Positions 1 to 64,000 of a stretch of 64,000 nt of DNA are shown here, piece by piece; position 1 is the stretch's first letter; every line of letters begins with the position of its first letter. Both the position numbers and the translations under genes were made by a program. Source of the stretch: Polytrichum commune (Eukaryota > Streptophyta > Polytrichopsida > Polytrichales > Polytrichaceae). The notes below the pieces were generated by a model, which saw nothing but the letters and a program-made list of their open reading frames with translations, searched no databases and was not told the DNA's origin. Location of the stretch: NCBI GenBank assembly GCA_950295325.1, contig OX485808.1, positions 17,320,527 through 17,384,526 on the forward strand, given 5' to 3'.

Positions 1-90
1 GGTGCGACTGGAAGGATTTTCATTTTCTGGGTTCAGGTGTGTATCTGCCTTATGGGTTTGGCATGTATGGGATGCGGATGAGCGGTGCTG

Positions 91-1010
91 TATCCGTATG
101 CGAATTTCTGGTAGCAGTGGGTGAAGGTTTTAGACTTACTGGGGTCCTGGATCTTTTTTGGGGGGGGGGGGGGGGGGTTTGTTGGTGTAGAGGAGGTGGA
201 GATCGTCGAGGTCTCTTGAATTTGTTGATGTTACGTTGGGTCAGGTATGTGCATGGGATTGGGATGTGTGAAGGAGGTTTGCTGTAACTCATCGATGTTT
301 CTAGCAGATTGGGTTAATTTTTCTGCCATTGTTGATATAGAATGCGAAGGTCTTCAAGGTGCTAAATCCGTTTGCATTTTTTTTTGGTAGCAATGGGTTA
401 AGGATTTAGCTCTACTGGGGGCTTGGATGTTTTGTTTTGTTTGGTTTGGTTTGGTGATCTGGAGGCGGTGGAGATCAACGTGGTCTGTTGAAATTTTTGA
501 TGTTACGTTGGTTCAGGTTTGTGGATATGGTGGGATTGAGATGTTTGGGGATGACATTTGCTGTGACTCATAGATGTTTCTAGCAGAGGGTTGGTTTTTC
601 TGCCATTGTAGATAACTTAGACAGAATGCGAGCGTGATCAAGGAGGATGGTACTCGCCTTTGGCGATGGCATTGTGTGGCCACATGGCACTTTCAAAGGG
701 ATGGAGAGTGATGGAAGAGATTCTTTGGGCGGTGAGAGAGTAATGGGAGAGTTGTAATGGTTTTTTTCATTCTTTTGATTTAATTTTAATTTTCATTAAG
801 GAAGAGGCGGTGGAGATCATCGAGGTCTCTTGAATTTGTTGATGTTGGGTCAGGTATGTGCATATAGTAGGATTGAGATGTATGGGAAGGATCATTGCTG
901 TATATTTCTAGCAAAGGGTTAGTTTTGCAGCCATGGTTGATGGAGGATGCGAAGGTCTTCGAGGAGGACGGTTGTTTCTTTTTGGCTATGGCATGCACTT
1001 CTAAGGGATG
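91..1010. repeat. Diverged tandem repeat, about three copies, upstream of the SSL gene
   Basis: Three related blocks start near 91, 365 and 655. Each contains a GGTGGAGATC-type segment (near 193, 465 and 808), followed by 'TTTGTTGATGTT' or a close variant, then 'TTTCTAGCA' and a 'GCCAT(T/G)GT' segment. Spacing is about 275 bp between copies 1 and 2 and about 340 bp between 2 and 3. Copy 1 contains a run of about 18 G (160-177). No protein-coding signal is convincing here. The block ends about 320 bp before the SSL start codon, so it lies in its promoter region. Confidence 0.75.
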
Positions 1011-1334
1011 GAGAGTGAGGAAGAAGCCTCTTTGGGTATTGGTGTGAGGTCTTTGCTGGATGCTGCCACTGCCAATTTTCTTGCAGTGGTGGATTTTCTG
1101 AGTTGTAGGGGATTTATTTCACTTGAAGCATTGGTGAGGATTTGGGCAGCATATGCTTACGAAGAGCTTTAAAAATAACTGTGGGTCTTGGCAGGGACGA
1201 GGATTAGAGCTGCCGTTCAAGCTCGACCCTCAAGCGATGAAGAAAGTGGACAGAATGCTGCGGGGGATGCAATAGAGCGAGGGAGAGAGATATAGTTTTT
1301 TTCGCACAATTCAACCAATTTTGTGAGCAACAAA

Positions 1335-4300
1335 ATGGGGCAATCACTCGCGCTGTGGGCTCTGATTGTGGCGGTGCTCGGGTGGTTTCTCGCATCCGAC
1401 CCTCTTGAGCTTTCCTCCTTGTCAGGCATCGATGACTTCCACGCGCAATATGTTGCACCACCTCCTTCCAACCCCTTGGAGAACATCACCCGGGACACGG
1501 AGAGCAGATTGCAGGCTGCACAAATCATAGGTACGGGGGAGATTTTTGGACCCGAGAGCATCGCCTTTGATTTGCAAGGCAAAGGCCCCTACACAGGTCT
1601 CAGTGATGGACGCATTGTGCGTTACGATGGACCAGAGTTGGGTTGGACCACATTTGCCACCACCAGCAAAAATCGGTATGCTCTTTTTGTTGTGGCATTG
1701 CTACTTCCTGAATTGTGTAGGAAAGTCGTACGAACTTTGATATCATAATGCATATCATGTGTTCATGCTTACTCCTCACACATCTGATATCATCTCATAA
1801 ATCTTGCGTGTCGGGAGCGTCAATGGGGAGTGGTAGAACAACAAAAACAGTCCATGATAGGTGTACGCACCTTAGACATAATAGATCAATAGTCTTATAG
1901 GTACACAAGTGTTTGAGGAATTCCTCAATTTTCATCAACTCTGAATCCTAAAGCCAATGCATCTAAAAGCTGGAGACTGTGTAGACTTGCACACAATCAC
2001 AACACTTTTCTTGTTGGTTTTCCTGCTACCCACCGGTGCAGAATTTCCTAAGAAGACTCAAAATCCTTTCAAGCAGTTTAGAAGATTCACATGCACAACC
2101 ACTTCAGATTTCAGTGTAATAAAGAGTTTGCTACACTAAACATCTGATTTAGTGTGGCATTAAAATCGATGTGCCATGTTTATTATAGTGGTCTGCATGA
2201 CTTGTCATGTAGCACCAATTGCCATATGACACCCTCTCTAGTTGACACCCAATGCTTGCATGACGATTAGTGAGGGTTGATGATGAATGGTGTGGGCCGC
2301 ACTAAATCAGATGTTTATTGTAGTGAGATCAAGGGCGAATGAGCTTTTGTCTTTTGACACAACGAGCCAGATGGTAACATATGCAGTGGTTTGAGAATGT
2401 GGATTCGGCATTTGCACCGGACCTTCTGCATTAAACTAGCAACTCCTCTTCCTGCATGCAGCAATGCCATAAATCTCTTAGGGCTGCCACATTCAAGCAC
2501 ACAGTATCTAAGGTTGACAGACCTCATCTGAAAATCCTATTTTAGTCCTAGTATCTCAAGGAGGCTGTAAGTTTTAACCCCTTCAAGGCAATTTCTAGGA
2601 TGTCCTATAAACACTTCTGGTCTTGCTATAATGAAATTAGAAGTAAGCAACTTTGAAATTTCATCATAAACAAAAATCTCATTGCATTGATGAGAAGCTT
2701 GATGGGATTTTATTGAAATTACAGATGCTATAGATTTTGCAAGTGATCAAACTGTCAAAATGTCTCTTGAGATCTGAGCAGATAATCGAAGGTGATAGAA
2801 GATTTCAATAGCGACACCTGGGAAGCAAATGTCTTGAAAGCACTTACTTTTAAGCAAGATCTATGGGACTTCTAGGGTTCGGACAAATTTGTCCTCGTAG
2901 GCATTGAAAGCTCTGTTCAATCCTTGAACTTGGCGTCGATATGATCACTACTGAGACTATAATATGTGATTGATGATTTGCGCCAATGATGCACCTCCTC
3001 CCTGATGCCAAAATCTTGTAGACAGGGGGTCACAGATTTGAAGGTTGCAAACTTGACTAGTGTCGAGTTACATAATCGTTTGTTTCCACGTCGATGCACA
3101 TTTCTGTTACACACACAATGCTCTTCAGATTCTCTGAAACGCTCTGAATTTTTGTCACGTGAACAATTACTAACCTTGTTGGACGTTCCAGGTCAGAAAT
3201 CTGCGACTACACCAGCACGCCGGCACCGAAACTGGATTTGGAACATATCTGTGGCCGACCCTTGGGACTGCGTTTCCACAAGAAGACCGGCGAATTGTAT
3301 GTTGCGGATGCTTACTTGGGCATCCTGAAAGTTGGTCCTCATGGGGGCCTGGCTGAGCCTGTGGTGACTGAGCTTAATGGTGTCCCATTCAAGCTCAGCA
3401 ACGACCTCGATTTTGATGACAACGGTAACCTCTATTTCACAGACAGTAGCACCAAGTACCAGCGCAGGTGGGCTTCATCTTCTTTACTGTCCTCTTCTTT
3501 GTCCAATTGCCAAAGATGTCCTTCTTAGAAGGCACGACCGCTGCACAAGAATATTCTCCATTGGATCTCCTGTCCTTGTGTGAGGTTTTGAAGTAAAGGT
3601 TCCATGGAGCCATATCTGATGTGAATTGCATGGGTTCTGTTGGTAGTAGCATTCTTGCAAGTGTTGTTGATGCTGAGGACTAGCAGACCACTCTCGTAGG
3701 TGCTCAAATAATACGTTATTATTCGATGTAGTACAACAACGATTTTAGAGTTTGCAAGTGGACGGGTGCCCTTCCTGGAAAAGAAATTTTCACCAATGAT
3801 GAAAGTAAATGCAGGCAATTCTTTCTTTCAAGGCTGGAGATGGAGGACACCGGCAGATTCTTGATGTATGACCCAATAAGCAAGAAGACAAAGGTCCTGA
3901 TACAGGGACTGCGCTTTCCGAATGGTGTGGCTGTGAGCAAGGATGGCAGCTTCATTGTGGTCGCAGAGAGTGGCATGTCAAGGTCAGGCTTGCGTCCACT
4001 TTATCACACGGGGCGCATTCTGTAGTATGTCCAATGCAAACACTATACTGTGTTGTGGAAATCTAGGTCAAATGTCTCAGCTGCATGTTTGTGGATTTGG
4101 CATTGTGAAAGGAACCAGTGAAGCAATTGCACCATTTTGGTTTTTCTTGTGTTACTGAGTCAGTGCTTTTCGCCTTGGGCACGCCCAGTAGTATTTTCAA
4201 TGAGAACACCATACTGTCTCGTGGGCTTTCAGGACAAATATCTCGGCTGCATGTTTGTGGGTTTGGCATTTTGAGAGGAACCAATTAAATCATTGCACCG

Positions 4301-4973
4301 TTTTGGTTATTCTTGTTTCACAAAGTCACTGCTTTTCAGCCTGGGCACATTCAGTAGTATTTTGCATGAAATCAGCATACTGTTTTGTGTTGTTTTAGGA
4401 CGAATTTCTCTGCTGCATGTTTGTGAGTTTGGCATTGTGAGAGGAACCAGTGAAATTATTGCATCATTCAGGGAATGGTGCATCATTTTTTGTTTTTCTT
4501 GTGTCAGAGTCTCTGCTTTTCATCTTGGGGTGCTAAATCCACAATTTTCCCTGTGTCAATTCAGATTGCTGCGGTACTGGCTCAAGGGACCCAAAGCTGA
4601 GACGTGGGAGGTGTGGCTAGATCTAGCTGGGATACCTGACAACGTGCGTCGGAATGCAGATGGAGATTTCTGGGTAGCCATACATGGGAAACGCACGCTT
4701 GTGGAGATGTATTCCGGTGCGTTGCCATGGCTACGTCACTTTGTTGGCAAGGTTCCCATTCCCTCCAAGTACTTGTACGCCATGCTCGCACCGAAGCCCC
4801 ATGCGATGGTACTTCGCTACAATTCTGATGGTCAGTTGCTAGAAGTTCTCGAGGACCAGGCAGGGAAGGTTGTCATGATCATGAGCGAGGCTGAAGAGCA
4901 CAACGGGAAGCTGTACATTGGGAGTGCTTTGGTTCCCCAAATTGCAATTTACACTCTCCCACGTCGAGCATAA
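1335..4973 (+). CDS. Strictosidine-synthase-like / APMAP-like protein, 4 exons
   Basis: Exons read 1335-1675, 3192-3467, 3815-3982 and 4565-4973. All introns are GT-AG and all junctions are phase 2, giving 397 residues. Residues about 4-20 are a hydrophobic signal or anchor segment (ALWALIVAVLGWFLA). The rest is a Str_synth (PF03088-type) six-bladed propeller with family landmarks: GPESIAFD, HICGRPLGLRF, LYVADAYLGI, NDLDFDDNGNLYFTDSS, GRFLMYDP, LRFPNGVAVS and IPDNVRRNADGDFWVAI. Known family: secreted or ER-associated proteins, several of them needed for pollen wall formation or with esterase/lactonase-like folds. True strictosidine synthase activity is confined to alkaloid-making angiosperms and should not be assumed. 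The start is the ATG at 1335; the GTG four codons upstream is not used. Introns 2 and 3 are small, intron 1 is 1.5 kb, and intron 3 carries a tandem repeat. Confidence 0.9.
4020..4530. repeat. Triplicated ~168-bp tandem repeat inside SSL intron 3
   Basis: Three copies begin near 4020, 4189 and 4353. Each has a 'TAGTAT' start, then 'CTGCATGTTTGTG', 'TTTGGCATT', 'GAGGAACCA' (GAAAGGAACCA in copy 1), 'TCTTGT' and 'CTGCTTTTC'-type segments. The copies differ by scattered substitutions and short indels, so the duplication is old. The array fills nearly all of the 582-bp intron. Confidence 0.85.
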
Positions 4974-4984
4974 AACAAAATTGC

Positions 4985-5406
4985 ATCCTCAAAAGTGTTT
5001 TTCTCTCCATGTGTTTGGTTTGGATGCATTAGAGGTACACCCGAATTGACAAGTACTTTCAATGCCTGTTGCGTAGATGTACATTACAGAGTAGAACTGT
5101 GTGTTGGTAGTTCTGATAGGTCTTGTCAGCCTTTTTCCATGAAAGCTTGTGCATTGCAAAGTAGCATCTTGTAGTGACATTACTGATTATTGCCTTGCCA
5201 AAAATCCTCAAAGTGTTTTCTCTCCATGTTTTAAGTTTCGATGCATTAGAGGTACTCATAATAGAGCTTGTTTTGAGTTAATTTCAATGACTCTTGCATA
5301 GATGCACATTACAGTGTCGATCCATGTGTTGGTAGTTCTGATTGTAGTTTCTGTAGGTACCATCGGCCTTTCTTTACATGAAAGCTTGTGCATTGCAAAG
5401 TATCAT
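4985..5406. repeat. Tandem duplication (~210 bp, 2 copies) in the SSL 3' flank
   Basis: Copy 1 (about 4987-5195) and copy 2 (about 5200-5406) share 'TTTTCTCTCCATGT', 'GATGCATTAGAGGTAC', 'CATTACAG', 'TGTTGGTAGTTCTGAT' and 'CATGAAAGCTTGTGCATTG' in the same order. Copy 1 starts about 12 bp after the SSL stop codon. The 3' UTR and probably the polyadenylation region are therefore duplicated. Confidence 0.8.
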
Positions 5407-7429
5407 AGCACCTTCCCACCTGACTTTAGCAGAACCTCACTTAGCCTAAAAGTTCGTTCTAAAAACATGACTTCCACACCATCATTGCTATCTAATCCCG
5501 AGCCTAGTTGGCAAAGGACATGGCATGGTTTAAGAATGGAGATTGTAAGCCTCAAGCACCAACCCTCCCATTGGTACCTAGAAATGAGACAACAATGCAG
5601 GACCTTCAAAAGTGCCTTTGTGATTGGTTGCTTTTAGTTTTAGCTACAAGGGTGCAAGGAGCTCCGTAAACGAAAATTGATTGCAAGGTAGATGAGTGGT
5701 AAGGCATTTGGCCTTGCTTCAAAAAGTACGCAACATGTCATCGCTTGGTGGATAAAACAATGGACATGTGTGAAAGCTACTGAACTAGAGCCTACTTGAA
5801 AATCTATGGAGCAAGTTCTTGTAGGTGCACAGGGATAGCGAGGGTACCTCCGCCATAACTGAGAGAGCTTTACGTCGTTTTTAGGAAAAACTTTGGTTAT
5901 TTGGTAAACATAAATGATGGGCTTGTAGCATCTTAACGAGTAGCATCAAATTCACTTCTAGGATATTCTACAACAATTTTGTATTTTGTAAACCAAGTAA
6001 CATGTGTATGCACCCCAGAGGTTATTTCAAGGATCTCGTCCTACCTATGTGCTTAGGGAAAGAGCTTCAAACAAGCAATAATTGTCACCTGGTGGCAGTA
6101 ACTTTTAGCTGCACTGTGAGATCTGCTTTTTGATTTTGTGATCCACATTTTTAGTGTTCCCCAAGGATGTAATTACATACAATGGTGCAATACATTGTAT
6201 TGAGGATATGGAGCAACCCTTATTATTTGTTTTTTGAAAAGTAGTAGGTTTGGTTACATGTTGAGTTCACAAGCAACTAAGGCGGTGAGCTGGAGATTTT
6301 TTGTAGGGTGTTTACATATAAATGAAATGAAGGGAATGTTTGACAAATGCACAGAACTTAATTTGTCAATTTGGGTGGCGACATCTAATCGTACATAGTA
6401 GAAATCTAAGGCTACATGTATGTTTTGATAAGGTGAAGTATGGCTCCCCATATAAAATAATAAGTGAATAAGTGGCCCTAGATTTACATTCGGAGTATAC
6501 ATGTGGTCTCACACACCACAAACTAATGGGAAAATTGGCTACATATTGAAATTGAACAAGCTCATGGAAATTTGCTACACAAAAAACTGTGGAAGTCCAT
6601 TAAACCTCTAGAGGCTTCCAAAATGCATTAAATTGAAAACATATGAGACAATCAACATGCGCACATCATAGATTTCAAGCACTTAAGGTTGAGGCATCTA
6701 TAATTGATAAAATAAGAGAGTTGAGTTTGAATATTGAGTTGGTCAATGATTTCTAAAAGGGGTTAGATGATTTTGATCCCCATCAGTGTCTTTGGATCCC
6801 ATAAGATGACAAAATTCATCTGCATAACATATTTGGAATCAAATTTATGCAAACTAAAAACAAAGACCAACATTAAATTGACATATTCTAAAATGCCTCA
6901 CATTACACAAAGACTTAAATTGATTGTATAAAACATCTCAAATTTATTACTTATACATGAAATCAAATATTTGTAAATTAGAGTTGATATTTCTAAACAA
7001 CACCTTTCTTTGTTAATTTTTGTGCATGTCTTGTTGCATCTTCATAAATAAATTGTGATACCCGCTAACAATTTGCTTAAGGGATTCACGAAATGATATC
7101 CAATTGGTCTTGACATTCTTGAGCATTTTTATACCTCTCATTTCGATAACATTTGTCAATTTTGTAAATTTAAGAGGTAATTACACAAGACATGTATAAG
7201 TATTTTGCAACTACTCCTCAATCATTGTTACAATATCAAAAAAGAAATCGTATTAAAATCCACATTGGGATAATGGACCATGCAATGTACTTCACTGCAA
7301 TAAGTAGCGTGCTTGGATGTGATTTGTTTGGTAGCATTGGTTTAATTGTTTTATAAAGTAACAACAAGATGGAATGCAGAGTACAACAATTTTGAGGCAA
7401 TATTATCAACTTGCAAACCTCCTTCTTGC
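5407..7429. other. Intergenic, no supported gene
   Basis: AT-rich DNA with only short open frames on both strands and no recognisable domain. I see no RNA gene or clear repeat structure in this stretch. Confidence 0.5.
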
Positions 7430-7735
7430 TCAAAGGCTTTCATTGAGGTTATTCGCATGTGCACTATCAACAACCTTTACAATTGAAATGAGGAGAGGCA
7501 TCACTACCCAATCTTGCACCATATATGCATGAATGAAAATTCAACCTCCATGATTAATGGATGTTACCTCATCACATGTCAATGTCACATAATGAGCCTT
7601 CTTCACACGGGACATGATAAAATCTTTAATCTTAGAATACACATGAACTTCATTATTTGCCAACCACTAGACATGCTCCAGTACGTATGAGGAGCCTTGG
7701 ACATTCAAAATGCTCAAACCTTTCATATTCCATCA
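7430..7735 (-). pseudogene. Decayed hAT-type transposase fragment
   Basis: Reading the minus strand from about 7735 gives a nearly continuous frame. It includes KGLSILNVQG, WLANNEVHVYSKIKDFI, VTLTCDEVTSINHG, FIHAYMVQDW and VMPLLISIVKVV. It is broken by at least two in-frame stops. The pattern 'CDEVT...HAYxVxDW' is typical of the plant DUF4371/zinc-finger-type hAT transposase core. Only this fragment is recognisable, so it is a dead relic. Its family differs from the intact transposase at 44.6 kb. Confidence 0.6.
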
Positions 7736-8013
7736 TTGGTCTTCTTTCCACTATATATAAAAAAATTGCCACAAATTGTACCTTCTTTCTATCTCTCTCA
7801 CCTCTATTGAGTTTGTTTCTTGTTGTAAAATCGTGATGGGTTGTCTTGAATTGAATAAGGGAACATTATGTTTATTTTTATTGTTTTTAACACCATATCA
7901 CTTGCATTTTTAAAATTCAGTATAAATTTGTAGCTCTCGACTAAAGAATATAATTAATTGTAATTAAATTTTGTCAGTACTTGAGATTGCTAAGTTGATG
8001 CAAAATTGAGGAT

Positions 8014-8064
<51 letters not shown>
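8014..8064. repeat. (TTG)n microsatellite
   Basis: About 17 perfect TTG units. In one frame this reads as a run of cysteines, which is an artefact of the repeat rather than a protein. Confidence 0.97.
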
Positions 8065-8065
<1 letters not shown>

Positions 8066-8837
8066 ATTGAGGCCCTTGTTGTTGTAGCACACCAATGCAT
8101 TAATTTGTGGGATGATGCATCCAAGTTTATCTTAAATCTCAAATTTGTTGCTTTGGTTCAAACTTCCAACTTTGATTTTGTTCGTGGTCTTGTTCAAAAT
8201 TAAAAATACAACAATGGTGGTTTTCATCACCTTCCCTTAGTTGTTGGTTCCTTGGTATAGAGGAGGCCGTGCAAATAGGTAGGCACAGTGACAAGGGCAA
8301 CGGTGAAGTTAAACCAAAAAAGATTGTTTGTAAGGCAAAGAGAGATGCCCAAGCCTCAAGAATGTCTCAAGTATTTTGGCTCAAATAGGAATGTCTGCAA
8401 GGAGCCATGGCAACCCTTGAGGTTTGTGTGCAACAATATGCTACCCACTTCAACTACCACGGCATCTACGGAGGAGGGAGACGTGTCTGTTACTGCCCCA
8501 CCAATGATTAGCCACTTCATGGCAACAAAGTCTAACACTCCTGATATTGATAGCAACCCTTCCTCCATTGAAAGTGCATTGCTTGGGTCAACACAAAACT
8601 CAATTCAAATTTGCTCATACCCCTCAATTATTGACTTAATGGCATTCACTAATACTCCTTTTGACACTGCTACATTGGAGGATGAAGTTGTTGGTGTTAT
8701 CAATTCTTAGAGCACCAAAGGGTCTAGGGCTACAAACACTCCGGTGGGTCTTAATTTATCTTAGATAGCAGTGAGGATGGAGATTCTAAGGATGGTGGAG
8801 ATAATGAGCCGCACCAAAAAGAAAACCAAAAACAATC

Positions 8838-9060
8838 ACAACACTACTCGGAAGTTTCAACTTGTGTGGTTCACAAGCATATTTGGACGGAAGGTAAACT
8901 ATAATTTAAATGAGCTATCCATAAGTTTGGGTTGTAAGATTCGTGTCATATTTGACAAAGGGTCAAAATCTATGCAATGTAAAATTGACACCCTCAACAA
9001 GCATTGCCAGGGAGGAGGATTGCAAAAAACAATATTGCACATTCACAAAATTGTAGATTA
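8838..9060 (+). pseudogene. Possible hAT transposase N-terminal zinc-finger remnant
   Basis: The plus-strand frame reads RKFQLVWFTSIFG, then GCKIRVIFDKGSKSM and KIDTLNKH. In plant hAT proteins the BED-like finger region has the order 'RKFQ.xW', 'VKCKxC', 'LxxPKxDxLxKH'. The second zinc-binding cysteine is lost here, and the frame does not continue into a transposase core. The match is short; another origin is possible. Confidence 0.3.
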
Positions 9061-9211
9061 TACTAATCACCGCTACAAGCTGAGAGCAAGAGGTGGTGAC
9101 CAAAGGGGTGGAGAATGGAGGATAAAGTGGCGACACCACTCACCCCAACTTAAGCCTAGGCAACGTAAGGCTCTTGGATGGAGGATGGGCTCCATCCACG
9201 GCTCACAATAA

Positions 9212-10321
9212 AACTCACTGACTACTCTCAATAATGGTGCTTAGTGGCGAATCCCTATTTTAAGCGACTCCACTTCACCCATGTAAAGCTAGTTGGTGCC
9301 ACCTCTTACCCAGTAAGAGTGGAGGTGACACCTTACAAGGCAAAAAATCAAAATCTTTAACATGTGTGTCTAAATCAATTCACTTCACCGTAGCAAAGTG
9401 TCTACTACAATGATTATCATATTTAGTGTGTGTATATTAATTCCCAAAACATGTATTTTTTTTCCAAATCTGTAAATTTATGAAGCTGAATTTTTAATTG
9501 AGTGATACTAATTCATGAATACATGCTCATTTACCATACCTTTCAAAAAATAAATGTGCGCTAAAAGGTGTTTGTAGGTGCAAATTTTTTTGGTGAGCTC
9601 GAAGAGGCTCCTTCTTTTTCTTTTCACGAGGAGGTCACTCCATTGTTAAGTTGAACACCATGTGCGAATAAAGTTTGCTACCCCTATATTACATGCCATA
9701 GATAATTTTAATATTTATGATATTTTCTATATATAGATAAACATTGATAATATGTTTTGTATATTTTTTTGAAATTTTTAGTCATCTTCATATTTGTAGT
9801 AACTGTTTTAGTTCAATTCTGTGTCATTCTAGTTTAAAACGGTATATTTTACAGAAAAAAATCATCAAATTTGGTTACCATTTTTTTATTTTGTAATAGA
9901 TACCGTGTATATCTACTCATGAAAAACAATTGATAAAATTTTGACCCATTTTGGTGATGCTTTGTGTAAAAAGTATAGTTTTTTTGTTCGCACATGGCGT
10001 TCAACTTGACAATGAATTGACCTCCCCGTGCTTCTTTTCAGCTAACACCACTCACTTTTGAGGCATCTCCTAACACTAAGAAACTGCACATAACTTTTAT
10101 TGAGAATTTCCGGCACTTTGACACTTTGGGCTCCCTAAGCCCTAGATCTTGTAGTGACACTAATTTCATAGCGTAGAGAGATTTACTATCACCTTCACTA
10201 ATTTCCCACATGCACTATTAGCCCATCTCTCACTAAATGGGATAATGAATGTAGTAGATCGAGGGAAAAAAAGAAAGAAGGTTTGGAGGGTCAGTGAGGA
10301 CTTGTTTCACGGACTTCACTA
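9212..10321. other. Intergenic, no gene seen
   Basis: AT-rich sequence without a supported coding region. Near 9378-9440 it holds a segment ('ACTTCACCG', 'TGATTATC', 'AGTGTGTG') resembling the end of the MITE at 10322-10538, probably a solo or truncated copy. Confidence 0.4.
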
Positions 10322-10538
10322 CATTGATTATCCCAATTAGTGCGTGTTAGTATTCGGAGTTATGCAGTGTAATAACATCTTACTCAAGAGTTCAAATTTT
10401 ACTAACAAAAGTTCAATAAGTTGTTCTAACATTATAGAACATAAATGAAGTTGCTTGGTAAAAAATTACATTCTCATTAAATAGTTATAGCATTGTATAA
10501 CTCCGATCAATAACACACACTGATTGGGATAATCAATG
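10322..10538. mobile_element. TA-flanked MITE (family B), 217 bp
   Basis: The left end CATTGATTATCCCAATTAG is matched in inverted orientation by the right end CTGATTGGGATAATCAATG. The inverted match continues inward as 'GTGTTA', 'CGGAGTTATGCA' / 'TGTATAACTCCG' and 'AACTATTTAATGAGAATG'. TA dinucleotides flank both ends (10320-10321 and 10539-10540). No coding capacity. This fits a Tc1/mariner-type (Stowaway-like) non-autonomous element. Confidence 0.8.
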
Positions 10539-10589
10539 TAGCATTGCGGTGAAGTAGGTTTTCAGAGAATGCTAGGCACCAGAGCCCTA

Positions 10590-10970
10590 CATTGGGTGCC
10601 CATACCCATGCCCATGCCCATACCCACCCATGCCCATGGGTTTTGGGTGGGCATGGGTGCAATATTATTGTTCATGGGTGGGCATGGGTGCAATATTATT
10701 GTTCATGGGTGGGCATGGGTGGGCATGGCTGCGATATTATTGTTCATTGGTGGGCATGGGTTTGATATTATAATGGGTGGGCATGGGTGGGCATGGGTGG
10801 GGCACAATTACACAATCATACAAGACACATTACACAAATTTTGAATACATGGGCGCAATTTGAATAGCATGGGTGGGGCGTGGGTGGGGCGTGGGTGCGC
10901 ACATGTCATGCTATGGGTGGGCATGGGTGGGCATAGGTCATTGCTGATGGGTATGGTCTGGGTATGGGTG
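10590..10970. repeat. GGGTGGGCAT-rich minisatellite
   Basis: Repeated GGGTGGGCATGGGTG blocks separated by 'CAATATTATTGTTCAT', giving a longer unit of about 31 bp near 10640-10740. The start (10590-10640) is C-rich, CCCATGCCCATACCC, complementary to the G-rich remainder. That allows fold-back pairing or a G-quadruplex. The small open frame across it is repeat-driven. Confidence 0.85.
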
Positions 10971-11191
10971 CAAATAAAAAGGGAAATGTTGGGCTCTGCT
11001 AGGCACTGTTCATGTGGATTGGGCCTTTGAAATAAGTTGATTCCAGAATTTTGTTGTTCCTAGTGCTCAAAGAGGATTTTGTGCCCAATGCTATTTCTCC
11101 TGGGAAAGACCACATTTTCAAAATCAAGAAGAATACCACAAATAACATTACTCCGCTGATGAGCTGTGTTCTTGGGTCAAGCAACACACTA

Positions 11192-11397
11192 TTTTGTCTA
11201 ATTTGTGTGGGTTACCGTTTGGAGTTACGTGCTCCTATAAATTTTTATTCACACTATAGTTTTTACCAACTAAGATATATCATATTCTTTGGTGTGCATA
11301 TGAATTATTTATGTTATTTGGATAAAAACTGATGTTCTTGGTAAAAAGTTATAGCAACATGTAACTTCAAATGGTAACCCATACTAATTAAACAAAA
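11192..11397. mobile_element. TA-flanked MITE (family C), 206 bp
   Basis: Inverted ends begin TTTTGTCTAATTTGTGTGGG on the left. The right end reads inward as TTTTGTTTAATTAGTATGGG. Both continue with 'TTACC(G/A)TTTG(G/A)AGTTAC'. TA occurs on both sides. No ORF. Confidence 0.75.
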
Positions 11398-11403
11398 TAA
11401 TTT

Positions 11404-12205
11404 AGATTTGAGAATAAAGACTCTGGATGCTAGAATCCCACTACTTTAGATTGAATTTGAATTCATGGTAGTTGAACACAACTCATCAAGTGAGTAATGT
11501 TATGCAATGATGCCCAAATAAATAAATTCTTGAAGGTTGTGAGAAAGGTTTCGTGGAGGTTTGAGATTAATGACTATTACAGTACATGTGCACACTAAAT
11601 TTGTTGTAAGAAAGCCTAGATTGATATATATATATATATTGATTTATCTTGATTAGTGTATGTTGCTAATTGGAGTTCCACAGTGCAATAACGTGTTACT
11701 CAGAAGTTCACTAACAAAAGTTCAATAGGTTGTTTAGATAAAATAGAATATAAATTACTTTGCTTGGTAAGTATTACATTCTCATAAAATAGTTATAGCA
11801 CTGCGTAACTCACACTAATTGGGATAACTGTTGTAGTTGAATATCTATTCAATTGCGCCACATAATTACTCTGAATGTCCATTCTTGTTAGTTAAAGTTG
11901 TTTGAGAACTTGTTCAAGGGAAATTGTTGCCAAGGGAGAGTTCAAGAGCTTCATTTTTTTTAATAGTAATGTAGAAAAACGGAAAACAACGAAAATAAGT
12001 TGATTTGGCCAGAAAGAGTGGTTTGAAATTTGTGCAGAGATGGAGTAGAGGAAATGATGAGGTATGCAAGTTGTGTTAATGGGCCTAGCAATAGATTCGA
12101 GAATAAAGACTCTGGATGCTTGAATCCCACTACTTCATACTGAATTTGAAATCATGATTGCTAAACACAACTCATCAGCTGAGGAATGTTATGTTGAGCG
12201 TGTGA
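11404..12205. repeat. Pair of ~110-bp direct repeats, with MITE-like fold-back between
   Basis: 11404-11515 and 12093-12205 share 'GAGAATAAAGACTCTGGATGC', 'GAATCCCACTACTT', 'ACTCATCA' and 'GTTATG' in order. Between them, about 11632-11838, is a diverged relative of the 10322 MITE: 'TTGATTAGTGTATG' at the left, inverted as 'CACACTAATTGGGATAAC' at the right. No coding signal. Confidence 0.65.
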
Positions 12206-12711
12206 ATGATCATGATAACTTAAAATTGAGGTGAATTGCCCCAAAAGTGGTTGTCGTGGTAAGTAAGTTCCTCATCCTCATTCATCCCAAGCCTATCCTA
12301 CTTGGACAACTTCCCTTTTGTCCGTGCTCCACCCCAATTCCGAATCGCACATGATGGTGATGATGTTGCCATAGCCAGAGGAAAAGGAAAAAACCAGATA
12401 TTGGTAAGTGTTTCCCAAACAACAACTTGTCTTTCTCTTCTGCTCTTCTGTCGTCCATGTTGTTCGTGTGACAACAATTATCTTCGGCAGCGAATTCCAA
12501 ATCCTCTTACAGTGTGGGGACGGTAGCAAATTCACTTTCCTGTGAGACCGATTTCTGGGTTTCCTTCATGGGTTGAAACTTTCCATCCTTTTGTCTTCTT
12601 TTTAAAATTTTATGTCAATAACCCAACTTGGGATTCTCGCCAGAATCTCTGTGACTCTCTTCTACCGTCTCTGAGGAATTGTGGAGTGATTGGATTACAA
12701 GCATTCCGGCT

Positions 12712-13636
12712 ATGGCGAGTTCCGTTTACTTGGTAGCAGCCAGCTACCATGCTCCACTAATTCAAGCTTCCATAGGCGTTTCCTGTTCTGCGAGGTTGAA
12801 CTATGGTTTCCTTAGACTACCTTCCACTTGTCGAAGCCTCGGGGTTGGGAAGGTGAGAAATTGTTCGAGCAAAGTGGAGCGCAGACGCTCATCATTATCG
12901 CCAAGATGTTGTGCTACGTTACCAGAATCGGAGGAATCTGAGGAGGAGGGATACATGAAGGATTTGCATGTTCCAGCAGAGTGGTTGGCACCTTCAGTTG
13001 CAGCTCAGGCACAAATTTCCATCCCAGCCTAACCCTCCCCTTCTCCCTCAAACATAATACTGCAATTGTAGTGCGGTGGTTTGAGAGATTCTTGATGCTT
13101 CTGTAGCATCAATGCTCCTGTGAAACTTGTCTGATTGTCTGCTTGTAATCTGCGACTTTGAATGTAAAATTAGTCGGTGTCTGTAGAGTTTTTTCTTGTT
13201 TCTTCCTGCATTTGCTGATTTGGCGAGTGCCCAAACTTCCTGCATTATATGTTCAATTTGCTCACGCAACTTCGAGATGTGTACGATATCGGAAGGTGTG
13301 TTTGGTTTGATAAACTGCTTCTGCTGTTGTGGACAGGAAGCTGAGTGGCTGCGAGGCGCATTGCACCAGTGGCTGGACGATGAATACTGTCCGGAGCCAG
13401 CAAACGAGGAGATAAGCCGGAGATGTGCAAAAGTATATTACTACTGTCTGCTGGAAGAGCAGGTGGACATTGGTGACATCTTGATGCAGATGGTGCGGGA
13501 TTTGGAGACCTTCTCCTTCAAAGAAAGCTTCCACGGAGCATTCAGTTCAGCCAACGCCGCAATCGAACTGATCACAAAGCGGATGGACCAGATGGACAAC
13601 AGCAGCAGCATTCAGCAAAGCAGCAGCAGCAGCTGA
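12712..13636 (+). CDS. Conserved plant plastid-type protein of unknown function, 2 exons
   Basis: The ATG at 12712 starts a Ser/Arg-rich, acid-poor leader (about residues 1-65) typical of a chloroplast transit peptide. The mature part reads DLHVPAEWLAPS, then EAEWLRGALHQWLDDEYCPEP, RCAKVYYYCLLEEQ, DIGDILMQMVRDLE and ESFHGAFSSANAAIELI. It ends in a Ser-rich tail with stop TGA 13634-13636. I recall this C-terminal region as conserved in uncharacterised plant chloroplast proteins but know no function. Exon 2 starts at 13337 after an AG. For exon 1 two in-frame donors are possible: a GC donor after 13008 (keeping VAAQ) or a GT donor after 12996 (losing it). Protein length is 198 residues with the GC donor and 194 with the GT donor. 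Confidence 0.8.
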
Positions 13637-14729
13637 CAGACTTGAAACCCTAATTTTGCTCTCTCCATCTCCGACTGACCTAGTCGAATCGAATTCGGAA
13701 ACTGCGTGTGAATTGGAAGGGGTGAGGTAGAAAATTCGTCTCATCGGTTGTGTATGCATTTATCCCATCGCACTTTCACATGCAGAAGTCAGGATTGGGG
13801 ATTGTTACCGTCCACAGACGTTGGTACGTTACATGTTATGGCAAAAAAGGGTTGTATCTCAGAACCGTAGCTCAGTGAATCATCGTCTCGAAGTGAGGAA
13901 CAATTGATCAATGTCGAAGAGAAGCATTACTTAGAGGTGAGTAGAACTAGGATGGAACTAGAAGCATTTGTATATTTGGCAACTATCTATTGTGCATAGT
14001 GTTCCACTGATACATCATGTGGATTCATCATAGTGCTCCATTCGAGTGTCTCTGAGTGTGGTATCGTTTTGTTTGTTTGTTTGTTTGTTTTTTTCACTTT
14101 TTTGTTTTTGTTTTGTTTTTTTTTTAAATACTAAAATGTTAAGTTTGTAAACAAGTACAGATTGATGAAACGGGCTCCATAGTCCTTTGTATGCGGCAAT
14201 TGGAATGCCAGAAAATGTCCAGAAAGCCTGCCACCATCTGTTTCAATCAGTCGCATATTGCAACAGAGCAATCGGCAGACCTAATTTAGTGACTCACATA
14301 TCCTCTTAGCATGTTCACCATCATCTCTTTGAGACTTCCAAGTGCATTCCTCTCAAGTTGCTATGTCCTGGGCCCCGTCTTTCAGTCTCCAGGGCATTTA
14401 TATTTGCAGTGTGGGCATTTGGAGATCCAACATTCTCAGTACAGCAACCCAAAAATATTCATCATCAGGACCTCAGGCACAGTTGACAACACGTTACCTT
14501 AAATTCTTGCATCACAAATAAGTCGGAAGGTTGATAGATCACTATCAATCACAGTTTGACAAAAAAGCAAATATCACAACAACCATTTCCTCTCCACAAG
14601 TTCACATCATCGCAAGAACAGCAAAAATCTGGCACTTTGCAACAATGAGCACACAGGAGGTTAACGTGATTCACAGCCTGCAATGATGTTCTCAGCCACT
14701 ATTAACGAAGGCTACACAGTGTGTTTTTA
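13637..14729. other. Intergenic / 3' flank
   Basis: 3' flank of the plastid-protein gene, then AT-rich DNA with a (TTTG)n and T-rich tract near 14068-14126. No further gene is supported. Confidence 0.5.
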
Positions 14730-15341
14730 TCATTTCTTCATTTCTCATCACATCATCGGTTACCTTACTCATCAATCCACACCATAACCCTTGAATTGAA
14801 TGTCTAACATACAACATCGAGTCTTGGCAAGAAAGAAACATCACATCACATCAGGTCAGTCTTAAGCTTATCTTTTTTTGAAAAACACGATGTTGACCAC
14901 TAGACTGACATTTAGTTACATCGCACTGTATTTCTCATCACATCATCGATTACTCACTCATTCACAAGAGTCATCACACCATAAACCTTGAACTGAATGT
15001 CTAACATACAACAATAACTCTAGGCAAGATAGAAATGTGAAACATCATATTAGGTGTGGGCTTAAGTTAAGCCTATCTTTTTGTGAAAAACACGATGTTG
15101 ACCACTTTTCTCACATTAAGTTGCGTCACACTGTGTTTCTCATCACATCATTGGTTGCTCACTCATCATGAGTCATCACACAATAACCCTTAAACTGAAT
15201 GTCTAACATACAACAACAAGTCTTGGCAAGAGAGAAATGTGGAACTTCATAAGGTCGGATGTGTTCTGAAGTAATAAGCGTACCTTTCTTCGAAGAACAT
15301 AATGTTGACCACTTTTCTCTAAGATTAAGTTACGTGTCACA
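14730..15341. repeat. Triplicated ~200-bp tandem repeat upstream of SPS, each copy with a W-box core
   Basis: Copies start near 14730, 14931 and 15132. Shared blocks in order are 'TTTCTCATCACATCAT', 'CACTCATCA'-like, 'AACTGAATGTCTAACATACAAC', 'GGCAAGA.AGAAA' and 'ATGTTGACCACT'. The last contains TTGACC, the WRKY-binding W-box core, at about 14892, 15096 and 15301. The array ends about 280 bp before the SPS start codon. A regulatory role is inferred from the position only. Confidence 0.85.
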
Positions 15342-15617
15342 GAAGGGGTTTAATAACCTTATCAGCAAGGAACAGAGATCGTGTCTGAGGTGGCGCCTCC
15401 GGAGGGGAGGCTGCCCCACCGCCACGAACTAACCCACATGGAAAGCAAAGCACAGCAAAGGTCTGCCTCCCTGCCTCCTTGCATTCGGGCCTTCAACGTT
15501 AAGCTTATGTAGTCTCATGGCCGTGCTCTCACTGCGGCGGCCATCCCTTTGGGGCCATCCCACTTGTCCTGACTCCTGACTAATCTAAGTGAAGACGTTA
15601 CTCATCGTGCTTTCGCC

Positions 15618-18600
15618 ATGGCCGCGGTGGCTATGGCCTCGTCCGGCTTCAAGCAGCACATCATCATCCCCAACCCTACCGCCATCTGTTGCTGCTCATC
15701 CTCGTCCAGGGCTGTTGTTATTGGCCGCCCGCTCTGCATTTCCCTTCGTCAGTGCCATCACTCACCCCATCAATTGTTGTGAATTTGCAATGCGAATCCA
15801 TCCATCCGCAGCTTCCAATGCCGATGATGTATGTTGTAGATGGGTTAAGGAGCTCTTTGGAACCGGAATTGGACATCCTGGGAGGAGGAGGGTAGGAGGG
15901 TGATGATGCGTAGAGTATGTCACCATGATGCTCCTCTTGTGTGCAAGTCACACTACCTGCAACTTTTCTAGCGGGTTGCTTCTGGGGGTAGGATGTTTTG
16001 GGTTCTGAGGTAGTGAGGTTGCAGGGTCAGTTTTGGAAGGTGGAGTGGAATAATTGCTGGTGCAAATTGTTGCCACCAAAATGGCTGTGCTCGTCTTTCA
16101 AACCCAGCCAACCGGCATTGTTTCAATGCTGATGCTGTAGATGGTTTACAGAAGAAAATTTTGGAACCGGAATTGGGCATCCTGAAGGAGGGTAGGAGGA
16201 GGATAATGCGCTGAGTATTTCACGATGATGCTTCTCTTTGTCCGAGTCACACTACCTGCAACTTCTCTTGCCGATTGGCTCTGGGGCTAGAATGTATTGG
16301 GTTTTGAGGTGGCAAGGTTGGCAGTGGAATTGTCGATGCAAATCAATGGCCGCTTCATTTCCAAACCCAATTCCTCCCTTGTCCCGCTCTTTGCAATATT
16401 GCCAACCGGCATTGGAGTAATGGCTTTCGATGCTGACGTTGTCGATGGGTTAAGATAATTTTGGAATCGGAATTAGAAATCCTGAATAGGAGGGTAAGAG
16501 GATGATGATGCGTAGAGCATGTCACCATGTTACTCTTGTGAGAGCGAGTCACACTCCCTGAAACTATTCTTGCGGATTGTTTCTGGGGCTAGAGTGGAAT
16601 TGGTGGTGCCAATCGTTGCTACTGAAATATCAGTGTCATCTTTTCCAGACCCAATCCCTCCCTTGTGGCGGTCTTTCCACTATTGCCAACCGGCATTAAT
16701 TCTTATCCCTAGTTCCATCCTCACTACATTCTGAAACCTCCAAAATTATCTTGGACAAATCAGCAGTCTTTTTTAGCATTGCGCACCTATTCTCACTCAC
16801 TCACGTTCTAAGATTAGTTCATGGATATTACAAAGTATGCAGATGAAAATTACTGTTTATGTGACCGGCTTGAGGTCTTTTTGTTATATCACTGAATGCA
16901 GTTTTTCCCAGTTCATATTCTGGGTTGATAGGTTTTACAGTTTGGTAGATGATACTACTACTCAGGTAGGCTTCTACATTGGCATCAATGGTGATTGGAT
17001 TTAGAGAGGTTTGGGGTTGGAATTTGTAGATGGAGGAATCAGGGATCGAAGTTAGAGATCGAAATTTGGGGCTGCACCCGAAACTGTTGACATTATTATT
17101 AGGTTAAAACTGAAGTTCGGGAGCTGATGTAGTGGCCCCTGTCTCAAGTGCAGAATTGAACAACACGGTACGAAAGGTTGCAACTCGAGCTGGACCCGCT
17201 CTGCCAACGTCAACTGAACCTCAGCTTCGGGAGAAGCTAAGCCTGTCTGATTTAGTAGCCCCTGTCTCTGACGACCTGGAAATTCTTAATGAAAACCTAC
17301 AAAAGGTCGGTCTTTTCTTCCGCGGAATAACATCGTTGCTTCTACAGTCTGACACCTTTTGGCAGAAGTTGAGTACGCGAAATGTGGATTTTTTTAAAAG
17401 AGCTTCTAATCTGAGATGCCTGCTGCAGGTGGTGGGTGCTGACAATGAGATGCTCATGTCAGCAGCACGCCAAATTTTTGGAGCAGGCGGCAAGCGCATG
17501 AGGCCTGCTCTAGTTTTCCTCGTGTCTCGAGCAACTTCTCAGCTCTCTGGCTTAGAGTACGTTGTTTTTTGTGATGAAAATTAGTAGAGATTAGGGCAAA
17601 TTTTCAGCTAAATGCAATTTGTCTTATTGAAAGGATTACATCACTCCATGAAGTTGTAGTGGTAGTGGTAGTGGCTTTTTGTTGTTGTTGTTGTAGTAGA
17701 CCATCCTGATGTAGAGATAAATTCTCGAATTAGACACCTGTACAACATTTGTGGTGAATCCATTTTTCAGTAAGTGCCTGCCTTTCCGGGGTTGATTCAG
17801 GAACTTGCAGCCACAGCATCGACGGCTTGCAGAAGTCACAGAAATGATTCACACTGCGAGTCTGATTCACGATGATGTTCTGGATGAGAGTGATACAAGG
17901 CGTGGTAATTTTCTTTCTTTCTTTCTTGTATCTGTTACTGAATTCCAGTGAAGGAGATGCACTGAATTGCTCCAAAAATGCATTTCCTCTTCGATGTCAA
18001 GGGAAAGCCAAGGAAGAGCTTTGAGAGGCATGTTTGCGTCTTTTCTGGCTTCCAAATTCATGGGGAGTTTCACAAAAGCAGGTTGAATCCACTCAAATCA
18101 CCCATGACTTAACCTCAAATGAGACGGGTGATTCGTGGAAACTGTTTTGAGATAGTGTCGAGTCCCATCAAGCTCACATCTGCAGGTTTTGTTGCAGGTA
18201 AGCAAACTGTGCACCAGCGATTTGGGACACGAATTGCTGTTCTTGCTGGCGACTTTATGTTTGCACAGTCCTCATGGTATTTGGCCAATCTCGACAACTT
18301 GGAAGTCATCAAACTTATTAGTCAGGTATGAAAGAGTATACCTGCATACCTGCTTAGAAGAGCTGGGGCTAAAAGGGCAAAGTCATATTTACTGAATGTG
18401 GTCGAATTTCTCTCACCACCAAATGTTGAGAATTTTTCCTACTTTTGACCTTTTTTTAGTATGCCATGGTTAAAGTGGAGAGCACTCTAAGCGTATATGG
18501 TGGTCTCTCTCCTGATATACATCTCACAATGCAAGTGACCGGCTTTTAATGCTGAGTCGGTGTTGATACATACACTTCAGGGTTTAATATATATTGACAG

Positions 18601-19522
18601 TGCTAACTCAACATTGAGCTAATGATTCACTCAACATTGATTCAATTCATGGTTCAACTCATGGTCTTGCAACTATAAAATATAGAAACAATATAATTTT
18701 TTTTGGAACCTGTTTGGTAGGCATTGATTTAATGTCATAGTTTGATATAATTGAATGAATGTGAAACTAGTGTTGATATATGAATTTAGAGGTTTGTGAT
18801 GCATGCTTTTGTGTTTATGTAGCATTCCAGGTGTTCATCTGTTAATAGTTGCCAGAGGTTACTTCCCAAATGTTTTATTGTTCATGTCTCTACCTGGGTG
18901 TGGATAGCCTACTTATGGTGAAATGTGGGGCTGAAGTTATGGTGACTTGTTTCTTCGGGGGCTGTTTAAACAGGTGATTAAGGATTTTGCAAGTGGAGAG
19001 ATAAAGCAGGTGCAGAATCTGTTTGATTGTGATGTAACATTACAAAACTATTTAGAAAAAAGTTACTACAAGACAGCATCCTTGATTGCAGCGAGTACAA
19101 GGTCAGCGGCGATATTTAGTAGATCTACACCTCAAATATGTCAGCAAATGTTTGACTATGGGATGCACTTAGGTCTTGCCTTCCAAGTTGTGGACGACAT
19201 TTTGGACTTCACACAGACATCAGAACAGCTTGGCAAACCTGCAGGAAGTGACTTATCAAAGGGTAATTTGACTGCTCCTGTGCTTTTTGCAATGGAACGG
19301 GAACCCACACTACGAGGTTTGATAGACTCTGAGTTTACAGAAGAAGGCTCACTGGCAGCAGCTATTGACCTGGTGCACCGAGGTGGTGGTTTAGATAGAG
19401 CGCGTGAGCTTGCGGCGCAAGAAGGAGATTTGGCACGAAAATCATTGGAACATTTGCCAGCAGGGGATGTGAAACAATCTTTAGAGAAGATGATAGATTA
19501 TGTCTTGGAACGTATATATTAG
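15618..19522 (+). CDS. SPS: Plastid solanesyl diphosphate synthase (trans-long-chain prenyl transferase), 6 exons
   Basis: Exons: about 15618-15778 (transit peptide, end uncertain), about 17116-17305, 17429-17556, 17801-17904, 18198-18325 and 18974-19522. Phases agree and give about 419 residues, close to plant SPS. The enzyme adds isopentenyl units to make the C45 side chain of plastoquinone-9. Landmarks: GAGGKRMRP (about 134-142, substrate-binding GKR), first Asp-rich motif [11 protein letters not shown] (DDVLD 184-188), [15 protein letters not shown], second motif VVDDILDF (DDILD 311-315), GKPAGSDL and NLTAPV. The N-terminal [11 protein letters not shown]... segment is rich in Ser and hydroxylated residues, as in plastid transit peptides. 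The link between exons 1 and 2 is the weakest part. The other junctions are secure because they restore known conserved blocks. Confidence 0.92.
15810..16686. repeat. Triplicated ~290-300-bp tandem repeat in SPS intron 1
   Basis: Units begin near 15810, 16108 and 16399. The phrase 'CCAACCGGCATT' occurs at 16108, 16398 and again at the end (16686). Shared blocks: 'GATGGGTTAAG'-like, 'TTTGGAACCGGAATT', 'CATCCTG', 'AGGGTAGGAGG', 'GAGTCACACTACCTG', 'GGCTCTGGGGCTAG' and 'CCCAATCCCTCCCTTG'. The copies are diverged. They fill most of the intron between the transit-peptide exon and the catalytic exons. Confidence 0.85.
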
Positions 19523-20499
19523 ATTAGGATGTAGAGGGAATTCTTCCTGGCCGTAATGCAACCATGGCCTTGTAACAGTAGTTTTAACCCTTTTTCTCAG
19601 TGTGCCATTCTTTTGATGAATTTGCCAAAGTGGCAATGTATCAACTTCTCAATTGATCAACTGGTTGCTCTCACGTTTTTTGTTGATTGCAAATTATACT
19701 CTCAACAGGTACATAACCAGATGTCAACACATAGCTGCAGCAAAAGAGCATAGCTGAGGCTTCTCAACAGCAGAATAACTCAACTGTAGGAGGTCCAGTT
19801 CTTGCCCCTCAGGGCCGGCCACATGGGCTGCTGTAATGGGCTCTGGTCCCTTCTGTGTTCAATTTAACCCCTGTGGGGATATTTCAGCTCAACTGTGGGA
19901 GGTGAAATACAAATGTGCCTGCGTTAGGTATGCAAAACTCTTACGGCCTAATGAATCAAACGATGTACTGGGCTTAATTTTATACAGAGAACGAGTCTGT
20001 GTTGCTCCACATTGTTCCTAATAAAGTTTTGTGGGTTTGTTTAGTAATTGTTGCTGGGTTTTGTTTACTCCCCCAATCTGTTAGCATCATTTTCAGATGC
20101 AGAGGCAGGGACTGAGCCCAGTTTTATTTCAACTCTTAGGAGTGCTAGGTGAAGCAATGCTCACAAACAATCTTGGCAAACTCACTATACAGAAATTCAC
20201 GTGTGTTGCTCAGAGTTTCTTTTGAAGGCCGGAAGCACCTCAGGTGGCTTAACCTGGAAGAGAAATCCATAGCCATATGTCAGAGCAAGCATTCTAAGAT
20301 AGCTGCAATCCTGTCACTCCTACTCAAATATAAGATGATATGCACTACCTAACAATAAATGTTGAACGATCTCTCAACCTACTGAACGTCCCAAGGAGAG
20401 GATGAAAGAAACTACAAACAGAAAAAATAGAAAAGCTCATTTATTCAAAAAAGCATTGCATACTGAAGAGCCTATTTTGAGGAAGTTCTGCGGTGGATT
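19523..20499. other. SPS 3' flank
   Basis: No gene. An AATAAA at 20020-20025 could be a plant polyadenylation signal for SPS, though it lies about 500 bp past the stop and nearer sites may be used. Confidence 0.4.
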
Positions 20500-23277
20500 T
20501 TAACCTGTGGGTTTTCTCCAGAACTGGTCCTCAAGATTTGAGTAGATTTCAAAAAGTTGTTTTTGAGTGGTGAGCAGCAATATTTTTACAATCCTTTCCT
20601 GTGCCCCGAAACTGAGACTCTAGAGCCCTAGCAGACTTCCTCAATTGGCCAAATTCATCTTCATCAATTTAGGAATTCAGCACACTTGGAGCCCCTGCAA
20701 AATATAAACAGAGCTTTTGAAAATAGAAAGTGTCCGCATTCTGAGAAAGTGAAGTATCCTGCAATCGTATCTCTTGTTGCACATTGTAGCCTAGAGGTGC
20801 ACTCAAAAGAACAATATTCTAGATGAGACGGAAATAAGGAAACCATATACCTTAGTGCATTTGCCTTATTAAAACCATGACCATTACTGTAAATTGCATC
20901 TTTTGTGCGTTGCTCATCTTTGGTTTGTTGACGATAGAGTGCACGAACAGCTTGCAGAGCAACCTCAATATTGTTTTGCATGGCCGCAAGCATGTCCCCC
21001 CAAAATCCCAAATCAAGTTATGCCGCTTTCTAACAATTTCTTCTCTGAAAGTTTCTTGGTTGCCATTGTCCCCCTCACCAGAGTCAGAGTCGGATATATC
21101 CTCCTCACCGTTGGAAACACTATCTTCTGATGCACAGACAATAAATTTCTTAAGGATTCAACACCCTCATCCATTTCTACATCATCAATATTTAGATCTT
21201 CCGATGATAGCTTTAGAAGATTCTCTACTTGGCCAGTATTTGAGGGGGATAATATTTCGTGAGAGCTACTACGATGTGGGGTTTTGCTGCTCTCCGATAT
21301 TTGAGGTTCAGTTTCAAAAGAAGTATGCTTGTTGCGCTTGGACCTTACCATACGTCTAAAGAGGATATCAGAGTCAAAATCTGAGTTTGTAAAGTCAATA
21401 AATCTGGTGTCAGTTGTGATATTTGCTCTTGGTTTTGAGGACTCGTATGTCTCCACAAAACTGTCGTCCTGATCCAGAGCTTTCGAAAGAGGCTTGTGAA
21501 GAGTCTCCAATGGAAAAGTTTGTATCTTTGTCACTGCACTCAACCTCATCCTCTACCTCTAGACCACCTTTTGCATACTTTGTATTGCGTGTATTTTTTT
21601 CCCCTCTACAACTCAGTCTCTTATAAGATGTCCTTGGATGATCATTGGTGGACGTTGAAGAAGATAAACGTCCGAGTCTTTTGCTCCTTATGAGCCCTTC
21701 TTCTACATGATCATTTGTAACATCTGCATTCCCTGCATTAAGTAATTCAATCGTTTTTTCCCTCCTCGGTCCATTGAGAGGATATTTGGGAATCACCTTG
21801 CCATTTGTTTGCAACTCCTCAGTGACAGACTCTGTTACAGAAATTCCACCTCCAAATTCCATCCCCACAACAGCTACCATGCGCAAGGCTTCACGTGTGC
21901 TTGAGGAATTATAAAGCTCTTGCAATTGAAGATCATTCTCCAAAGGGGTAGCATTACAGGCTGCTACATACTCGTAAGAAGTCTTGAATATTAAGCTCTT
22001 CTTCGTGGGGGGTGAAGCAACATTGTCTTCATTCTCCTCATCACTCAACACTTGGATTAAATTCCTCCTATGCTTCCTTGTTCCTTGACTACCAGTATTC
22101 GTTGATCTCTCCACATGGTCCATATGATTTGCCTCCAAAGTACATGTTGTGTTTTCATCTGCTACAACACCAGACGTGACCACCAAGTTTGCACCCAATG
22201 CCTTATCTAAAGTCAACTCTGACCCTTGTTGGCATCCACCTCCATCACACTGATGATTTTGCGCCTGAATTTGGCTCATGTTGTCATGCACCCCTACATG
22301 TTCCAACCCACATGCCACTACATTGAGCTCTTCAATGTTGCTCTTACAGGTTTTTGAGATGGTCGCGCGTCTCTCTCTCCAAAGTGATTTGTTACACTCT
22401 CAGCATGATTTGAAGAAGGTCCGGGAGCTTCAACATTCCATTAAGATTCATTTGCTATGGTCTCCAAGAGTTTTGTATTGTTAAGAATTTGTGTCTCATG
22501 ACTTTGGCATTCCTTCTTGTGTTCAATATGAATATCCCTATGGTCATTTTCTGCTTGTTCACGAGTCCTTCGCTGTGGAAGTTCTCTTGATGTTTCATGA
22601 GCTGTACATAAGGCTTCCTCCATATAAACTTTTGTAGGAAATGCAGGTCCAACATTGAGTCCAAGTGACATGTCCAATGAATGTCCTACTTTTAACCACT
22701 TCCGAAATAGTATGATTCTCCAACAGTTCAATATTCCCAGAAGATGGTGCCATAACTTCATTGACTGTGGTTGGAGTCTGAGGAGACATCATGGTTGTAT
22801 CCTGCATAGGTCCCCTGCTTAGTATCCAAATGCACAACTTATATCCTATCGATGAGAACAACCATAATGCTATACATATCACATGGTTTAAATCTCAAGT
22901 CTTTGGTTAATTTGGATTGGCTTGGCAGTCATGTTGAAGAGTACATAAACTACTGAGCCATACCTGAGGGACTCTGGGAGATTCCGCAATTGTCGCATTC
23001 TTATGGATCCCACTGGATTGGACGACTGCAGAAAGAGGGGACAAAAAAAATTCTCTTCTCACTTTATCCAACAAGGAGAGGACCTCTTGTTCACGACTCA
23101 AAGATGTTCGCAATTGCTGTGGAATACATCTCTCTCGATCGATTGCTTCATCCTCCCGTAGATAGAGAGCTCCTCAACTCTACTTCGCAGTATAGACATG
23201 GTACTTCGTGCTATTTCCCACTCCTCATAATGCCCTTCACAGAATTGACAACATGATTGTGTAGTCATGTTGTTCAT
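20500..23277 (-). pseudogene. Frameshifted pseudogene of an uncharacterised plant coiled-coil/nuclear-type protein
   Basis: The minus strand starts at ATG 23277 (MNNMTTQSCCQFCEGHYEEW) and can be followed across all three frames. Later segments are LRTSLSREQEVLSLLDKVRR, a long Ser/Asn/Glu-rich region (22318-21410 is one 302-codon frame), SNGEEDISDSDSGEGDNG, FREEIVRKRHNLIWDFGG, MLAAMQNNIEVALQAVRALY, then after a likely intron (acceptor near 20698) KCAEFL and QLFEIYSNLEDQFW. Breaks: frame changes near 23130, 22690, 22345, 21470, 21150 and 21005, more near the 3' end, and an in-frame TAA at 22441. The C-terminal region resembles a plant family I remember as uncharacterised. Neighbouring genes are intact, which argues against general sequencing error, though one shift sits in a 6-G run. 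Function unknown. Confidence 0.65.
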
Positions 23278-25076
23278 ACGAGACTCGATCTCCTGTGCTT
23301 GCTACTCTAATCCGCTACTTATAACCAACCCACAAACAGATATCAAGCACATTAGCATTCAATACCTCGCACTGGCAGCAAAATTATATTGAATGCCTAA
23401 GTATATTCAAGTTGAACACCACGTTGTCTATCAAAATCTACTCAGCCGTTGTTTATGGTGAGGAGGAGGTTATGCTACACACACCAAAATTCATAATTCC
23501 TTACAATTACAAGCTGTAGTGACATCGAAAACCATGTCTTGTCCTTTGGAGCACCCTAAACCTTCGTCATTCGTCCCCTATGACTCTTATGCACGTTGCA
23601 TGACCATCATTCTCCTACATGGTAAGAGGATTCCCAGTTAATATTGGTTCCATGAGCAATGTGCAAGTTGTCCAATGTGCAAGTACACAAGTGCTTTACA
23701 ACCATCCTCTAATACGCCCTTTAACCTGTGTTGATTAATAGTATGATTGAATCATCCGATTAATCCCCTCTCATATTCATTTCCATGAATTAATGGGGTC
23801 TTCCCTCTTACCAAATAAATGATGAGATGGCTTAGGTATGAGTGCAAGTGATAAGCTATTATAACTCACCCACCAACTTTTTGTTGGGTACACATGGCAT
23901 CAAGTTTCATAAATCCCATCAAGAAAAAGTGGCCAATACTCCTTTGTCTTTCTTGAAACTAGAGAAGGGAACAATGACAACAATACTATCTACAAAATTT
24001 GGGAATGGTCACAGGTTTTGGCTGCTAACTCCATCACTTGATGAGTATTATCAAAACATGATTGTTAATAATAAAGAAATTGATCACAAGGATTGAATGA
24101 ATCCAACCAAGATTTCATCCATGTTATGAATCTAACCTTCATGTGCAAGATAAGTTCATATATATATATATATATATGATGACATGTTCACCCAAAAGAA
24201 TCTTCTTCCCTAGGATTTGTTGCAAAACAACGTGTTTCAATAATCTGAAGAACATCCTTGCTATCTACAAATGTTCAGCATATTCATGACCCATGATGGA
24301 GAATTCAAGTACAAATAGTACAAATTCATTATTGGCAAATGAGTAATTTGCCAATAAATTCATGACAACAACTAATGCACAACTTCATGTTGCTTGGATT
24401 GTCCTTGTTGTTGGCATCATAAAATTACCAAAATTCCCTCACACATATTCATAATCATTGCACAAGGAACTATTAAATGAATGAATGAACTATCAGGGAA
24501 CGTGGGGAACATAGGATGATATGGCCGCCTCAGAGGGCAACATTTTTGAACGGCACTTCAAACCTTCTCGAAAATCTTTGAATCAAATCTCACTTGAGCA
24601 CTTTCCAAAAAAAACAAAACATGCAAAACCTCAACAAATTCCCACGTGTACCGACAAATCCAATGCAACGACTCCACAAGACCTCTTCCCTAAGCATCCA
24701 AAACAAACGAGAAACCAACTAAAATATAATTTATTTTAATTTTAATTTTAAAAAACGGAAAATTTTGGCTCCAGAATAGGGAATAGAAGGCCTCACCAAC
24801 AATGTTCTGTTGTTTGAGAAATTTAGCTACACAATTGAAGTGCAATGTGCCTCCCTGTGTGCTCTCCTTGGAAACCCTAATTTGTTGAGTGCATTTCTCA
24901 GTGGTTACGCTTACAAGTGCAGAATCAGATTCAAGAATTAAAACGTGCAAAGACGGAGGATGAATGTCAAGGCCATGCCAAAGTTTAGTGATCACAGGTT
25001 CATTCATTCATTCATTAGTTCCTGGGGGTTGCCATACGACTTCCAGTTGAAACTAATGCTCACTATGGGATAACTA
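23278..25076. other. Intergenic, no gene supported
   Basis: AT-rich DNA with a (TA)n tract at 24159-24178. Short open frames here lack recognisable domains or compositional signs of coding. Confidence 0.5.
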
Positions 25077-25434
25077 CACTAACTATGATATTTAGTGTCA
25101 TATGGTGTTTGGTGTCACTATGGTAACTTTTTGGATGACACTTCTTATGAATAATTGAACAAATACTGTCATGGATGATGGATGAGTTCATCCATTGGCC
25201 AAAACACTACCTTCTCTTGTGAGTCGGCAACTTGTGATGAAATATTGTCATGGATGATCAAAATTTGGATGAAAAATCACTTGGTAAGTGACAGTAATTG
25301 CAACACTATAAATCTATAATCCCCCAAATTTTATGTAAGGAATGACATTTAGTGTTGGTGACACTATAACGTGGTTTACAATTAGTATTGAGTACGACAA
25401 TTTGCATTGGTGGCACAAAATATCATATGTAGTG
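25077..25434. mobile_element. TA-flanked MITE, CACTAAATAT family (358 bp)
   Basis: The left end CACTAACTATGATATTTAG is matched by the inverted right end (CATATGTAGTG, preceded by ACAAAATAT). TA flanks both ends (25075-25076 and 25435-25436). Internal sequence differs from the 218-bp copy at 25881, so this is a subfamily or a longer relative. Confidence 0.7.
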
Positions 25435-25659
25435 TAGGTGTGGTGTCATAACGGCCTTTAAGTTTTTGTGACATATATGATTAGAAACAAGAAAGAGATT
25501 GTCAAGTGACATTTGACAAAGTCTTTGTTTTCAACGAAACTTTACTTGGTATATTACACATTGTAGGTGTAAAAAAAAAGATCAACAAATGTGGAAGGAA
25601 TGAGTATAGAAGAAAAAAGACTTGTCTTGGGTAGGCTATTGACTAAAATGTAAGAATAA

Positions 25660-26250
25660 ATTCAATTACATTAGAGTTATTATTAAAGTCAATAATTAAA
25701 GTCAATTATTAAAGTGAAGGAGATGAAATCATGGATTTAGTTCCAAACCCTAAGTTCATGAAAATTAATACAAAGTCACTCGAGCTTTCTTATTGCTTGG
25801 ATTACCATACACAAAGAGTGGCGTCGGGCTATTAAAAACCGGCTTTATAGCTTGTTGTACTAGGATGGGTAGGCCAAGCTACACTAAATATGATATTTAG
25901 TGTCACTTACGATTTGGAATTACTCATTGCTATATCTAATTATTGTATATCTCATATTTTACCAACAAATGTTAAATTGGTTGTTTGAACATTACATAAT
26001 ATTAACAACTTTTCTTAGTAAAAATTTACAAAAATAGTAAAAAGATACAACATTGTGTAAATCCAAATAATAAGTGACACTAAATATCATATTTTGTGTA
26101 GCTTTGCATAGGTGAATTTGGGGATTTTGAGCACCAAATCCCATATGCATACCCTGTTTTAGATCATGAAAGCCTCTCAAAGTTTGAGAGGTGGATAGAG
26201 GAGGTCCCAAAAATTTCACTCAACTTTCAAAATAGGCTCTGACACACAAC
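25660..26250. repeat. Dispersed repeat, copy A (interrupted by a MITE)
   Basis: This matches, at roughly 80% by eye, the sequence flanking the giant hAT element (copy B: 43269-43347 joined to 58845-59130). Shared blocks: 'ACATTAGAGTTATT', 'TTCATGAAAATTAAT' (copy B 'TTTATGAGAATTAAC'), 'ACACAAAGAGTGG', 'ACTAGGATGGGT.GGCCAAGC', 'GCTTTGCATAGG', 'TTTTAGATCATGA' and 'AACTTTCAAAATAGG'. Copy A has no hAT insertion but does contain the MITE at 25881-26098. Copy B is the reverse. Confidence 0.85.
25881..26098. mobile_element. TA-flanked MITE, CACTAAATAT family (218 bp) inserted in repeat copy A
   Basis: Terminal inverted repeats of about 40 bp start CACTAAATATGATATTTAG on the left; the right end reads inward as CACAAAATATGATATTTAG. 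Both continue 'TGTCACTTA', then 'ATTTGGA'. TA flanks both ends. The paralogous empty site (copy B near 58955) reads CCAAGC-TA-GCTTTGC, which shows that TA was duplicated on insertion. Stowaway-like. Confidence 0.92.
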
Positions 26251-28786
26251 AACCTAACAAGCTCTTCATAGAAACGTTTCAAATTTGGGAAGGATCAAAC
26301 CCACAGTACCGTAACACCATAGCAGGTTCGTTCTTAAATAATTCCAAAAAAAAAAAAAAAAAAAATCAGAAATTCCAGGCCATGAAGAACGAAATTATGG
26401 AAAATTATATTATGAAAAGAACGAAAATCCAGAAAGTTGGGTGAAGCAGACTCTGTTGAAAAAATCAATTTAAGCTGTCATTCCGGTACATCTACTCTGT
26501 TCTAGGACGAATTGTTTTTTTCCCTCAAAATAGAAGAACGAATTTCAAATAAATCTATTTTAAGCAAACGAACCTTATTTTTTCAAAAAAAATAAATATT
26601 CGTTCGCCAGGTGATGAACCTGCTATGGTGTTATGGTAGTATAATAGATTGTAACTAAAAATACATGTGTGTGTCCTTAGGTGTAATGTAAAAGTAAAGC
26701 TTTCACTCAATATAGAACTTGAGTGTGTTCTTTTGTGTTTCTTGTCTATATATATATATATATATATATATAGATGTTAAAATAATTGAAGTGATATTAG
26801 GTAACTTCAAACCTAAAGAAATGACAATCTTACATATTTAGTCTTGGTGTAGTGCCCCAGTGTATGTGTGGTTAATTTTTGTTGAGTAAATATTGCTCTA
26901 GACATCAATGTAGTTTAGCAAGTAGATATTAATCAATAAAAATCAATTGAGTGACATAACTAAGATTACTTTTGCATAACAATGAAAAAGCACACCAACA
27001 AGGCCTCAAAGTAACAGTTATCGCGTGCGCGCGCACACAAACAAATATATATATATATATATATATTCATAAGAAAAGCTTTCTCCATCATAACATATTT
27101 ATGTGAATTTTTGTTTTTTTCTTCCTCTATGCAAAGACTACAAAATTTTCTCACACTTGAACATATACCCAACTAGGTGTTGTGAACATTTGCCCAATGA
27201 TCCCTGAATGGAACCTACCCACATGCTTGGAGGATAGAAATTAATGTTTCGGATTACTTTGTAATGATTTTCCATAATGTTAAATTTGCATTTTCATTTG
27301 GTTCATTGATTATGAATGTATAATGATTGGTTTGAACCCGTACCACCCTGGCATGTTGCGCTCTTGCATATGAATTGATGTCCCAGTCCATCCTCGAACT
27401 AGTAGCTCAACATACCGCCATCGACGGTTGACCATTCTGAAAGTTTGAAAATGATGACTACCCTATGCTGTGGGTATATACAATTGATGGTATTTATGAT
27501 TAAGTGACTCTATTTAGTGTATGTGCCTCAAACACGTGCTTGACAAACGTAAGTTGGAAGGTCGCTTGAGTCCTCAACTTGACCAATCCTTGGTGACATG
27601 CACGTGATTATGGCCTCGAAGCCCCCTTGAAAGTCCCAAGCCGCCGCTTGGCCAAGCTGGCTGCCACGACCAGCGCCACCTCAGCACATACAGACCGTTA
27701 GATGAGGCTCCGAAGATCGATGGTGGGGCATGTATCTCCTTGCCACCACACACACAGAGCCCGACTGACGCGCGGCTGCCGCTAACTTGCCTCTCTTCTT
27801 TGGGCGGTCTTCCAGCCACGACAGCATCGAGGCTTCCGCCAACGGAATCCACACTCCATCCATCATATTCATCTCCAAGTGCACACTCCATCCTTACATT
27901 CATCTACAAGTGAACACTCCACCCCTCACGTTACATTCATCTACAAGTGAACACTCCACCCCTCACGTTCATCCATTAGTACATTCTACATCTTTTACAT
28001 TCATCTCAGAGTGCTCATCCTCTCGCTCCCCTGGGGCTCGTAGATTCTAAAATCTCTACACCTCCAGGTTTCGTAAGATATTTTTCCCTTACTTTTTGCT
28101 GCACTAGGTTAGCGTCTGTCGCGGTTGTGTTGTAGTGTGTCGAATACGCACGGAATCGTGTTCCATCGGTGCAGGCATCTTTTGCACACGGCGAGGTTGT
28201 AAGGGAGCGCGCACTTCACAGATTGCAACCAACAATTTGCTTGCGCACACTTAGAATTGTTGGTTCTTGACCTAATTGAGAGCGGAACAGAGGCTCATCA
28301 CCTCTCTCTTCTCCCTGTCCTGTGGTTGATCGAGATTACTTTTGCTTGGACACAGATTCAGCACTTTTCCAAAAAATTACATCAGTAAAGAGTGACGATG
28401 CGCTTTTGATTTTCTCTTTCTCTTTTGCTTTTGCGTGTGGTGAGTTGGATTTCCTTTTCCCTTGCGCGTACGGCGGTGGTTGAAGGGTTGGGAAGGGATT
28501 GAACCTTCCCTGTCTGTTGCCTGTCTTCGTATAGAGTCTCAAATTCTTCCGTGTACCTCGGTTTGCCTTGATTTCGATCCGCAGAGTTTCAATTGTGCCT
28601 TCATATGCTGTCACCTTTGCAGATTGTGTGTACATAGATTTGCTCGAGGTTGCAATTTGCACCAATTTGGAGCGGTAACAGAATCGTCATCGTTAGGAGG
28701 TTATCAGGATTTGTGCAGTTCTTTGTCTCTCGACTCGTAAGTCGGTTCCTTGGAGGTGAAGGAGAGCAGATTTCAAGGCAGGGGAC
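26251..28786. other. Intergenic with microsatellites and a short minisatellite; 5' region of the next gene
   Basis: Poly-A tract 26344-26365, (TA)n 26746-26772, alternating GC/AC 27022-27039 and (AT)n 27044-27066. Two perfect copies of about 37 bp, 'TTACATTCATCTACAAGTG' then 'AACACTCCACCCCTCACG', lie at 27893-27965, with diverged copies upstream from 27850. The last ~400 bp before 28787 are probably 5' UTR or promoter of the DnaJ-type gene. No other gene is supported. Confidence 0.5.
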
Positions 28787-29095
28787 ATGTCTCCGGGGGT
28801 AGTAACTCAAGTTGTACAGGGAGTAAGTGCGCTGGCTGGCGCGTGGATGATAAAATCCATTATAGATGCGGACCAGGAAAGGTCGGTGCCGCGGGGGTTC
28901 AGCCAGTGTCCTACGTGCAACGGATCGAGGAGGGTGCCCTGTTTATGTACCAAGTGGTCGGACGATGATGTGGGATGCAACACGTGTGGAGGAACAGGGA
29001 GGATGAGGTGTAGCAGCTGTGGAGGCAGCGGGACAGCGAGACCTATGCCAGCGCAGATTCGAGTATCCAAACCATCATCATCATCATCATCATAG
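28787..29095 (+). CDS. Small DnaJ-type cysteine-rich (zinc-finger) protein
   Basis: 102 residues from ATG 28787 to TAG 29093-29095, single exon. Four cysteine pairs follow the DnaJ cysteine-rich pattern: CPTCNGSRR (about 41-49), CLCTKW, CNTCGGTGR and CSSCGGSG. There is no J domain. Plants have several such stand-alone DnaJ cysteine-rich proteins, some in chloroplasts, acting as zinc-dependent disulfide or assembly factors (BSD2 and LQY1 are the best known; this one is not clearly either). The N-terminus (VVQGVSALAGAWMIKSII) is hydrophobic or amphipathic and may be a membrane or targeting segment. The C-terminal Ser run comes from a (TCA)n microsatellite ending at the stop codon, so tail length may vary. 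Confidence 0.8.
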   Translation: MSPGVVTQVVQGVSALAGAWMIKSIIDADQERSVPRGFSQCPTCNGSRRVPCLCTKWSDDDVGCNTCGGTGRMRCSSCGGSGTARPMPAQIRVSKPSSSSSS

Positions 29096-32044
29096 AAATA
29101 TCAGGAAGCTTCATCGTCATCATCAAGGACCCGCAATTTCTTTGCTCTGTTTTGTGATTATTGAAACAAATGAGAGGGGCCTTGTTTACCATATCGTATC
29201 ATTCATGGCCGAGGCGGCTGCAATTGTTGGGGTTTGCTCTTATAGAGAGCAGGAGCAAAGGTTATCAATCCCGCACGATCTGATAGCTATCGGCAGATCC
29301 AGGTGCCCCCCCACGAGTTCTCATCAGGAAGCAACGATGATATTTCTGGATTATTATTGCCTCCGCTTGTACTCTGGTGAGACCCAATTTGATCATCTAT
29401 CATAGAGATTAAACCAAATATTCAAAACATCTAGTTTCATTTGTAACAGGAGGGTTTAAGACTTGCTCTGCGATACTGCTAGCACTCCCCTAGGCATTTG
29501 AATTTGCTGGGCTTCGATCCACTTGAATATTCTTGTACATTATGTTTTGAGAAATCTATCAGCAACTTTCGAGGAAGGTTTATTCATCACGTACTCGTGA
29601 TGGATGGGAACAACCTATGCAACCTTGTTTTTTTTTGGGTATGAAGAAGCCATCGACCTATTGGATTGACAGCAAGAAATCTTTCTTAGAGTTGTGTCAT
29701 GCAATGTTTATGTCCATGTTGAATTGTGCTGCCCTCCTTCACTTTTCACCTAAGATCACTCGAGTAATTATGTATGACATAGGAGTGAAGATTTGCAAAA
29801 TATTTGGTTCCATCTTAGGAGAAGAATGTTGGAGACTTTTACGCAGTACTGTCATATTCTTGAATAAATACATGATACTATATCAGTGCAGAATTTGTTA
29901 AATGATTTGATTTGGGAGTATGGGCACATGATGAAAGATACAAATTTCCTCATTGAATAGGAAACAATGGAATAATTGCAAATTGTTCTAGTGGACTGCA
30001 AGCCATGATGTATTCTCTTTGATAAGAAAAAGAGAATACTAGGACAGCAATTTCATAATTGATTCAGAGAGAAATTTCAAGGGATTGTGGAGGAACATGG
30101 GATCCAAGCAAGTCCTACCTGGTCCTCATGAATTCTGTTAAGAACTTGAAAAAAACAGAATTGTAACACCAATAGTCATGGTTGTAGGATACAAAAAATA
30201 AGGCTAACGTGACAGTGGTTGTGAAGTTCGTTTGCTCACATGATGCAAGAAAGCAATTTGGTTGAGAGTTTGCCTTACCCTCTTTTTCACCATTCAAGAA
30301 TCTGGACAAAAACCTTTTTTTTTTTTAAATTTCAATTAATTAAAAATTTTAAAACTCAATGTGCACCATCCAGACACCCAAGGTAAATTCCAAATTCTCA
30401 CCTTAGGAAAGTTTTCCCTTCTATAAATTTCTAAGAAATTTATTAAATTTCTTAGAAATTGTAGTCCTTATATGTTTACAATGACTTTAAAAAGTGCTTA
30501 GTATCTCCAAATCATGTTCTGAAGATGATCACAACCCCTGTGAGTGCTAGTGGAATGATCACAAGTTTGCATTCAAGAGCCATGGCAATACATCACTTTA
30601 AAGCCATGATGGTTAACCTTTGTTTTCTTTCCTAAGTTACTTAATATTTTTGGCATGGCAAACTGATAGTAAGGTACATATGTGGTCCTGTTTTGGGCAC
30701 TTTGAACTCCACATCTCTTCAAGTGATTACATAGGCCTCCCAAATTATATTAACAAATGAACCTCAAACATTGTCTAGATTTTGAGCACATATTCCGATG
30801 ATCTTATTCGCATACAATTTTTTGAAGACAAATGAAACAAGTTTATTTATTGCCAAAATACATACAAGGCCACCGAACCGAACCCGAAGTAGAGAGAGGG
30901 GCAACTCTCTATGATGCACATGGTGAACCACAAAATACACTCAAGCATGATCATTTAAACCAAACAATACACTAATGTGAATATTTCAATGATTGCAAAG
31001 TTCGAGCAAAAATGGAGAAGGTTTTTAACTGCAAGCCTTGCCACATACCACTCAAATATATAGGTACATTTAGAAGAGTCACCACATAAAGTCCATGCAC
31101 CTTAACTGTAGTACCATGATGATTACTGTGTTAAATGTACTAAATTTGGGAATTCTTGTCATCAAGAATCTCATTTCTGTGAGGGAAAATGAGGATCTAA
31201 GAAAATAGAAAATATTCCATTTATGGCAATACAATCTAGAAGATTAAATAAATTATTCAACAATGAATTGCCTAAACCGCCATGAGGCTTCAGGTACTCA
31301 AGTTTCCATGCAAGACCCAATAACTTAATGGGCATTCCCAATACTACATGCCACCATTGTATGCTCACATGCTGGATCCCAGCCGTCCCATCAGGCCATG
31401 GGGCCATGGGGCCATGGCGCCAGCGCCACTTGAGTTATCGAGAGAAATCTTCACCTCCTCAACCTTTTGATCTTGTACGTGCTTCGCAGTGGATTCGGTG
31501 ATCGCTCAAATGATTCCTCTCTCATTCTGGTACACGGACGCCCAGCCGCTTCTTACCACGGGCTCATAATGCCGGAACCAGTTCAAGCCCCGAATCAAGA
31601 ATTCATTAATTCCTCCAACGCTGTGACCAGTATGTGTGGCCGCAAGCTTGACGTCGATATATATACCATCGTTTCGTGCAAATGATCAAGCTCGTATATC
31701 CTCACGATGACCTGCGATGCTTCTTCTTCATCTTCTTAATAGTTTTTGGATTGGTCCTCACTTCCATGCAGTGGAACTTCTTGTCCATCCGACTGTCATG
31801 TTTGCTCTGGAGAGGCTCTGAGGTGGTTTAATCCGGGCTCGTACTGTCATTCTAAAGCGACAGGATATTTCTGCGATCGTGGCGAGTGATTCTCATCTTG
31901 CGGGGTGGACCTGACGTAGAGAGCAACCCAACGGGATGCATTATACTTCCCGTTCCTTCGATGTAGTGCTTTGTGGCCATCTCTTAGCTGCGTCAATATT
32001 CGAATTCAAGGTGTCTCGCTAGTACTTCTTGAATTTTACCTCCG
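29096..32044. other. Intergenic, no gene supported
   Basis: 3' flank of the DnaJ-type gene, then AT-rich DNA. An open frame at 29617-29901 (94 codons) has no recognisable domain. A TATATATA box-like motif at 31657-31664 could serve the small gene at 32045. Confidence 0.4.
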
Positions 32045-32365
32045 ATGATTCTCCGTCTTTTTCTAACTATCTTTTGTCTTGTTGTTGTCCTCATTCTTGC
32101 CGTTCTCGTTCTTCTTATATTGTTTCTGATCCGACAGCCTGGATATCCAAATTTCGAGTATAAGGAGCCAGATACTGACGAGGAGGAGGACAAATACCGG
32201 ACTCTTCCTGAATTGTGTGCTCGTAATCAAGCGGCCCGTCAATCAAGATTGCATGATCCTGAAGCCTCTGAAGAGGATCCTGTCGATGTGGAGGAGATCC
32301 GAAAGTGTCTAGCGCAACTGTCAGGGATTAAGCCTTCCAATTCTCTCAAAAGATCTTCAAGATAG
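32045..32365 (+). CDS. Small single-pass membrane protein, hypothetical
   Basis: 106 residues from ATG 32045 to a TAG at 32363-32365. Residues about 3-30 are one long hydrophobic helix (FLTIFCLVVVLILAVLVLLI), followed by RQPGYPNFEYKEPDTDEEED and an acidic, charged C-terminal half. A helix followed by a Pro-containing start is loosely like LEA2/NHL proteins, but the LEA2 domain is absent, so I do not assign it. It sits 156 bp upstream of the ASY1 start codon on the same strand, and the ASY1 TATA box lies just past its stop. It could be an independent short gene or part of a longer transcript. Codon composition looks protein-like, but no homologue is recognised. Confidence 0.45.
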   Translation: MILRLFLTIFCLVVVLILAVLVLLILFLIRQPGYPNFEYKEPDTDEEEDKYRTLPELCARNQAARQSRLHDPEASEEDPVDVEEIRKCLAQLSGIKPSNSLKRSSR

Positions 32366-32401
32366 GTATAAATTGTAATATTCATTACCATCTCTGAGGA
32401 G

Positions 32402-32409
32402 TATATATA
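32402..32409 (+). promoter_or_regulatory. TATA box, probably for the ASY1-type gene
   Basis: TATATATA 113 bp before the ATG at 32522, the right distance for a start site near 32435 and a 5' UTR of about 85 nt. Confidence 0.5.
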
Positions 32410-32521
32410 GATACAATACCCTCGAGACTTCATCGATCCTGCGGGGTTCGATATGGAGTAATCCAAAGCAAAGCTAAACCGTATTCGATCGACCTCCCTG
32501 GCAGCAGTCAATCGAGAAAGC

Positions 32522-35500
32522 ATGCCGATTACAGCAGCGAATCAGATGCAGGCTCTACGGCCAGGGACAGAAGTTTCAGAGCAAGAGTCCCTGAAATTGG
32601 TGCGTACTGTAGATTTCGGAAACTGGCATGTGATAATTATATACAATGGAGTTCAAATTGCCTCTACGGCAAGAGTGTATTCGAGTTTATTAAGGCCTCA
32701 AACTGATTTCTAACGCACATCATTCAACACCATCTGCGATCCTGCAAGTCTCTTAAGTGATTTGACAGATATGTAGACTAAATAAGTTCGCCTCTATCCT
32801 GAAAAATTACCGTCAAGCTCATAGTCATGAAAAGGGATTAGTTCGAGTCTCATAAAAGTAATGAGTTATCTGTATCAATCTGGTCATGAAGTGTGAAAAG
32901 ATTACAACGTCATGTTTCGATTCACTTTCAAAATTGGAGCAGCATTTGAATGATTTGGTGTCCGTTTGCAATTAGTCATGACTAGAATCACCGACTTCCT
33001 GGACTCAAAGATCCGTTTAAGTCTATCTCTAATCACAAGTTTTGATGACTTACATTAAAGCAGGAAGACCTCAAAATTGTGAGAGTCTAGTTATAAAGAC
33101 TTTCAGAGACTCTTAGAAATTGAGCCTCATGAAACGTGACATGTCTTCAAAGCTGTACAATTATAGGTGCTGATACTCACATAATTTGGCACAGACGCAA
33201 AACCTACTCCGAATCGCGATGTTTAATATCAGTTACATAAGAGGTCTCTTTCCTGACAGCTACTTCGTCGACAAGTATGTACCAGCCTTAGGTAAAGGTT
33301 ACAAGAACTCATCAATAGCTTTCACTTCCGCTGAATCTTGATTTTGCAAGATATTTAGAAATTTCTTCAGGCTCTTTGTTCCTCTATTCCCCTTACTTCC
33401 TAGTTACCAAGGTTCATAGTTTGGAAAATCTCGATTTAAAAATCTGGTAAGGGATATAAGAGGAATTAAATATTTATGTAGTATTATAATAACTTGAATC
33501 TATAGATACTATTTAATTTTTCCTCTGTTTCCCGGCCAGTATATTCTGCTAACCAAAAAACAGGATAGCATAGTAAATCGGTGAGGGACAGTTTTTTGTA
33601 ATATCTCAAGAAGCTCAGCAGGGCAATGAAATTTTTCTTCAGGGATTCCGTAACACGGTAGAAACCAGTGAGAATGATTAATCATGTATTCAATATAAAT
33701 GTTAGTCCCTAGTTTTGTACAAGTCTGGTTCATGGTAATACTGACGGAAGAGTATATAAATTTCTTAATTATGCATCCTCGATCCTGATGATTCTACAGT
33801 TGAGTAAATCATAATGAGTTAGTGCCCTGTGCAACAGAAATGAAGGTCAAATGCTTGCAACCAGTGGACACGGAGTCAAAGAGGTTTATCGACTGGATGG
33901 AAAAAGGTGCAGTACAACTCGATCAAGAACCTCTTACGCACGGTCATACGCTCTATGTCAAACATATGTAGATAACTGCGATTACTGTGTGATTGATGAA
34001 CTCCTATTGCTTGTTTCTATTACACAAGCCGCAGGCTCGCAGTTATCTTAAACTTCATTGCTTACTTCCCAGGAGGTTATAATTTGAGACAATTTTGTAG
34101 CAACTGCTAATTATTTGAAGACGAAAGTGTCGTGAAAGCCAACCTAAAACGCTTCCCTTCACAGCAGAGTTCATAGGCTGTACAGAAATCCAGACTGGAA
34201 TTCTGTGCGCAGTCACGAAATAATTTGGTCTCCAAGACCTTTCTAGAATTCTCTGCTCATTGTTGTGTTTGCGAGCTTTGTAACGCTGTTTTTGATAATC
34301 AAGAACGGGAGGAATTATTCCGCCATGAAGGAATTTCCATTTGTGCGCAGGTGCTTTTGATGCATTACAGAAGAAGTACTTGAGGACACTGTTTCTGACT
34401 ATTTGTGGTAGAAATGATGGTCCACTTGAAGAGGAATACATTTGTAAGTGATATGATTCCTTCAAATTATTTGAATTGCGGAAGAAATGTTTCCCTGCTA
34501 TGTACAACTAATATACATCTTCTCAAAATGGAATTAATGTCTATCAACCTCTTCACTTGGTGTCCAGTGTGATGTGACTCTGCACATCTACTAAGGTCCT
34601 CTTGGCATCACCTAGTAACATAGAGTTTTGAGTACAGCTCCTGCATGAAATGATTCCTTTTTTTATAAAGAAGCCTAGATTGATGCGTGAAGATTACCGT
34701 AATGCAGTTTCATTTAAGTACGCCAGCAACGAAGCATCGGGGAACATCACCACTATGACGATTGGGACGATCACCTCGAGTGGCAAGCATTCGCTAACCA
34801 ACACGTCTAGCAACCCGACTCCTCTACACATGAGGTAAGAATTCTCTAACACGTTTCCCATGTTTCGCTAACTAAGATCCTATGCGCCGTATGCTTGTTG
34901 AATGGCATCAACCATATTATGAATAAGCCAATCAACACATTATCACACTTAAGCCTAATTATTTCTTGAGTGTGCAGGAAATCTGCATGTAAAATGGTGC
35001 GCACTCTTTTGCAGCTCATGCATACACTAGACAATATTCCTGAAGAGGTACGAGTCCCCAGAGGAAGTCAGAAAGTAGTCAGTATATAGATTTCCATGTC
35101 AATATAGCAGTTTTTCTCAGTTGAGATTCTCTAAACTGGCTGTATGTACATTGATCAATACTTATGTCTTTGGTCTCATGTTTCAGCGCACCATCGCAAT
35201 GAAGCTCCACTACTATGAGGATATAACAGTGAGTTTTTCTTGACACTTAGCACGTATAAGTTGACGTTAGTAGGCAATGGGGTGGCACTTGATGCTCTTT
35301 AAATCATCTCTCTCTCTCCCTCTCTCTCTCTCTAGTTAAAGTCAGTGCCAAAACTTCAGATGTAGCTCATAAAGAATCCTACACACTACAGCTATGATTT
35401 CGTACATATGTGATGAATTCGACTGCCAGAATTTTGAACATCACCAGTTTTGTACAGCCAGCGGATTACGAGCCTCCATTTTTTACTTCAAACACCAACG

Positions 35501-38500
35501 ACGAGCCTACTGTGTGGTCTCGGGAGCCACTGAAGATGAATGTTGGGCACGTTGACAGTAAACACTACAAACTGGGAGTCAAGGTTAGATTAACAACCTA
35601 TCTTCAGTCGAGTCAGCTTCCAAGAATTACATTTACTATTTTCTCCTACTAATTTCTTTTCACGTTACTCGAGACTTACTTTCCTTCTATTCACGGAATA
35701 TATGCATATCTTTCAGATAAAAACCGTGTGCGATCCATGCCAAGATGAGATTGACTTGGTCCAGAACCAGTCGGGCTCTGCTCTGCTTGTCAAAAGTGAC
35801 CTCAATTCGTCATCAGATTCTGAGAGTTCGGAAAGGGACACACAACCCAGCCAGCCCAGTCAGCTGGATGTTCCGGCACCTGCAAGTTCTGATCTGATGA
35901 AGGTACGATGAGCTTCTCAATAGACTCATATGACTAAGAACGGGCTAAAAAATCCCTATCAGCTCGTACCCCCTTGTACTTCCCAGAAAGCAATAGTCAG
36001 TGGTCACTCGCCGGGCGCGCCCCCCCCCCCCCCCCCCAAACAGCCCCCTCCTCCGAATTACACACCATAATTTTCCTATGGATATGATTGAACAAAAGAA
36101 GCTAGTAAGCATTCGCACATTGAATCCGCGCTTCAAAAAAATTCTATAAATTGCAAGGAGCTATATATTGGGGATTTTAATTTTGTTTCCAGTTAACTCT
36201 CCAAGATAGAAATCAGATGAGGACAATATGACCTTATTATCACTGACAATGTATAGGTACAGGCGGAAGACGCCTGTCAAGCAGGCGCAACTTCCACAGA
36301 TGAAGGTGAGTCAATCATAGGCCTAGATAAGATTCTTTTTTAATTAGAATGCATTTTCTTCTTTCTTGTGGGGAATGAATGATGATCCGCTTTTTGGTCT
36401 TGTTTCACACTCACAGTACATGGGCTACGTGAGCAGTTCCTGAAGAGATTTGTGCTTTATATCAAGCAACAGGACAAGCTCTTCCTTTCTTTATCGTTGA
36501 CCTAAGCCAATGGACCTTTATAAATGGTGTGATTTCTTTTCAGATGCAGCTGCCGCCCTCGCCGAACAGCTCAAAAATATGACTGCAACTGAAGACGCTC
36601 CAGATGCCGATAGTGGTTAATCTCACCTTATCTCTGTCTACTTGGATTCATATCCCAGGCGCTTGTGATGCTCCATCCTAACACTTTAAATCATGTCCTG
36701 TATAGAACTCGCTCTCATTTACAGCTCTCACTCGGTGGATTACAAGCCGTCTAACTCACTCACTAATACCAGGGAAGGGTTTGGTCACTGTCCATATACT
36801 GCCCCCTATTACTTCACCGACCCATGCCACTTTCCTAGACTATTATCTCAATGTACTAGAAAAATGAGAAAATTCAATGAACTCGTTATCTTTAAATTAA
36901 GTTGTGAAGATACCAGAAATATCATTTTGAAGTGTCTGACGTCGCGTCTCTATCAAATGAGATGAATGAACACACCCAAATGATAATGATAAATTCTATG
37001 TGGAGAAACTGCAGATAAAACAGAGGATGCTCAGTACGAAGCTGAAAGTCTTAGAGCCATCAGACACTACCTTCTCCATAGAGAAAATCCAAAAGTCAAG
37101 ATGTTGGAAATTTTTGAAGAGTTTCCTCAATTATCACTCGTAAGTATATATGGTACATGTAAATCAAACTCCATTGTGTATAATATTGTGCTAGCTGTTG
37201 TGGAGTATCTCCAGTACTTTGATTCCAGAAAGCATTCATGCTCTTAATTATGTGTATGTAGTTGGCTTCTTTGGGATCACGCATTTCTCTTTCCCAAGTT
37301 GCCAGATGATTATAGCATTCCACAGTTTCTTGTCGCTTCCAGTCATTACCATATTAAGAAAGATGTATGGAGAGTCCTCTGTTTCGTGTGTTATAAACAA
37401 CTGAATTACTGAAGTATTTCACTATATTTCGGTGGGTGCAGGCCCTAGTAAAAGGTAAATGTTAATCCGATGATCAGCATCTTTCTTGATCTAAAGCAAG
37501 TCTTCTTTCGTTTCTTGTAGTCTTTGTCTTTACAAACTACTTCACTGGAATACCAGATATCAGTATTACAGTCTTGTGATGCTGCTATTGGAGGCTAAGT
37601 GCTGGAATCAGTGCTAAGTTATATCTAGCCAATCTATATCTATAGGCGGTTCAAATTTCGCCACTCCATATCTGTCGGTACGAAAGTTTTCTAGTTATTA
37701 CACTTTCCAATTCAACTATACATGATCAAATTGAATTTGCACTCAGAGCTGGTGAATCGCCTTGTTGAGGACGACTTGCTGACGAAGCACAGCAATGATC
37801 TTTATCACATCAAAAGAGCACAGGTTTGAATACTACAGTTTCACTTCAGTGAATGTATATATCATTTCAGATTGTCCTTCAAAATATAGGACAAATTCTC
37901 AGAATTCTCAGAAAGAATCAACCATATCAATTTTAAGATCTCACAAAAATAGGTTTCGTCTTGTTCTATTGATTTCGGTATACTCCCCATCTTAAGGCGA
38001 AATTTACATGATTCATGATAGAAAGGGTCGCATCATCCAGGGAGAGCGTTCATGCCTACTTCCTCTGTATAACTTAGGATAAGTCTTATACAGTTATTAC
38101 TAAATGGATAGCGGATCTCTTTAGAAGTCCAGCATTATTTGTTAGTTATTGCTTGCGGAATTTAGCAGGTTTTAGACTATATGTCTAAGGTGAAGTTTAT
38201 TTTCATTGCAGTGAAAGCTTTGTTGTGATGATTCCCACCAAGTAAGACTTGTGCACAACATCTTCTATTAATGCTCGCCAAGTACTTGTCATCCATTAAC
38301 ATCCTATTTTGATGAATATCATTGACTAGAGTGGATGGAAGCAAACCTCAAAGCACGTCGAATTGAATGCTGCTGGCGACAGGGCACATGGAGTAACGAC
38401 AAGAATTCAGAAGATGGAGCATCGCCATAAAACGGTGAATCTTTTTCTTAGAAACATTGTCCCAAGAACGTGACCAGTTCTACTCAATAAAACATGATGG

Positions 38501-40637
38501 TTCAAGTCAAACCACAAAGTTTTGTTGTTTCGGCAATGCTTATTTGAGATGTTTTGTCGTTAGCTGTGAACACATAACTGAATCTTCAATTAATTGCATG
38601 TGTTGAACTTTATTTAATGTAAAACCTCATCAGATCTGTACTCTCATTTTCTCCTTTACAATTTAAGTTCCAACCTATCTACCTTATGTAAAAAATTCGT
38701 GGATAACTTTCAAACACTTGGCTATCTGCCTATCGTGACTCTGAAATTTCAATATTTAGCTTTGTAACATCCGGTCTAGCTTCATCAAGCGGTCCGCAAC
38801 TGGCGATTAGGACGTCACCTTGAGTTGCGTCTGGTCCGTTGACGTTGACGGGAATTGTTTATCTCGTTTCGTGTTATAAATGCCTCTTCAGGTCCTGTTT
38901 CACACATTGCTAAAGGATCATATATCAGCGGCCCTCCTTCGAGATGTTTTACCGGGTGTTAGCGATTACATACTTCGTCAACACATGTTACGGATGTTGC
39001 GTGAAGGCTTCATTGAAAACAAGTTGAACAACGGAAAAATCCATATCCACACAGGTCTGTTACTGACGATATCTAGGCTTAGTTTCTGGAGTTACAACCT
39101 CGAAGTAACAATTTGGACGATGCCTTTGTATGTGACGAGTCAGGCGGCTGTGAGATCACATATAGTAAAGAGCCAGTACCACGTCGAACACATCATTCAT
39201 GTGTAGAATATTCTATGGGTCGGCTATAAAGGTGTGAATCTCCTCCTTTGTACTAACTGACCTTCAAATAGATTGCAAGGTACTTCATACTCCGGAAACT
39301 GACAAGAAACTGCTAGATCTAAGAGCCTACTTCGGTGCAGACGTGCAGAGGGTGGTCAAGGTGAGATACATTGTATACACTTTGATTTAGAAAACGTTGA
39401 ACTAATGAGTGTGCCCAAGATGCAAGCTTTAGCAAGAAGTCTAGGTTAACCATTGCAGGCTTCGGTTTTTGACCACATAGAAAATGTTTCCTGGCGTGCG
39501 GTTTAGAGTTTACAGGTGCACCAGTAGGGCGCGATATGCCAGAATACAGAAAGTTCACATGTAAGTGTCCTTTGCATGACAGGATATAGAGCAGAGCAAT
39601 AAAGTGGACATGTTACAACCACCAAGCATCCCTGTGCAAGGTCAGCAGAACTCCAAGTGCTATTAAATGAAGTTAGAGTGAATTTTTTAAGCGGACTAAT
39701 AGTCTACCTACTTTGGAATTGAGTGTGGTCATGAGTATGTAGAGTGATTTTCATAGAGTGGCGGTAGACACTAATTAATTTGTGGTCATAATGTGATGAA
39801 GAAGTCCCACACACTGAGCTCCCCAAGACCTGCGAGGAATCAACTCATGGAATGGTGAAAGATTCTGGTTCTGAGGTCACGCGACAAGAGGTGGTCGGAC
39901 CGGAGAACTCTACTGGGAATTTATGCAAACATATTGAAGATGTAAGCCTTAAGGAAATATCTTTAGCATTTCCCACAAAGGACCTCTCTAACGTAGTAAT
40001 CCACCACGGGGAGTTGTCGTTGATAATTGTCAACTTTCGAATTCCTAACTTCATATATATGTGTACTAATGCTTACCCTTGTAGATGATTTCGTAAACTC
40101 ATTCATTCATCTGAATATTTCTTCTGCTACTTGACCAGCAGGTACAGCACCAGCCGCACACCTCATCCACACTAGTTCCGACAGCAGTGCAAGGGGAAGC
40201 CACTGAGAAATTACCAAGGGCACTCGACAACTCCCAGTTCACACCCACAATTGTGAATAGTGTGGGCAACCATATCATCATGGACAGCTTCGGACAGCAC
40301 CAGGGACTTCCCCGGCGCCTTAAAGCAAGCAAGGTACAATCATACAAACATATATGCTACTCGATGAACAACCTGCCGCTAAGAACACAATAAGAAAGTG
40401 TCTACATCCCAGCTTCTAGCAGCTCACATCCACTCCTCTCAATTTCCAAAATCCTTCATAGAATCAATGTTCTTGAGAGAGCTTGCTTGAGTTTCAGACG
40501 TCCCTGGTGGTATATTGTGTTTGAATACCCATGCTCTTCTGCAACAACTTTCCTGTGGTGGGTGAATACTTCTTCCACAGGTGGATCACCCAATATATCA
40601 TGATCTGCCACCCCTTAAACGACTCCGACCAGAATGA
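32522..40637 (+). CDS. ASY1: ASY1/HOP1-type meiotic HORMA-domain protein, 21 exons
   Basis: Exons: 32522-32599, 33195-33291, 33838-33906, 34351-34443, 34708-34834, 34978-35047, 35187-35228, 35458-35583, 35717-35902, 36257-36305, 36544-36615, 37015-37139, 37442-37454 (13 nt), 37747-37823, 38330-38434, 38892-39054, 39272-39360, 39583-39640, 39802-39941, 40139-40333 and 40581-40637. All have GT donors and AG acceptors, and phases agree: 676 residues (Arabidopsis ASY1 is 596). HORMA landmarks: [59 protein letters not shown] and CDPCQDE. A SWIRM-like/winged-helix part follows (about 340-408 and 444-527: [35 protein letters not shown]). ASY1 coats meiotic chromosome axes and promotes inter-homologue recombination and synapsis. 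Middle exons 15 and 18-19 are the least certain. Confidence 0.93.
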
Positions 40638-42758
40638 CTTGAGCACGCTCCGCCATGGCGGCAAAGAGGATTCGAGGAAGAGTATGCAGCGCGTATCACC
40701 TCTGCAATCTGGAACTATTTCTTGAAATTTACTTTACTTGAAGTAGATTATTTCGGTTGTTCTCCTCCTGAACTAATTTTCATAGAGAGCCCATAGGATG
40801 TGCCAACCAACCTTTAGGTGGTTGCTAATAAAAAATGGCAGTTTCGTAGAGGTTTACGTACAGTTGTCCAGTGGACTTTGAAATCTCCTTGCGCACTGCG
40901 TCTTTTGTCTTGTGAGCTGTACTGGCTGCATGCGTTCACAGCACAAAAACTCAATGTTCGTCTTCTTTCTAAATTGAAATGCAATGTCAATTTCGACATA
41001 GGTTCACGGGACCATATCAAAGAGCACGGTTATATGAGATGTACGTTTCGAGGGCAGAAAATGGGTTCGCCCATTTCATTCCCAGGTTGCCGAAAACGAT
41101 TTGTATGTGACTGTCATGATCTGGTAACCCTGCAATACAAATTCGTCAAATACTTACAGCTTTTCCAAGGAGATGTTTGGACTTACAGCATTTTGCGTTG
41201 TTCAGACAGGTAGAAGTTCTGTCCATCTTTTCTTTGCACGTACCCTGGTCATGCCAAGCTAACTCATAGTGTCTCAGTCTTCTAAAGTTGCAAATGTTGG
41301 TATGCAATACAATTTAATGGATGCCAAAGTCTAGTTCAAACCAAAGACCGTGGCCAAAGATCACAATGCCATGACGCAGTGACACTACGATCTTTGGCTT
41401 TACATTGTGCTCATAGTGAAAAATATAGAGGTCTTGATGGCAAAATGCTATAACAATGAACATATTCTGGGCATTGTGGGCAACAATGACGAAGACCATA
41501 ACCAAGAATGCAACTTGAAAACTTGACCAGAAAGTCGTGGCAAAAGTTTTTAAATTATGATTTTATGGCCAAAACATATGACCAACTATAATTACAAGAA
41601 TTGTGCTAGTGCATTGTTCATGGTATTTAGTGTCACCTACACTATTGGGCAAGTGGACACTAACTACCATAAACAATGTAGCTACCGTTCTTGGAGAGAG
41701 GGAATCATTGCATGTGAGTATAATACCTCTTATCCGTCCAACATAGAAACTTGATCCTATGCTAGCGGTTTGTGGTCGATCAATCTCCAATGATTTGGAC
41801 TAGACTAATTCAGGGTCTTTAAGTTGATTTCAATGTCCTGGGGTGGATTCTTCATAGCATGTATGAACTACAATGGGTGTAAGTAGGGGTATTCTTTGAG
41901 GCATTAGCGCACATAGTTTAGATAAGAGAGAGATTATATTGTTTCTCTAAAATGCGTACATTTAAAAGGGCTATTAAGAATTTTGAAGCAAAGGTAGATG
42001 TACAAAAGGGGGTTGTAAGGTTTTGAGAAAATTGACAATCAGTGTGTTAGTTTCTTTCAATCATGTTTTCATCTACTGTTGTCATGTGGCGATAGTGCTC
42101 AATCACTACCTTGTCCATTCTTGTTAGGGTTTGCATTTGGAATTAGGTTTTTGCAAAGTGGAGGCTCTTGGAGTGAGTTTTGCTCTTAGCTATCAATGTG
42201 GTCTTGTGAGTCGTGACTTGTCTTTGTTTGTTTGAAGCAATTGAAGAGTTACATGCTATGGATGGGAAAATTTCAATGACATTCTCATTGGAAAGTGAAA
42301 GTGGATTTTATATGTAATGAAGACCTCTTTGATTCATGATTTATATATTTTATATGTAGAGCACTAGGCATGTATCACATTATACTAACCATCTTAGTAT
42401 AAATACATAAGTTCATTTAAAGCCTACCGTCAGTACATTTACATTTATTTTGCTCTATAAACTTCTCATTATATATAGAGGGAGTTTTATATGATATTGA
42501 CCCGTGCACGTTATTTACATTTCCAATGAAGAATCTACCCTAGGGTTTTGATGTCATAGGCATTAAAATAAAACCCTGGGCTGCATACTACTTCAAGGCT
42601 TTTATGTTGGATGAATGAGAGGTATGCGATAATTGAACCCTCTCTCCCCACTTCTTGTTCTCCCAATAAAAGGTGAGCACACCTCCATGTGGATGTGGAA
42701 ACATATTTTCCGGTCAGATGTAGTTCTTGCTACAATGAACGAGGAGAATTGACCACTA
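40638..42758. other. ASY1 3' flank and intergenic DNA
   Basis: An open frame at 40818-41213 begins at GTG and has no recognised domain; it is more likely 3' flank. 41611-41678 is a small fold-back ('CATTGTTCATGGTATTTAG' pairing with 'GACACTAACTACCATAAACA'), a short MITE-like relative of ends seen near 61755 and 62078. Confidence 0.45.
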
Positions 42759-43061
42759 CACTAAATAGGATATTTAGTGTTTGATACACTAAATACAAAC
42801 ACACACACTATTTATCAATAACCCTATGAAAGTGAGTAACATTAAATGTAAACTCAAACACTAAATGTCAACTATGGTAATATGTGGAAGTTACATGTTT
42901 GAATTTAGTGTTAGTAAAGATATGAAAAAAAAAACATTGATAAAGAGAGAATTCCAACATATCTTCTAACACTCATTGTCAAAAAATTGGAAATTAGTGT
43001 TGAGTAGGGTAGGGTGGTAACAACATTAAATATAATCAAACTCTAAATATCCTATTTAGTG
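42759..43061. mobile_element. TA-flanked MITE, CACTAAATAT family (303 bp)
   Basis: CACTAAATAGGATATTTAGTG on the left, inverted as CACTAAATAGGATATTTAG from the right; TA on both sides. Its interior ('AACCCTATGAAAGT', 'AGTAACATTAAATGTAAACTC', 'ATGGTAATATGTG') is shared with the copy at 59573-59851. It lies about 290 bp left of the giant hAT. Confidence 0.85.
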
Positions 43062-43339
43062 TAATTACAAATGAATCAGTTGAATTTAAGAAAAAGTGGT
43101 TGAAGTTCAAGACTTCAAAAGAATTACCGATCATTGTAGAGGAATTTACAAAATATACCTCAAATGAATAAAGGAAAACCACAAGATGTCAACACTTAAC
43201 CAGTTGGACTTGGAAACACTACTAGGATCTCAACCGATTATGTCCAAAATTCTCCATGGACATTAGAGTTATTCATAAAGTAAAGCATATGAAACCTTGC
43301 AAACCTTGCTTAATCCCATTGCAAACCTTGAATTTATGA

Positions 43340-43347
43340 GAATTAAC
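43340..43347. repeat. Target-site duplication, left copy
   Basis: GAATTAAC, identical to the right copy. 8 bp is the hAT standard. Confidence 0.93.
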
Positions 43348-43460
43348 CAGGGTTGTCTATTGTGTCGTAACGGAGGGTAATCCCGACATAATGTCGTGCC
43401 GTCACGACACGTATCCGTCACGACATTATGCCGGATGCTGTCTTTATCCTGACGGACTTG
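43348..43460. repeat. Left terminal and subterminal repeats of the hAT element
   Basis: The TIR CAGGGTTGTCTAT is followed by several copies of GTCGTGACGG / CCGTCACGAC and near variants (TGTCGTAACGG, GTCGTGCCGTCACGACAC, CCGTCACGACATT). Clustered short motifs next to the ends are typical hAT transposase-binding regions; binding is inferred. Confidence 0.75.
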
Positions 43461-43579
43461 AATTTTACCGATTTTTTTGTGTAATTACATTAACCCATTT
43501 CTGACACGTAGGATTTACAATGTCCACGTGTGATGACATGTCAGCAAAGTAAAGGTGAAGTGGGGAAAAATTTACTAGA

Positions 43580-44333
43580 GCCCGTCCGCCCCCCCGTCCG
43601 CCTCCGTTCCCAACCCCCGTTCGCCCCCGTTCCCCCCCGTCCGCTCCCGTTCACAATCCCCGTTCGCCACCGTTCCCCCCCGTCCGCTCCCGTTCCCAAC
43701 CCCGTCCACTCCCCCGTCCGCCCCCCCCCCCCTCCCCCGTCCGCCCCCCCCCCCCCGTCCGTCCGCTCCCCCGTCCGCTCCCCCGTCCGCTCCCCCGTCC
43801 GCCCCCCCCCCGTCCGTCCGCTCCCCCGTCCGCCCCCCCCCCCGTCCGTCCGCTCCCCCGTCCGCTCCCCCGTCCGCCCCCCCCCCTCCCCCGTCCGCCC
43901 CCCCCCGTCCGTCCGCTCCCCCGTCCGCCCCCCCCCCCCTCCGTCCGCTTCCCCGTCCGCCCCCTCCCCCTCTCCCGTCCGCCCCCCCGTCCGCTCCCCC
44001 CCCGTCCGTCCGCTCCCCCGTCCGCTCCCCCCCGTCCGTCCGCTCGTCCGTCCGCTCCCCCCCCGTCCGTCCGCTCCCCCCCGTCCGTCCGCTCGTCCGT
44101 CCGCTCCCCCGTCCGCTCCCCCCCGTCCGCTCGTCCGTCCGCTCCCCCGTCCGCTCCCCCCCGTCCGCTCCCCCCCCCCCGTCCGTCCGCTCCCTCGTCC
44201 GCTCCCCCGTCCGCTCCCCCCCGTCCGCTCCCCCCCGTCCGCTCCCCCCCCCGTCCGTCCGCTCCCTCGTCCGCTCCCCCGTCCGCTCCCCCCCCCCCCC
44301 CCCCCCCCCCCCTTCCGTCCGCTCCCCCGTCCG
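43580..44333. repeat. CCGTCCGC-rich GC array, left, upstream of the transposase
   Basis: About 750 bp made almost only of C(4-12)GTCCG(T/C)CCGCTCC units with variable C runs. It starts about 230 bp inside the left end and stops about 10 bp before a TATA box. Both long open frames across it (Pro/Arg/Ser-rich on plus, Gly/Ala/Asp/Arg-rich on minus) are repeat artefacts. Confidence 0.95.
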
Positions 44334-44343
44334 ATTCGAATAC

Positions 44344-44350
44344 TATAAAT
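44344..44350 (+). promoter_or_regulatory. TATA box of the hAT transposase gene
   Basis: TATAAAT lies right after the GC array. The transposase ATG is 230 bp downstream, with a likely 5' UTR intron acceptor (TTGTATTTGCAG, ending 44565) between them. Confidence 0.65.
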
Positions 44351-44580
44351 TGAGGGTTCAAGGTGCCATTTTTGCCTCCACTGACATAGTGTGTCTCAAG
44401 TCTTTTGATTCTCCTTTGAGGAGTGAGGATTGAATGCGTGAGACCCGAATGCAGAGGATACTTTGTCCAATCTAGTGACTGTGAATTAGGGTTGCCCTTG
44501 TGGCACTCTTGAACAGGACCTAGTATGCGATCAAAGTTACTTGCTCTAACTTGTTTGTATTTGCAGGTTTTGTTGAAGTC

Positions 44581-47106
44581 ATGCCACGCCGAAATGATGC
44601 ATGGGATCATTGGTACGAGGATAAGGGGATGGTTCCCGGTAAATCACAAAGGCAGGTTAAATGTAGGTTTTGCCCGTTCGTCATATCTTACCGAGGAAAT
44701 AGAATGTTGGCCCACCTTGGTTATAGACCTCCTGTAGGGGGTGCTTGTGATGTTTCCACATGTAGGATGGTACCCCCGCATATTAGGGTCTTGTTTGAAC
44801 ATTGCGGAGGCATTGTGCCCTTACATGTAGGCATTGTAAATGAGGACTCTCCGGTGCCAGATATTGTACCTCTGGAGCCTATTATAGCAGACTCCGTAAT
44901 TAGTGAAACAGAGCCTTTGCTTATGTCCCAATCCACTCAACATTCTGATGTTGTGATATATGGCACACCTCCTCGTGAACTACGTCAACTCAACATAACG
45001 GAGGGGTTCAATGTGTCAACAAAACAACTCCTTGATAGAGCATGGGCAACGGTTTTTTATGAAGCTAACATTCTTTTCAACATTGTGAGACATCCTGCAT
45101 TTGTTCATGCTGTGCGTGAAACTGCCCGTCATCGAATGCCAGCCTACACACCACCATCGTACAATGCCATCCGTACGAAGTTGTTAACTGATAAAAAGGT
45201 TGACCTAGATAAGCAAGTGAAGGAGAAGATGGGGAATTCCGTTGAAAAATACGGTGTTACAATATGTTGTGATGGATGGGACAACGTGCAAAACCGACCT
45301 CTCCTAAACGTTCTCCAATGCGGCACAAAGGGAGACGTTTTCTTGGGTACCATTGATACCACAGGAAATCACAAGGATCATGTATACGTTGCTGTTCAAA
45401 TTCAACCATTTGTGGAAAAGGTTGGTCGACATAATGTGGTCCAGATTTGCATCGACAATGCCCCAGTTATGGCCTCCGCTGCTCGCGACTTGATTCAAGC
45501 AAATCCCGATCTATATTTTCAAGGATGTGCTGCGCATTGCCTAGATCTCCTCTTAGAAGATTGGGGGAAGGAGGAATGGGTGAAAAAGTTGGTAAAAAAG
45601 GCGCGCCATATTTGTGTTTTTATCAAAAACCATCATGCTTCTCAAGCTATATTCCGGAGGTTGTCACCAAATCTCTCACTCCGCCTACCTGTAGAGACCC
45701 GTTTTGCAACGAACTTCATCATGATAGATCGTCTTCTTCAAGTACGCAATGCTTTGGAAAGAATGGTGGTTGATGAGGATTGGCCTACTCTAATGCGTGA
45801 TATGAGGAGGAGATCTCGCACCTCTTACATGAAGGGCTCTGCTGTGCGAAGCTTTATACGTTCTGATGGATTCTGGAACACGTGCGAAAATTTCTTGTAT
45901 ATGGTGATCCCGGTTGTTAAAGCTCTTCGTGTATTTGATGGCAAGGCGCCTGCAATGGGAATGGCTTGGAGGGTCATGCATGATTTACAAACCCATATTT
46001 GTGGATTCAGTAAACCTCCATTTCGCTTAAGCCCTGAGCTTGCTGCAAATGCTATGCTAACGTTTCAAAATAGATGGAGGTTGATGTTGAATGATCTACA
46101 TTGGGCTGGAGCGATGTTAAATCCGCTTCTACGTGGTTGGGCCCCACTCCATGAGGATGAGAATTCGAGGACAATCCTAAATCGAGTTCTTCGCAGGCTT
46201 GCTCAAGATGAGGACACTTATGTCCAAATCCTCCACCAGTACCAAGATTTCCTTGAAAATCGAGGGCCTTTTGCTGATTCTACTGACCCGAGCGTGCATG
46301 CCGCACCTCTCCATGAATGGTGGGATGCAATGGGAGGTGGAGCTAAAGCCCTCCAAACAATAGCAAGACGTATCCTTGCACAAGTATGTTCCGCATCCGC
46401 ATGTGAACGCAATTGGAGCATGTACTCATATGTTCACAACAAGAGTCGCAATCGCTTGAAGCATAGTCGTGCCGAGGACCTCGTCTACATATATACCAAT
46501 AGTAGGCTCATTCGACATCGGAGGGGCCCAAGACCTGCACAATGGTACGAATTGAATGAGGTCCATTCTGACGATGACCTTGACGAAGAAGATGACAACG
46601 AAGATGACGTGGATCCAAATGATAGGGCCGGAAATGATGATGACAACAATGTTGATGACATCGACTTTGATTTGGATGACCTCGATTCCGAGAATCATGA
46701 TTCAAAAGATGAGGATGGCAATGGTAGTGATGGAAACCTTGGGGTGTTTGATTTTGATGAACCGGATGTCCCCCAATATAACGACGGAATGCATGACGAT
46801 CATGAGGGATCTATTGGAGGACCGATTTTTGAAACTCTCCACACTGGACAAGGGTTTCGTCCTGCCCATAATGTTGCTATGGGGGCAAGTGAGAATGTAG
46901 GAATTGAAGTAGATTCCTTGCAACCTCGGAGCGATTCTCTTTATTTTGGTGAAGGTGACAATGTACTACCCGCAAATGAGCCAACGCACGTTCAACAGGA
47001 TCCACTTCCAGCCCGAGTACATTCTGAATCCATGGACGCCTCCCTCATATCCAACCATCGTATAGAAGATCAAACGCCCAATGTTCCTGAAATACCTACA
47101 ACTTGA
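44581..47106 (+). CDS. hAT transposase (DUF659 / hAT dimerisation type)
   Basis: 841 residues from ATG 44581 to TGA. An upstream in-frame ATG (44551) is probably in the 5' intron, because TTGCAG just precedes 44566. Domains: a BED-like zinc finger (C28, C31, H45, with a second Cys cluster to C75); a DUF659 region (about 190-350) with GVTICCDGWDN (D231/D234) and QICIDNAPVMASA (D292); the CAAHCLDLLLEDW block (315-328); and a C-terminal hAT dimerisation region with SASACERNWS (E609), NRLKHSRAEDLVYIY. All DDE candidate residues are present. After about residue 660 comes a long Asp/Glu-rich tail. The enzyme cuts and pastes hAT elements in the nucleus. The same frame stays open beyond the TGA to 47778, so the original protein may have been longer. 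Confidence 0.92.
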   Translation: MPRRNDAWDHWYEDKGMVPGKSQRQVKCRFCPFVISYRGNRMLAHLGYRPPVGGACDVSTCRMVPPHIRVLFEHCGGIVPLHVGIVNEDSPVPDIVPLEPIIADSVISETEPLLMSQSTQHSDVVIYGTPPRELRQLNITEGFNVSTKQLLDRAWATVFYEANILFNIVRHPAFVHAVRETARHRMPAYTPPSYNAIRTKLLTDKKVDLDKQVKEKMGNSVEKYGVTICCDGWDNVQNRPLLNVLQCGTKGDVFLGTIDTTGNHKDHVYVAVQIQPFVEKVGRHNVVQICIDNAPVMASAARDLIQANPDLYFQGCAAHCLDLLLEDWGKEEWVKKLVKKARHICVFIKNHHASQAIFRRLSPNLSLRLPVETRFATNFIMIDRLLQVRNALERMVVDEDWPTLMRDMRRRSRTSYMKGSAVRSFIRSDGFWNTCENFLYMVIPVVKALRVFDGKAPAMGMAWRVMHDLQTHICGFSKPPFRLSPELAANAMLTFQNRWRLMLNDLHWAGAMLNPLLRGWAPLHEDENSRTILNRVLRRLAQDEDTYVQILHQYQDFLENRGPFADSTDPSVHAAPLHEWWDAMGGGAKALQTIARRILAQVCSASACERNWSMYSYVHNKSRNRLKHSRAEDLVYIYTNSRLIRHRRGPRPAQWYELNEVHSDDDLDEEDDNEDDVDPNDRAGNDDDNNVDDIDFDLDDLDSENHDSKDEDGNGSDGNLGVFDFDEPDVPQYNDGMHDDHEGSIGGPIFETLHTGQGFRPAHNVAMGASENVGIEVDSLQPRSDSLYFGEGDNVLPANEPTHVQQDPLPARVHSESMDASLISNHRIEDQTPNVPEIPTT

Positions 47107-47778
47107 TTCCGTGCTCTTCAAAGAACTGCATCAACCTCTACGGTGCAAGTGCATGCACAAGGTCAACGTCGTCCTCTCACTCGAAGTATTGCCAATACTT
47201 CTAGATTGGGTGTTTCACGTGCAACTGCGGTGGGTGCTACTTTGGTTGCTATACACAATGTTTCAAGAAATGTTACTACAGAGGCGCCACGTCGTCAATC
47301 TGTTCGTCGACATGTTGTTGAGAACATACCAATTGCAATTCCATCCGCATCAGTTTCACTTCCACACAGTCAATCCAATGGAACAGGTGGCCTTGGAGTT
47401 GGAGGCGGAAGTACAACGGGGGATGTTTTTATAGATGGAAGTAGAGATGAAGTGCACTCAAGTCGTGGTACGGGTGGAGGGCGTCAGAGAACTACGAGAG
47501 GTGTCAAACATACTAGGAAGAGGTATCAGGGAAGATCACTTCCGTTTACTGCTGAAGACTACAATGAAGATGAGGGTAGACCACATCTAGATGAAAATGG
47601 CATACAGGATGCAGAGGGCTCCCGGCCGACCAAGAAGATAATTTTCTCACAACGTGACCGAGAGTTGCATCTTCGGAGCGCGACTCCCCAAACGGATGAT
47701 GATTGCAGCACAGACGAGTCTGAAGAGGACCCAAGATGTGTCGAAGCAAATGATCCCACAGTACGGATTCGAACGTAA
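47107..47778 (+). pseudogene. C-terminal extension of the transposase frame after an in-frame TGA
   Basis: The transposase frame continues without frameshift for 224 codons after TGA 47104-47106. It has a coherent basic/polar composition (LTRSIANTSRLGVSRATAVG, RGVKHTRKRYQGRSLPFTAE, ending in an acidic TDESEEDPRC). The stop reads ACT-TGA-TTC. A single C-to-T change from CGA would explain it. Alternatives are a true shorter protein followed by an unrelated open frame, or readthrough. Full frame length would be 1065 residues. Confidence 0.6.
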
Positions 47779-48477
47779 TGGTTTTGCACAAATGTGGTAT
47801 TTCGGTGCTCCCACGTACTCCCATAATTTATTACTTACGTCAAAATTGATACAAGTTACAACCTTAGGGCCTTCGGTAAGACATTTAGACCACAAAGCGA
47901 ACGTTACCTTCGAAGTTGTAACATTTTATTATAGTAATAAAATTATTTATTGCATGTTTTTTAAAATTTTAAAAATACAATATGGTTGTCAACTTAGCAT
48001 TGCAATTAATCTCCAATAACATGTTATGCCTTTATTAATTACTATTTTGTATAATTCTTACTGTGAATGGAGTTTTATGTTTATTTATTGAGCTTCTTAA
48101 AAAATATGCTTTTATAAATATTGCAATCCCCTATTGCTCGATTGTACATGCTTCGTTGGTGACATCCTCTTTTTGAGGACCTTTCTATCCGTTTTATATA
48201 ATTATATCTTTATGTGGTATTCAATATTGACTATGTAGTCAATAGTACTTTTGGTTAGACTATCATATGAATTACTAATATTCAAGTAAGTTTTTAAAAG
48301 TTTCGAATAACATTAAAACATGTGGCATCCATATGCTATCTTTTACACGATCTTAGAAATGACAACTTGTCGGTAAATCCTCTTTATATTACATATACTT
48401 TGAACATGAAATATGTTCATTGTGTCCAAAGTCTTCATCCGTTCCTATACAACTTCCTAAACATGGTACAAAAATGC
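47779..48477. other. Intergenic spacer between convergent transposon genes
   Basis: AT-rich 700 bp between the ends of the transposase (+) and the RING gene (-). Probably both 3' UTRs; no gene seen. Confidence 0.5.
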
Positions 48478-50778
48478 CTAATCCGAATCTGAATCGAGGT
48501 CTATTCTAGCTGAAGTAGATCCTCGTCGTGCTCGTGATGATTCCCCCGCTTCCATGCTTCGCGTTGTTCCACGGGTGAGGTATGGACGACCAGGAGACAA
48601 TGGAACGGCATTACGTGGTCTAGGCCCACCATTTAGCCATTTCAATACCGCATCATCCGCAACTCTATGCAAGAGTGCATCAATTGAAGCCAACTGCAGC
48701 CTGTTCTTGTGGTACCCCACCTCTAACTGCAATTCATATCTCGGATCCCGTTCCGTAGGCATGTCATCTGCATCTTCTTCCAAATCATGCTCTGATACTG
48801 ATTCGAGACCTGCTGCATTGTATCAAGGAGGATGAATGCCTCTCTTTAATTGTCTGCTAGTTGAATCCCAATGTCATTCAAGAGTTTGGTACAAAAATCT
48901 TTTCAAGCCATGATCGGGGGGCTTGTTGGGATACAACTCGTCTGCAACATACAAAATTTGACGTGCATTCCGTGTCCAGTCGTCATCTCTGTTCTCGTGC
49001 CATAGCTCAACCTTGGCATAATTGTATAACCAACTTCATTCAACATTCTTCCCATCAAACTCTTGAAGATCGAAGGGAAAGTCCCATGGCTTTAATACCC
49101 AGTCGTTAGGCATGTAATCCCGAAGGCCAAATTGGAGGTACAAACGAGGGTGGAAGGGTGATCTGCAATGAGGACATTGGCGTTTCTTGATCATATTCCC
49201 TATTACACATTGTGGATGGAATTGGGCCCCACATGATCCAACTTGATAGCATCCCACTGGGCCAAATGGACATTGGCAAATCGCACATGCGGTTCCGTCG
49301 AAGACCATTGTATGTGGATTTGGCCATAACAACTCACCCCTCATGCGGAATGGATATTCATGCACTTGGGTCACATCCCAATGGTGATGTGGATCGGTCA
49401 CTTGACGCCAATCGATGCTCCCGCTTGGCATTGTCCACTCATTATCCCTATCCCACCTACTAGGGTACATCTGTTCATCTTCTGGCCATGACGTGAGCAT
49501 CATGTTCCGCATTCTCTAATTGCGGTTCCATTCTTTCTGGATGCTCTCAAACTCAACTTCAAATTGATGAGCCTTGGCCATAGCAAGCAATGTGCTTGTC
49601 CTCATATTTTTGCGCTCCACAATCGCATCCAACAAAAATTTCTTCAACCTTACATTCTGCTCCTCCAGTCCGCCAATCTTGGCTTCGTGATCAACAACCA
49701 CTTCATTGACCACTTGAAGTTGTTGTTGCATGTCCACCACCTCCTTTTGCAAAGCCTCCATCTTTCCTCGCATTACTTCATTCCTCATACATACCTCCAG
49801 AGTTTGTGACTTTGCAATCTTGGCCTCCTGTAAAGCTAAGTCCCTCTCTGCTTCCAAAGACTGAAGGTTAATTGGTGTACTACTTGAACTGCCAGCCTCC
49901 CCCATCGTAAGTGTTGCAACTCGATTTTCCAACTCGAAAATTATCGTTTTATACTCACGAATTTCCAACGCATGTTGCTTACGCAATTCCTCCATTCTAC
50001 TCTCCATCGGGTCCGCTCCATGTTCACCAAGGTTTACCTCGTCTAGGACCTCGTTAACTACGTCGTTGATCAGGTTGTTGACCTCGATATTTGCCTCCAT
50101 GCCCTCATCCATATGCTCAAACGCCTCCTCGATGGCCATCTCCACGTTATTGGCTGGTTGTTTATGATTACGTGGTTTTTTTGGTTCCCGACCCTCTGGA
50201 ATTGGGGCCCCAAGCTCGTCCACTAGTCGAGGATTCCTCCTGAACCACTCCGGAACGGGAGTGTATGGAATATCTGGAACTGTGCATTTAGTGAATGCAA
50301 TTCCAATACCCCCAAATTTCTGACCATGCAGGGTAGCCAAACTTGACCAATCCACCCTAACTCGCAACACGTGCTCCGCATACATCATACACGCCACCGA
50401 CTTTGGAATTGCACTCTTGGGCCATCTATTCAAATTGGAGATACTTCTAAGTATCGTTAGGAATCTCCATTTTGCCTCCACGTCATCAAGCTGCATATAA
50501 CTCGCACTGATGGCCTTGCAATGTCGCTCGTGACAAGGTCTTGGCCACAACCGATCAAAGTGAGGAAAGCCCACGTACTGCATTGCAGTCTTCACTGACC
50601 ACGGTTGTGGTACATTCTCCCAACCTGCCCTGGCTTTTTGGGTGTTGTCATCATAAACATCCCACTCCAACCCAGCGGCCTTGCGTACATGTGATCTGTG
50701 ACAACCTGATCCCCCACTTGCCATGTCTCCAGATCCTCCACTTGCCATGTCTGGAAATCCTTCACTTGTCATATCCAC
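48478..50778 (-). pseudogene. Transposon cargo: coiled-coil plus RING-like protein, one frame with four in-frame stops
   Basis: One minus-strand frame runs 766 codons from ATG 50778 with no frameshift. It is cut by TAG 49516-49518, TGA 49036-49038, TGA 48874-48876 and TGA 48823-48825. Part 1 (420 residues): a Met/Gly/Ser-rich start, a region with WENVPQPWSVKTAMQYVGFP and ILRSISNLNRWPKSAIPKS, then a long coiled coil (about 255-415: MEELRKQHALEIREYK, LEAERDLALQEAKIAK, LQKEVVDMQQQLQVV). Part 2 (from 49512): a RING-like finger CAICQC...GSCGAQFHPQC...CPHC, typical of E3 ubiquitin or SUMO ligases or structural zinc modules. Part 3: DELYPNKPPDHG, then an acidic and Ser-rich end. Function in the transposon is unknown. 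Splicing around the stops cannot be excluded, but I see no good donor/acceptor pairs. Confidence 0.7.
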
Positions 50779-51217
50779 CCAAATTGTACTTTATAATTCT
50801 AATCTAGAACTCTAATTTTTAAATTACTAATTGCACTTCATAATAGTGCTACAAAACATCCAAGCATATACTTCAAAATAGTGTTGCTGTGGAATTAGTT
50901 CAAAAATATCGTTAAAATTTAAAGTACAAAAATTCAGCACACCCTTCGAGCACCCCGCTACCAGCGCTCACGCAGAGGCCAGTTGACCGGGCGCGTCACA
51001 AGGAATATGCCAAAAAGGCAATATGCCACGTCACAAGGGAACGGGTCCACGTGGATCACACCCACAAACAGGTCAGTAAAAAAAATATAAAAGGATCCCA
51101 AAAAAGGGATCCTTAACTCCTCCGAGCAACCCGCTAAACCCCGCACTCTTTAGTAGAGGAGGGTCGTCCGGGCGCCCACAAGGAGTGGAGTGGGGTATGT
51201 AAGTGGTCCCCTCCACT

Positions 51218-51224
51218 TATATAC
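51218..51224 (-). promoter_or_regulatory. TATA box of the coiled-coil/RING gene
   Basis: TATATAA on the minus strand, within 10 bp of the edge of the middle GC array and 440 bp upstream of the ATG at 50778. Confidence 0.6.
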
Positions 51225-51230
51225 CCCTCC

Positions 51231-52030
51231 ATCCGCTCCCCGTTCCCTCCCGTCCGCGCCCATTCCCCTCCCAGTCCGCGCCCGTTCCCCTCCCAGTCCG
51301 CACCCGTTCCCCTACGTCCGCCCCCCGCGTTCCCCCCCACTCCGCACCCGTTCCCTACCAGTCCGCGCCCGTTCCCCTCCCAGTCCGCACCCGTTCCCCG
51401 CCAGTCCGCACCCGTTCCCTATGTCCGCCCCCCGCGCTCCCCCCCAGTCCGCACCCGTTCCCTCCCGTCCGCGCACGTTCCCCGACAGTCCGCACCCGTT
51501 CCCCTACGTCCGCGCCCCGCGTTCCCCCCAGTCCGCACCCGTTCCCCTACGTCCGCGCCCGCGTTCCCCTACGTCCGCACCCGCGTTCCCCCCATTCCGC
51601 ACCCGTTCCCTCCCGTCCGCGCCCGTTCCCCGCCAGTCCGCACCTGTTCCCCTACGTCCGCCCCCCGCGTTCCCCCGAGTCCGCGCCCGTTCCCTCCCGT
51701 CCGCGCCCGTTCCCCCCCAGTCCGCCCCCGTCCGCACCCGTTCCCAAACGTCCGCCCTCTCGTTCCCTACGTCCGCCCCCTCGTTCCCTACGTCCGCCCC
51801 CTCGTTCCCTACGTCCGCCCCCTCGTTCCCTACGTCCGCCCCCTCGTTCCCTACGTCCGCCCCCTCGTTCCCTACGTCCGCTCCCCTCAGTCCGCTCCCG
51901 TGTTCCCCCCGTCCGCTCCATGTTCCCTTACGTCCGCTCCAACGTTCCCATAAGTCCGCCCCATGTTCCCCTACGTCCGCTTTAGAGTTCCCCTGCGTCC
52001 GCTCTAGCGTTCTCATACGTCCGCTCCCGA
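51231..52030. repeat. CCGTCCGC/CCCGTTCCC GC array, middle
   Basis: Units of about 20-23 bp alternate CGTCCGC with CCCGTTCCC. Six nearly perfect 21-bp copies of TCGTTCCCTACGTCCGCC(CCC) lie at 51747-51890. Toward 52030 the units degrade into 'TACGTCCGCT..AGAGTTCCC' types. The array is upstream of the RING gene. Long Pro/Ser/Arg and Gly/Arg open frames on both strands are repeat artefacts. Confidence 0.95.
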
Positions 52031-52490
52031 GTTCCTTTGAATCTGCACTTTTTAACTTTTTTTGGAAGTTTGGACATATTCTCGGTTTTTTGGCTCTCAA
52101 AAATTCATATGAAGTCCAAAAAATGAGTTCTTGGTATCCATGGATAGGTAATGAAGTCCTCTACATGAATATGCAATAATATTTCTACTGCACATTCCCG
52201 CGTCCCCCCATCCGCACCCCATCTAACTTAGGCCCTTCGCAAATAATATATGTGACACTAAATATCATTACCGGTGTACTTATCCACACAAAACTAATGA
52301 AGGATCCCTCAAGCAACAAAGTAACCAATGTAGTATGATGACCAACAAATTATCACCCCTATGGAGACAACGATGTACAAGTAATAACTTTATTATTGCG
52401 ACGACAGTACAAATGCCCTTTATAAATCACATACATGAACAAACCATGCACGATTTAATATTCCACTTCATTCCGTCAACTTGACTTCCG
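52031..52490. other. Spacer in the hAT element
   Basis: AT-rich, no gene. It contains a 'GTGACACTAAATATCATTAC' segment that looks like a fragment of a CACTAAATAT-type MITE end near 52251. Confidence 0.4.
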
Positions 52491-53051
52491 TCATGGCAAC
52501 CTCGTAGATGCTTGTGGCTTCCGTCGAGGGTCCATTTTTGGGAGAGAATTCGGTCGAAGTAAATCAACATAGCTAATCGTTCGGTCTTTCATCCGTTCCT
52601 TCAATGATAGCCGATGAGGCGATAATCCTCTCCTCTTCTTACGAAAAGACAAAGTCCTTAAAGATTCTCCCGCTACCTTGATATCTTCAATGTCGATTGA
52701 AGTCTCCTCCACATCCACATCCCCGGGCTTCTCCAAAATATCCGCACATAAATCAATCAGATCATTTAGATATCCACCCACGCATTTTGTGTTGTCATTC
52801 TCCACCACATCGATCTCAAAGTTGTCCGCATATCGTCATTGGTCCTCCTCCGCCCCCATCCTCCAAGCTTGTGTAGATTGTAAGAAGGGAGTCATGACAT
52901 ACTCATCACGAAATCGATCCCTAGCACTTCTCTCATCTCTCTCACGCTCGGGTGATGGATTAAATGGAATATCGGGTTCACCTAAATTTTCTATCTCTTC
53001 ATCACATCCTAGACCCTCAAGCATGTCTCTCTTCTCTCCCATCCTATCCAT
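52491..53051 (-). pseudogene. Transposon cargo: small charged ORF with one in-frame TGA
   Basis: A single minus-strand frame of 186 codons from ATG 53051, interrupted only by TGA 52836-52838 (CAA-TGA-CGA). Before the stop it is acidic and Arg-rich (GEPDIPFNPSPERERDERSAR). After it come YLNDLIDLCADILEKPGDVD, a basic cluster FRKKRRGLSPHR and DLLRPNSLPKMDPRRK. No domain recognised. The basic patch suggests nuclear localisation. A CGA-to-TGA change would explain the stop. Confidence 0.5.
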
Positions 53052-53093
53052 GATACTCTACCCTCGTTATGTGTATGAGTCTAAATGCTCTAC

Positions 53094-53101
53094 TTATATA
53101 C
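53094..53101 (-). promoter_or_regulatory. TATA-like box of the small charged ORF
   Basis: The minus strand reads GTATATAAG about 45 bp before the ATG at 53051. It shares CTTATATAC (plus strand) with the TATA region at 51216. No GC array lies next to it. Confidence 0.4.
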
Positions 53102-53319
53102 TGAGCTCAAAGGACTTTATGAAATATACAATATTTGATGTAATCCAAGATGTAGAGGATCCAATTCTCGTTGGTAGGATAAAGACAACACAATAGGAAT
53201 AAAAAGAAAGTTGGTAAAGTCAAAAAGTTAGTTGCACTTTTTGAAAAAGTCCCCCGATACCCGCATCGGAAACCTCTTTGATACCTCTTTGAAGCTTCTA
53301 TATTTGATGGGTTGTCCTT

Positions 53320-53560
53320 TCATTCAACAATTCACATATTTGAGCTTCAACCTTAGTGGTTCGTATGGTTTCACAACCCACACGCATTCGAATGTCATAT
53401 TAATTCAACAAAGTACATATTTGTGCTTCAACCTTTGTGGTCCATATGGTTTCACAACACATATCAGGCATCTGAATGTCATTTTCATTCAACAAATCAC
53501 ATATTTGTGCTTCAACCTTAGTGGTTCGTATGGTTTCACAACCCACACGCATCCCCTTGC
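53320..53560. repeat. ~82-bp tandem repeat, three copies, in the hAT element
   Basis: Copies start near 53321, 53403 and 53486. Each has 'ATTCAACAA', 'CACATATTTG.GCTTCAACC', 'GTGGTTCGTATGGTTTCACA' and 'ACCCACACGCAT' or near variants. It sits about 270 bp upstream of the small charged ORF, where the other three genes have a GC array. Confidence 0.85.
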
Positions 53561-54420
53561 CCTTTCATCTCTACTTAGACATATAACTTATGGTATACAT
53601 TGGGGTTTTTAGAAGGGGTCATGAACGCACGTGATTCTCAAACATAATGTAGAGTGCATCCCCCGAGTTCCTATAGGCTTCATAAAGATATCTTACCAAC
53701 ACCTTACACAAATTAGAACATTCTAGAAAAGCAAATTAATATGGTCCACATTGATATTAAACTAGGGATTTGGTGTGGGCTTAAATTTAATGTGGCCCAC
53801 ATTAGTGATCATTTGGGGGGGGGGTGCACTATACTAAATCCGTATGAGTATATGTGAATGCACAAAAGAGGTATTGATTTGAACTTTGTTGTATTATGTA
53901 TTATTCTTCACAAAATTATAAGTTGTAGTTATGTAAATATATAGAATAATTTTTAAAAATATACAACATCTCTACTAACTTGTATGGTAGTGTCACTAGA
54001 TTTTATAGAATAAGGTTTATTTTATTTTAGTATTGGCTTAAACTGGTACATAAAAAGAACCAACCACAAGTGAACATACGATCTTACATATCATTTGATG
54101 GTAGACTTCAAAACAATAATTGCATTAGCTTTTATGACATGTATTACAAATCAGAGTATAGGAGGATTGAATGGAAACAGATGCTTAGGGACTTGGAAAA
54201 AGCCCCGGACGTGGCCTACCATGACATTCTTAACAAATTTGATTTGATTTGGGGGGTCAAAGGTCTTATTGTGACCCGTAGCAACTTAGTCCCTACTTGG
54301 AAGGATAGGCCTCAAATGAGCATTATTTCTAGATTTCCACTTAGGCTGCGCTGTTTCGGCTGGGTTGGTTGTATTTTGAATTTGAATTTTCAATTTGTGC
54401 CAAAAAAAGAATAAGACATG
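53561..54420. other. Spacer in the hAT element
   Basis: AT-rich. The open frame 54070-54414 has no recognisable domain. No gene supported. Confidence 0.4.
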
Positions 54421-55020
54421 TATTGCAAATATAAGGGCCGGTTCACAATATGGCCAAACTTTGAGAGGTTCAACATTTGGACCAATGAAAATGCTGAAAT
54501 GCCCAAAGTCCGTCCTCTCGGCCTTCACACTAGAGGCCGTAGTCCAAAGGACGTGGCCTCCAAAAGAGCTTAGGTGGCAACACTTTTAGGAAGTTATGGC
54601 GCCAAGAGTTCGGCCTCTCGAGCAAAGATTGGGTATAGCAAAATGCTCAACCCAAACTTCCGTCGAGAGGCCGAACTTTTTTTTCCATTAAAATAATCAA
54701 TCATTGACAAGATCTTGGCCGTTAGATTGGAGGGGTTATTTTGAGCAAGGAATAAAGTGGCATGCTCCTTTGAGTTTGGACTTTGGGATTGGCCTTTGGA
54801 GGCTTCACACTTTGGCCATCCAAGCCGAGAGGCCGTGGGAGTTCATGGCCAAAGGTTTGGACTTTGCGCTTGGCCTTTGGAGGCTTCACACTATGCCCAA
54901 CTAAGGCTACCCTTACTATATTTTATTGGCTATTTTCAGTTCATTTCTTTAGACTATCAACAAAGTTGGGCCACTCAATCGCACGGCCTCTCGACTTGGA
55001 CGGCCAAGAATATGTCCAAA
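54420..55020. repeat. Cluster of GGCCTCTCG / CGAGAGGCC motifs, possible nested element
   Basis: At least five copies of the motif in both orientations (near 54515, 54613, 54663, 54824 and 54984). They include a fold-back with arms GTTCGGCCTCTCG (54609-54621) and CGAGAGGCCGAAC (54663-54675), and two direct copies of 'TGGCCTTTGGAGGCTTCACACT' type near 54791 and 54879. This looks like the subterminal part of a small non-autonomous DNA element nested in the giant one. Ends and TSD are not resolved. Confidence 0.4.
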
Positions 55021-55757
55021 CTTCCAAAAAAAAGTGATTGTGAATTATATAAATATAAGCAATTGTGAAGATTCCTTGTGAGAGAATACCATTCATAAAA
55101 TTACACACCCAATCAAAACTTTATTCAATATCAAGTTTACAAATCACGAGTGAATATGAATCAATGTAACTGGATGTGTAGTTTTTATCATCCATATTAT
55201 GGTTGTATTTCATCCGTTAACGTTTATAGAGTCAGATTTACAAAGAAGGGAGTACCATTTTGTTAACTGTTAACACGTTTAACATTTATAGTGTGCAATA
55301 TGTGGGGAGTAGAAGAAAGATAACATTTAGAGATGTTTTGGATCACGTGTACAACCGATATAACTATTGCAATATTGTGCTCAACTTTAGTTAACTAGAT
55401 ATAACTATAGTTGACTACATTTTGTGGCATACTAAAATTAGAATAAATATAGGTAACTGCATTTTTGCAAGACATATCACAAACAACTATAGTTAACTTG
55501 AACTTAGCACATGGATGTGATAACAACGATGTGAAAGAAGGATGTGGCCTCACGAGAGGCGAGAACCTTGGTTAGCCTCCCATAGACTTCTTCTCGATTA
55601 TGGAGCAAAAGCCTCATGGAGTATGAACATTGCACTAAGATCCATAAACCTCATACAATATACAAGTTTTGTATGAAAAAATGATGGCTTTATTTACATC
55701 TCCAACGGTTACAAAATTGGTATGATTCAAAATTGCTGCAAAAAAAACAAAAAAAAT
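55021..55757. other. Spacer downstream of the kinase gene
   Basis: AT-rich; several 'TATAACTATAGTTAACT'-type short repeats near 55370-55500. No gene. Confidence 0.4.
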
Positions 55758-57674
55758 CTATTTTGCAGTGTCACGGAAGTACATTGTCGGGTTAACCATG
55801 TTGTATGGAGGGGACTTCAAAATGTTCACTACGTGTGTGATGGTTGACCTTTCCGCTGGATTGGTCTTCGTCAATGAATCCAATGCTAACTCAAACCGCA
55901 TATTCAAGCCATTTGGATCACTGTTTAGCTGAAACAAGGGAGAAGTCGCATCCCTGGCATAAATCTTCTTTGCCAAAGCACCCACTGAGAAGGACTCCGA
56001 GAGAAACGTGTGCCTATGTTTCCGAGCCATCCTCACCGGAGAGGTGGATGTTCCACGCTGCCCTCGTACATGGAATAATTCTGGACCAACACAGTTGTAT
56101 TTTGCTTTGTGCTTGTTCATCTCATCCACTGAATCTATTCCATAGTTGGAGGGTGCGTCTTCACCTCCCCAGGATGCCATGCCCCAATCACACACACCAA
56201 TGTAAACCGTGTTCTCACGGTCTTGTGAGAAATGCAGCATGACATTGTTGGGATTAAGGTCATTGTGCAACACGTCATGCTTGTGCACTACATTCACAAT
56301 GCACATTAGAGCCCATGCCAAATAAGCTCGATGCCTTCGATATACAACCAACCGTTTCCGTGTTTCAAAGTCTGCCCCAGGCATGTGAAGGATTGTACGC
56401 TCGTGGGTTGCCGGAACGCTGAAGTCATAGTTCCTCATGTTTTTCAAAGAGCCTCCATTCCACCACATCGAATAGGATTCGTATGTTTTCATATTGAGGT
56501 ATTGTAGCTTGATTACCCCAGGATGATCTACTGGACACGCCAATGCTTCAATTGAACGCTCCTTTCGATTCTCCAAACTATTCATGGCCTTCATGGTCTT
56601 CCCAGCCCACTCTATCCAGCTAGGGATGAATGATGCTCCATGAATTGCGACTCTCCGCACCACTCCGAAGGTCCCTTGGAAGATTTCCTTATCCAAGGCT
56701 TTGATCTCCGCATTCCTAGGCAACCATATGACACCCTGCCGGCCCTGAGTGGCAATGTTGTCTGCCATCTGCTTGTCAATAAAAATGGGAAGGTTGCGGG
56801 CGGATGTTCCTTTTGCTGCTATTACGCCTCTTTTCCAATTCTCTAGCTTCATATACAGCTCAGACTTCCTGCCACTACTACTTCCCTCGCTAGGATGCAC
56901 AGCATCATATGCCATTGTTGGATTGTAGATTGCTTCCACGGCTTGTTGTTCAATCGAGGTGCCCCAATCGCTCATGCCCCTAGCTTCTTCAAACTCCGCT
57001 CCAGCCGTGGCTTCCGTGAGAATAAGAATCAAATCGTTCCTCACCAAATCCAAACCCTTTGTACCATCATTGAGGTATTTTTTTTCCAAATAAACCATGC
57101 TGTTATTTCTAAACCACTCCAACAGCACGACCCTACAATGGTTTCGAGCCTCATCGATCCGCGGGTCGCGTTTGCCTCTATTTTTCCTTTTCCTCGATTG
57201 CAAACCTGAAACCCCGGACCCCTCCTCCGTCCCTTCCGAAATTGCTGGGCGTTTCTGTCCCCGTCTTTCACCATGCTCCGAACCCTGAGGTACATCACGT
57301 GCAGGGCTCTCCGGTCTTGATGTCCGCCGTGTCGGAGATCGTGGTGGCACGGACTCTCCATGAGTGGCTGCATTTATATCGGTGGAACTGCCTGAGCTTG
57401 GTCCCCTTCCTGTTCTCCCTCTATGTCCACTGTTTCCCCGACTCCCACGTGTTCCACGGCTTCCACGTGTTTGGTTGCCTCCTGAATGGCCAACTGCAAA
57501 GAACTCTTCGTCAAACCGAAAAGGATCTGGACGTGGGGGACGTGCTGCAGTTCTTCCACTTCCGGCCTCGCTTCCCGTACCCTCTCCAGTATGCGCAGGT
57601 GCAGTGCTTTGGAGCCAAACACGGTGCAGCCTCGTATCCTCGTCTTGGTAAAGAGCAATGTCCTCCCCCTCCAT
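55758..57674 (-). CDS. Transposon-carried protein-kinase-like protein, 638 residues
   Basis: Uninterrupted from ATG 57674 to TAG at 55758. Residues 1-175 are low-complexity and basic (Gly/Arg/Ser-rich, RKRKNRGKRD near 161-170, a likely nuclear signal). The kinase fold spans about 330-620: glycine loop FQGTFGVVRRV (332-342), candidate ATP lysine K359 in WAGKTMKAM, DHPGVIKL (383-390), catalytic loop VLHNDLNPNNVML (H470, D472, N477), metal-binding DWG (496-498, in place of DFG), and CVGPELF (528-534) for APE. Key Asp/Asn residues are kept, but the HRDLKP lysine is Asn (N474). Activity is plausible, not proven. It may phosphorylate the transposase or host factors, or be a captured host gene. It lies inside the TIRs and shares the element's array-plus-TATA promoter design, so I treat it as part of the transposon. 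Confidence 0.85.
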   Translation of the reverse strand: MEGEDIALYQDEDTRLHRVWLQSTAPAHTGEGTGSEAGSGRTAARPPRPDPFRFDEEFFAVGHSGGNQTRGSRGTRGSRGNSGHRGRTGRGPSSGSSTDINAATHGESVPPRSPTRRTSRPESPARDVPQGSEHGERRGQKRPAISEGTEEGSGVSGLQSRKRKNRGKRDPRIDEARNHCRVVLLEWFRNNSMVYLEKKYLNDGTKGLDLVRNDLILILTEATAGAEFEEARGMSDWGTSIEQQAVEAIYNPTMAYDAVHPSEGSSSGRKSELYMKLENWKRGVIAAKGTSARNLPIFIDKQMADNIATQGRQGVIWLPRNAEIKALDKEIFQGTFGVVRRVAIHGASFIPSWIEWAGKTMKAMNSLENRKERSIEALACPVDHPGVIKLQYLNMKTYESYSMWWNGGSLKNMRNYDFSVPATHERTILHMPGADFETRKRLVVYRRHRAYLAWALMCIVNVVHKHDVLHNDLNPNNVMLHFSQDRENTVYIGVCDWGMASWGGEDAPSNYGIDSVDEMNKHKAKYNCVGPELFHVRGQRGTSTSPVRMARKHRHTFLSESFSVGALAKKIYARDATSPLFQLNSDPNGLNMRFELALDSLTKTNPAERSTITHVVNILKSPPYNMVNPTMYFRDTAK

Positions 57675-57690
57675 CGTGAAAAAAACCGCG

Positions 57691-57770
57691 TGAGTGAGTG
57701 AATGTAGAAATGAGTGAGTGAATGTAGAAAGGAGTGAGTGAATGTAGAAATGAGTGCGTGAATCTGGAAA
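57691..57770. repeat. 20-bp minisatellite in the kinase 5' UTR
   Basis: Four copies of a 20-bp unit containing GAGTGAGTGAATGTAGAAA. They lie between the kinase start codon and its TATA box, so they would be transcribed in the leader. Confidence 0.85.
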
Positions 57771-57920
57771 AAAAATTGCGAGGGTTCCCCCACAATTTGC
57801 CCTGCCCTCCCAAACCCCCTGAGACCCGCGCGGTGCCGCTGTCCTTGGGACGGCAACAAGGTCTCGGGTCCCTTTGTGGTGGGAGGAGAGGAAAGTGAGG
57901 GAAACTAAAACCCCACGGCT

Positions 57921-57927
57921 TTATATA
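57921..57927 (-). promoter_or_regulatory. TATA box of the kinase-like gene
   Basis: The minus strand reads CCTATATAAAG. It is 250 bp before the ATG and about 65 bp from the right GC array. Confidence 0.65.
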
Positions 57928-57989
57928 GGCAAAGGGGAGCACAATCATTATGGGATCCCGGTCAGATTTGACATGGGGCACGAAAAGGA

Positions 57990-58560
57990 CGTATGGGGAA
58001 CGTGGGAACGCGGGGGCGGACGGGAGGGAACGTGGGGCGGACTGGAGGGGAACGCGGGCGGACGGGAGGGGAACGGAGCGCGGACGGGAGGGAACGGGCG
58101 GGAACATGGGGCGGACGGGAGGGAACGTGGGGCGGACGGGAGGGGAACGCGGGGCGGACGGGAGGGGAACGGGTGCGGACTGGGGGGAACGCGGTAGGGA
58201 ACGGGTGCGGACGTTAGGGAACGGGTGGGAACGTGAACGCACGGCGGGGGAACGTGGGGCGGACGGAGCCCTCCGCGTTCCCCCCGTCCGCCCCCGCGTT
58301 CCCCCGTCCGCTCCAGCGTTCTCCCCCCCGTTCCCAACCCCCTTCCGCCCCACCCCCACCCCCGTCCACTCCACCCCCTCCCCCGTCCGCTCCACCCCCC
58401 TCCGTCCGCCCCACCCCCGTCCGCTCCACCCCCCTCCCCCGTCCGCACCACCCCCCGTCCGTCCGCTCCACCCCCCTCCGCCGTCCGCACCACCCCCCTC
58501 CGCCGTCCGCACCACCCCCCTCTCCCGGCCGCCCCACCGTCCGCCCCCGGCCGCCCCACA
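57990..58560. repeat. CCGTCCGC GC array, right, with orientation switch
   Basis: 57990-58265 is G-rich on plus (GGCGGACGGGAGGGGAAC units). From about 58268 the complementary C-rich form (CGTTCCCCCCGTCCGCCC, then CCGTCCGCTCCACCCC) runs to 58560. The two halves are inverted and could fold together. The array is upstream of the kinase gene and ends about 275 bp inside the right TIR. Confidence 0.95.
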
Positions 58561-58754
58561 CCCTCCTTAGTCATATTTTTCTACTTTGATTTTAACAGAA
58601 CCCTAAACACAATGGCAAAATGGTTTACTTGGCAAGGGAAATATGCACATCCACGTCGGCGTTTTCTGCCACATAGGACGCCACCTTGGCAAGAAGGTAA
58701 GTATTTTACCCACCCTAGTCCATTCCCCCTATGTTGACCCTACGTGGACCCTAT

Positions 58755-58836
58755 TGTGTCGTGACGGAGGGGTCCATCACGACACGACCTGACATGACGG
58801 CACGACACCGTCATGACGTCGCGATAGACAACCCTG
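58755..58836. repeat. Right terminal and subterminal repeats of the hAT element
   Basis: Mirror of the left end: TGTCGTGACGGAGG, CATCACGACACGACC, GACGGCACGACACCGTCATG, then the inverted terminal repeat ending CAACCCTG. Confidence 0.75.
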
Positions 58837-58844
58837 GAATTAAC
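58837..58844. repeat. Target-site duplication, right copy
   Basis: GAATTAAC, immediately after the CAACCCTG end of the element. Confidence 0.93.
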
Positions 58845-59130
58845 CCAAAGTCAACCAAGTTTTCTTAATGCTTGAATCACCATGATACACAAAGAGTGGT
58901 GTTGGCCTATCAAAAACCAACTTTCTAGCTCGTTTTACTAGGATGGGTGGGCCAAGCTAGCTTTGCATAGGCCAATTCATAATTTAGCGTAGCAGGTCCC
59001 ATGCACACACCCTATTTTAGATCATGATATTCTCTCAAAATTTGAGAAGTGCAAAGAGGAGGTCCCAAAATTTGCACCCAACTTTCAAAATAGGTTTCCA
59101 ATACACAACGAGCTAGAGTAGAGGCACCCG
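58845..59130. repeat. Dispersed repeat, copy B, right part
   Basis: Continues the repeat whose left part ends at 43347; homologous to 25768-26250 without the MITE. It holds the empty MITE site GCCAAGCTAGCTTTGC near 58955. Confidence 0.85.
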
Positions 59131-59572
59131 TAATTAACCAATCACTTAGGAGATTCTACGCCAGGTCTGGAGAAGTATGAGGTAGTGCAAAATATTCCCA
59201 TGCAGGAAGATAGAAACCAGGAGGACCGCAAAACTTTCAATTAATTTATTCCTTAAATTCAAACTATTATGGATTTTTGAAGCCAAAAATTGATCCAAAC
59301 ATATTACCAATGTCTAGAGTCTACCGTAACCGCTCATTTAAACCACTCATTTCTCCTCACTGTAACACTCAAAACCACGACATGTGTCATGGCACTATTG
59401 CTTCCGACCTAATCAAAATTACACCCCTGCCTTATTAAAATTACGGTACGCTACAATTTACCAATGGGGTCTTCATCGGGAATGAGCACCACTACTATAA
59501 TGAACTCTTACTAGGGAGTTTTCTAAAAGAAGGATCACACCCATAGTTTCAACTTGTTGAGAGATACCACTA

Positions 59573-59851
59573 CACAAAATATTATATTTAGTGTTAGATA
59601 CACTAAATATCACTAACCCTATGAAAGTAAGTAACATTAAATGTAAACTCAAACACTAAATATCATCTATGGTAATATGTGAAAGTTACATGCACGAATT
59701 TAATGTTTAGTAGGAAAGAGGTGGCAACAAGGAAGACGGCGGCAGCGCATTTATGTCTAACACTAATTATTAAAGAATTGAAAATTAGTGTTGAACAGCG
59801 TAGGATGGTAAAACACTAAATCTAATCAAACACTAAATATCATATTTTGTG
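59573..59851. mobile_element. TA-flanked MITE, CACTAAATAT family (279 bp)
   Basis: Left end CACAAAATATTATATTTAG; right end reads inward as CACAAAATATGATATTTAG. TA on both sides. The interior matches the copy at 42759-43061 ('AACCCTATGAAAGTAAGTAAC', 'ATGGTAATATGTG'). Confidence 0.85.
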
Positions 59852-59889
59852 TACCGTTTTGCTAAGTTCTTGGCTGGCTGGCTGGCTAA

Positions 59890-60266
59890 GGGCATCGCCA
59901 GTGGATCTAGGTAAAGCTCACTGCAAACCAAAACCTATCTTTTGACTGACCTAAAATTAGAAACTGAAATTACCATCATTAGAAGCACACCTAAATAAAC
60001 GTGAGATATTTTTCAAGAAAAAAGAATTGTAAAAATTTGACGTAGGTGAAATCCCTCATTGAAAACACCACATTTCACCTACGTCAAATTTCACCTACGT
60101 CAAATTTCACCTACGTCAAATTTTTACAATTCTTTTTTCTTGAAAAATATCTCACGTTTATTTAGGTGTGCTTCTAATGATGGTAATTTCAGTTTCTAAT
60201 TTTAGGTCAGTCAAAAGATAGGTTTTGGTTTGCAGTGAGCTTTACCTAGATCCACTGGCGATGCCC
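59890..60266. mobile_element. Fold-back MITE (PIF/Harbinger-like) with 163-bp perfect arms
   Basis: 59890-60052 is, as far as I can check by eye, the exact reverse complement of 60104-60266. Ends are GGGCATCGCCAGTGG; TAA flanks both sides (59887-59889 and 60267-60269), the usual 3-bp target for PIF/Harbinger. The 51-bp loop carries two extra copies of TTTCACCTACGTCAA. No ORF. A transcript would form a long near-perfect hairpin. Confidence 0.88.
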
Positions 60267-60269
60267 TAA

Positions 60270-61255
60270 GTTCTATGTAGTGTACAGTGAGCATGCACAA
60301 GCAATGTTGACTATTGAATACAACCTTTCGCTAATTATAATGCTCGCCCAGTGACTTTGGTGACCATTGTCACAACTATTGCAGTTCATGAAAGAGTGAT
60401 TCCCTCAAATTTAAGCAGTGAGTTTCTCCCTGGGCTCACCTGCGATAATATTCTTTCTAACTTTGGTGGTGGTGCCAATCGATTTGACTGCATCTGTGCC
60501 AAATAGTTGAGCCTGTTATGTCTCCTAATTACACTTGTTCAGGTCAGTGCCCGGGGAGAATTGTGGGCATAATCAGTGGAGGTCCTAGTGCTTCGGGAAG
60601 GGGAGGGTGTCTTCACATTGAAAGACGCCTTCAAGATCTGGTGCTTCCAAGATCTACTGGTTACATGTTGACATCGTTCGGGTTTTCTGTTATTAAAATT
60701 GAGGAATATTCTGCACCATTCCTGTAAACGGATCAGTGATTTTCCTGAGGTCTTGGATTGGAACCGGTTATTTCTTGACAAAACTCAACCGGTTCATCTG
60801 TACCAGTGTACCCAGGGTTCATTGGTTCAGGTTACTTGTGAGTCTCGCCCAGTTCCAGGCCCACCCCATTCAAGCACAGTCCTTCACCTGGTTGCATTTT
60901 ATATGAATTAATACTTAGACTAATTTCCAATTTTCTGTCAAGAAAAAAAGAGCATGATACTGTAGTCATGACTGTCAATGACGAATCATTCGAACGCTCA
61001 TCCCAGAATCTGGCTGATGGCATAATTTACTATGTAAGTTATGCAATGAAGTGGTGCAAGAGTTTCTTGAAATGGGCTTCAATGGCGCTGGCTTTTTGCC
61101 TTCTGTCTCAAAAAAAAGAAAAAGAAAAAAGAAAAAAGAAATGGGCTTCAGTATGGGTCGTGCTGCATCCAGCTATTTACAACAAACAGTGAGTTACTGT
61201 ACCTCGCTACCCTTTGGGTTGCCAGTGGTGTTAAAAATGCTCAAGTTGAATAGTG
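60270..61255. other. Intergenic, no gene recognised
   Basis: Locally higher GC around 60520-60660, with short open frames but no domain. An A-rich (AAAAAAG)n tract at 61111-61140 lies between two copies of 'AAATGGGCTTCA' (61071 and 61139), a short direct duplication. Confidence 0.35.
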
Positions 61256-61472
61256 CACTAAATATAATCTTTAGGGTCACCTATTATTTGGATTTACACA
61301 GTGCCATATCTTGTTACTATTGATGGAATTTTTTATCAAGTAAAGTTTTTAATGTTCTTTAATGTCCAAACTACCAATTTCACATTTGTTGGTAAAATAT
61401 GAGAGATACAGTAAATAGATATAGCATTGCATAATTTCAAATATTAAGTGACATTAAATACCATGTTGAGTG
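61256..61472. mobile_element. MITE, CACTAAATAT family (217 bp), diverged
   Basis: Left CACTAAATATAATCTTTAGGG, then 'TCACCTATTATTTGGATTT'; right end reads inward CACTCAACATGGTATTTAATG, then 'TCACTTAATATTTG'. Size and layout match the 25881 copy. TA is kept only on the right. Confidence 0.7.
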
Positions 61473-64000
61473 TAGTATTAAGTGGACAAGTTGTAGTATA
61501 ATAAGTTGCAAAGGATAAATTGTGTGAGTTTTGTAAGTTACTCGTGCACTAGGGATGTGCATTTAAAGCTTGGCATTGAAAATGTGGATTATCACAACTT
61601 CTCATGTAGCATAACATTGTCAAATGGACCTAGTGATATAAAGATAAGTGCAAGTGTAGGGAGTGTTTGGATTCATGAAGTTTGAACAACTCAGGTAGTG
61701 CATAAACATTTGATTCTTAATATGCTTATTTCATAATCTAATAGATACCCTACACCATTTATGGTATTTAGTGTCACATACATTATTTGCAAAGGGCCTA
61801 ACTAGATGCTCAAAGGTCTCAAAGTGTCACGTTTGCTAATTGCCAACATGATACTATTCGTCAACAGAAGCAACCTCTTAAAGCGAAAATTTATCTACGT
61901 TATGACATGTAGTGTAGCATATTGGGATACTTGAGATGATGTTATTGAGCATACTAAGGACAAGTGTCATGTGTTATATTTTAGTGTGCAAGAGGAGGAT
62001 ATTCTTGAGCATTTTTGCACACTTTAGTCAACTTGTAGTCCACTGTATACCATAGGAATATACCTCTTAACACTACACCGTTTGTGGTATTTAGTTTCAT
62101 GCACTAGGTAACAACCAAAATCAAGAATGAATCAAATTCAAACCCACCTAAAGGGGAGGCGGGACTTCTCAAAGTTAAGTGTATAGTTTTGAATCACTTT
62201 CAATCAAAATGGAGTTGTGTACTTGACCATGCTTGCGCCCCTTATCAGCTGTCGCAACCCTTGCTAGCTCCCTTAACAATCTTGCCAATCTTCGTTTCTA
62301 GCAAAGGTTACGAGCGCTAACCCTTCGCATTCCGCCATGCTAATGGTTAGCTCCTCCTACCCCGGACCTTATAGTTCATAGGAGGGAACCAACCCTCCTA
62401 CTTTGCATTCGGGACTCACCCCTTAATCGGTAACCCATTTCTTCGATGTGGACTTCCACCCATGGAAGTCCAATCCAATGTTGATCATGGCATTGCCGGA
62501 GCAACACTACAACAACCCGAACCATACTAGGCAACTATGGCCTCACAATGGGCCAAAGCCCATGGAGGCCATGCCGTTCGGCCTCGGGTGGGTGAGGCCA
62601 CACCACCTCACCCATATAAGCCTCTAGCATTCTAGGCGGGGCCCCTACCCCACCGTCAAGAGACCTTTTGTCTCTCTACCAAGAGTTGGGGCCAAGTAGA
62701 CATTTTCCCTTAGATGCTGGGCCTAGAAGCCCCCAGCAGCTTCAGACCATCATAACTTCCTTGTATGATGTCCGATGCAAACAAGCAACCACTCCATCTT
62801 CATCTACGCTTCACGTAGATGCCGATGGACTCCTCACTTGCTACATTCAGGTAAGTCTTGAGGAAGTTATGCCTGTTTGAACCTTGGCAGTCCTGGGAAT
62901 CACTCCTAGGCACTGTTGTACCAGGGCGCTGTCCCGCGACAGCACCCCACTCAAATTGCCATAACTCCTAGCTCACACCTTCGATGGAGGTGCTCTTGGG
63001 CATTATGGAATCTACACGCCATAAGCTACGCATAGCTTATGGCCCTACCCTCGTGCCTCCTAGTCTCCGTGGGTGGGAGGCGTTCCCAACGCCCGGGGCC
63101 CTCCCCCACACTAGGATCACTTGGGCCCTCTCACCAACGGCGCCACAAGTCCTGGGTGTCACTCTGGGTCCCCCTTGTGCCCATGGTGTTTCGGGCACTC
63201 CTCATGGAGAGGTGCGCGACATCAGCACATGATGTACTCATCCCATGTGAAGTATATGACCTTCATGCCATGCCATTGTTCTTGATTGAATGCACTACTA
63301 TTCATCTCAATCCAAATGGTCCGAAGCGTGATACTGGATAGCAAAATGTTGGATGACTTTCCAATATTTAATTGTTTCCTTGAAGTGTGAATCCCCAAAG
63401 AGGATTTGTTTCCAAGAGAACCTCCAGTGATGTCCGAGGGCCTAGCGCCACTTAGTTTATACATTATGTGAGTGGTCCATTGCCATTTAGCCCTCTTAGC
63501 CCAAACACAATCCCCAAACTAAATATTTAAGTGACTCGCTAGTATTAGTCTAGAGGCAATGTAATGGGCATTGCTTAGAATGGCTCGGCAAGGGCTCAAT
63601 ACATGACAAGCACTACTCATTGGCCGCCTCCGCTCTATCATATACGCCATATGGACCAAATAGACGTCGCCTCCTTGTCCGAGCATTTGGGTCCCAAACT
63701 CTTACAATGGACATTTTTAGGTATATTTGGACAAATCACTTGTCCAAAAAAAAGAAGGGATGTGCACTTGTGGGGAAAAAACCATCAAACGAAAACATCA
63801 AAAGCAATTGCAACACAACAACCACAACTTTGAATGTTTGTATTTCATGTTCACCAACCATCATATTTGTGTAGTTTTACGATACAGTGTACGTCATATT
63901 AGCGTTTGATATTGTCCAAATTCATGCATAAATCCAAATATACTTAAATTCAAAATTTTCCTATTTTTACAGTTGGTTTCAAGGAGTACCCCAAAAGATC
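61473..64000. other. Unassigned repeat-rich right edge
   Basis: MITE-end fragments ('TTATGGTATTTAGTGTCAC') near 61755 and, diverged, 62078. 62240-63230 is clearly richer in GC and has a CATATAAG TATA-like motif at 62613. It could be a long terminal repeat or leader of a retroelement running off the window, but no paired LTR, primer site or protein is visible. No gene supported to 64000. Confidence 0.35.

Follow-up and report, generated by a model that had tools for sequence, protein, structure and literature searches.

A decayed hAT transposon in Polytrichum commune belongs to a lineage with four recurrent genes

Elements of the hAT superfamily are usually regarded as single-gene transposons. 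Among the closest known systems is the Ac/Ds type, exemplified by maize Ac (PMC3260210). This type combines 8-bp target-site duplications (TSDs), short terminal inverted repeats (TIRs) and a hAT dimerisation domain, and it includes non-autonomous copies that keep only their ends. The lineage described here resembles it in all these respects. We came to it through one element in the window, by which we mean the whole 64,000-nucleotide stretch of Polytrichum commune DNA that was analysed (C6:17320527-17384526 of the 407.8-Mb genome). The psaB gene on the plastid contig C8 stands nearest to PDB 8htu, 6l35 and 7ksq, entries of Physcomitrium patens, which makes a moss the probable host. A sequence-only reading had placed a hAT element with matching ends and an 8-bp duplication there, and its limits proved exact where stated, with related empty sites found elsewhere in the genome. 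We read the element as one decayed copy of a cut-and-paste hAT transposon with several genes; in this copy the transposase, coiled-coil/RING-like (CC/RING) and ORF4 genes are interrupted (Table 1).

Table 1. Features of the hAT element, in window positions.
Feature	Position	Strand	Remarks
hAT-superfamily element, family A copy	43348..58836	.	15,489 bp; ends and TSD
Left TSD GAATTAAC	43340..43347	.	single copy at related empty site C3:26165211-26165496
Right TSD GAATTAAC	58837..58844	.	identical to left TSD
Left TIR, L-type end continuing TGTGTCGT	43348..43360	+	end-pattern search
Right TIR, R-type end continuing CGCGACGT	58824..58836	-	end-pattern search
C-rich GTCCGC subterminal repeat array	43580..44335	.	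limits approximate; seen in sequence
Internal GTCCGC-rich repeat array	51220..52030	.	limits approximate
Right subterminal GCGGAC/GTCCGC repeat array	57980..58560	.	limits approximate
hAT transposase gene (DUF659, Dimer_Tnp_hAT)	44581..47775	+	in-frame stop 47104-47106 in window copy
CC/RING gene, ~777 aa in intact copies	48481..50778	-	stops in window copy; RING-like region 49162-49290
ORF4, 186-aa gene, no recognised family	52494..53051	-	one in-frame TGA in window copy
Kinase-like gene, 638 aa	55761..57674	-	open in window copy, the only open one of four

The TIRs are short and of the CAGGG type, the 13-bp CAGGGTTGTCTAT standing exactly at 43348-43360 (+) and 58824-58836 (-). With up to two mismatches it occurs at these two places only in the window, a count which is by itself within chance (shuffles average 1.62); the ends are nevertheless not fortuitous, because the same ends bound copies genome-wide. 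The flanks of the element belong to a dispersed repeat, of which the best other copy (C3:26165211-26165496) is 87% identical over the joined flanks, runs uninterrupted across the site and carries one GAATTAAC. Three more copies of the repeat that were read are also without an insert, and all these empty sites are paralogous repeats, not excision products. Inside the element GTCCGC reaches a density of 6.00 per kb, against 0.04 per kb in the remaining window. Two other repeats were seen in the window: an inverted repeat at 59886-60270, with 167-nt arms that are 99% complementary around a 51-nt loop, is possibly a foldback element, and at 4011-4508 a 166-nt unit stands three times in tandem, the other two units being 77% and 66% identical to the reference copy.

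Indeed, the ends recur throughout the genome: a 21-base end pattern, allowing up to two mismatches, gave 1158 matches (570 + 588), the pattern covering an L-type and an R-type end, and the backward control of the same pattern gave none. Within the first 100 places of the list, which are all on C1, neighbouring opposite ends no more than 40 kb apart form 30 pairs, 14 of them large (12.6-35.8 kb) and 16 small (0.7-2.1 kb). Where both ends were read, perfect 8-bp TSDs flank 10 of 12 large pairs (from the 14) and 13 of 13 small ones (from the 16); mismatched pairings of the 12 large pairs agree on average at 2.1 of 8 flanking positions. The two failures, C1:2330601-2366356 and C1:2520064-2532921, have flanking octamers that are crosswise reverse complements of each other, which fits an inversion of ~154 kb by recombination between the two inverted copies, so that 23 of the 25 pairs have a perfect 8-bp TSD and the remaining two fit inversion. 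Both ends of each of the 13 short copies are matched by the window element, in single matches of 28-981 bp that together cover 29-100% of a copy; these copies look like non-autonomous derivatives. A 1.1-kb non-autonomous family copy with a perfect TSD (C1:7131924-7133036) sits inside the kinase gene of the family B copy C1_7M. At C1:21.85-21.97 Mb and C2:35.84/35.93 Mb, patterns of ends and genes recur at regular spacing, which suggests segmental duplications that include whole element copies.

The transposase of the window copy had been called complete, which does not hold: its frame stops after 860 codons, against ~1084 open codons in most scored copies, and both of its Pfam domains precede the stop. 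These domains score well above their Pfam cut-offs (Dimer_Tnp_hAT ~40 bits against 21.4, DUF659 ~120 bits against 34.7), the dimerisation domain being a hallmark of the superfamily. For an N-terminal BED-type zinc finger, no zf-BED match came up with E as high as 1; by eye only, Cys and His residues seem to cluster around positions 28-60. There was no match to PDB sequences at E up to 0.1. Three more genes had been claimed, and three are indeed present, with the correction that the separate coiled-coil and RING reading frames are pieces of one gene; the further reading frame, ORF4, is a 186-aa gene with one stop in this copy. In intact copies the transposase has 1061 aa from its ATG, CC/RING 777, ORF4 186 and the kinase-like protein 635. 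All four frames are open in an 18.4-kb copy with matching ends and TSD (L003/L004). Frames without a stop in the aligned stretch are common, at 42 of 69 kinase rows (best 69 of 249 candidates scored; hand count) and 31 of 43 transposase rows (best 43 of 287 candidates scored).

Do these genes travel together? All 54 scored transposases have at least one extra gene within 18 kb. Within that distance the kinase was found for at least 34, CC/RING for at least 51, ORF4 for at least 45 and all three for at least 29; random placement gave 0.35 for the kinase. Every one of the 14 large pairs on C1, taken from the first 100 listed places, has three or four of the genes between its ends. The scored lists alone put four genes in nine pairs, three in four pairs (one of which owes its transposase to a dimer-domain match) and none in one. 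This last pair, C1:34345404-34360102, was considered as a counter-example and dismissed, as reading it reveals a transposase, a CC/RING gene and a kinase; no ORF4 match was found in this large copy. Outside the lineage, at least 1 of 140 hAT dimer-domain matches has the family kinase nearby, against at least 5 of 10 inside it, and the single outside match, C5:45440543, adjoins both a family kinase and a CC/RING gene and may itself be a family member beyond the matches listed. The outcome that the sequence-only reading had named as fatal to its view, copies enclosing only the transposase and a kinase and RING gene present as single-copy host genes, is contradicted, for the genes are multi-copy and lie between the same ends.

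No further gene common to the copies was seen in those read, seven of whose other long ORFs were searched. These ORFs belong to a gag retrotransposon within C7_11M, another kind of hAT transposase within C4_43M (joined positions 9788-12094; zf-C17orf113, DUF4371, Dimer_Tnp_hAT) and retroelement-type genes beside C1_46M and C4_42M. All of these look like separate insertions, and those of C4_43M and C7_11M, found in one copy each, are probably nested.

For eleven copies, nucleotide distances were taken separately for each gene, without a tree; those of the transposase, CC/RING and the kinase yield the same three groups, and those of ORF4 nearly so. Family A comprises the window copy, C1_32M, C3_44M, C2_69M and C1_16M; family B comprises C1_46M, C1_62M and C1_7M; and family C comprises C4_43M and C7_11M. 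Each family has all four genes. The copy C4_42M (C4:42.33 Mb) stands outside the groups. The 16 kb read there showed neither a kinase nor the ends of the element, and the side where a kinase might stand carries reverse-transcriptase ORFs. Between the families the transposase differs by 6.1-7.5%, the kinase by 10.2-12.7%, CC/RING by 13.4-16.6% and ORF4 by 8.8-14.6%. The ORF4 distances agree with families B and C; that of C1_16M, at 8.0-8.9% from the other A copies with a full ORF4, is hardly nearer to them than B is (8.8-10.2%), and may therefore have another history, whilst C2_69M could be compared over 137 of 558 sites only.

The support that the sequence-only reading had asked for was copies with the same TIRs, TSDs and gene set in the same order. 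Many copies with these ends, duplications and genes exist, but gene order differs between families. In family A it runs transposase> <CC/RING <ORF4 <kinase, with the kinase turned round in C1_16M, and in families B and C it runs kinase> <ORF4 transposase> <CC/RING. The B copies have the same two ends, and two of them read at both ends have TSDs matching at 8/8 (TGCCTCAT) and 7/8 positions; one end, of the same type, was read in each of the two C copies. The four-gene set has thus diverged together in three families while its order was rearranged.

Selection was gauged by NG86 dN/dS with bootstrap bounds, the wrong-frame readings of the same alignments serving as controls. Between families, the transposase has a dN/dS of 0.45-0.65, CC/RING one of 0.50-0.61 and the kinase one of 0.45-0.61, and no upper bound exceeds 0.92; read in the wrong frames, the three alignments yield 0.67-1.17, 0.71-1.06 and 0.78-1.46, respectively, mostly near 1. 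Some wrong-frame values lie near the right-frame ones in the comparisons with family C, which makes A versus B the clearest case. There, an excess of third-position changes is found for the transposase (p 0.002-0.004), CC/RING (0.011-0.028) and the kinase (0.002-0.025). Between A and C it is found for the kinase (p 0.027, 0.036) and one CC/RING copy (0.040), and is absent for the transposase (p 0.29, 0.38) and for CC/RING in C4_43M (p 0.18). All 10 gaps in the kinase between families are multiples of three. In CC/RING, five copies from B and C were compared and show 6-14 gaps apiece that break the frame, which indicates that this gene is partly decayed in the B and C copies that were read. Within family A, dN/dS for the most distant member, C1_16M, is 0.45-0.54 in the same three genes with bounds below 1; changes among the closer copies (C3_44M, C2_69M, window) are too few, and 1 falls inside most of the intervals. 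ORF4 differs, in that its between-family dN/dS is 0.73-1.41 with all intervals including 1, and its third-position excess is never significant in the family comparisons. Purifying selection maintains the kinase-like and CC/RING-like genes, at a strength similar to that seen for the transposase. Pack-type cargo is not maintained by selection, and on that count the kinase and CC/RING do not behave as such cargo, ORF4 being compatible with neutrality.

What these proteins resemble can be said with varying precision. A kinase gene had been proposed, and its frame is indeed open in the window copy; its match to Pfam Pkinase (27-28 bits) falls below the cut-off of 31.7, has a best E of 1.3e-6 and, with E up to 0.01 allowed, is found in 7 of 8 members. 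Against PDB it gives weak MAP kinase matches only (E 0.0056-0.0099). By eye, candidate motifs stand in its alignment (A2), in the copies reaching that far: a glycine loop, a candidate for the lysine, HNDLNPNN, and DWG in place of DFG. The family A protein has a basic KRKNRGKR stretch that looks like a nuclear signal. All of the 69 scored kinase matches are at least 81% identical, and there was no close host copy among them (best 69 of 249 candidates). The CC/RING protein reaches 24-25 bits (24.7-24.8) against zf-RING_2, below the cut-off of 27.3, and its RING-like region matches RNF38 at E 1.1e-5. Its ligands, read by eye in alignment A1, are spaced C-x2-C-x8-C-x5-C-x4-H-x2-C-x10-C-x2-C and look C4HC3-like, a spacing which we take to differ from that of RING-H2. 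A genome search with the RING domain gave at least 46 matches at E up to 1e-6 (best 150 of 329 candidates scored). AlphaFold2 models of CC/RING (A1) and the kinase (A2) have a mean pLDDT of 32.7 each, and the long helices of CC/RING appear only in this low-confidence model.

ORF4 has no Pfam match at E up to 1, and a relative about 50% identical to it is part of another dispersed repeat, 7.2 kb long (C7:7653536, C4:9259009). That repeat has long tandem arrays and a 754-aa ORF, with a SWIM-like motif seen by eye only in the neighbouring ORF, and its large ORFs gave no Pfam match above cut-off. Among the matches listed, 28 such relatives stand at 48-54% identity, 17 of them on C4. Against the relative in C7_7M, to which it is 51% identical over 171 codons, ORF4 has a dN of 0.34 and a dS of 0.70, so that it is probably a genuine gene whose constraint is weaker or varies. 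It seems to be a helper gene common to two transposon types.

Two views of the extra genes were on offer in the sequence-only reading, namely a multi-gene lineage with its own accessory functions and the capture of host genes. We favour accessory functions over recent capture, because three diverged families have the set in common and purifying selection acts on the kinase and CC/RING between them. That the set is resident in this hAT lineage and not stray cargo is very probable, and an old capture of the extra genes from a host is possible. Overall, the best explanation, which we consider reasonably probable, is a decayed multi-gene hAT whose resident genes are accessory factors. The extra genes could instead be passengers, taken from the host by Pack-type capture and multiplied with the hAT without any role in it: gene capture by DNA transposons is well known, kinases and RING proteins are of types found in hosts, one gene is absent from some copies (C1:34345404-34360102 without ORF4, perhaps C4_42M without the kinase), and ORF4 has no detectable constraint between families. 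However, the set is present in three families at distances of 6.1-7.5% for the transposase and 10.2-16.6% for the kinase and CC/RING, and no close host copy of the kinase turned up among the best 69 of 249 candidates; dN/dS of 0.45-0.61 for these two genes, with upper bounds below 1, further weakens the idea of passengers, which we regard as unlikely.

Perhaps the genes are maintained for some end other than transposition, whether directed at the host or selfish, such as interference with immunity or a killer-rescue pair. A kinase and a ubiquitin-ligase-like gene could conceivably act on host signalling, yet nothing specific supports this and copies with broken genes persist, a stop being present in 27 of the 69 scored kinase rows (best 69 of 249 candidates); we think it decidedly unlikely. 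The presence of several genes in one element, the high divergence of the kinase (best PDB E 0.0056) and the modular gene order would suit an ancient large mobile element or virus-like replicon that gained hAT ends and a transposase, with the kinase, RING-like gene and ORF4 as its older core; against this, the copies read showed no further common gene (seven ORFs searched), and the ends, TSDs and short copies are those of an ordinary hAT, which leaves such an origin very improbable. Real nested insertions do occur, as seen in the 30-36 kb pairs, the short copy within C1_7M and the transposon genes of C4_43M and C7_11M. As the source of the gene set, however, unrelated insertions that came by chance to lie nested or adjacent between two hAT ends are rejected, since the same four-gene content recurs between TSD-flanked ends at many independent places, and, by the family kinases listed, only 1 of 140 outside dimer-domain matches lies near one; we give this reading almost no weight.

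How, then, might a multi-gene hAT with accessory factors function? We infer that the transposase would recognise the ends together with the GTCCGC-rich subterminal arrays and move the element, and that the other three proteins would act in trans, raising or regulating transposition or blunting host silencing. The kinase might phosphorylate the transposase or chromatin proteins, the CC/RING-like protein might serve as a ubiquitin ligase or scaffold, and ORF4 could be a more general transposon helper, as a different repeat family also has it. Judging from the sequences, a role of the extra genes in transposition or anti-silencing stands at about even chances, and any single molecular target of their proteins would be less probable than that. 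We offer more tentatively the picture of a hAT with its own signalling kit, in which a divergent kinase and a coiled-coil protein resembling a ubiquitin ligase, together with a helper that another transposon family has as well, would control transposition and overcome silencing. A lineage whose kinase-like and RING-like genes are selected across several families, in a plant genome with many very similar copies, provides a system for asking whether DNA transposons run their own post-translational regulation, and the occurrence of ORF4 in another repeat family suggests an exchange of helper genes between types of transposon.

No equivalent gene set was found in the literature searched on hAT elements with extra genes and on moss genomes; the hAT class is known, and the four-gene set appears undescribed in the literature so searched. 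Several known systems nonetheless share one aspect or another with this lineage. Starships and Teratorn likewise hold many genes between transposon ends, but they have other transposase or recombinase types, are far larger and are not hAT elements. Pack-MULEs and gene-capturing Helitrons also place cellular-type genes inside a DNA transposon, their cargo usually being fragments private to a copy or subfamily, whereas here full-length genes extend across families. The autonomous MuDR/Mutator element, with mudrA and mudrB, offers the parallel of a transposase gene and a convergent accessory gene; it differs in its transposase, TSD and ends, and here there are three accessory genes, with kinase-like and RING-like matches among them. 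Finally, unlike maize Ac, which is 4.6 kb long, the large paired copies span 12.6-35.8 kb and have four genes, and the element combines a DUF659-type transposase with long C-rich arrays.
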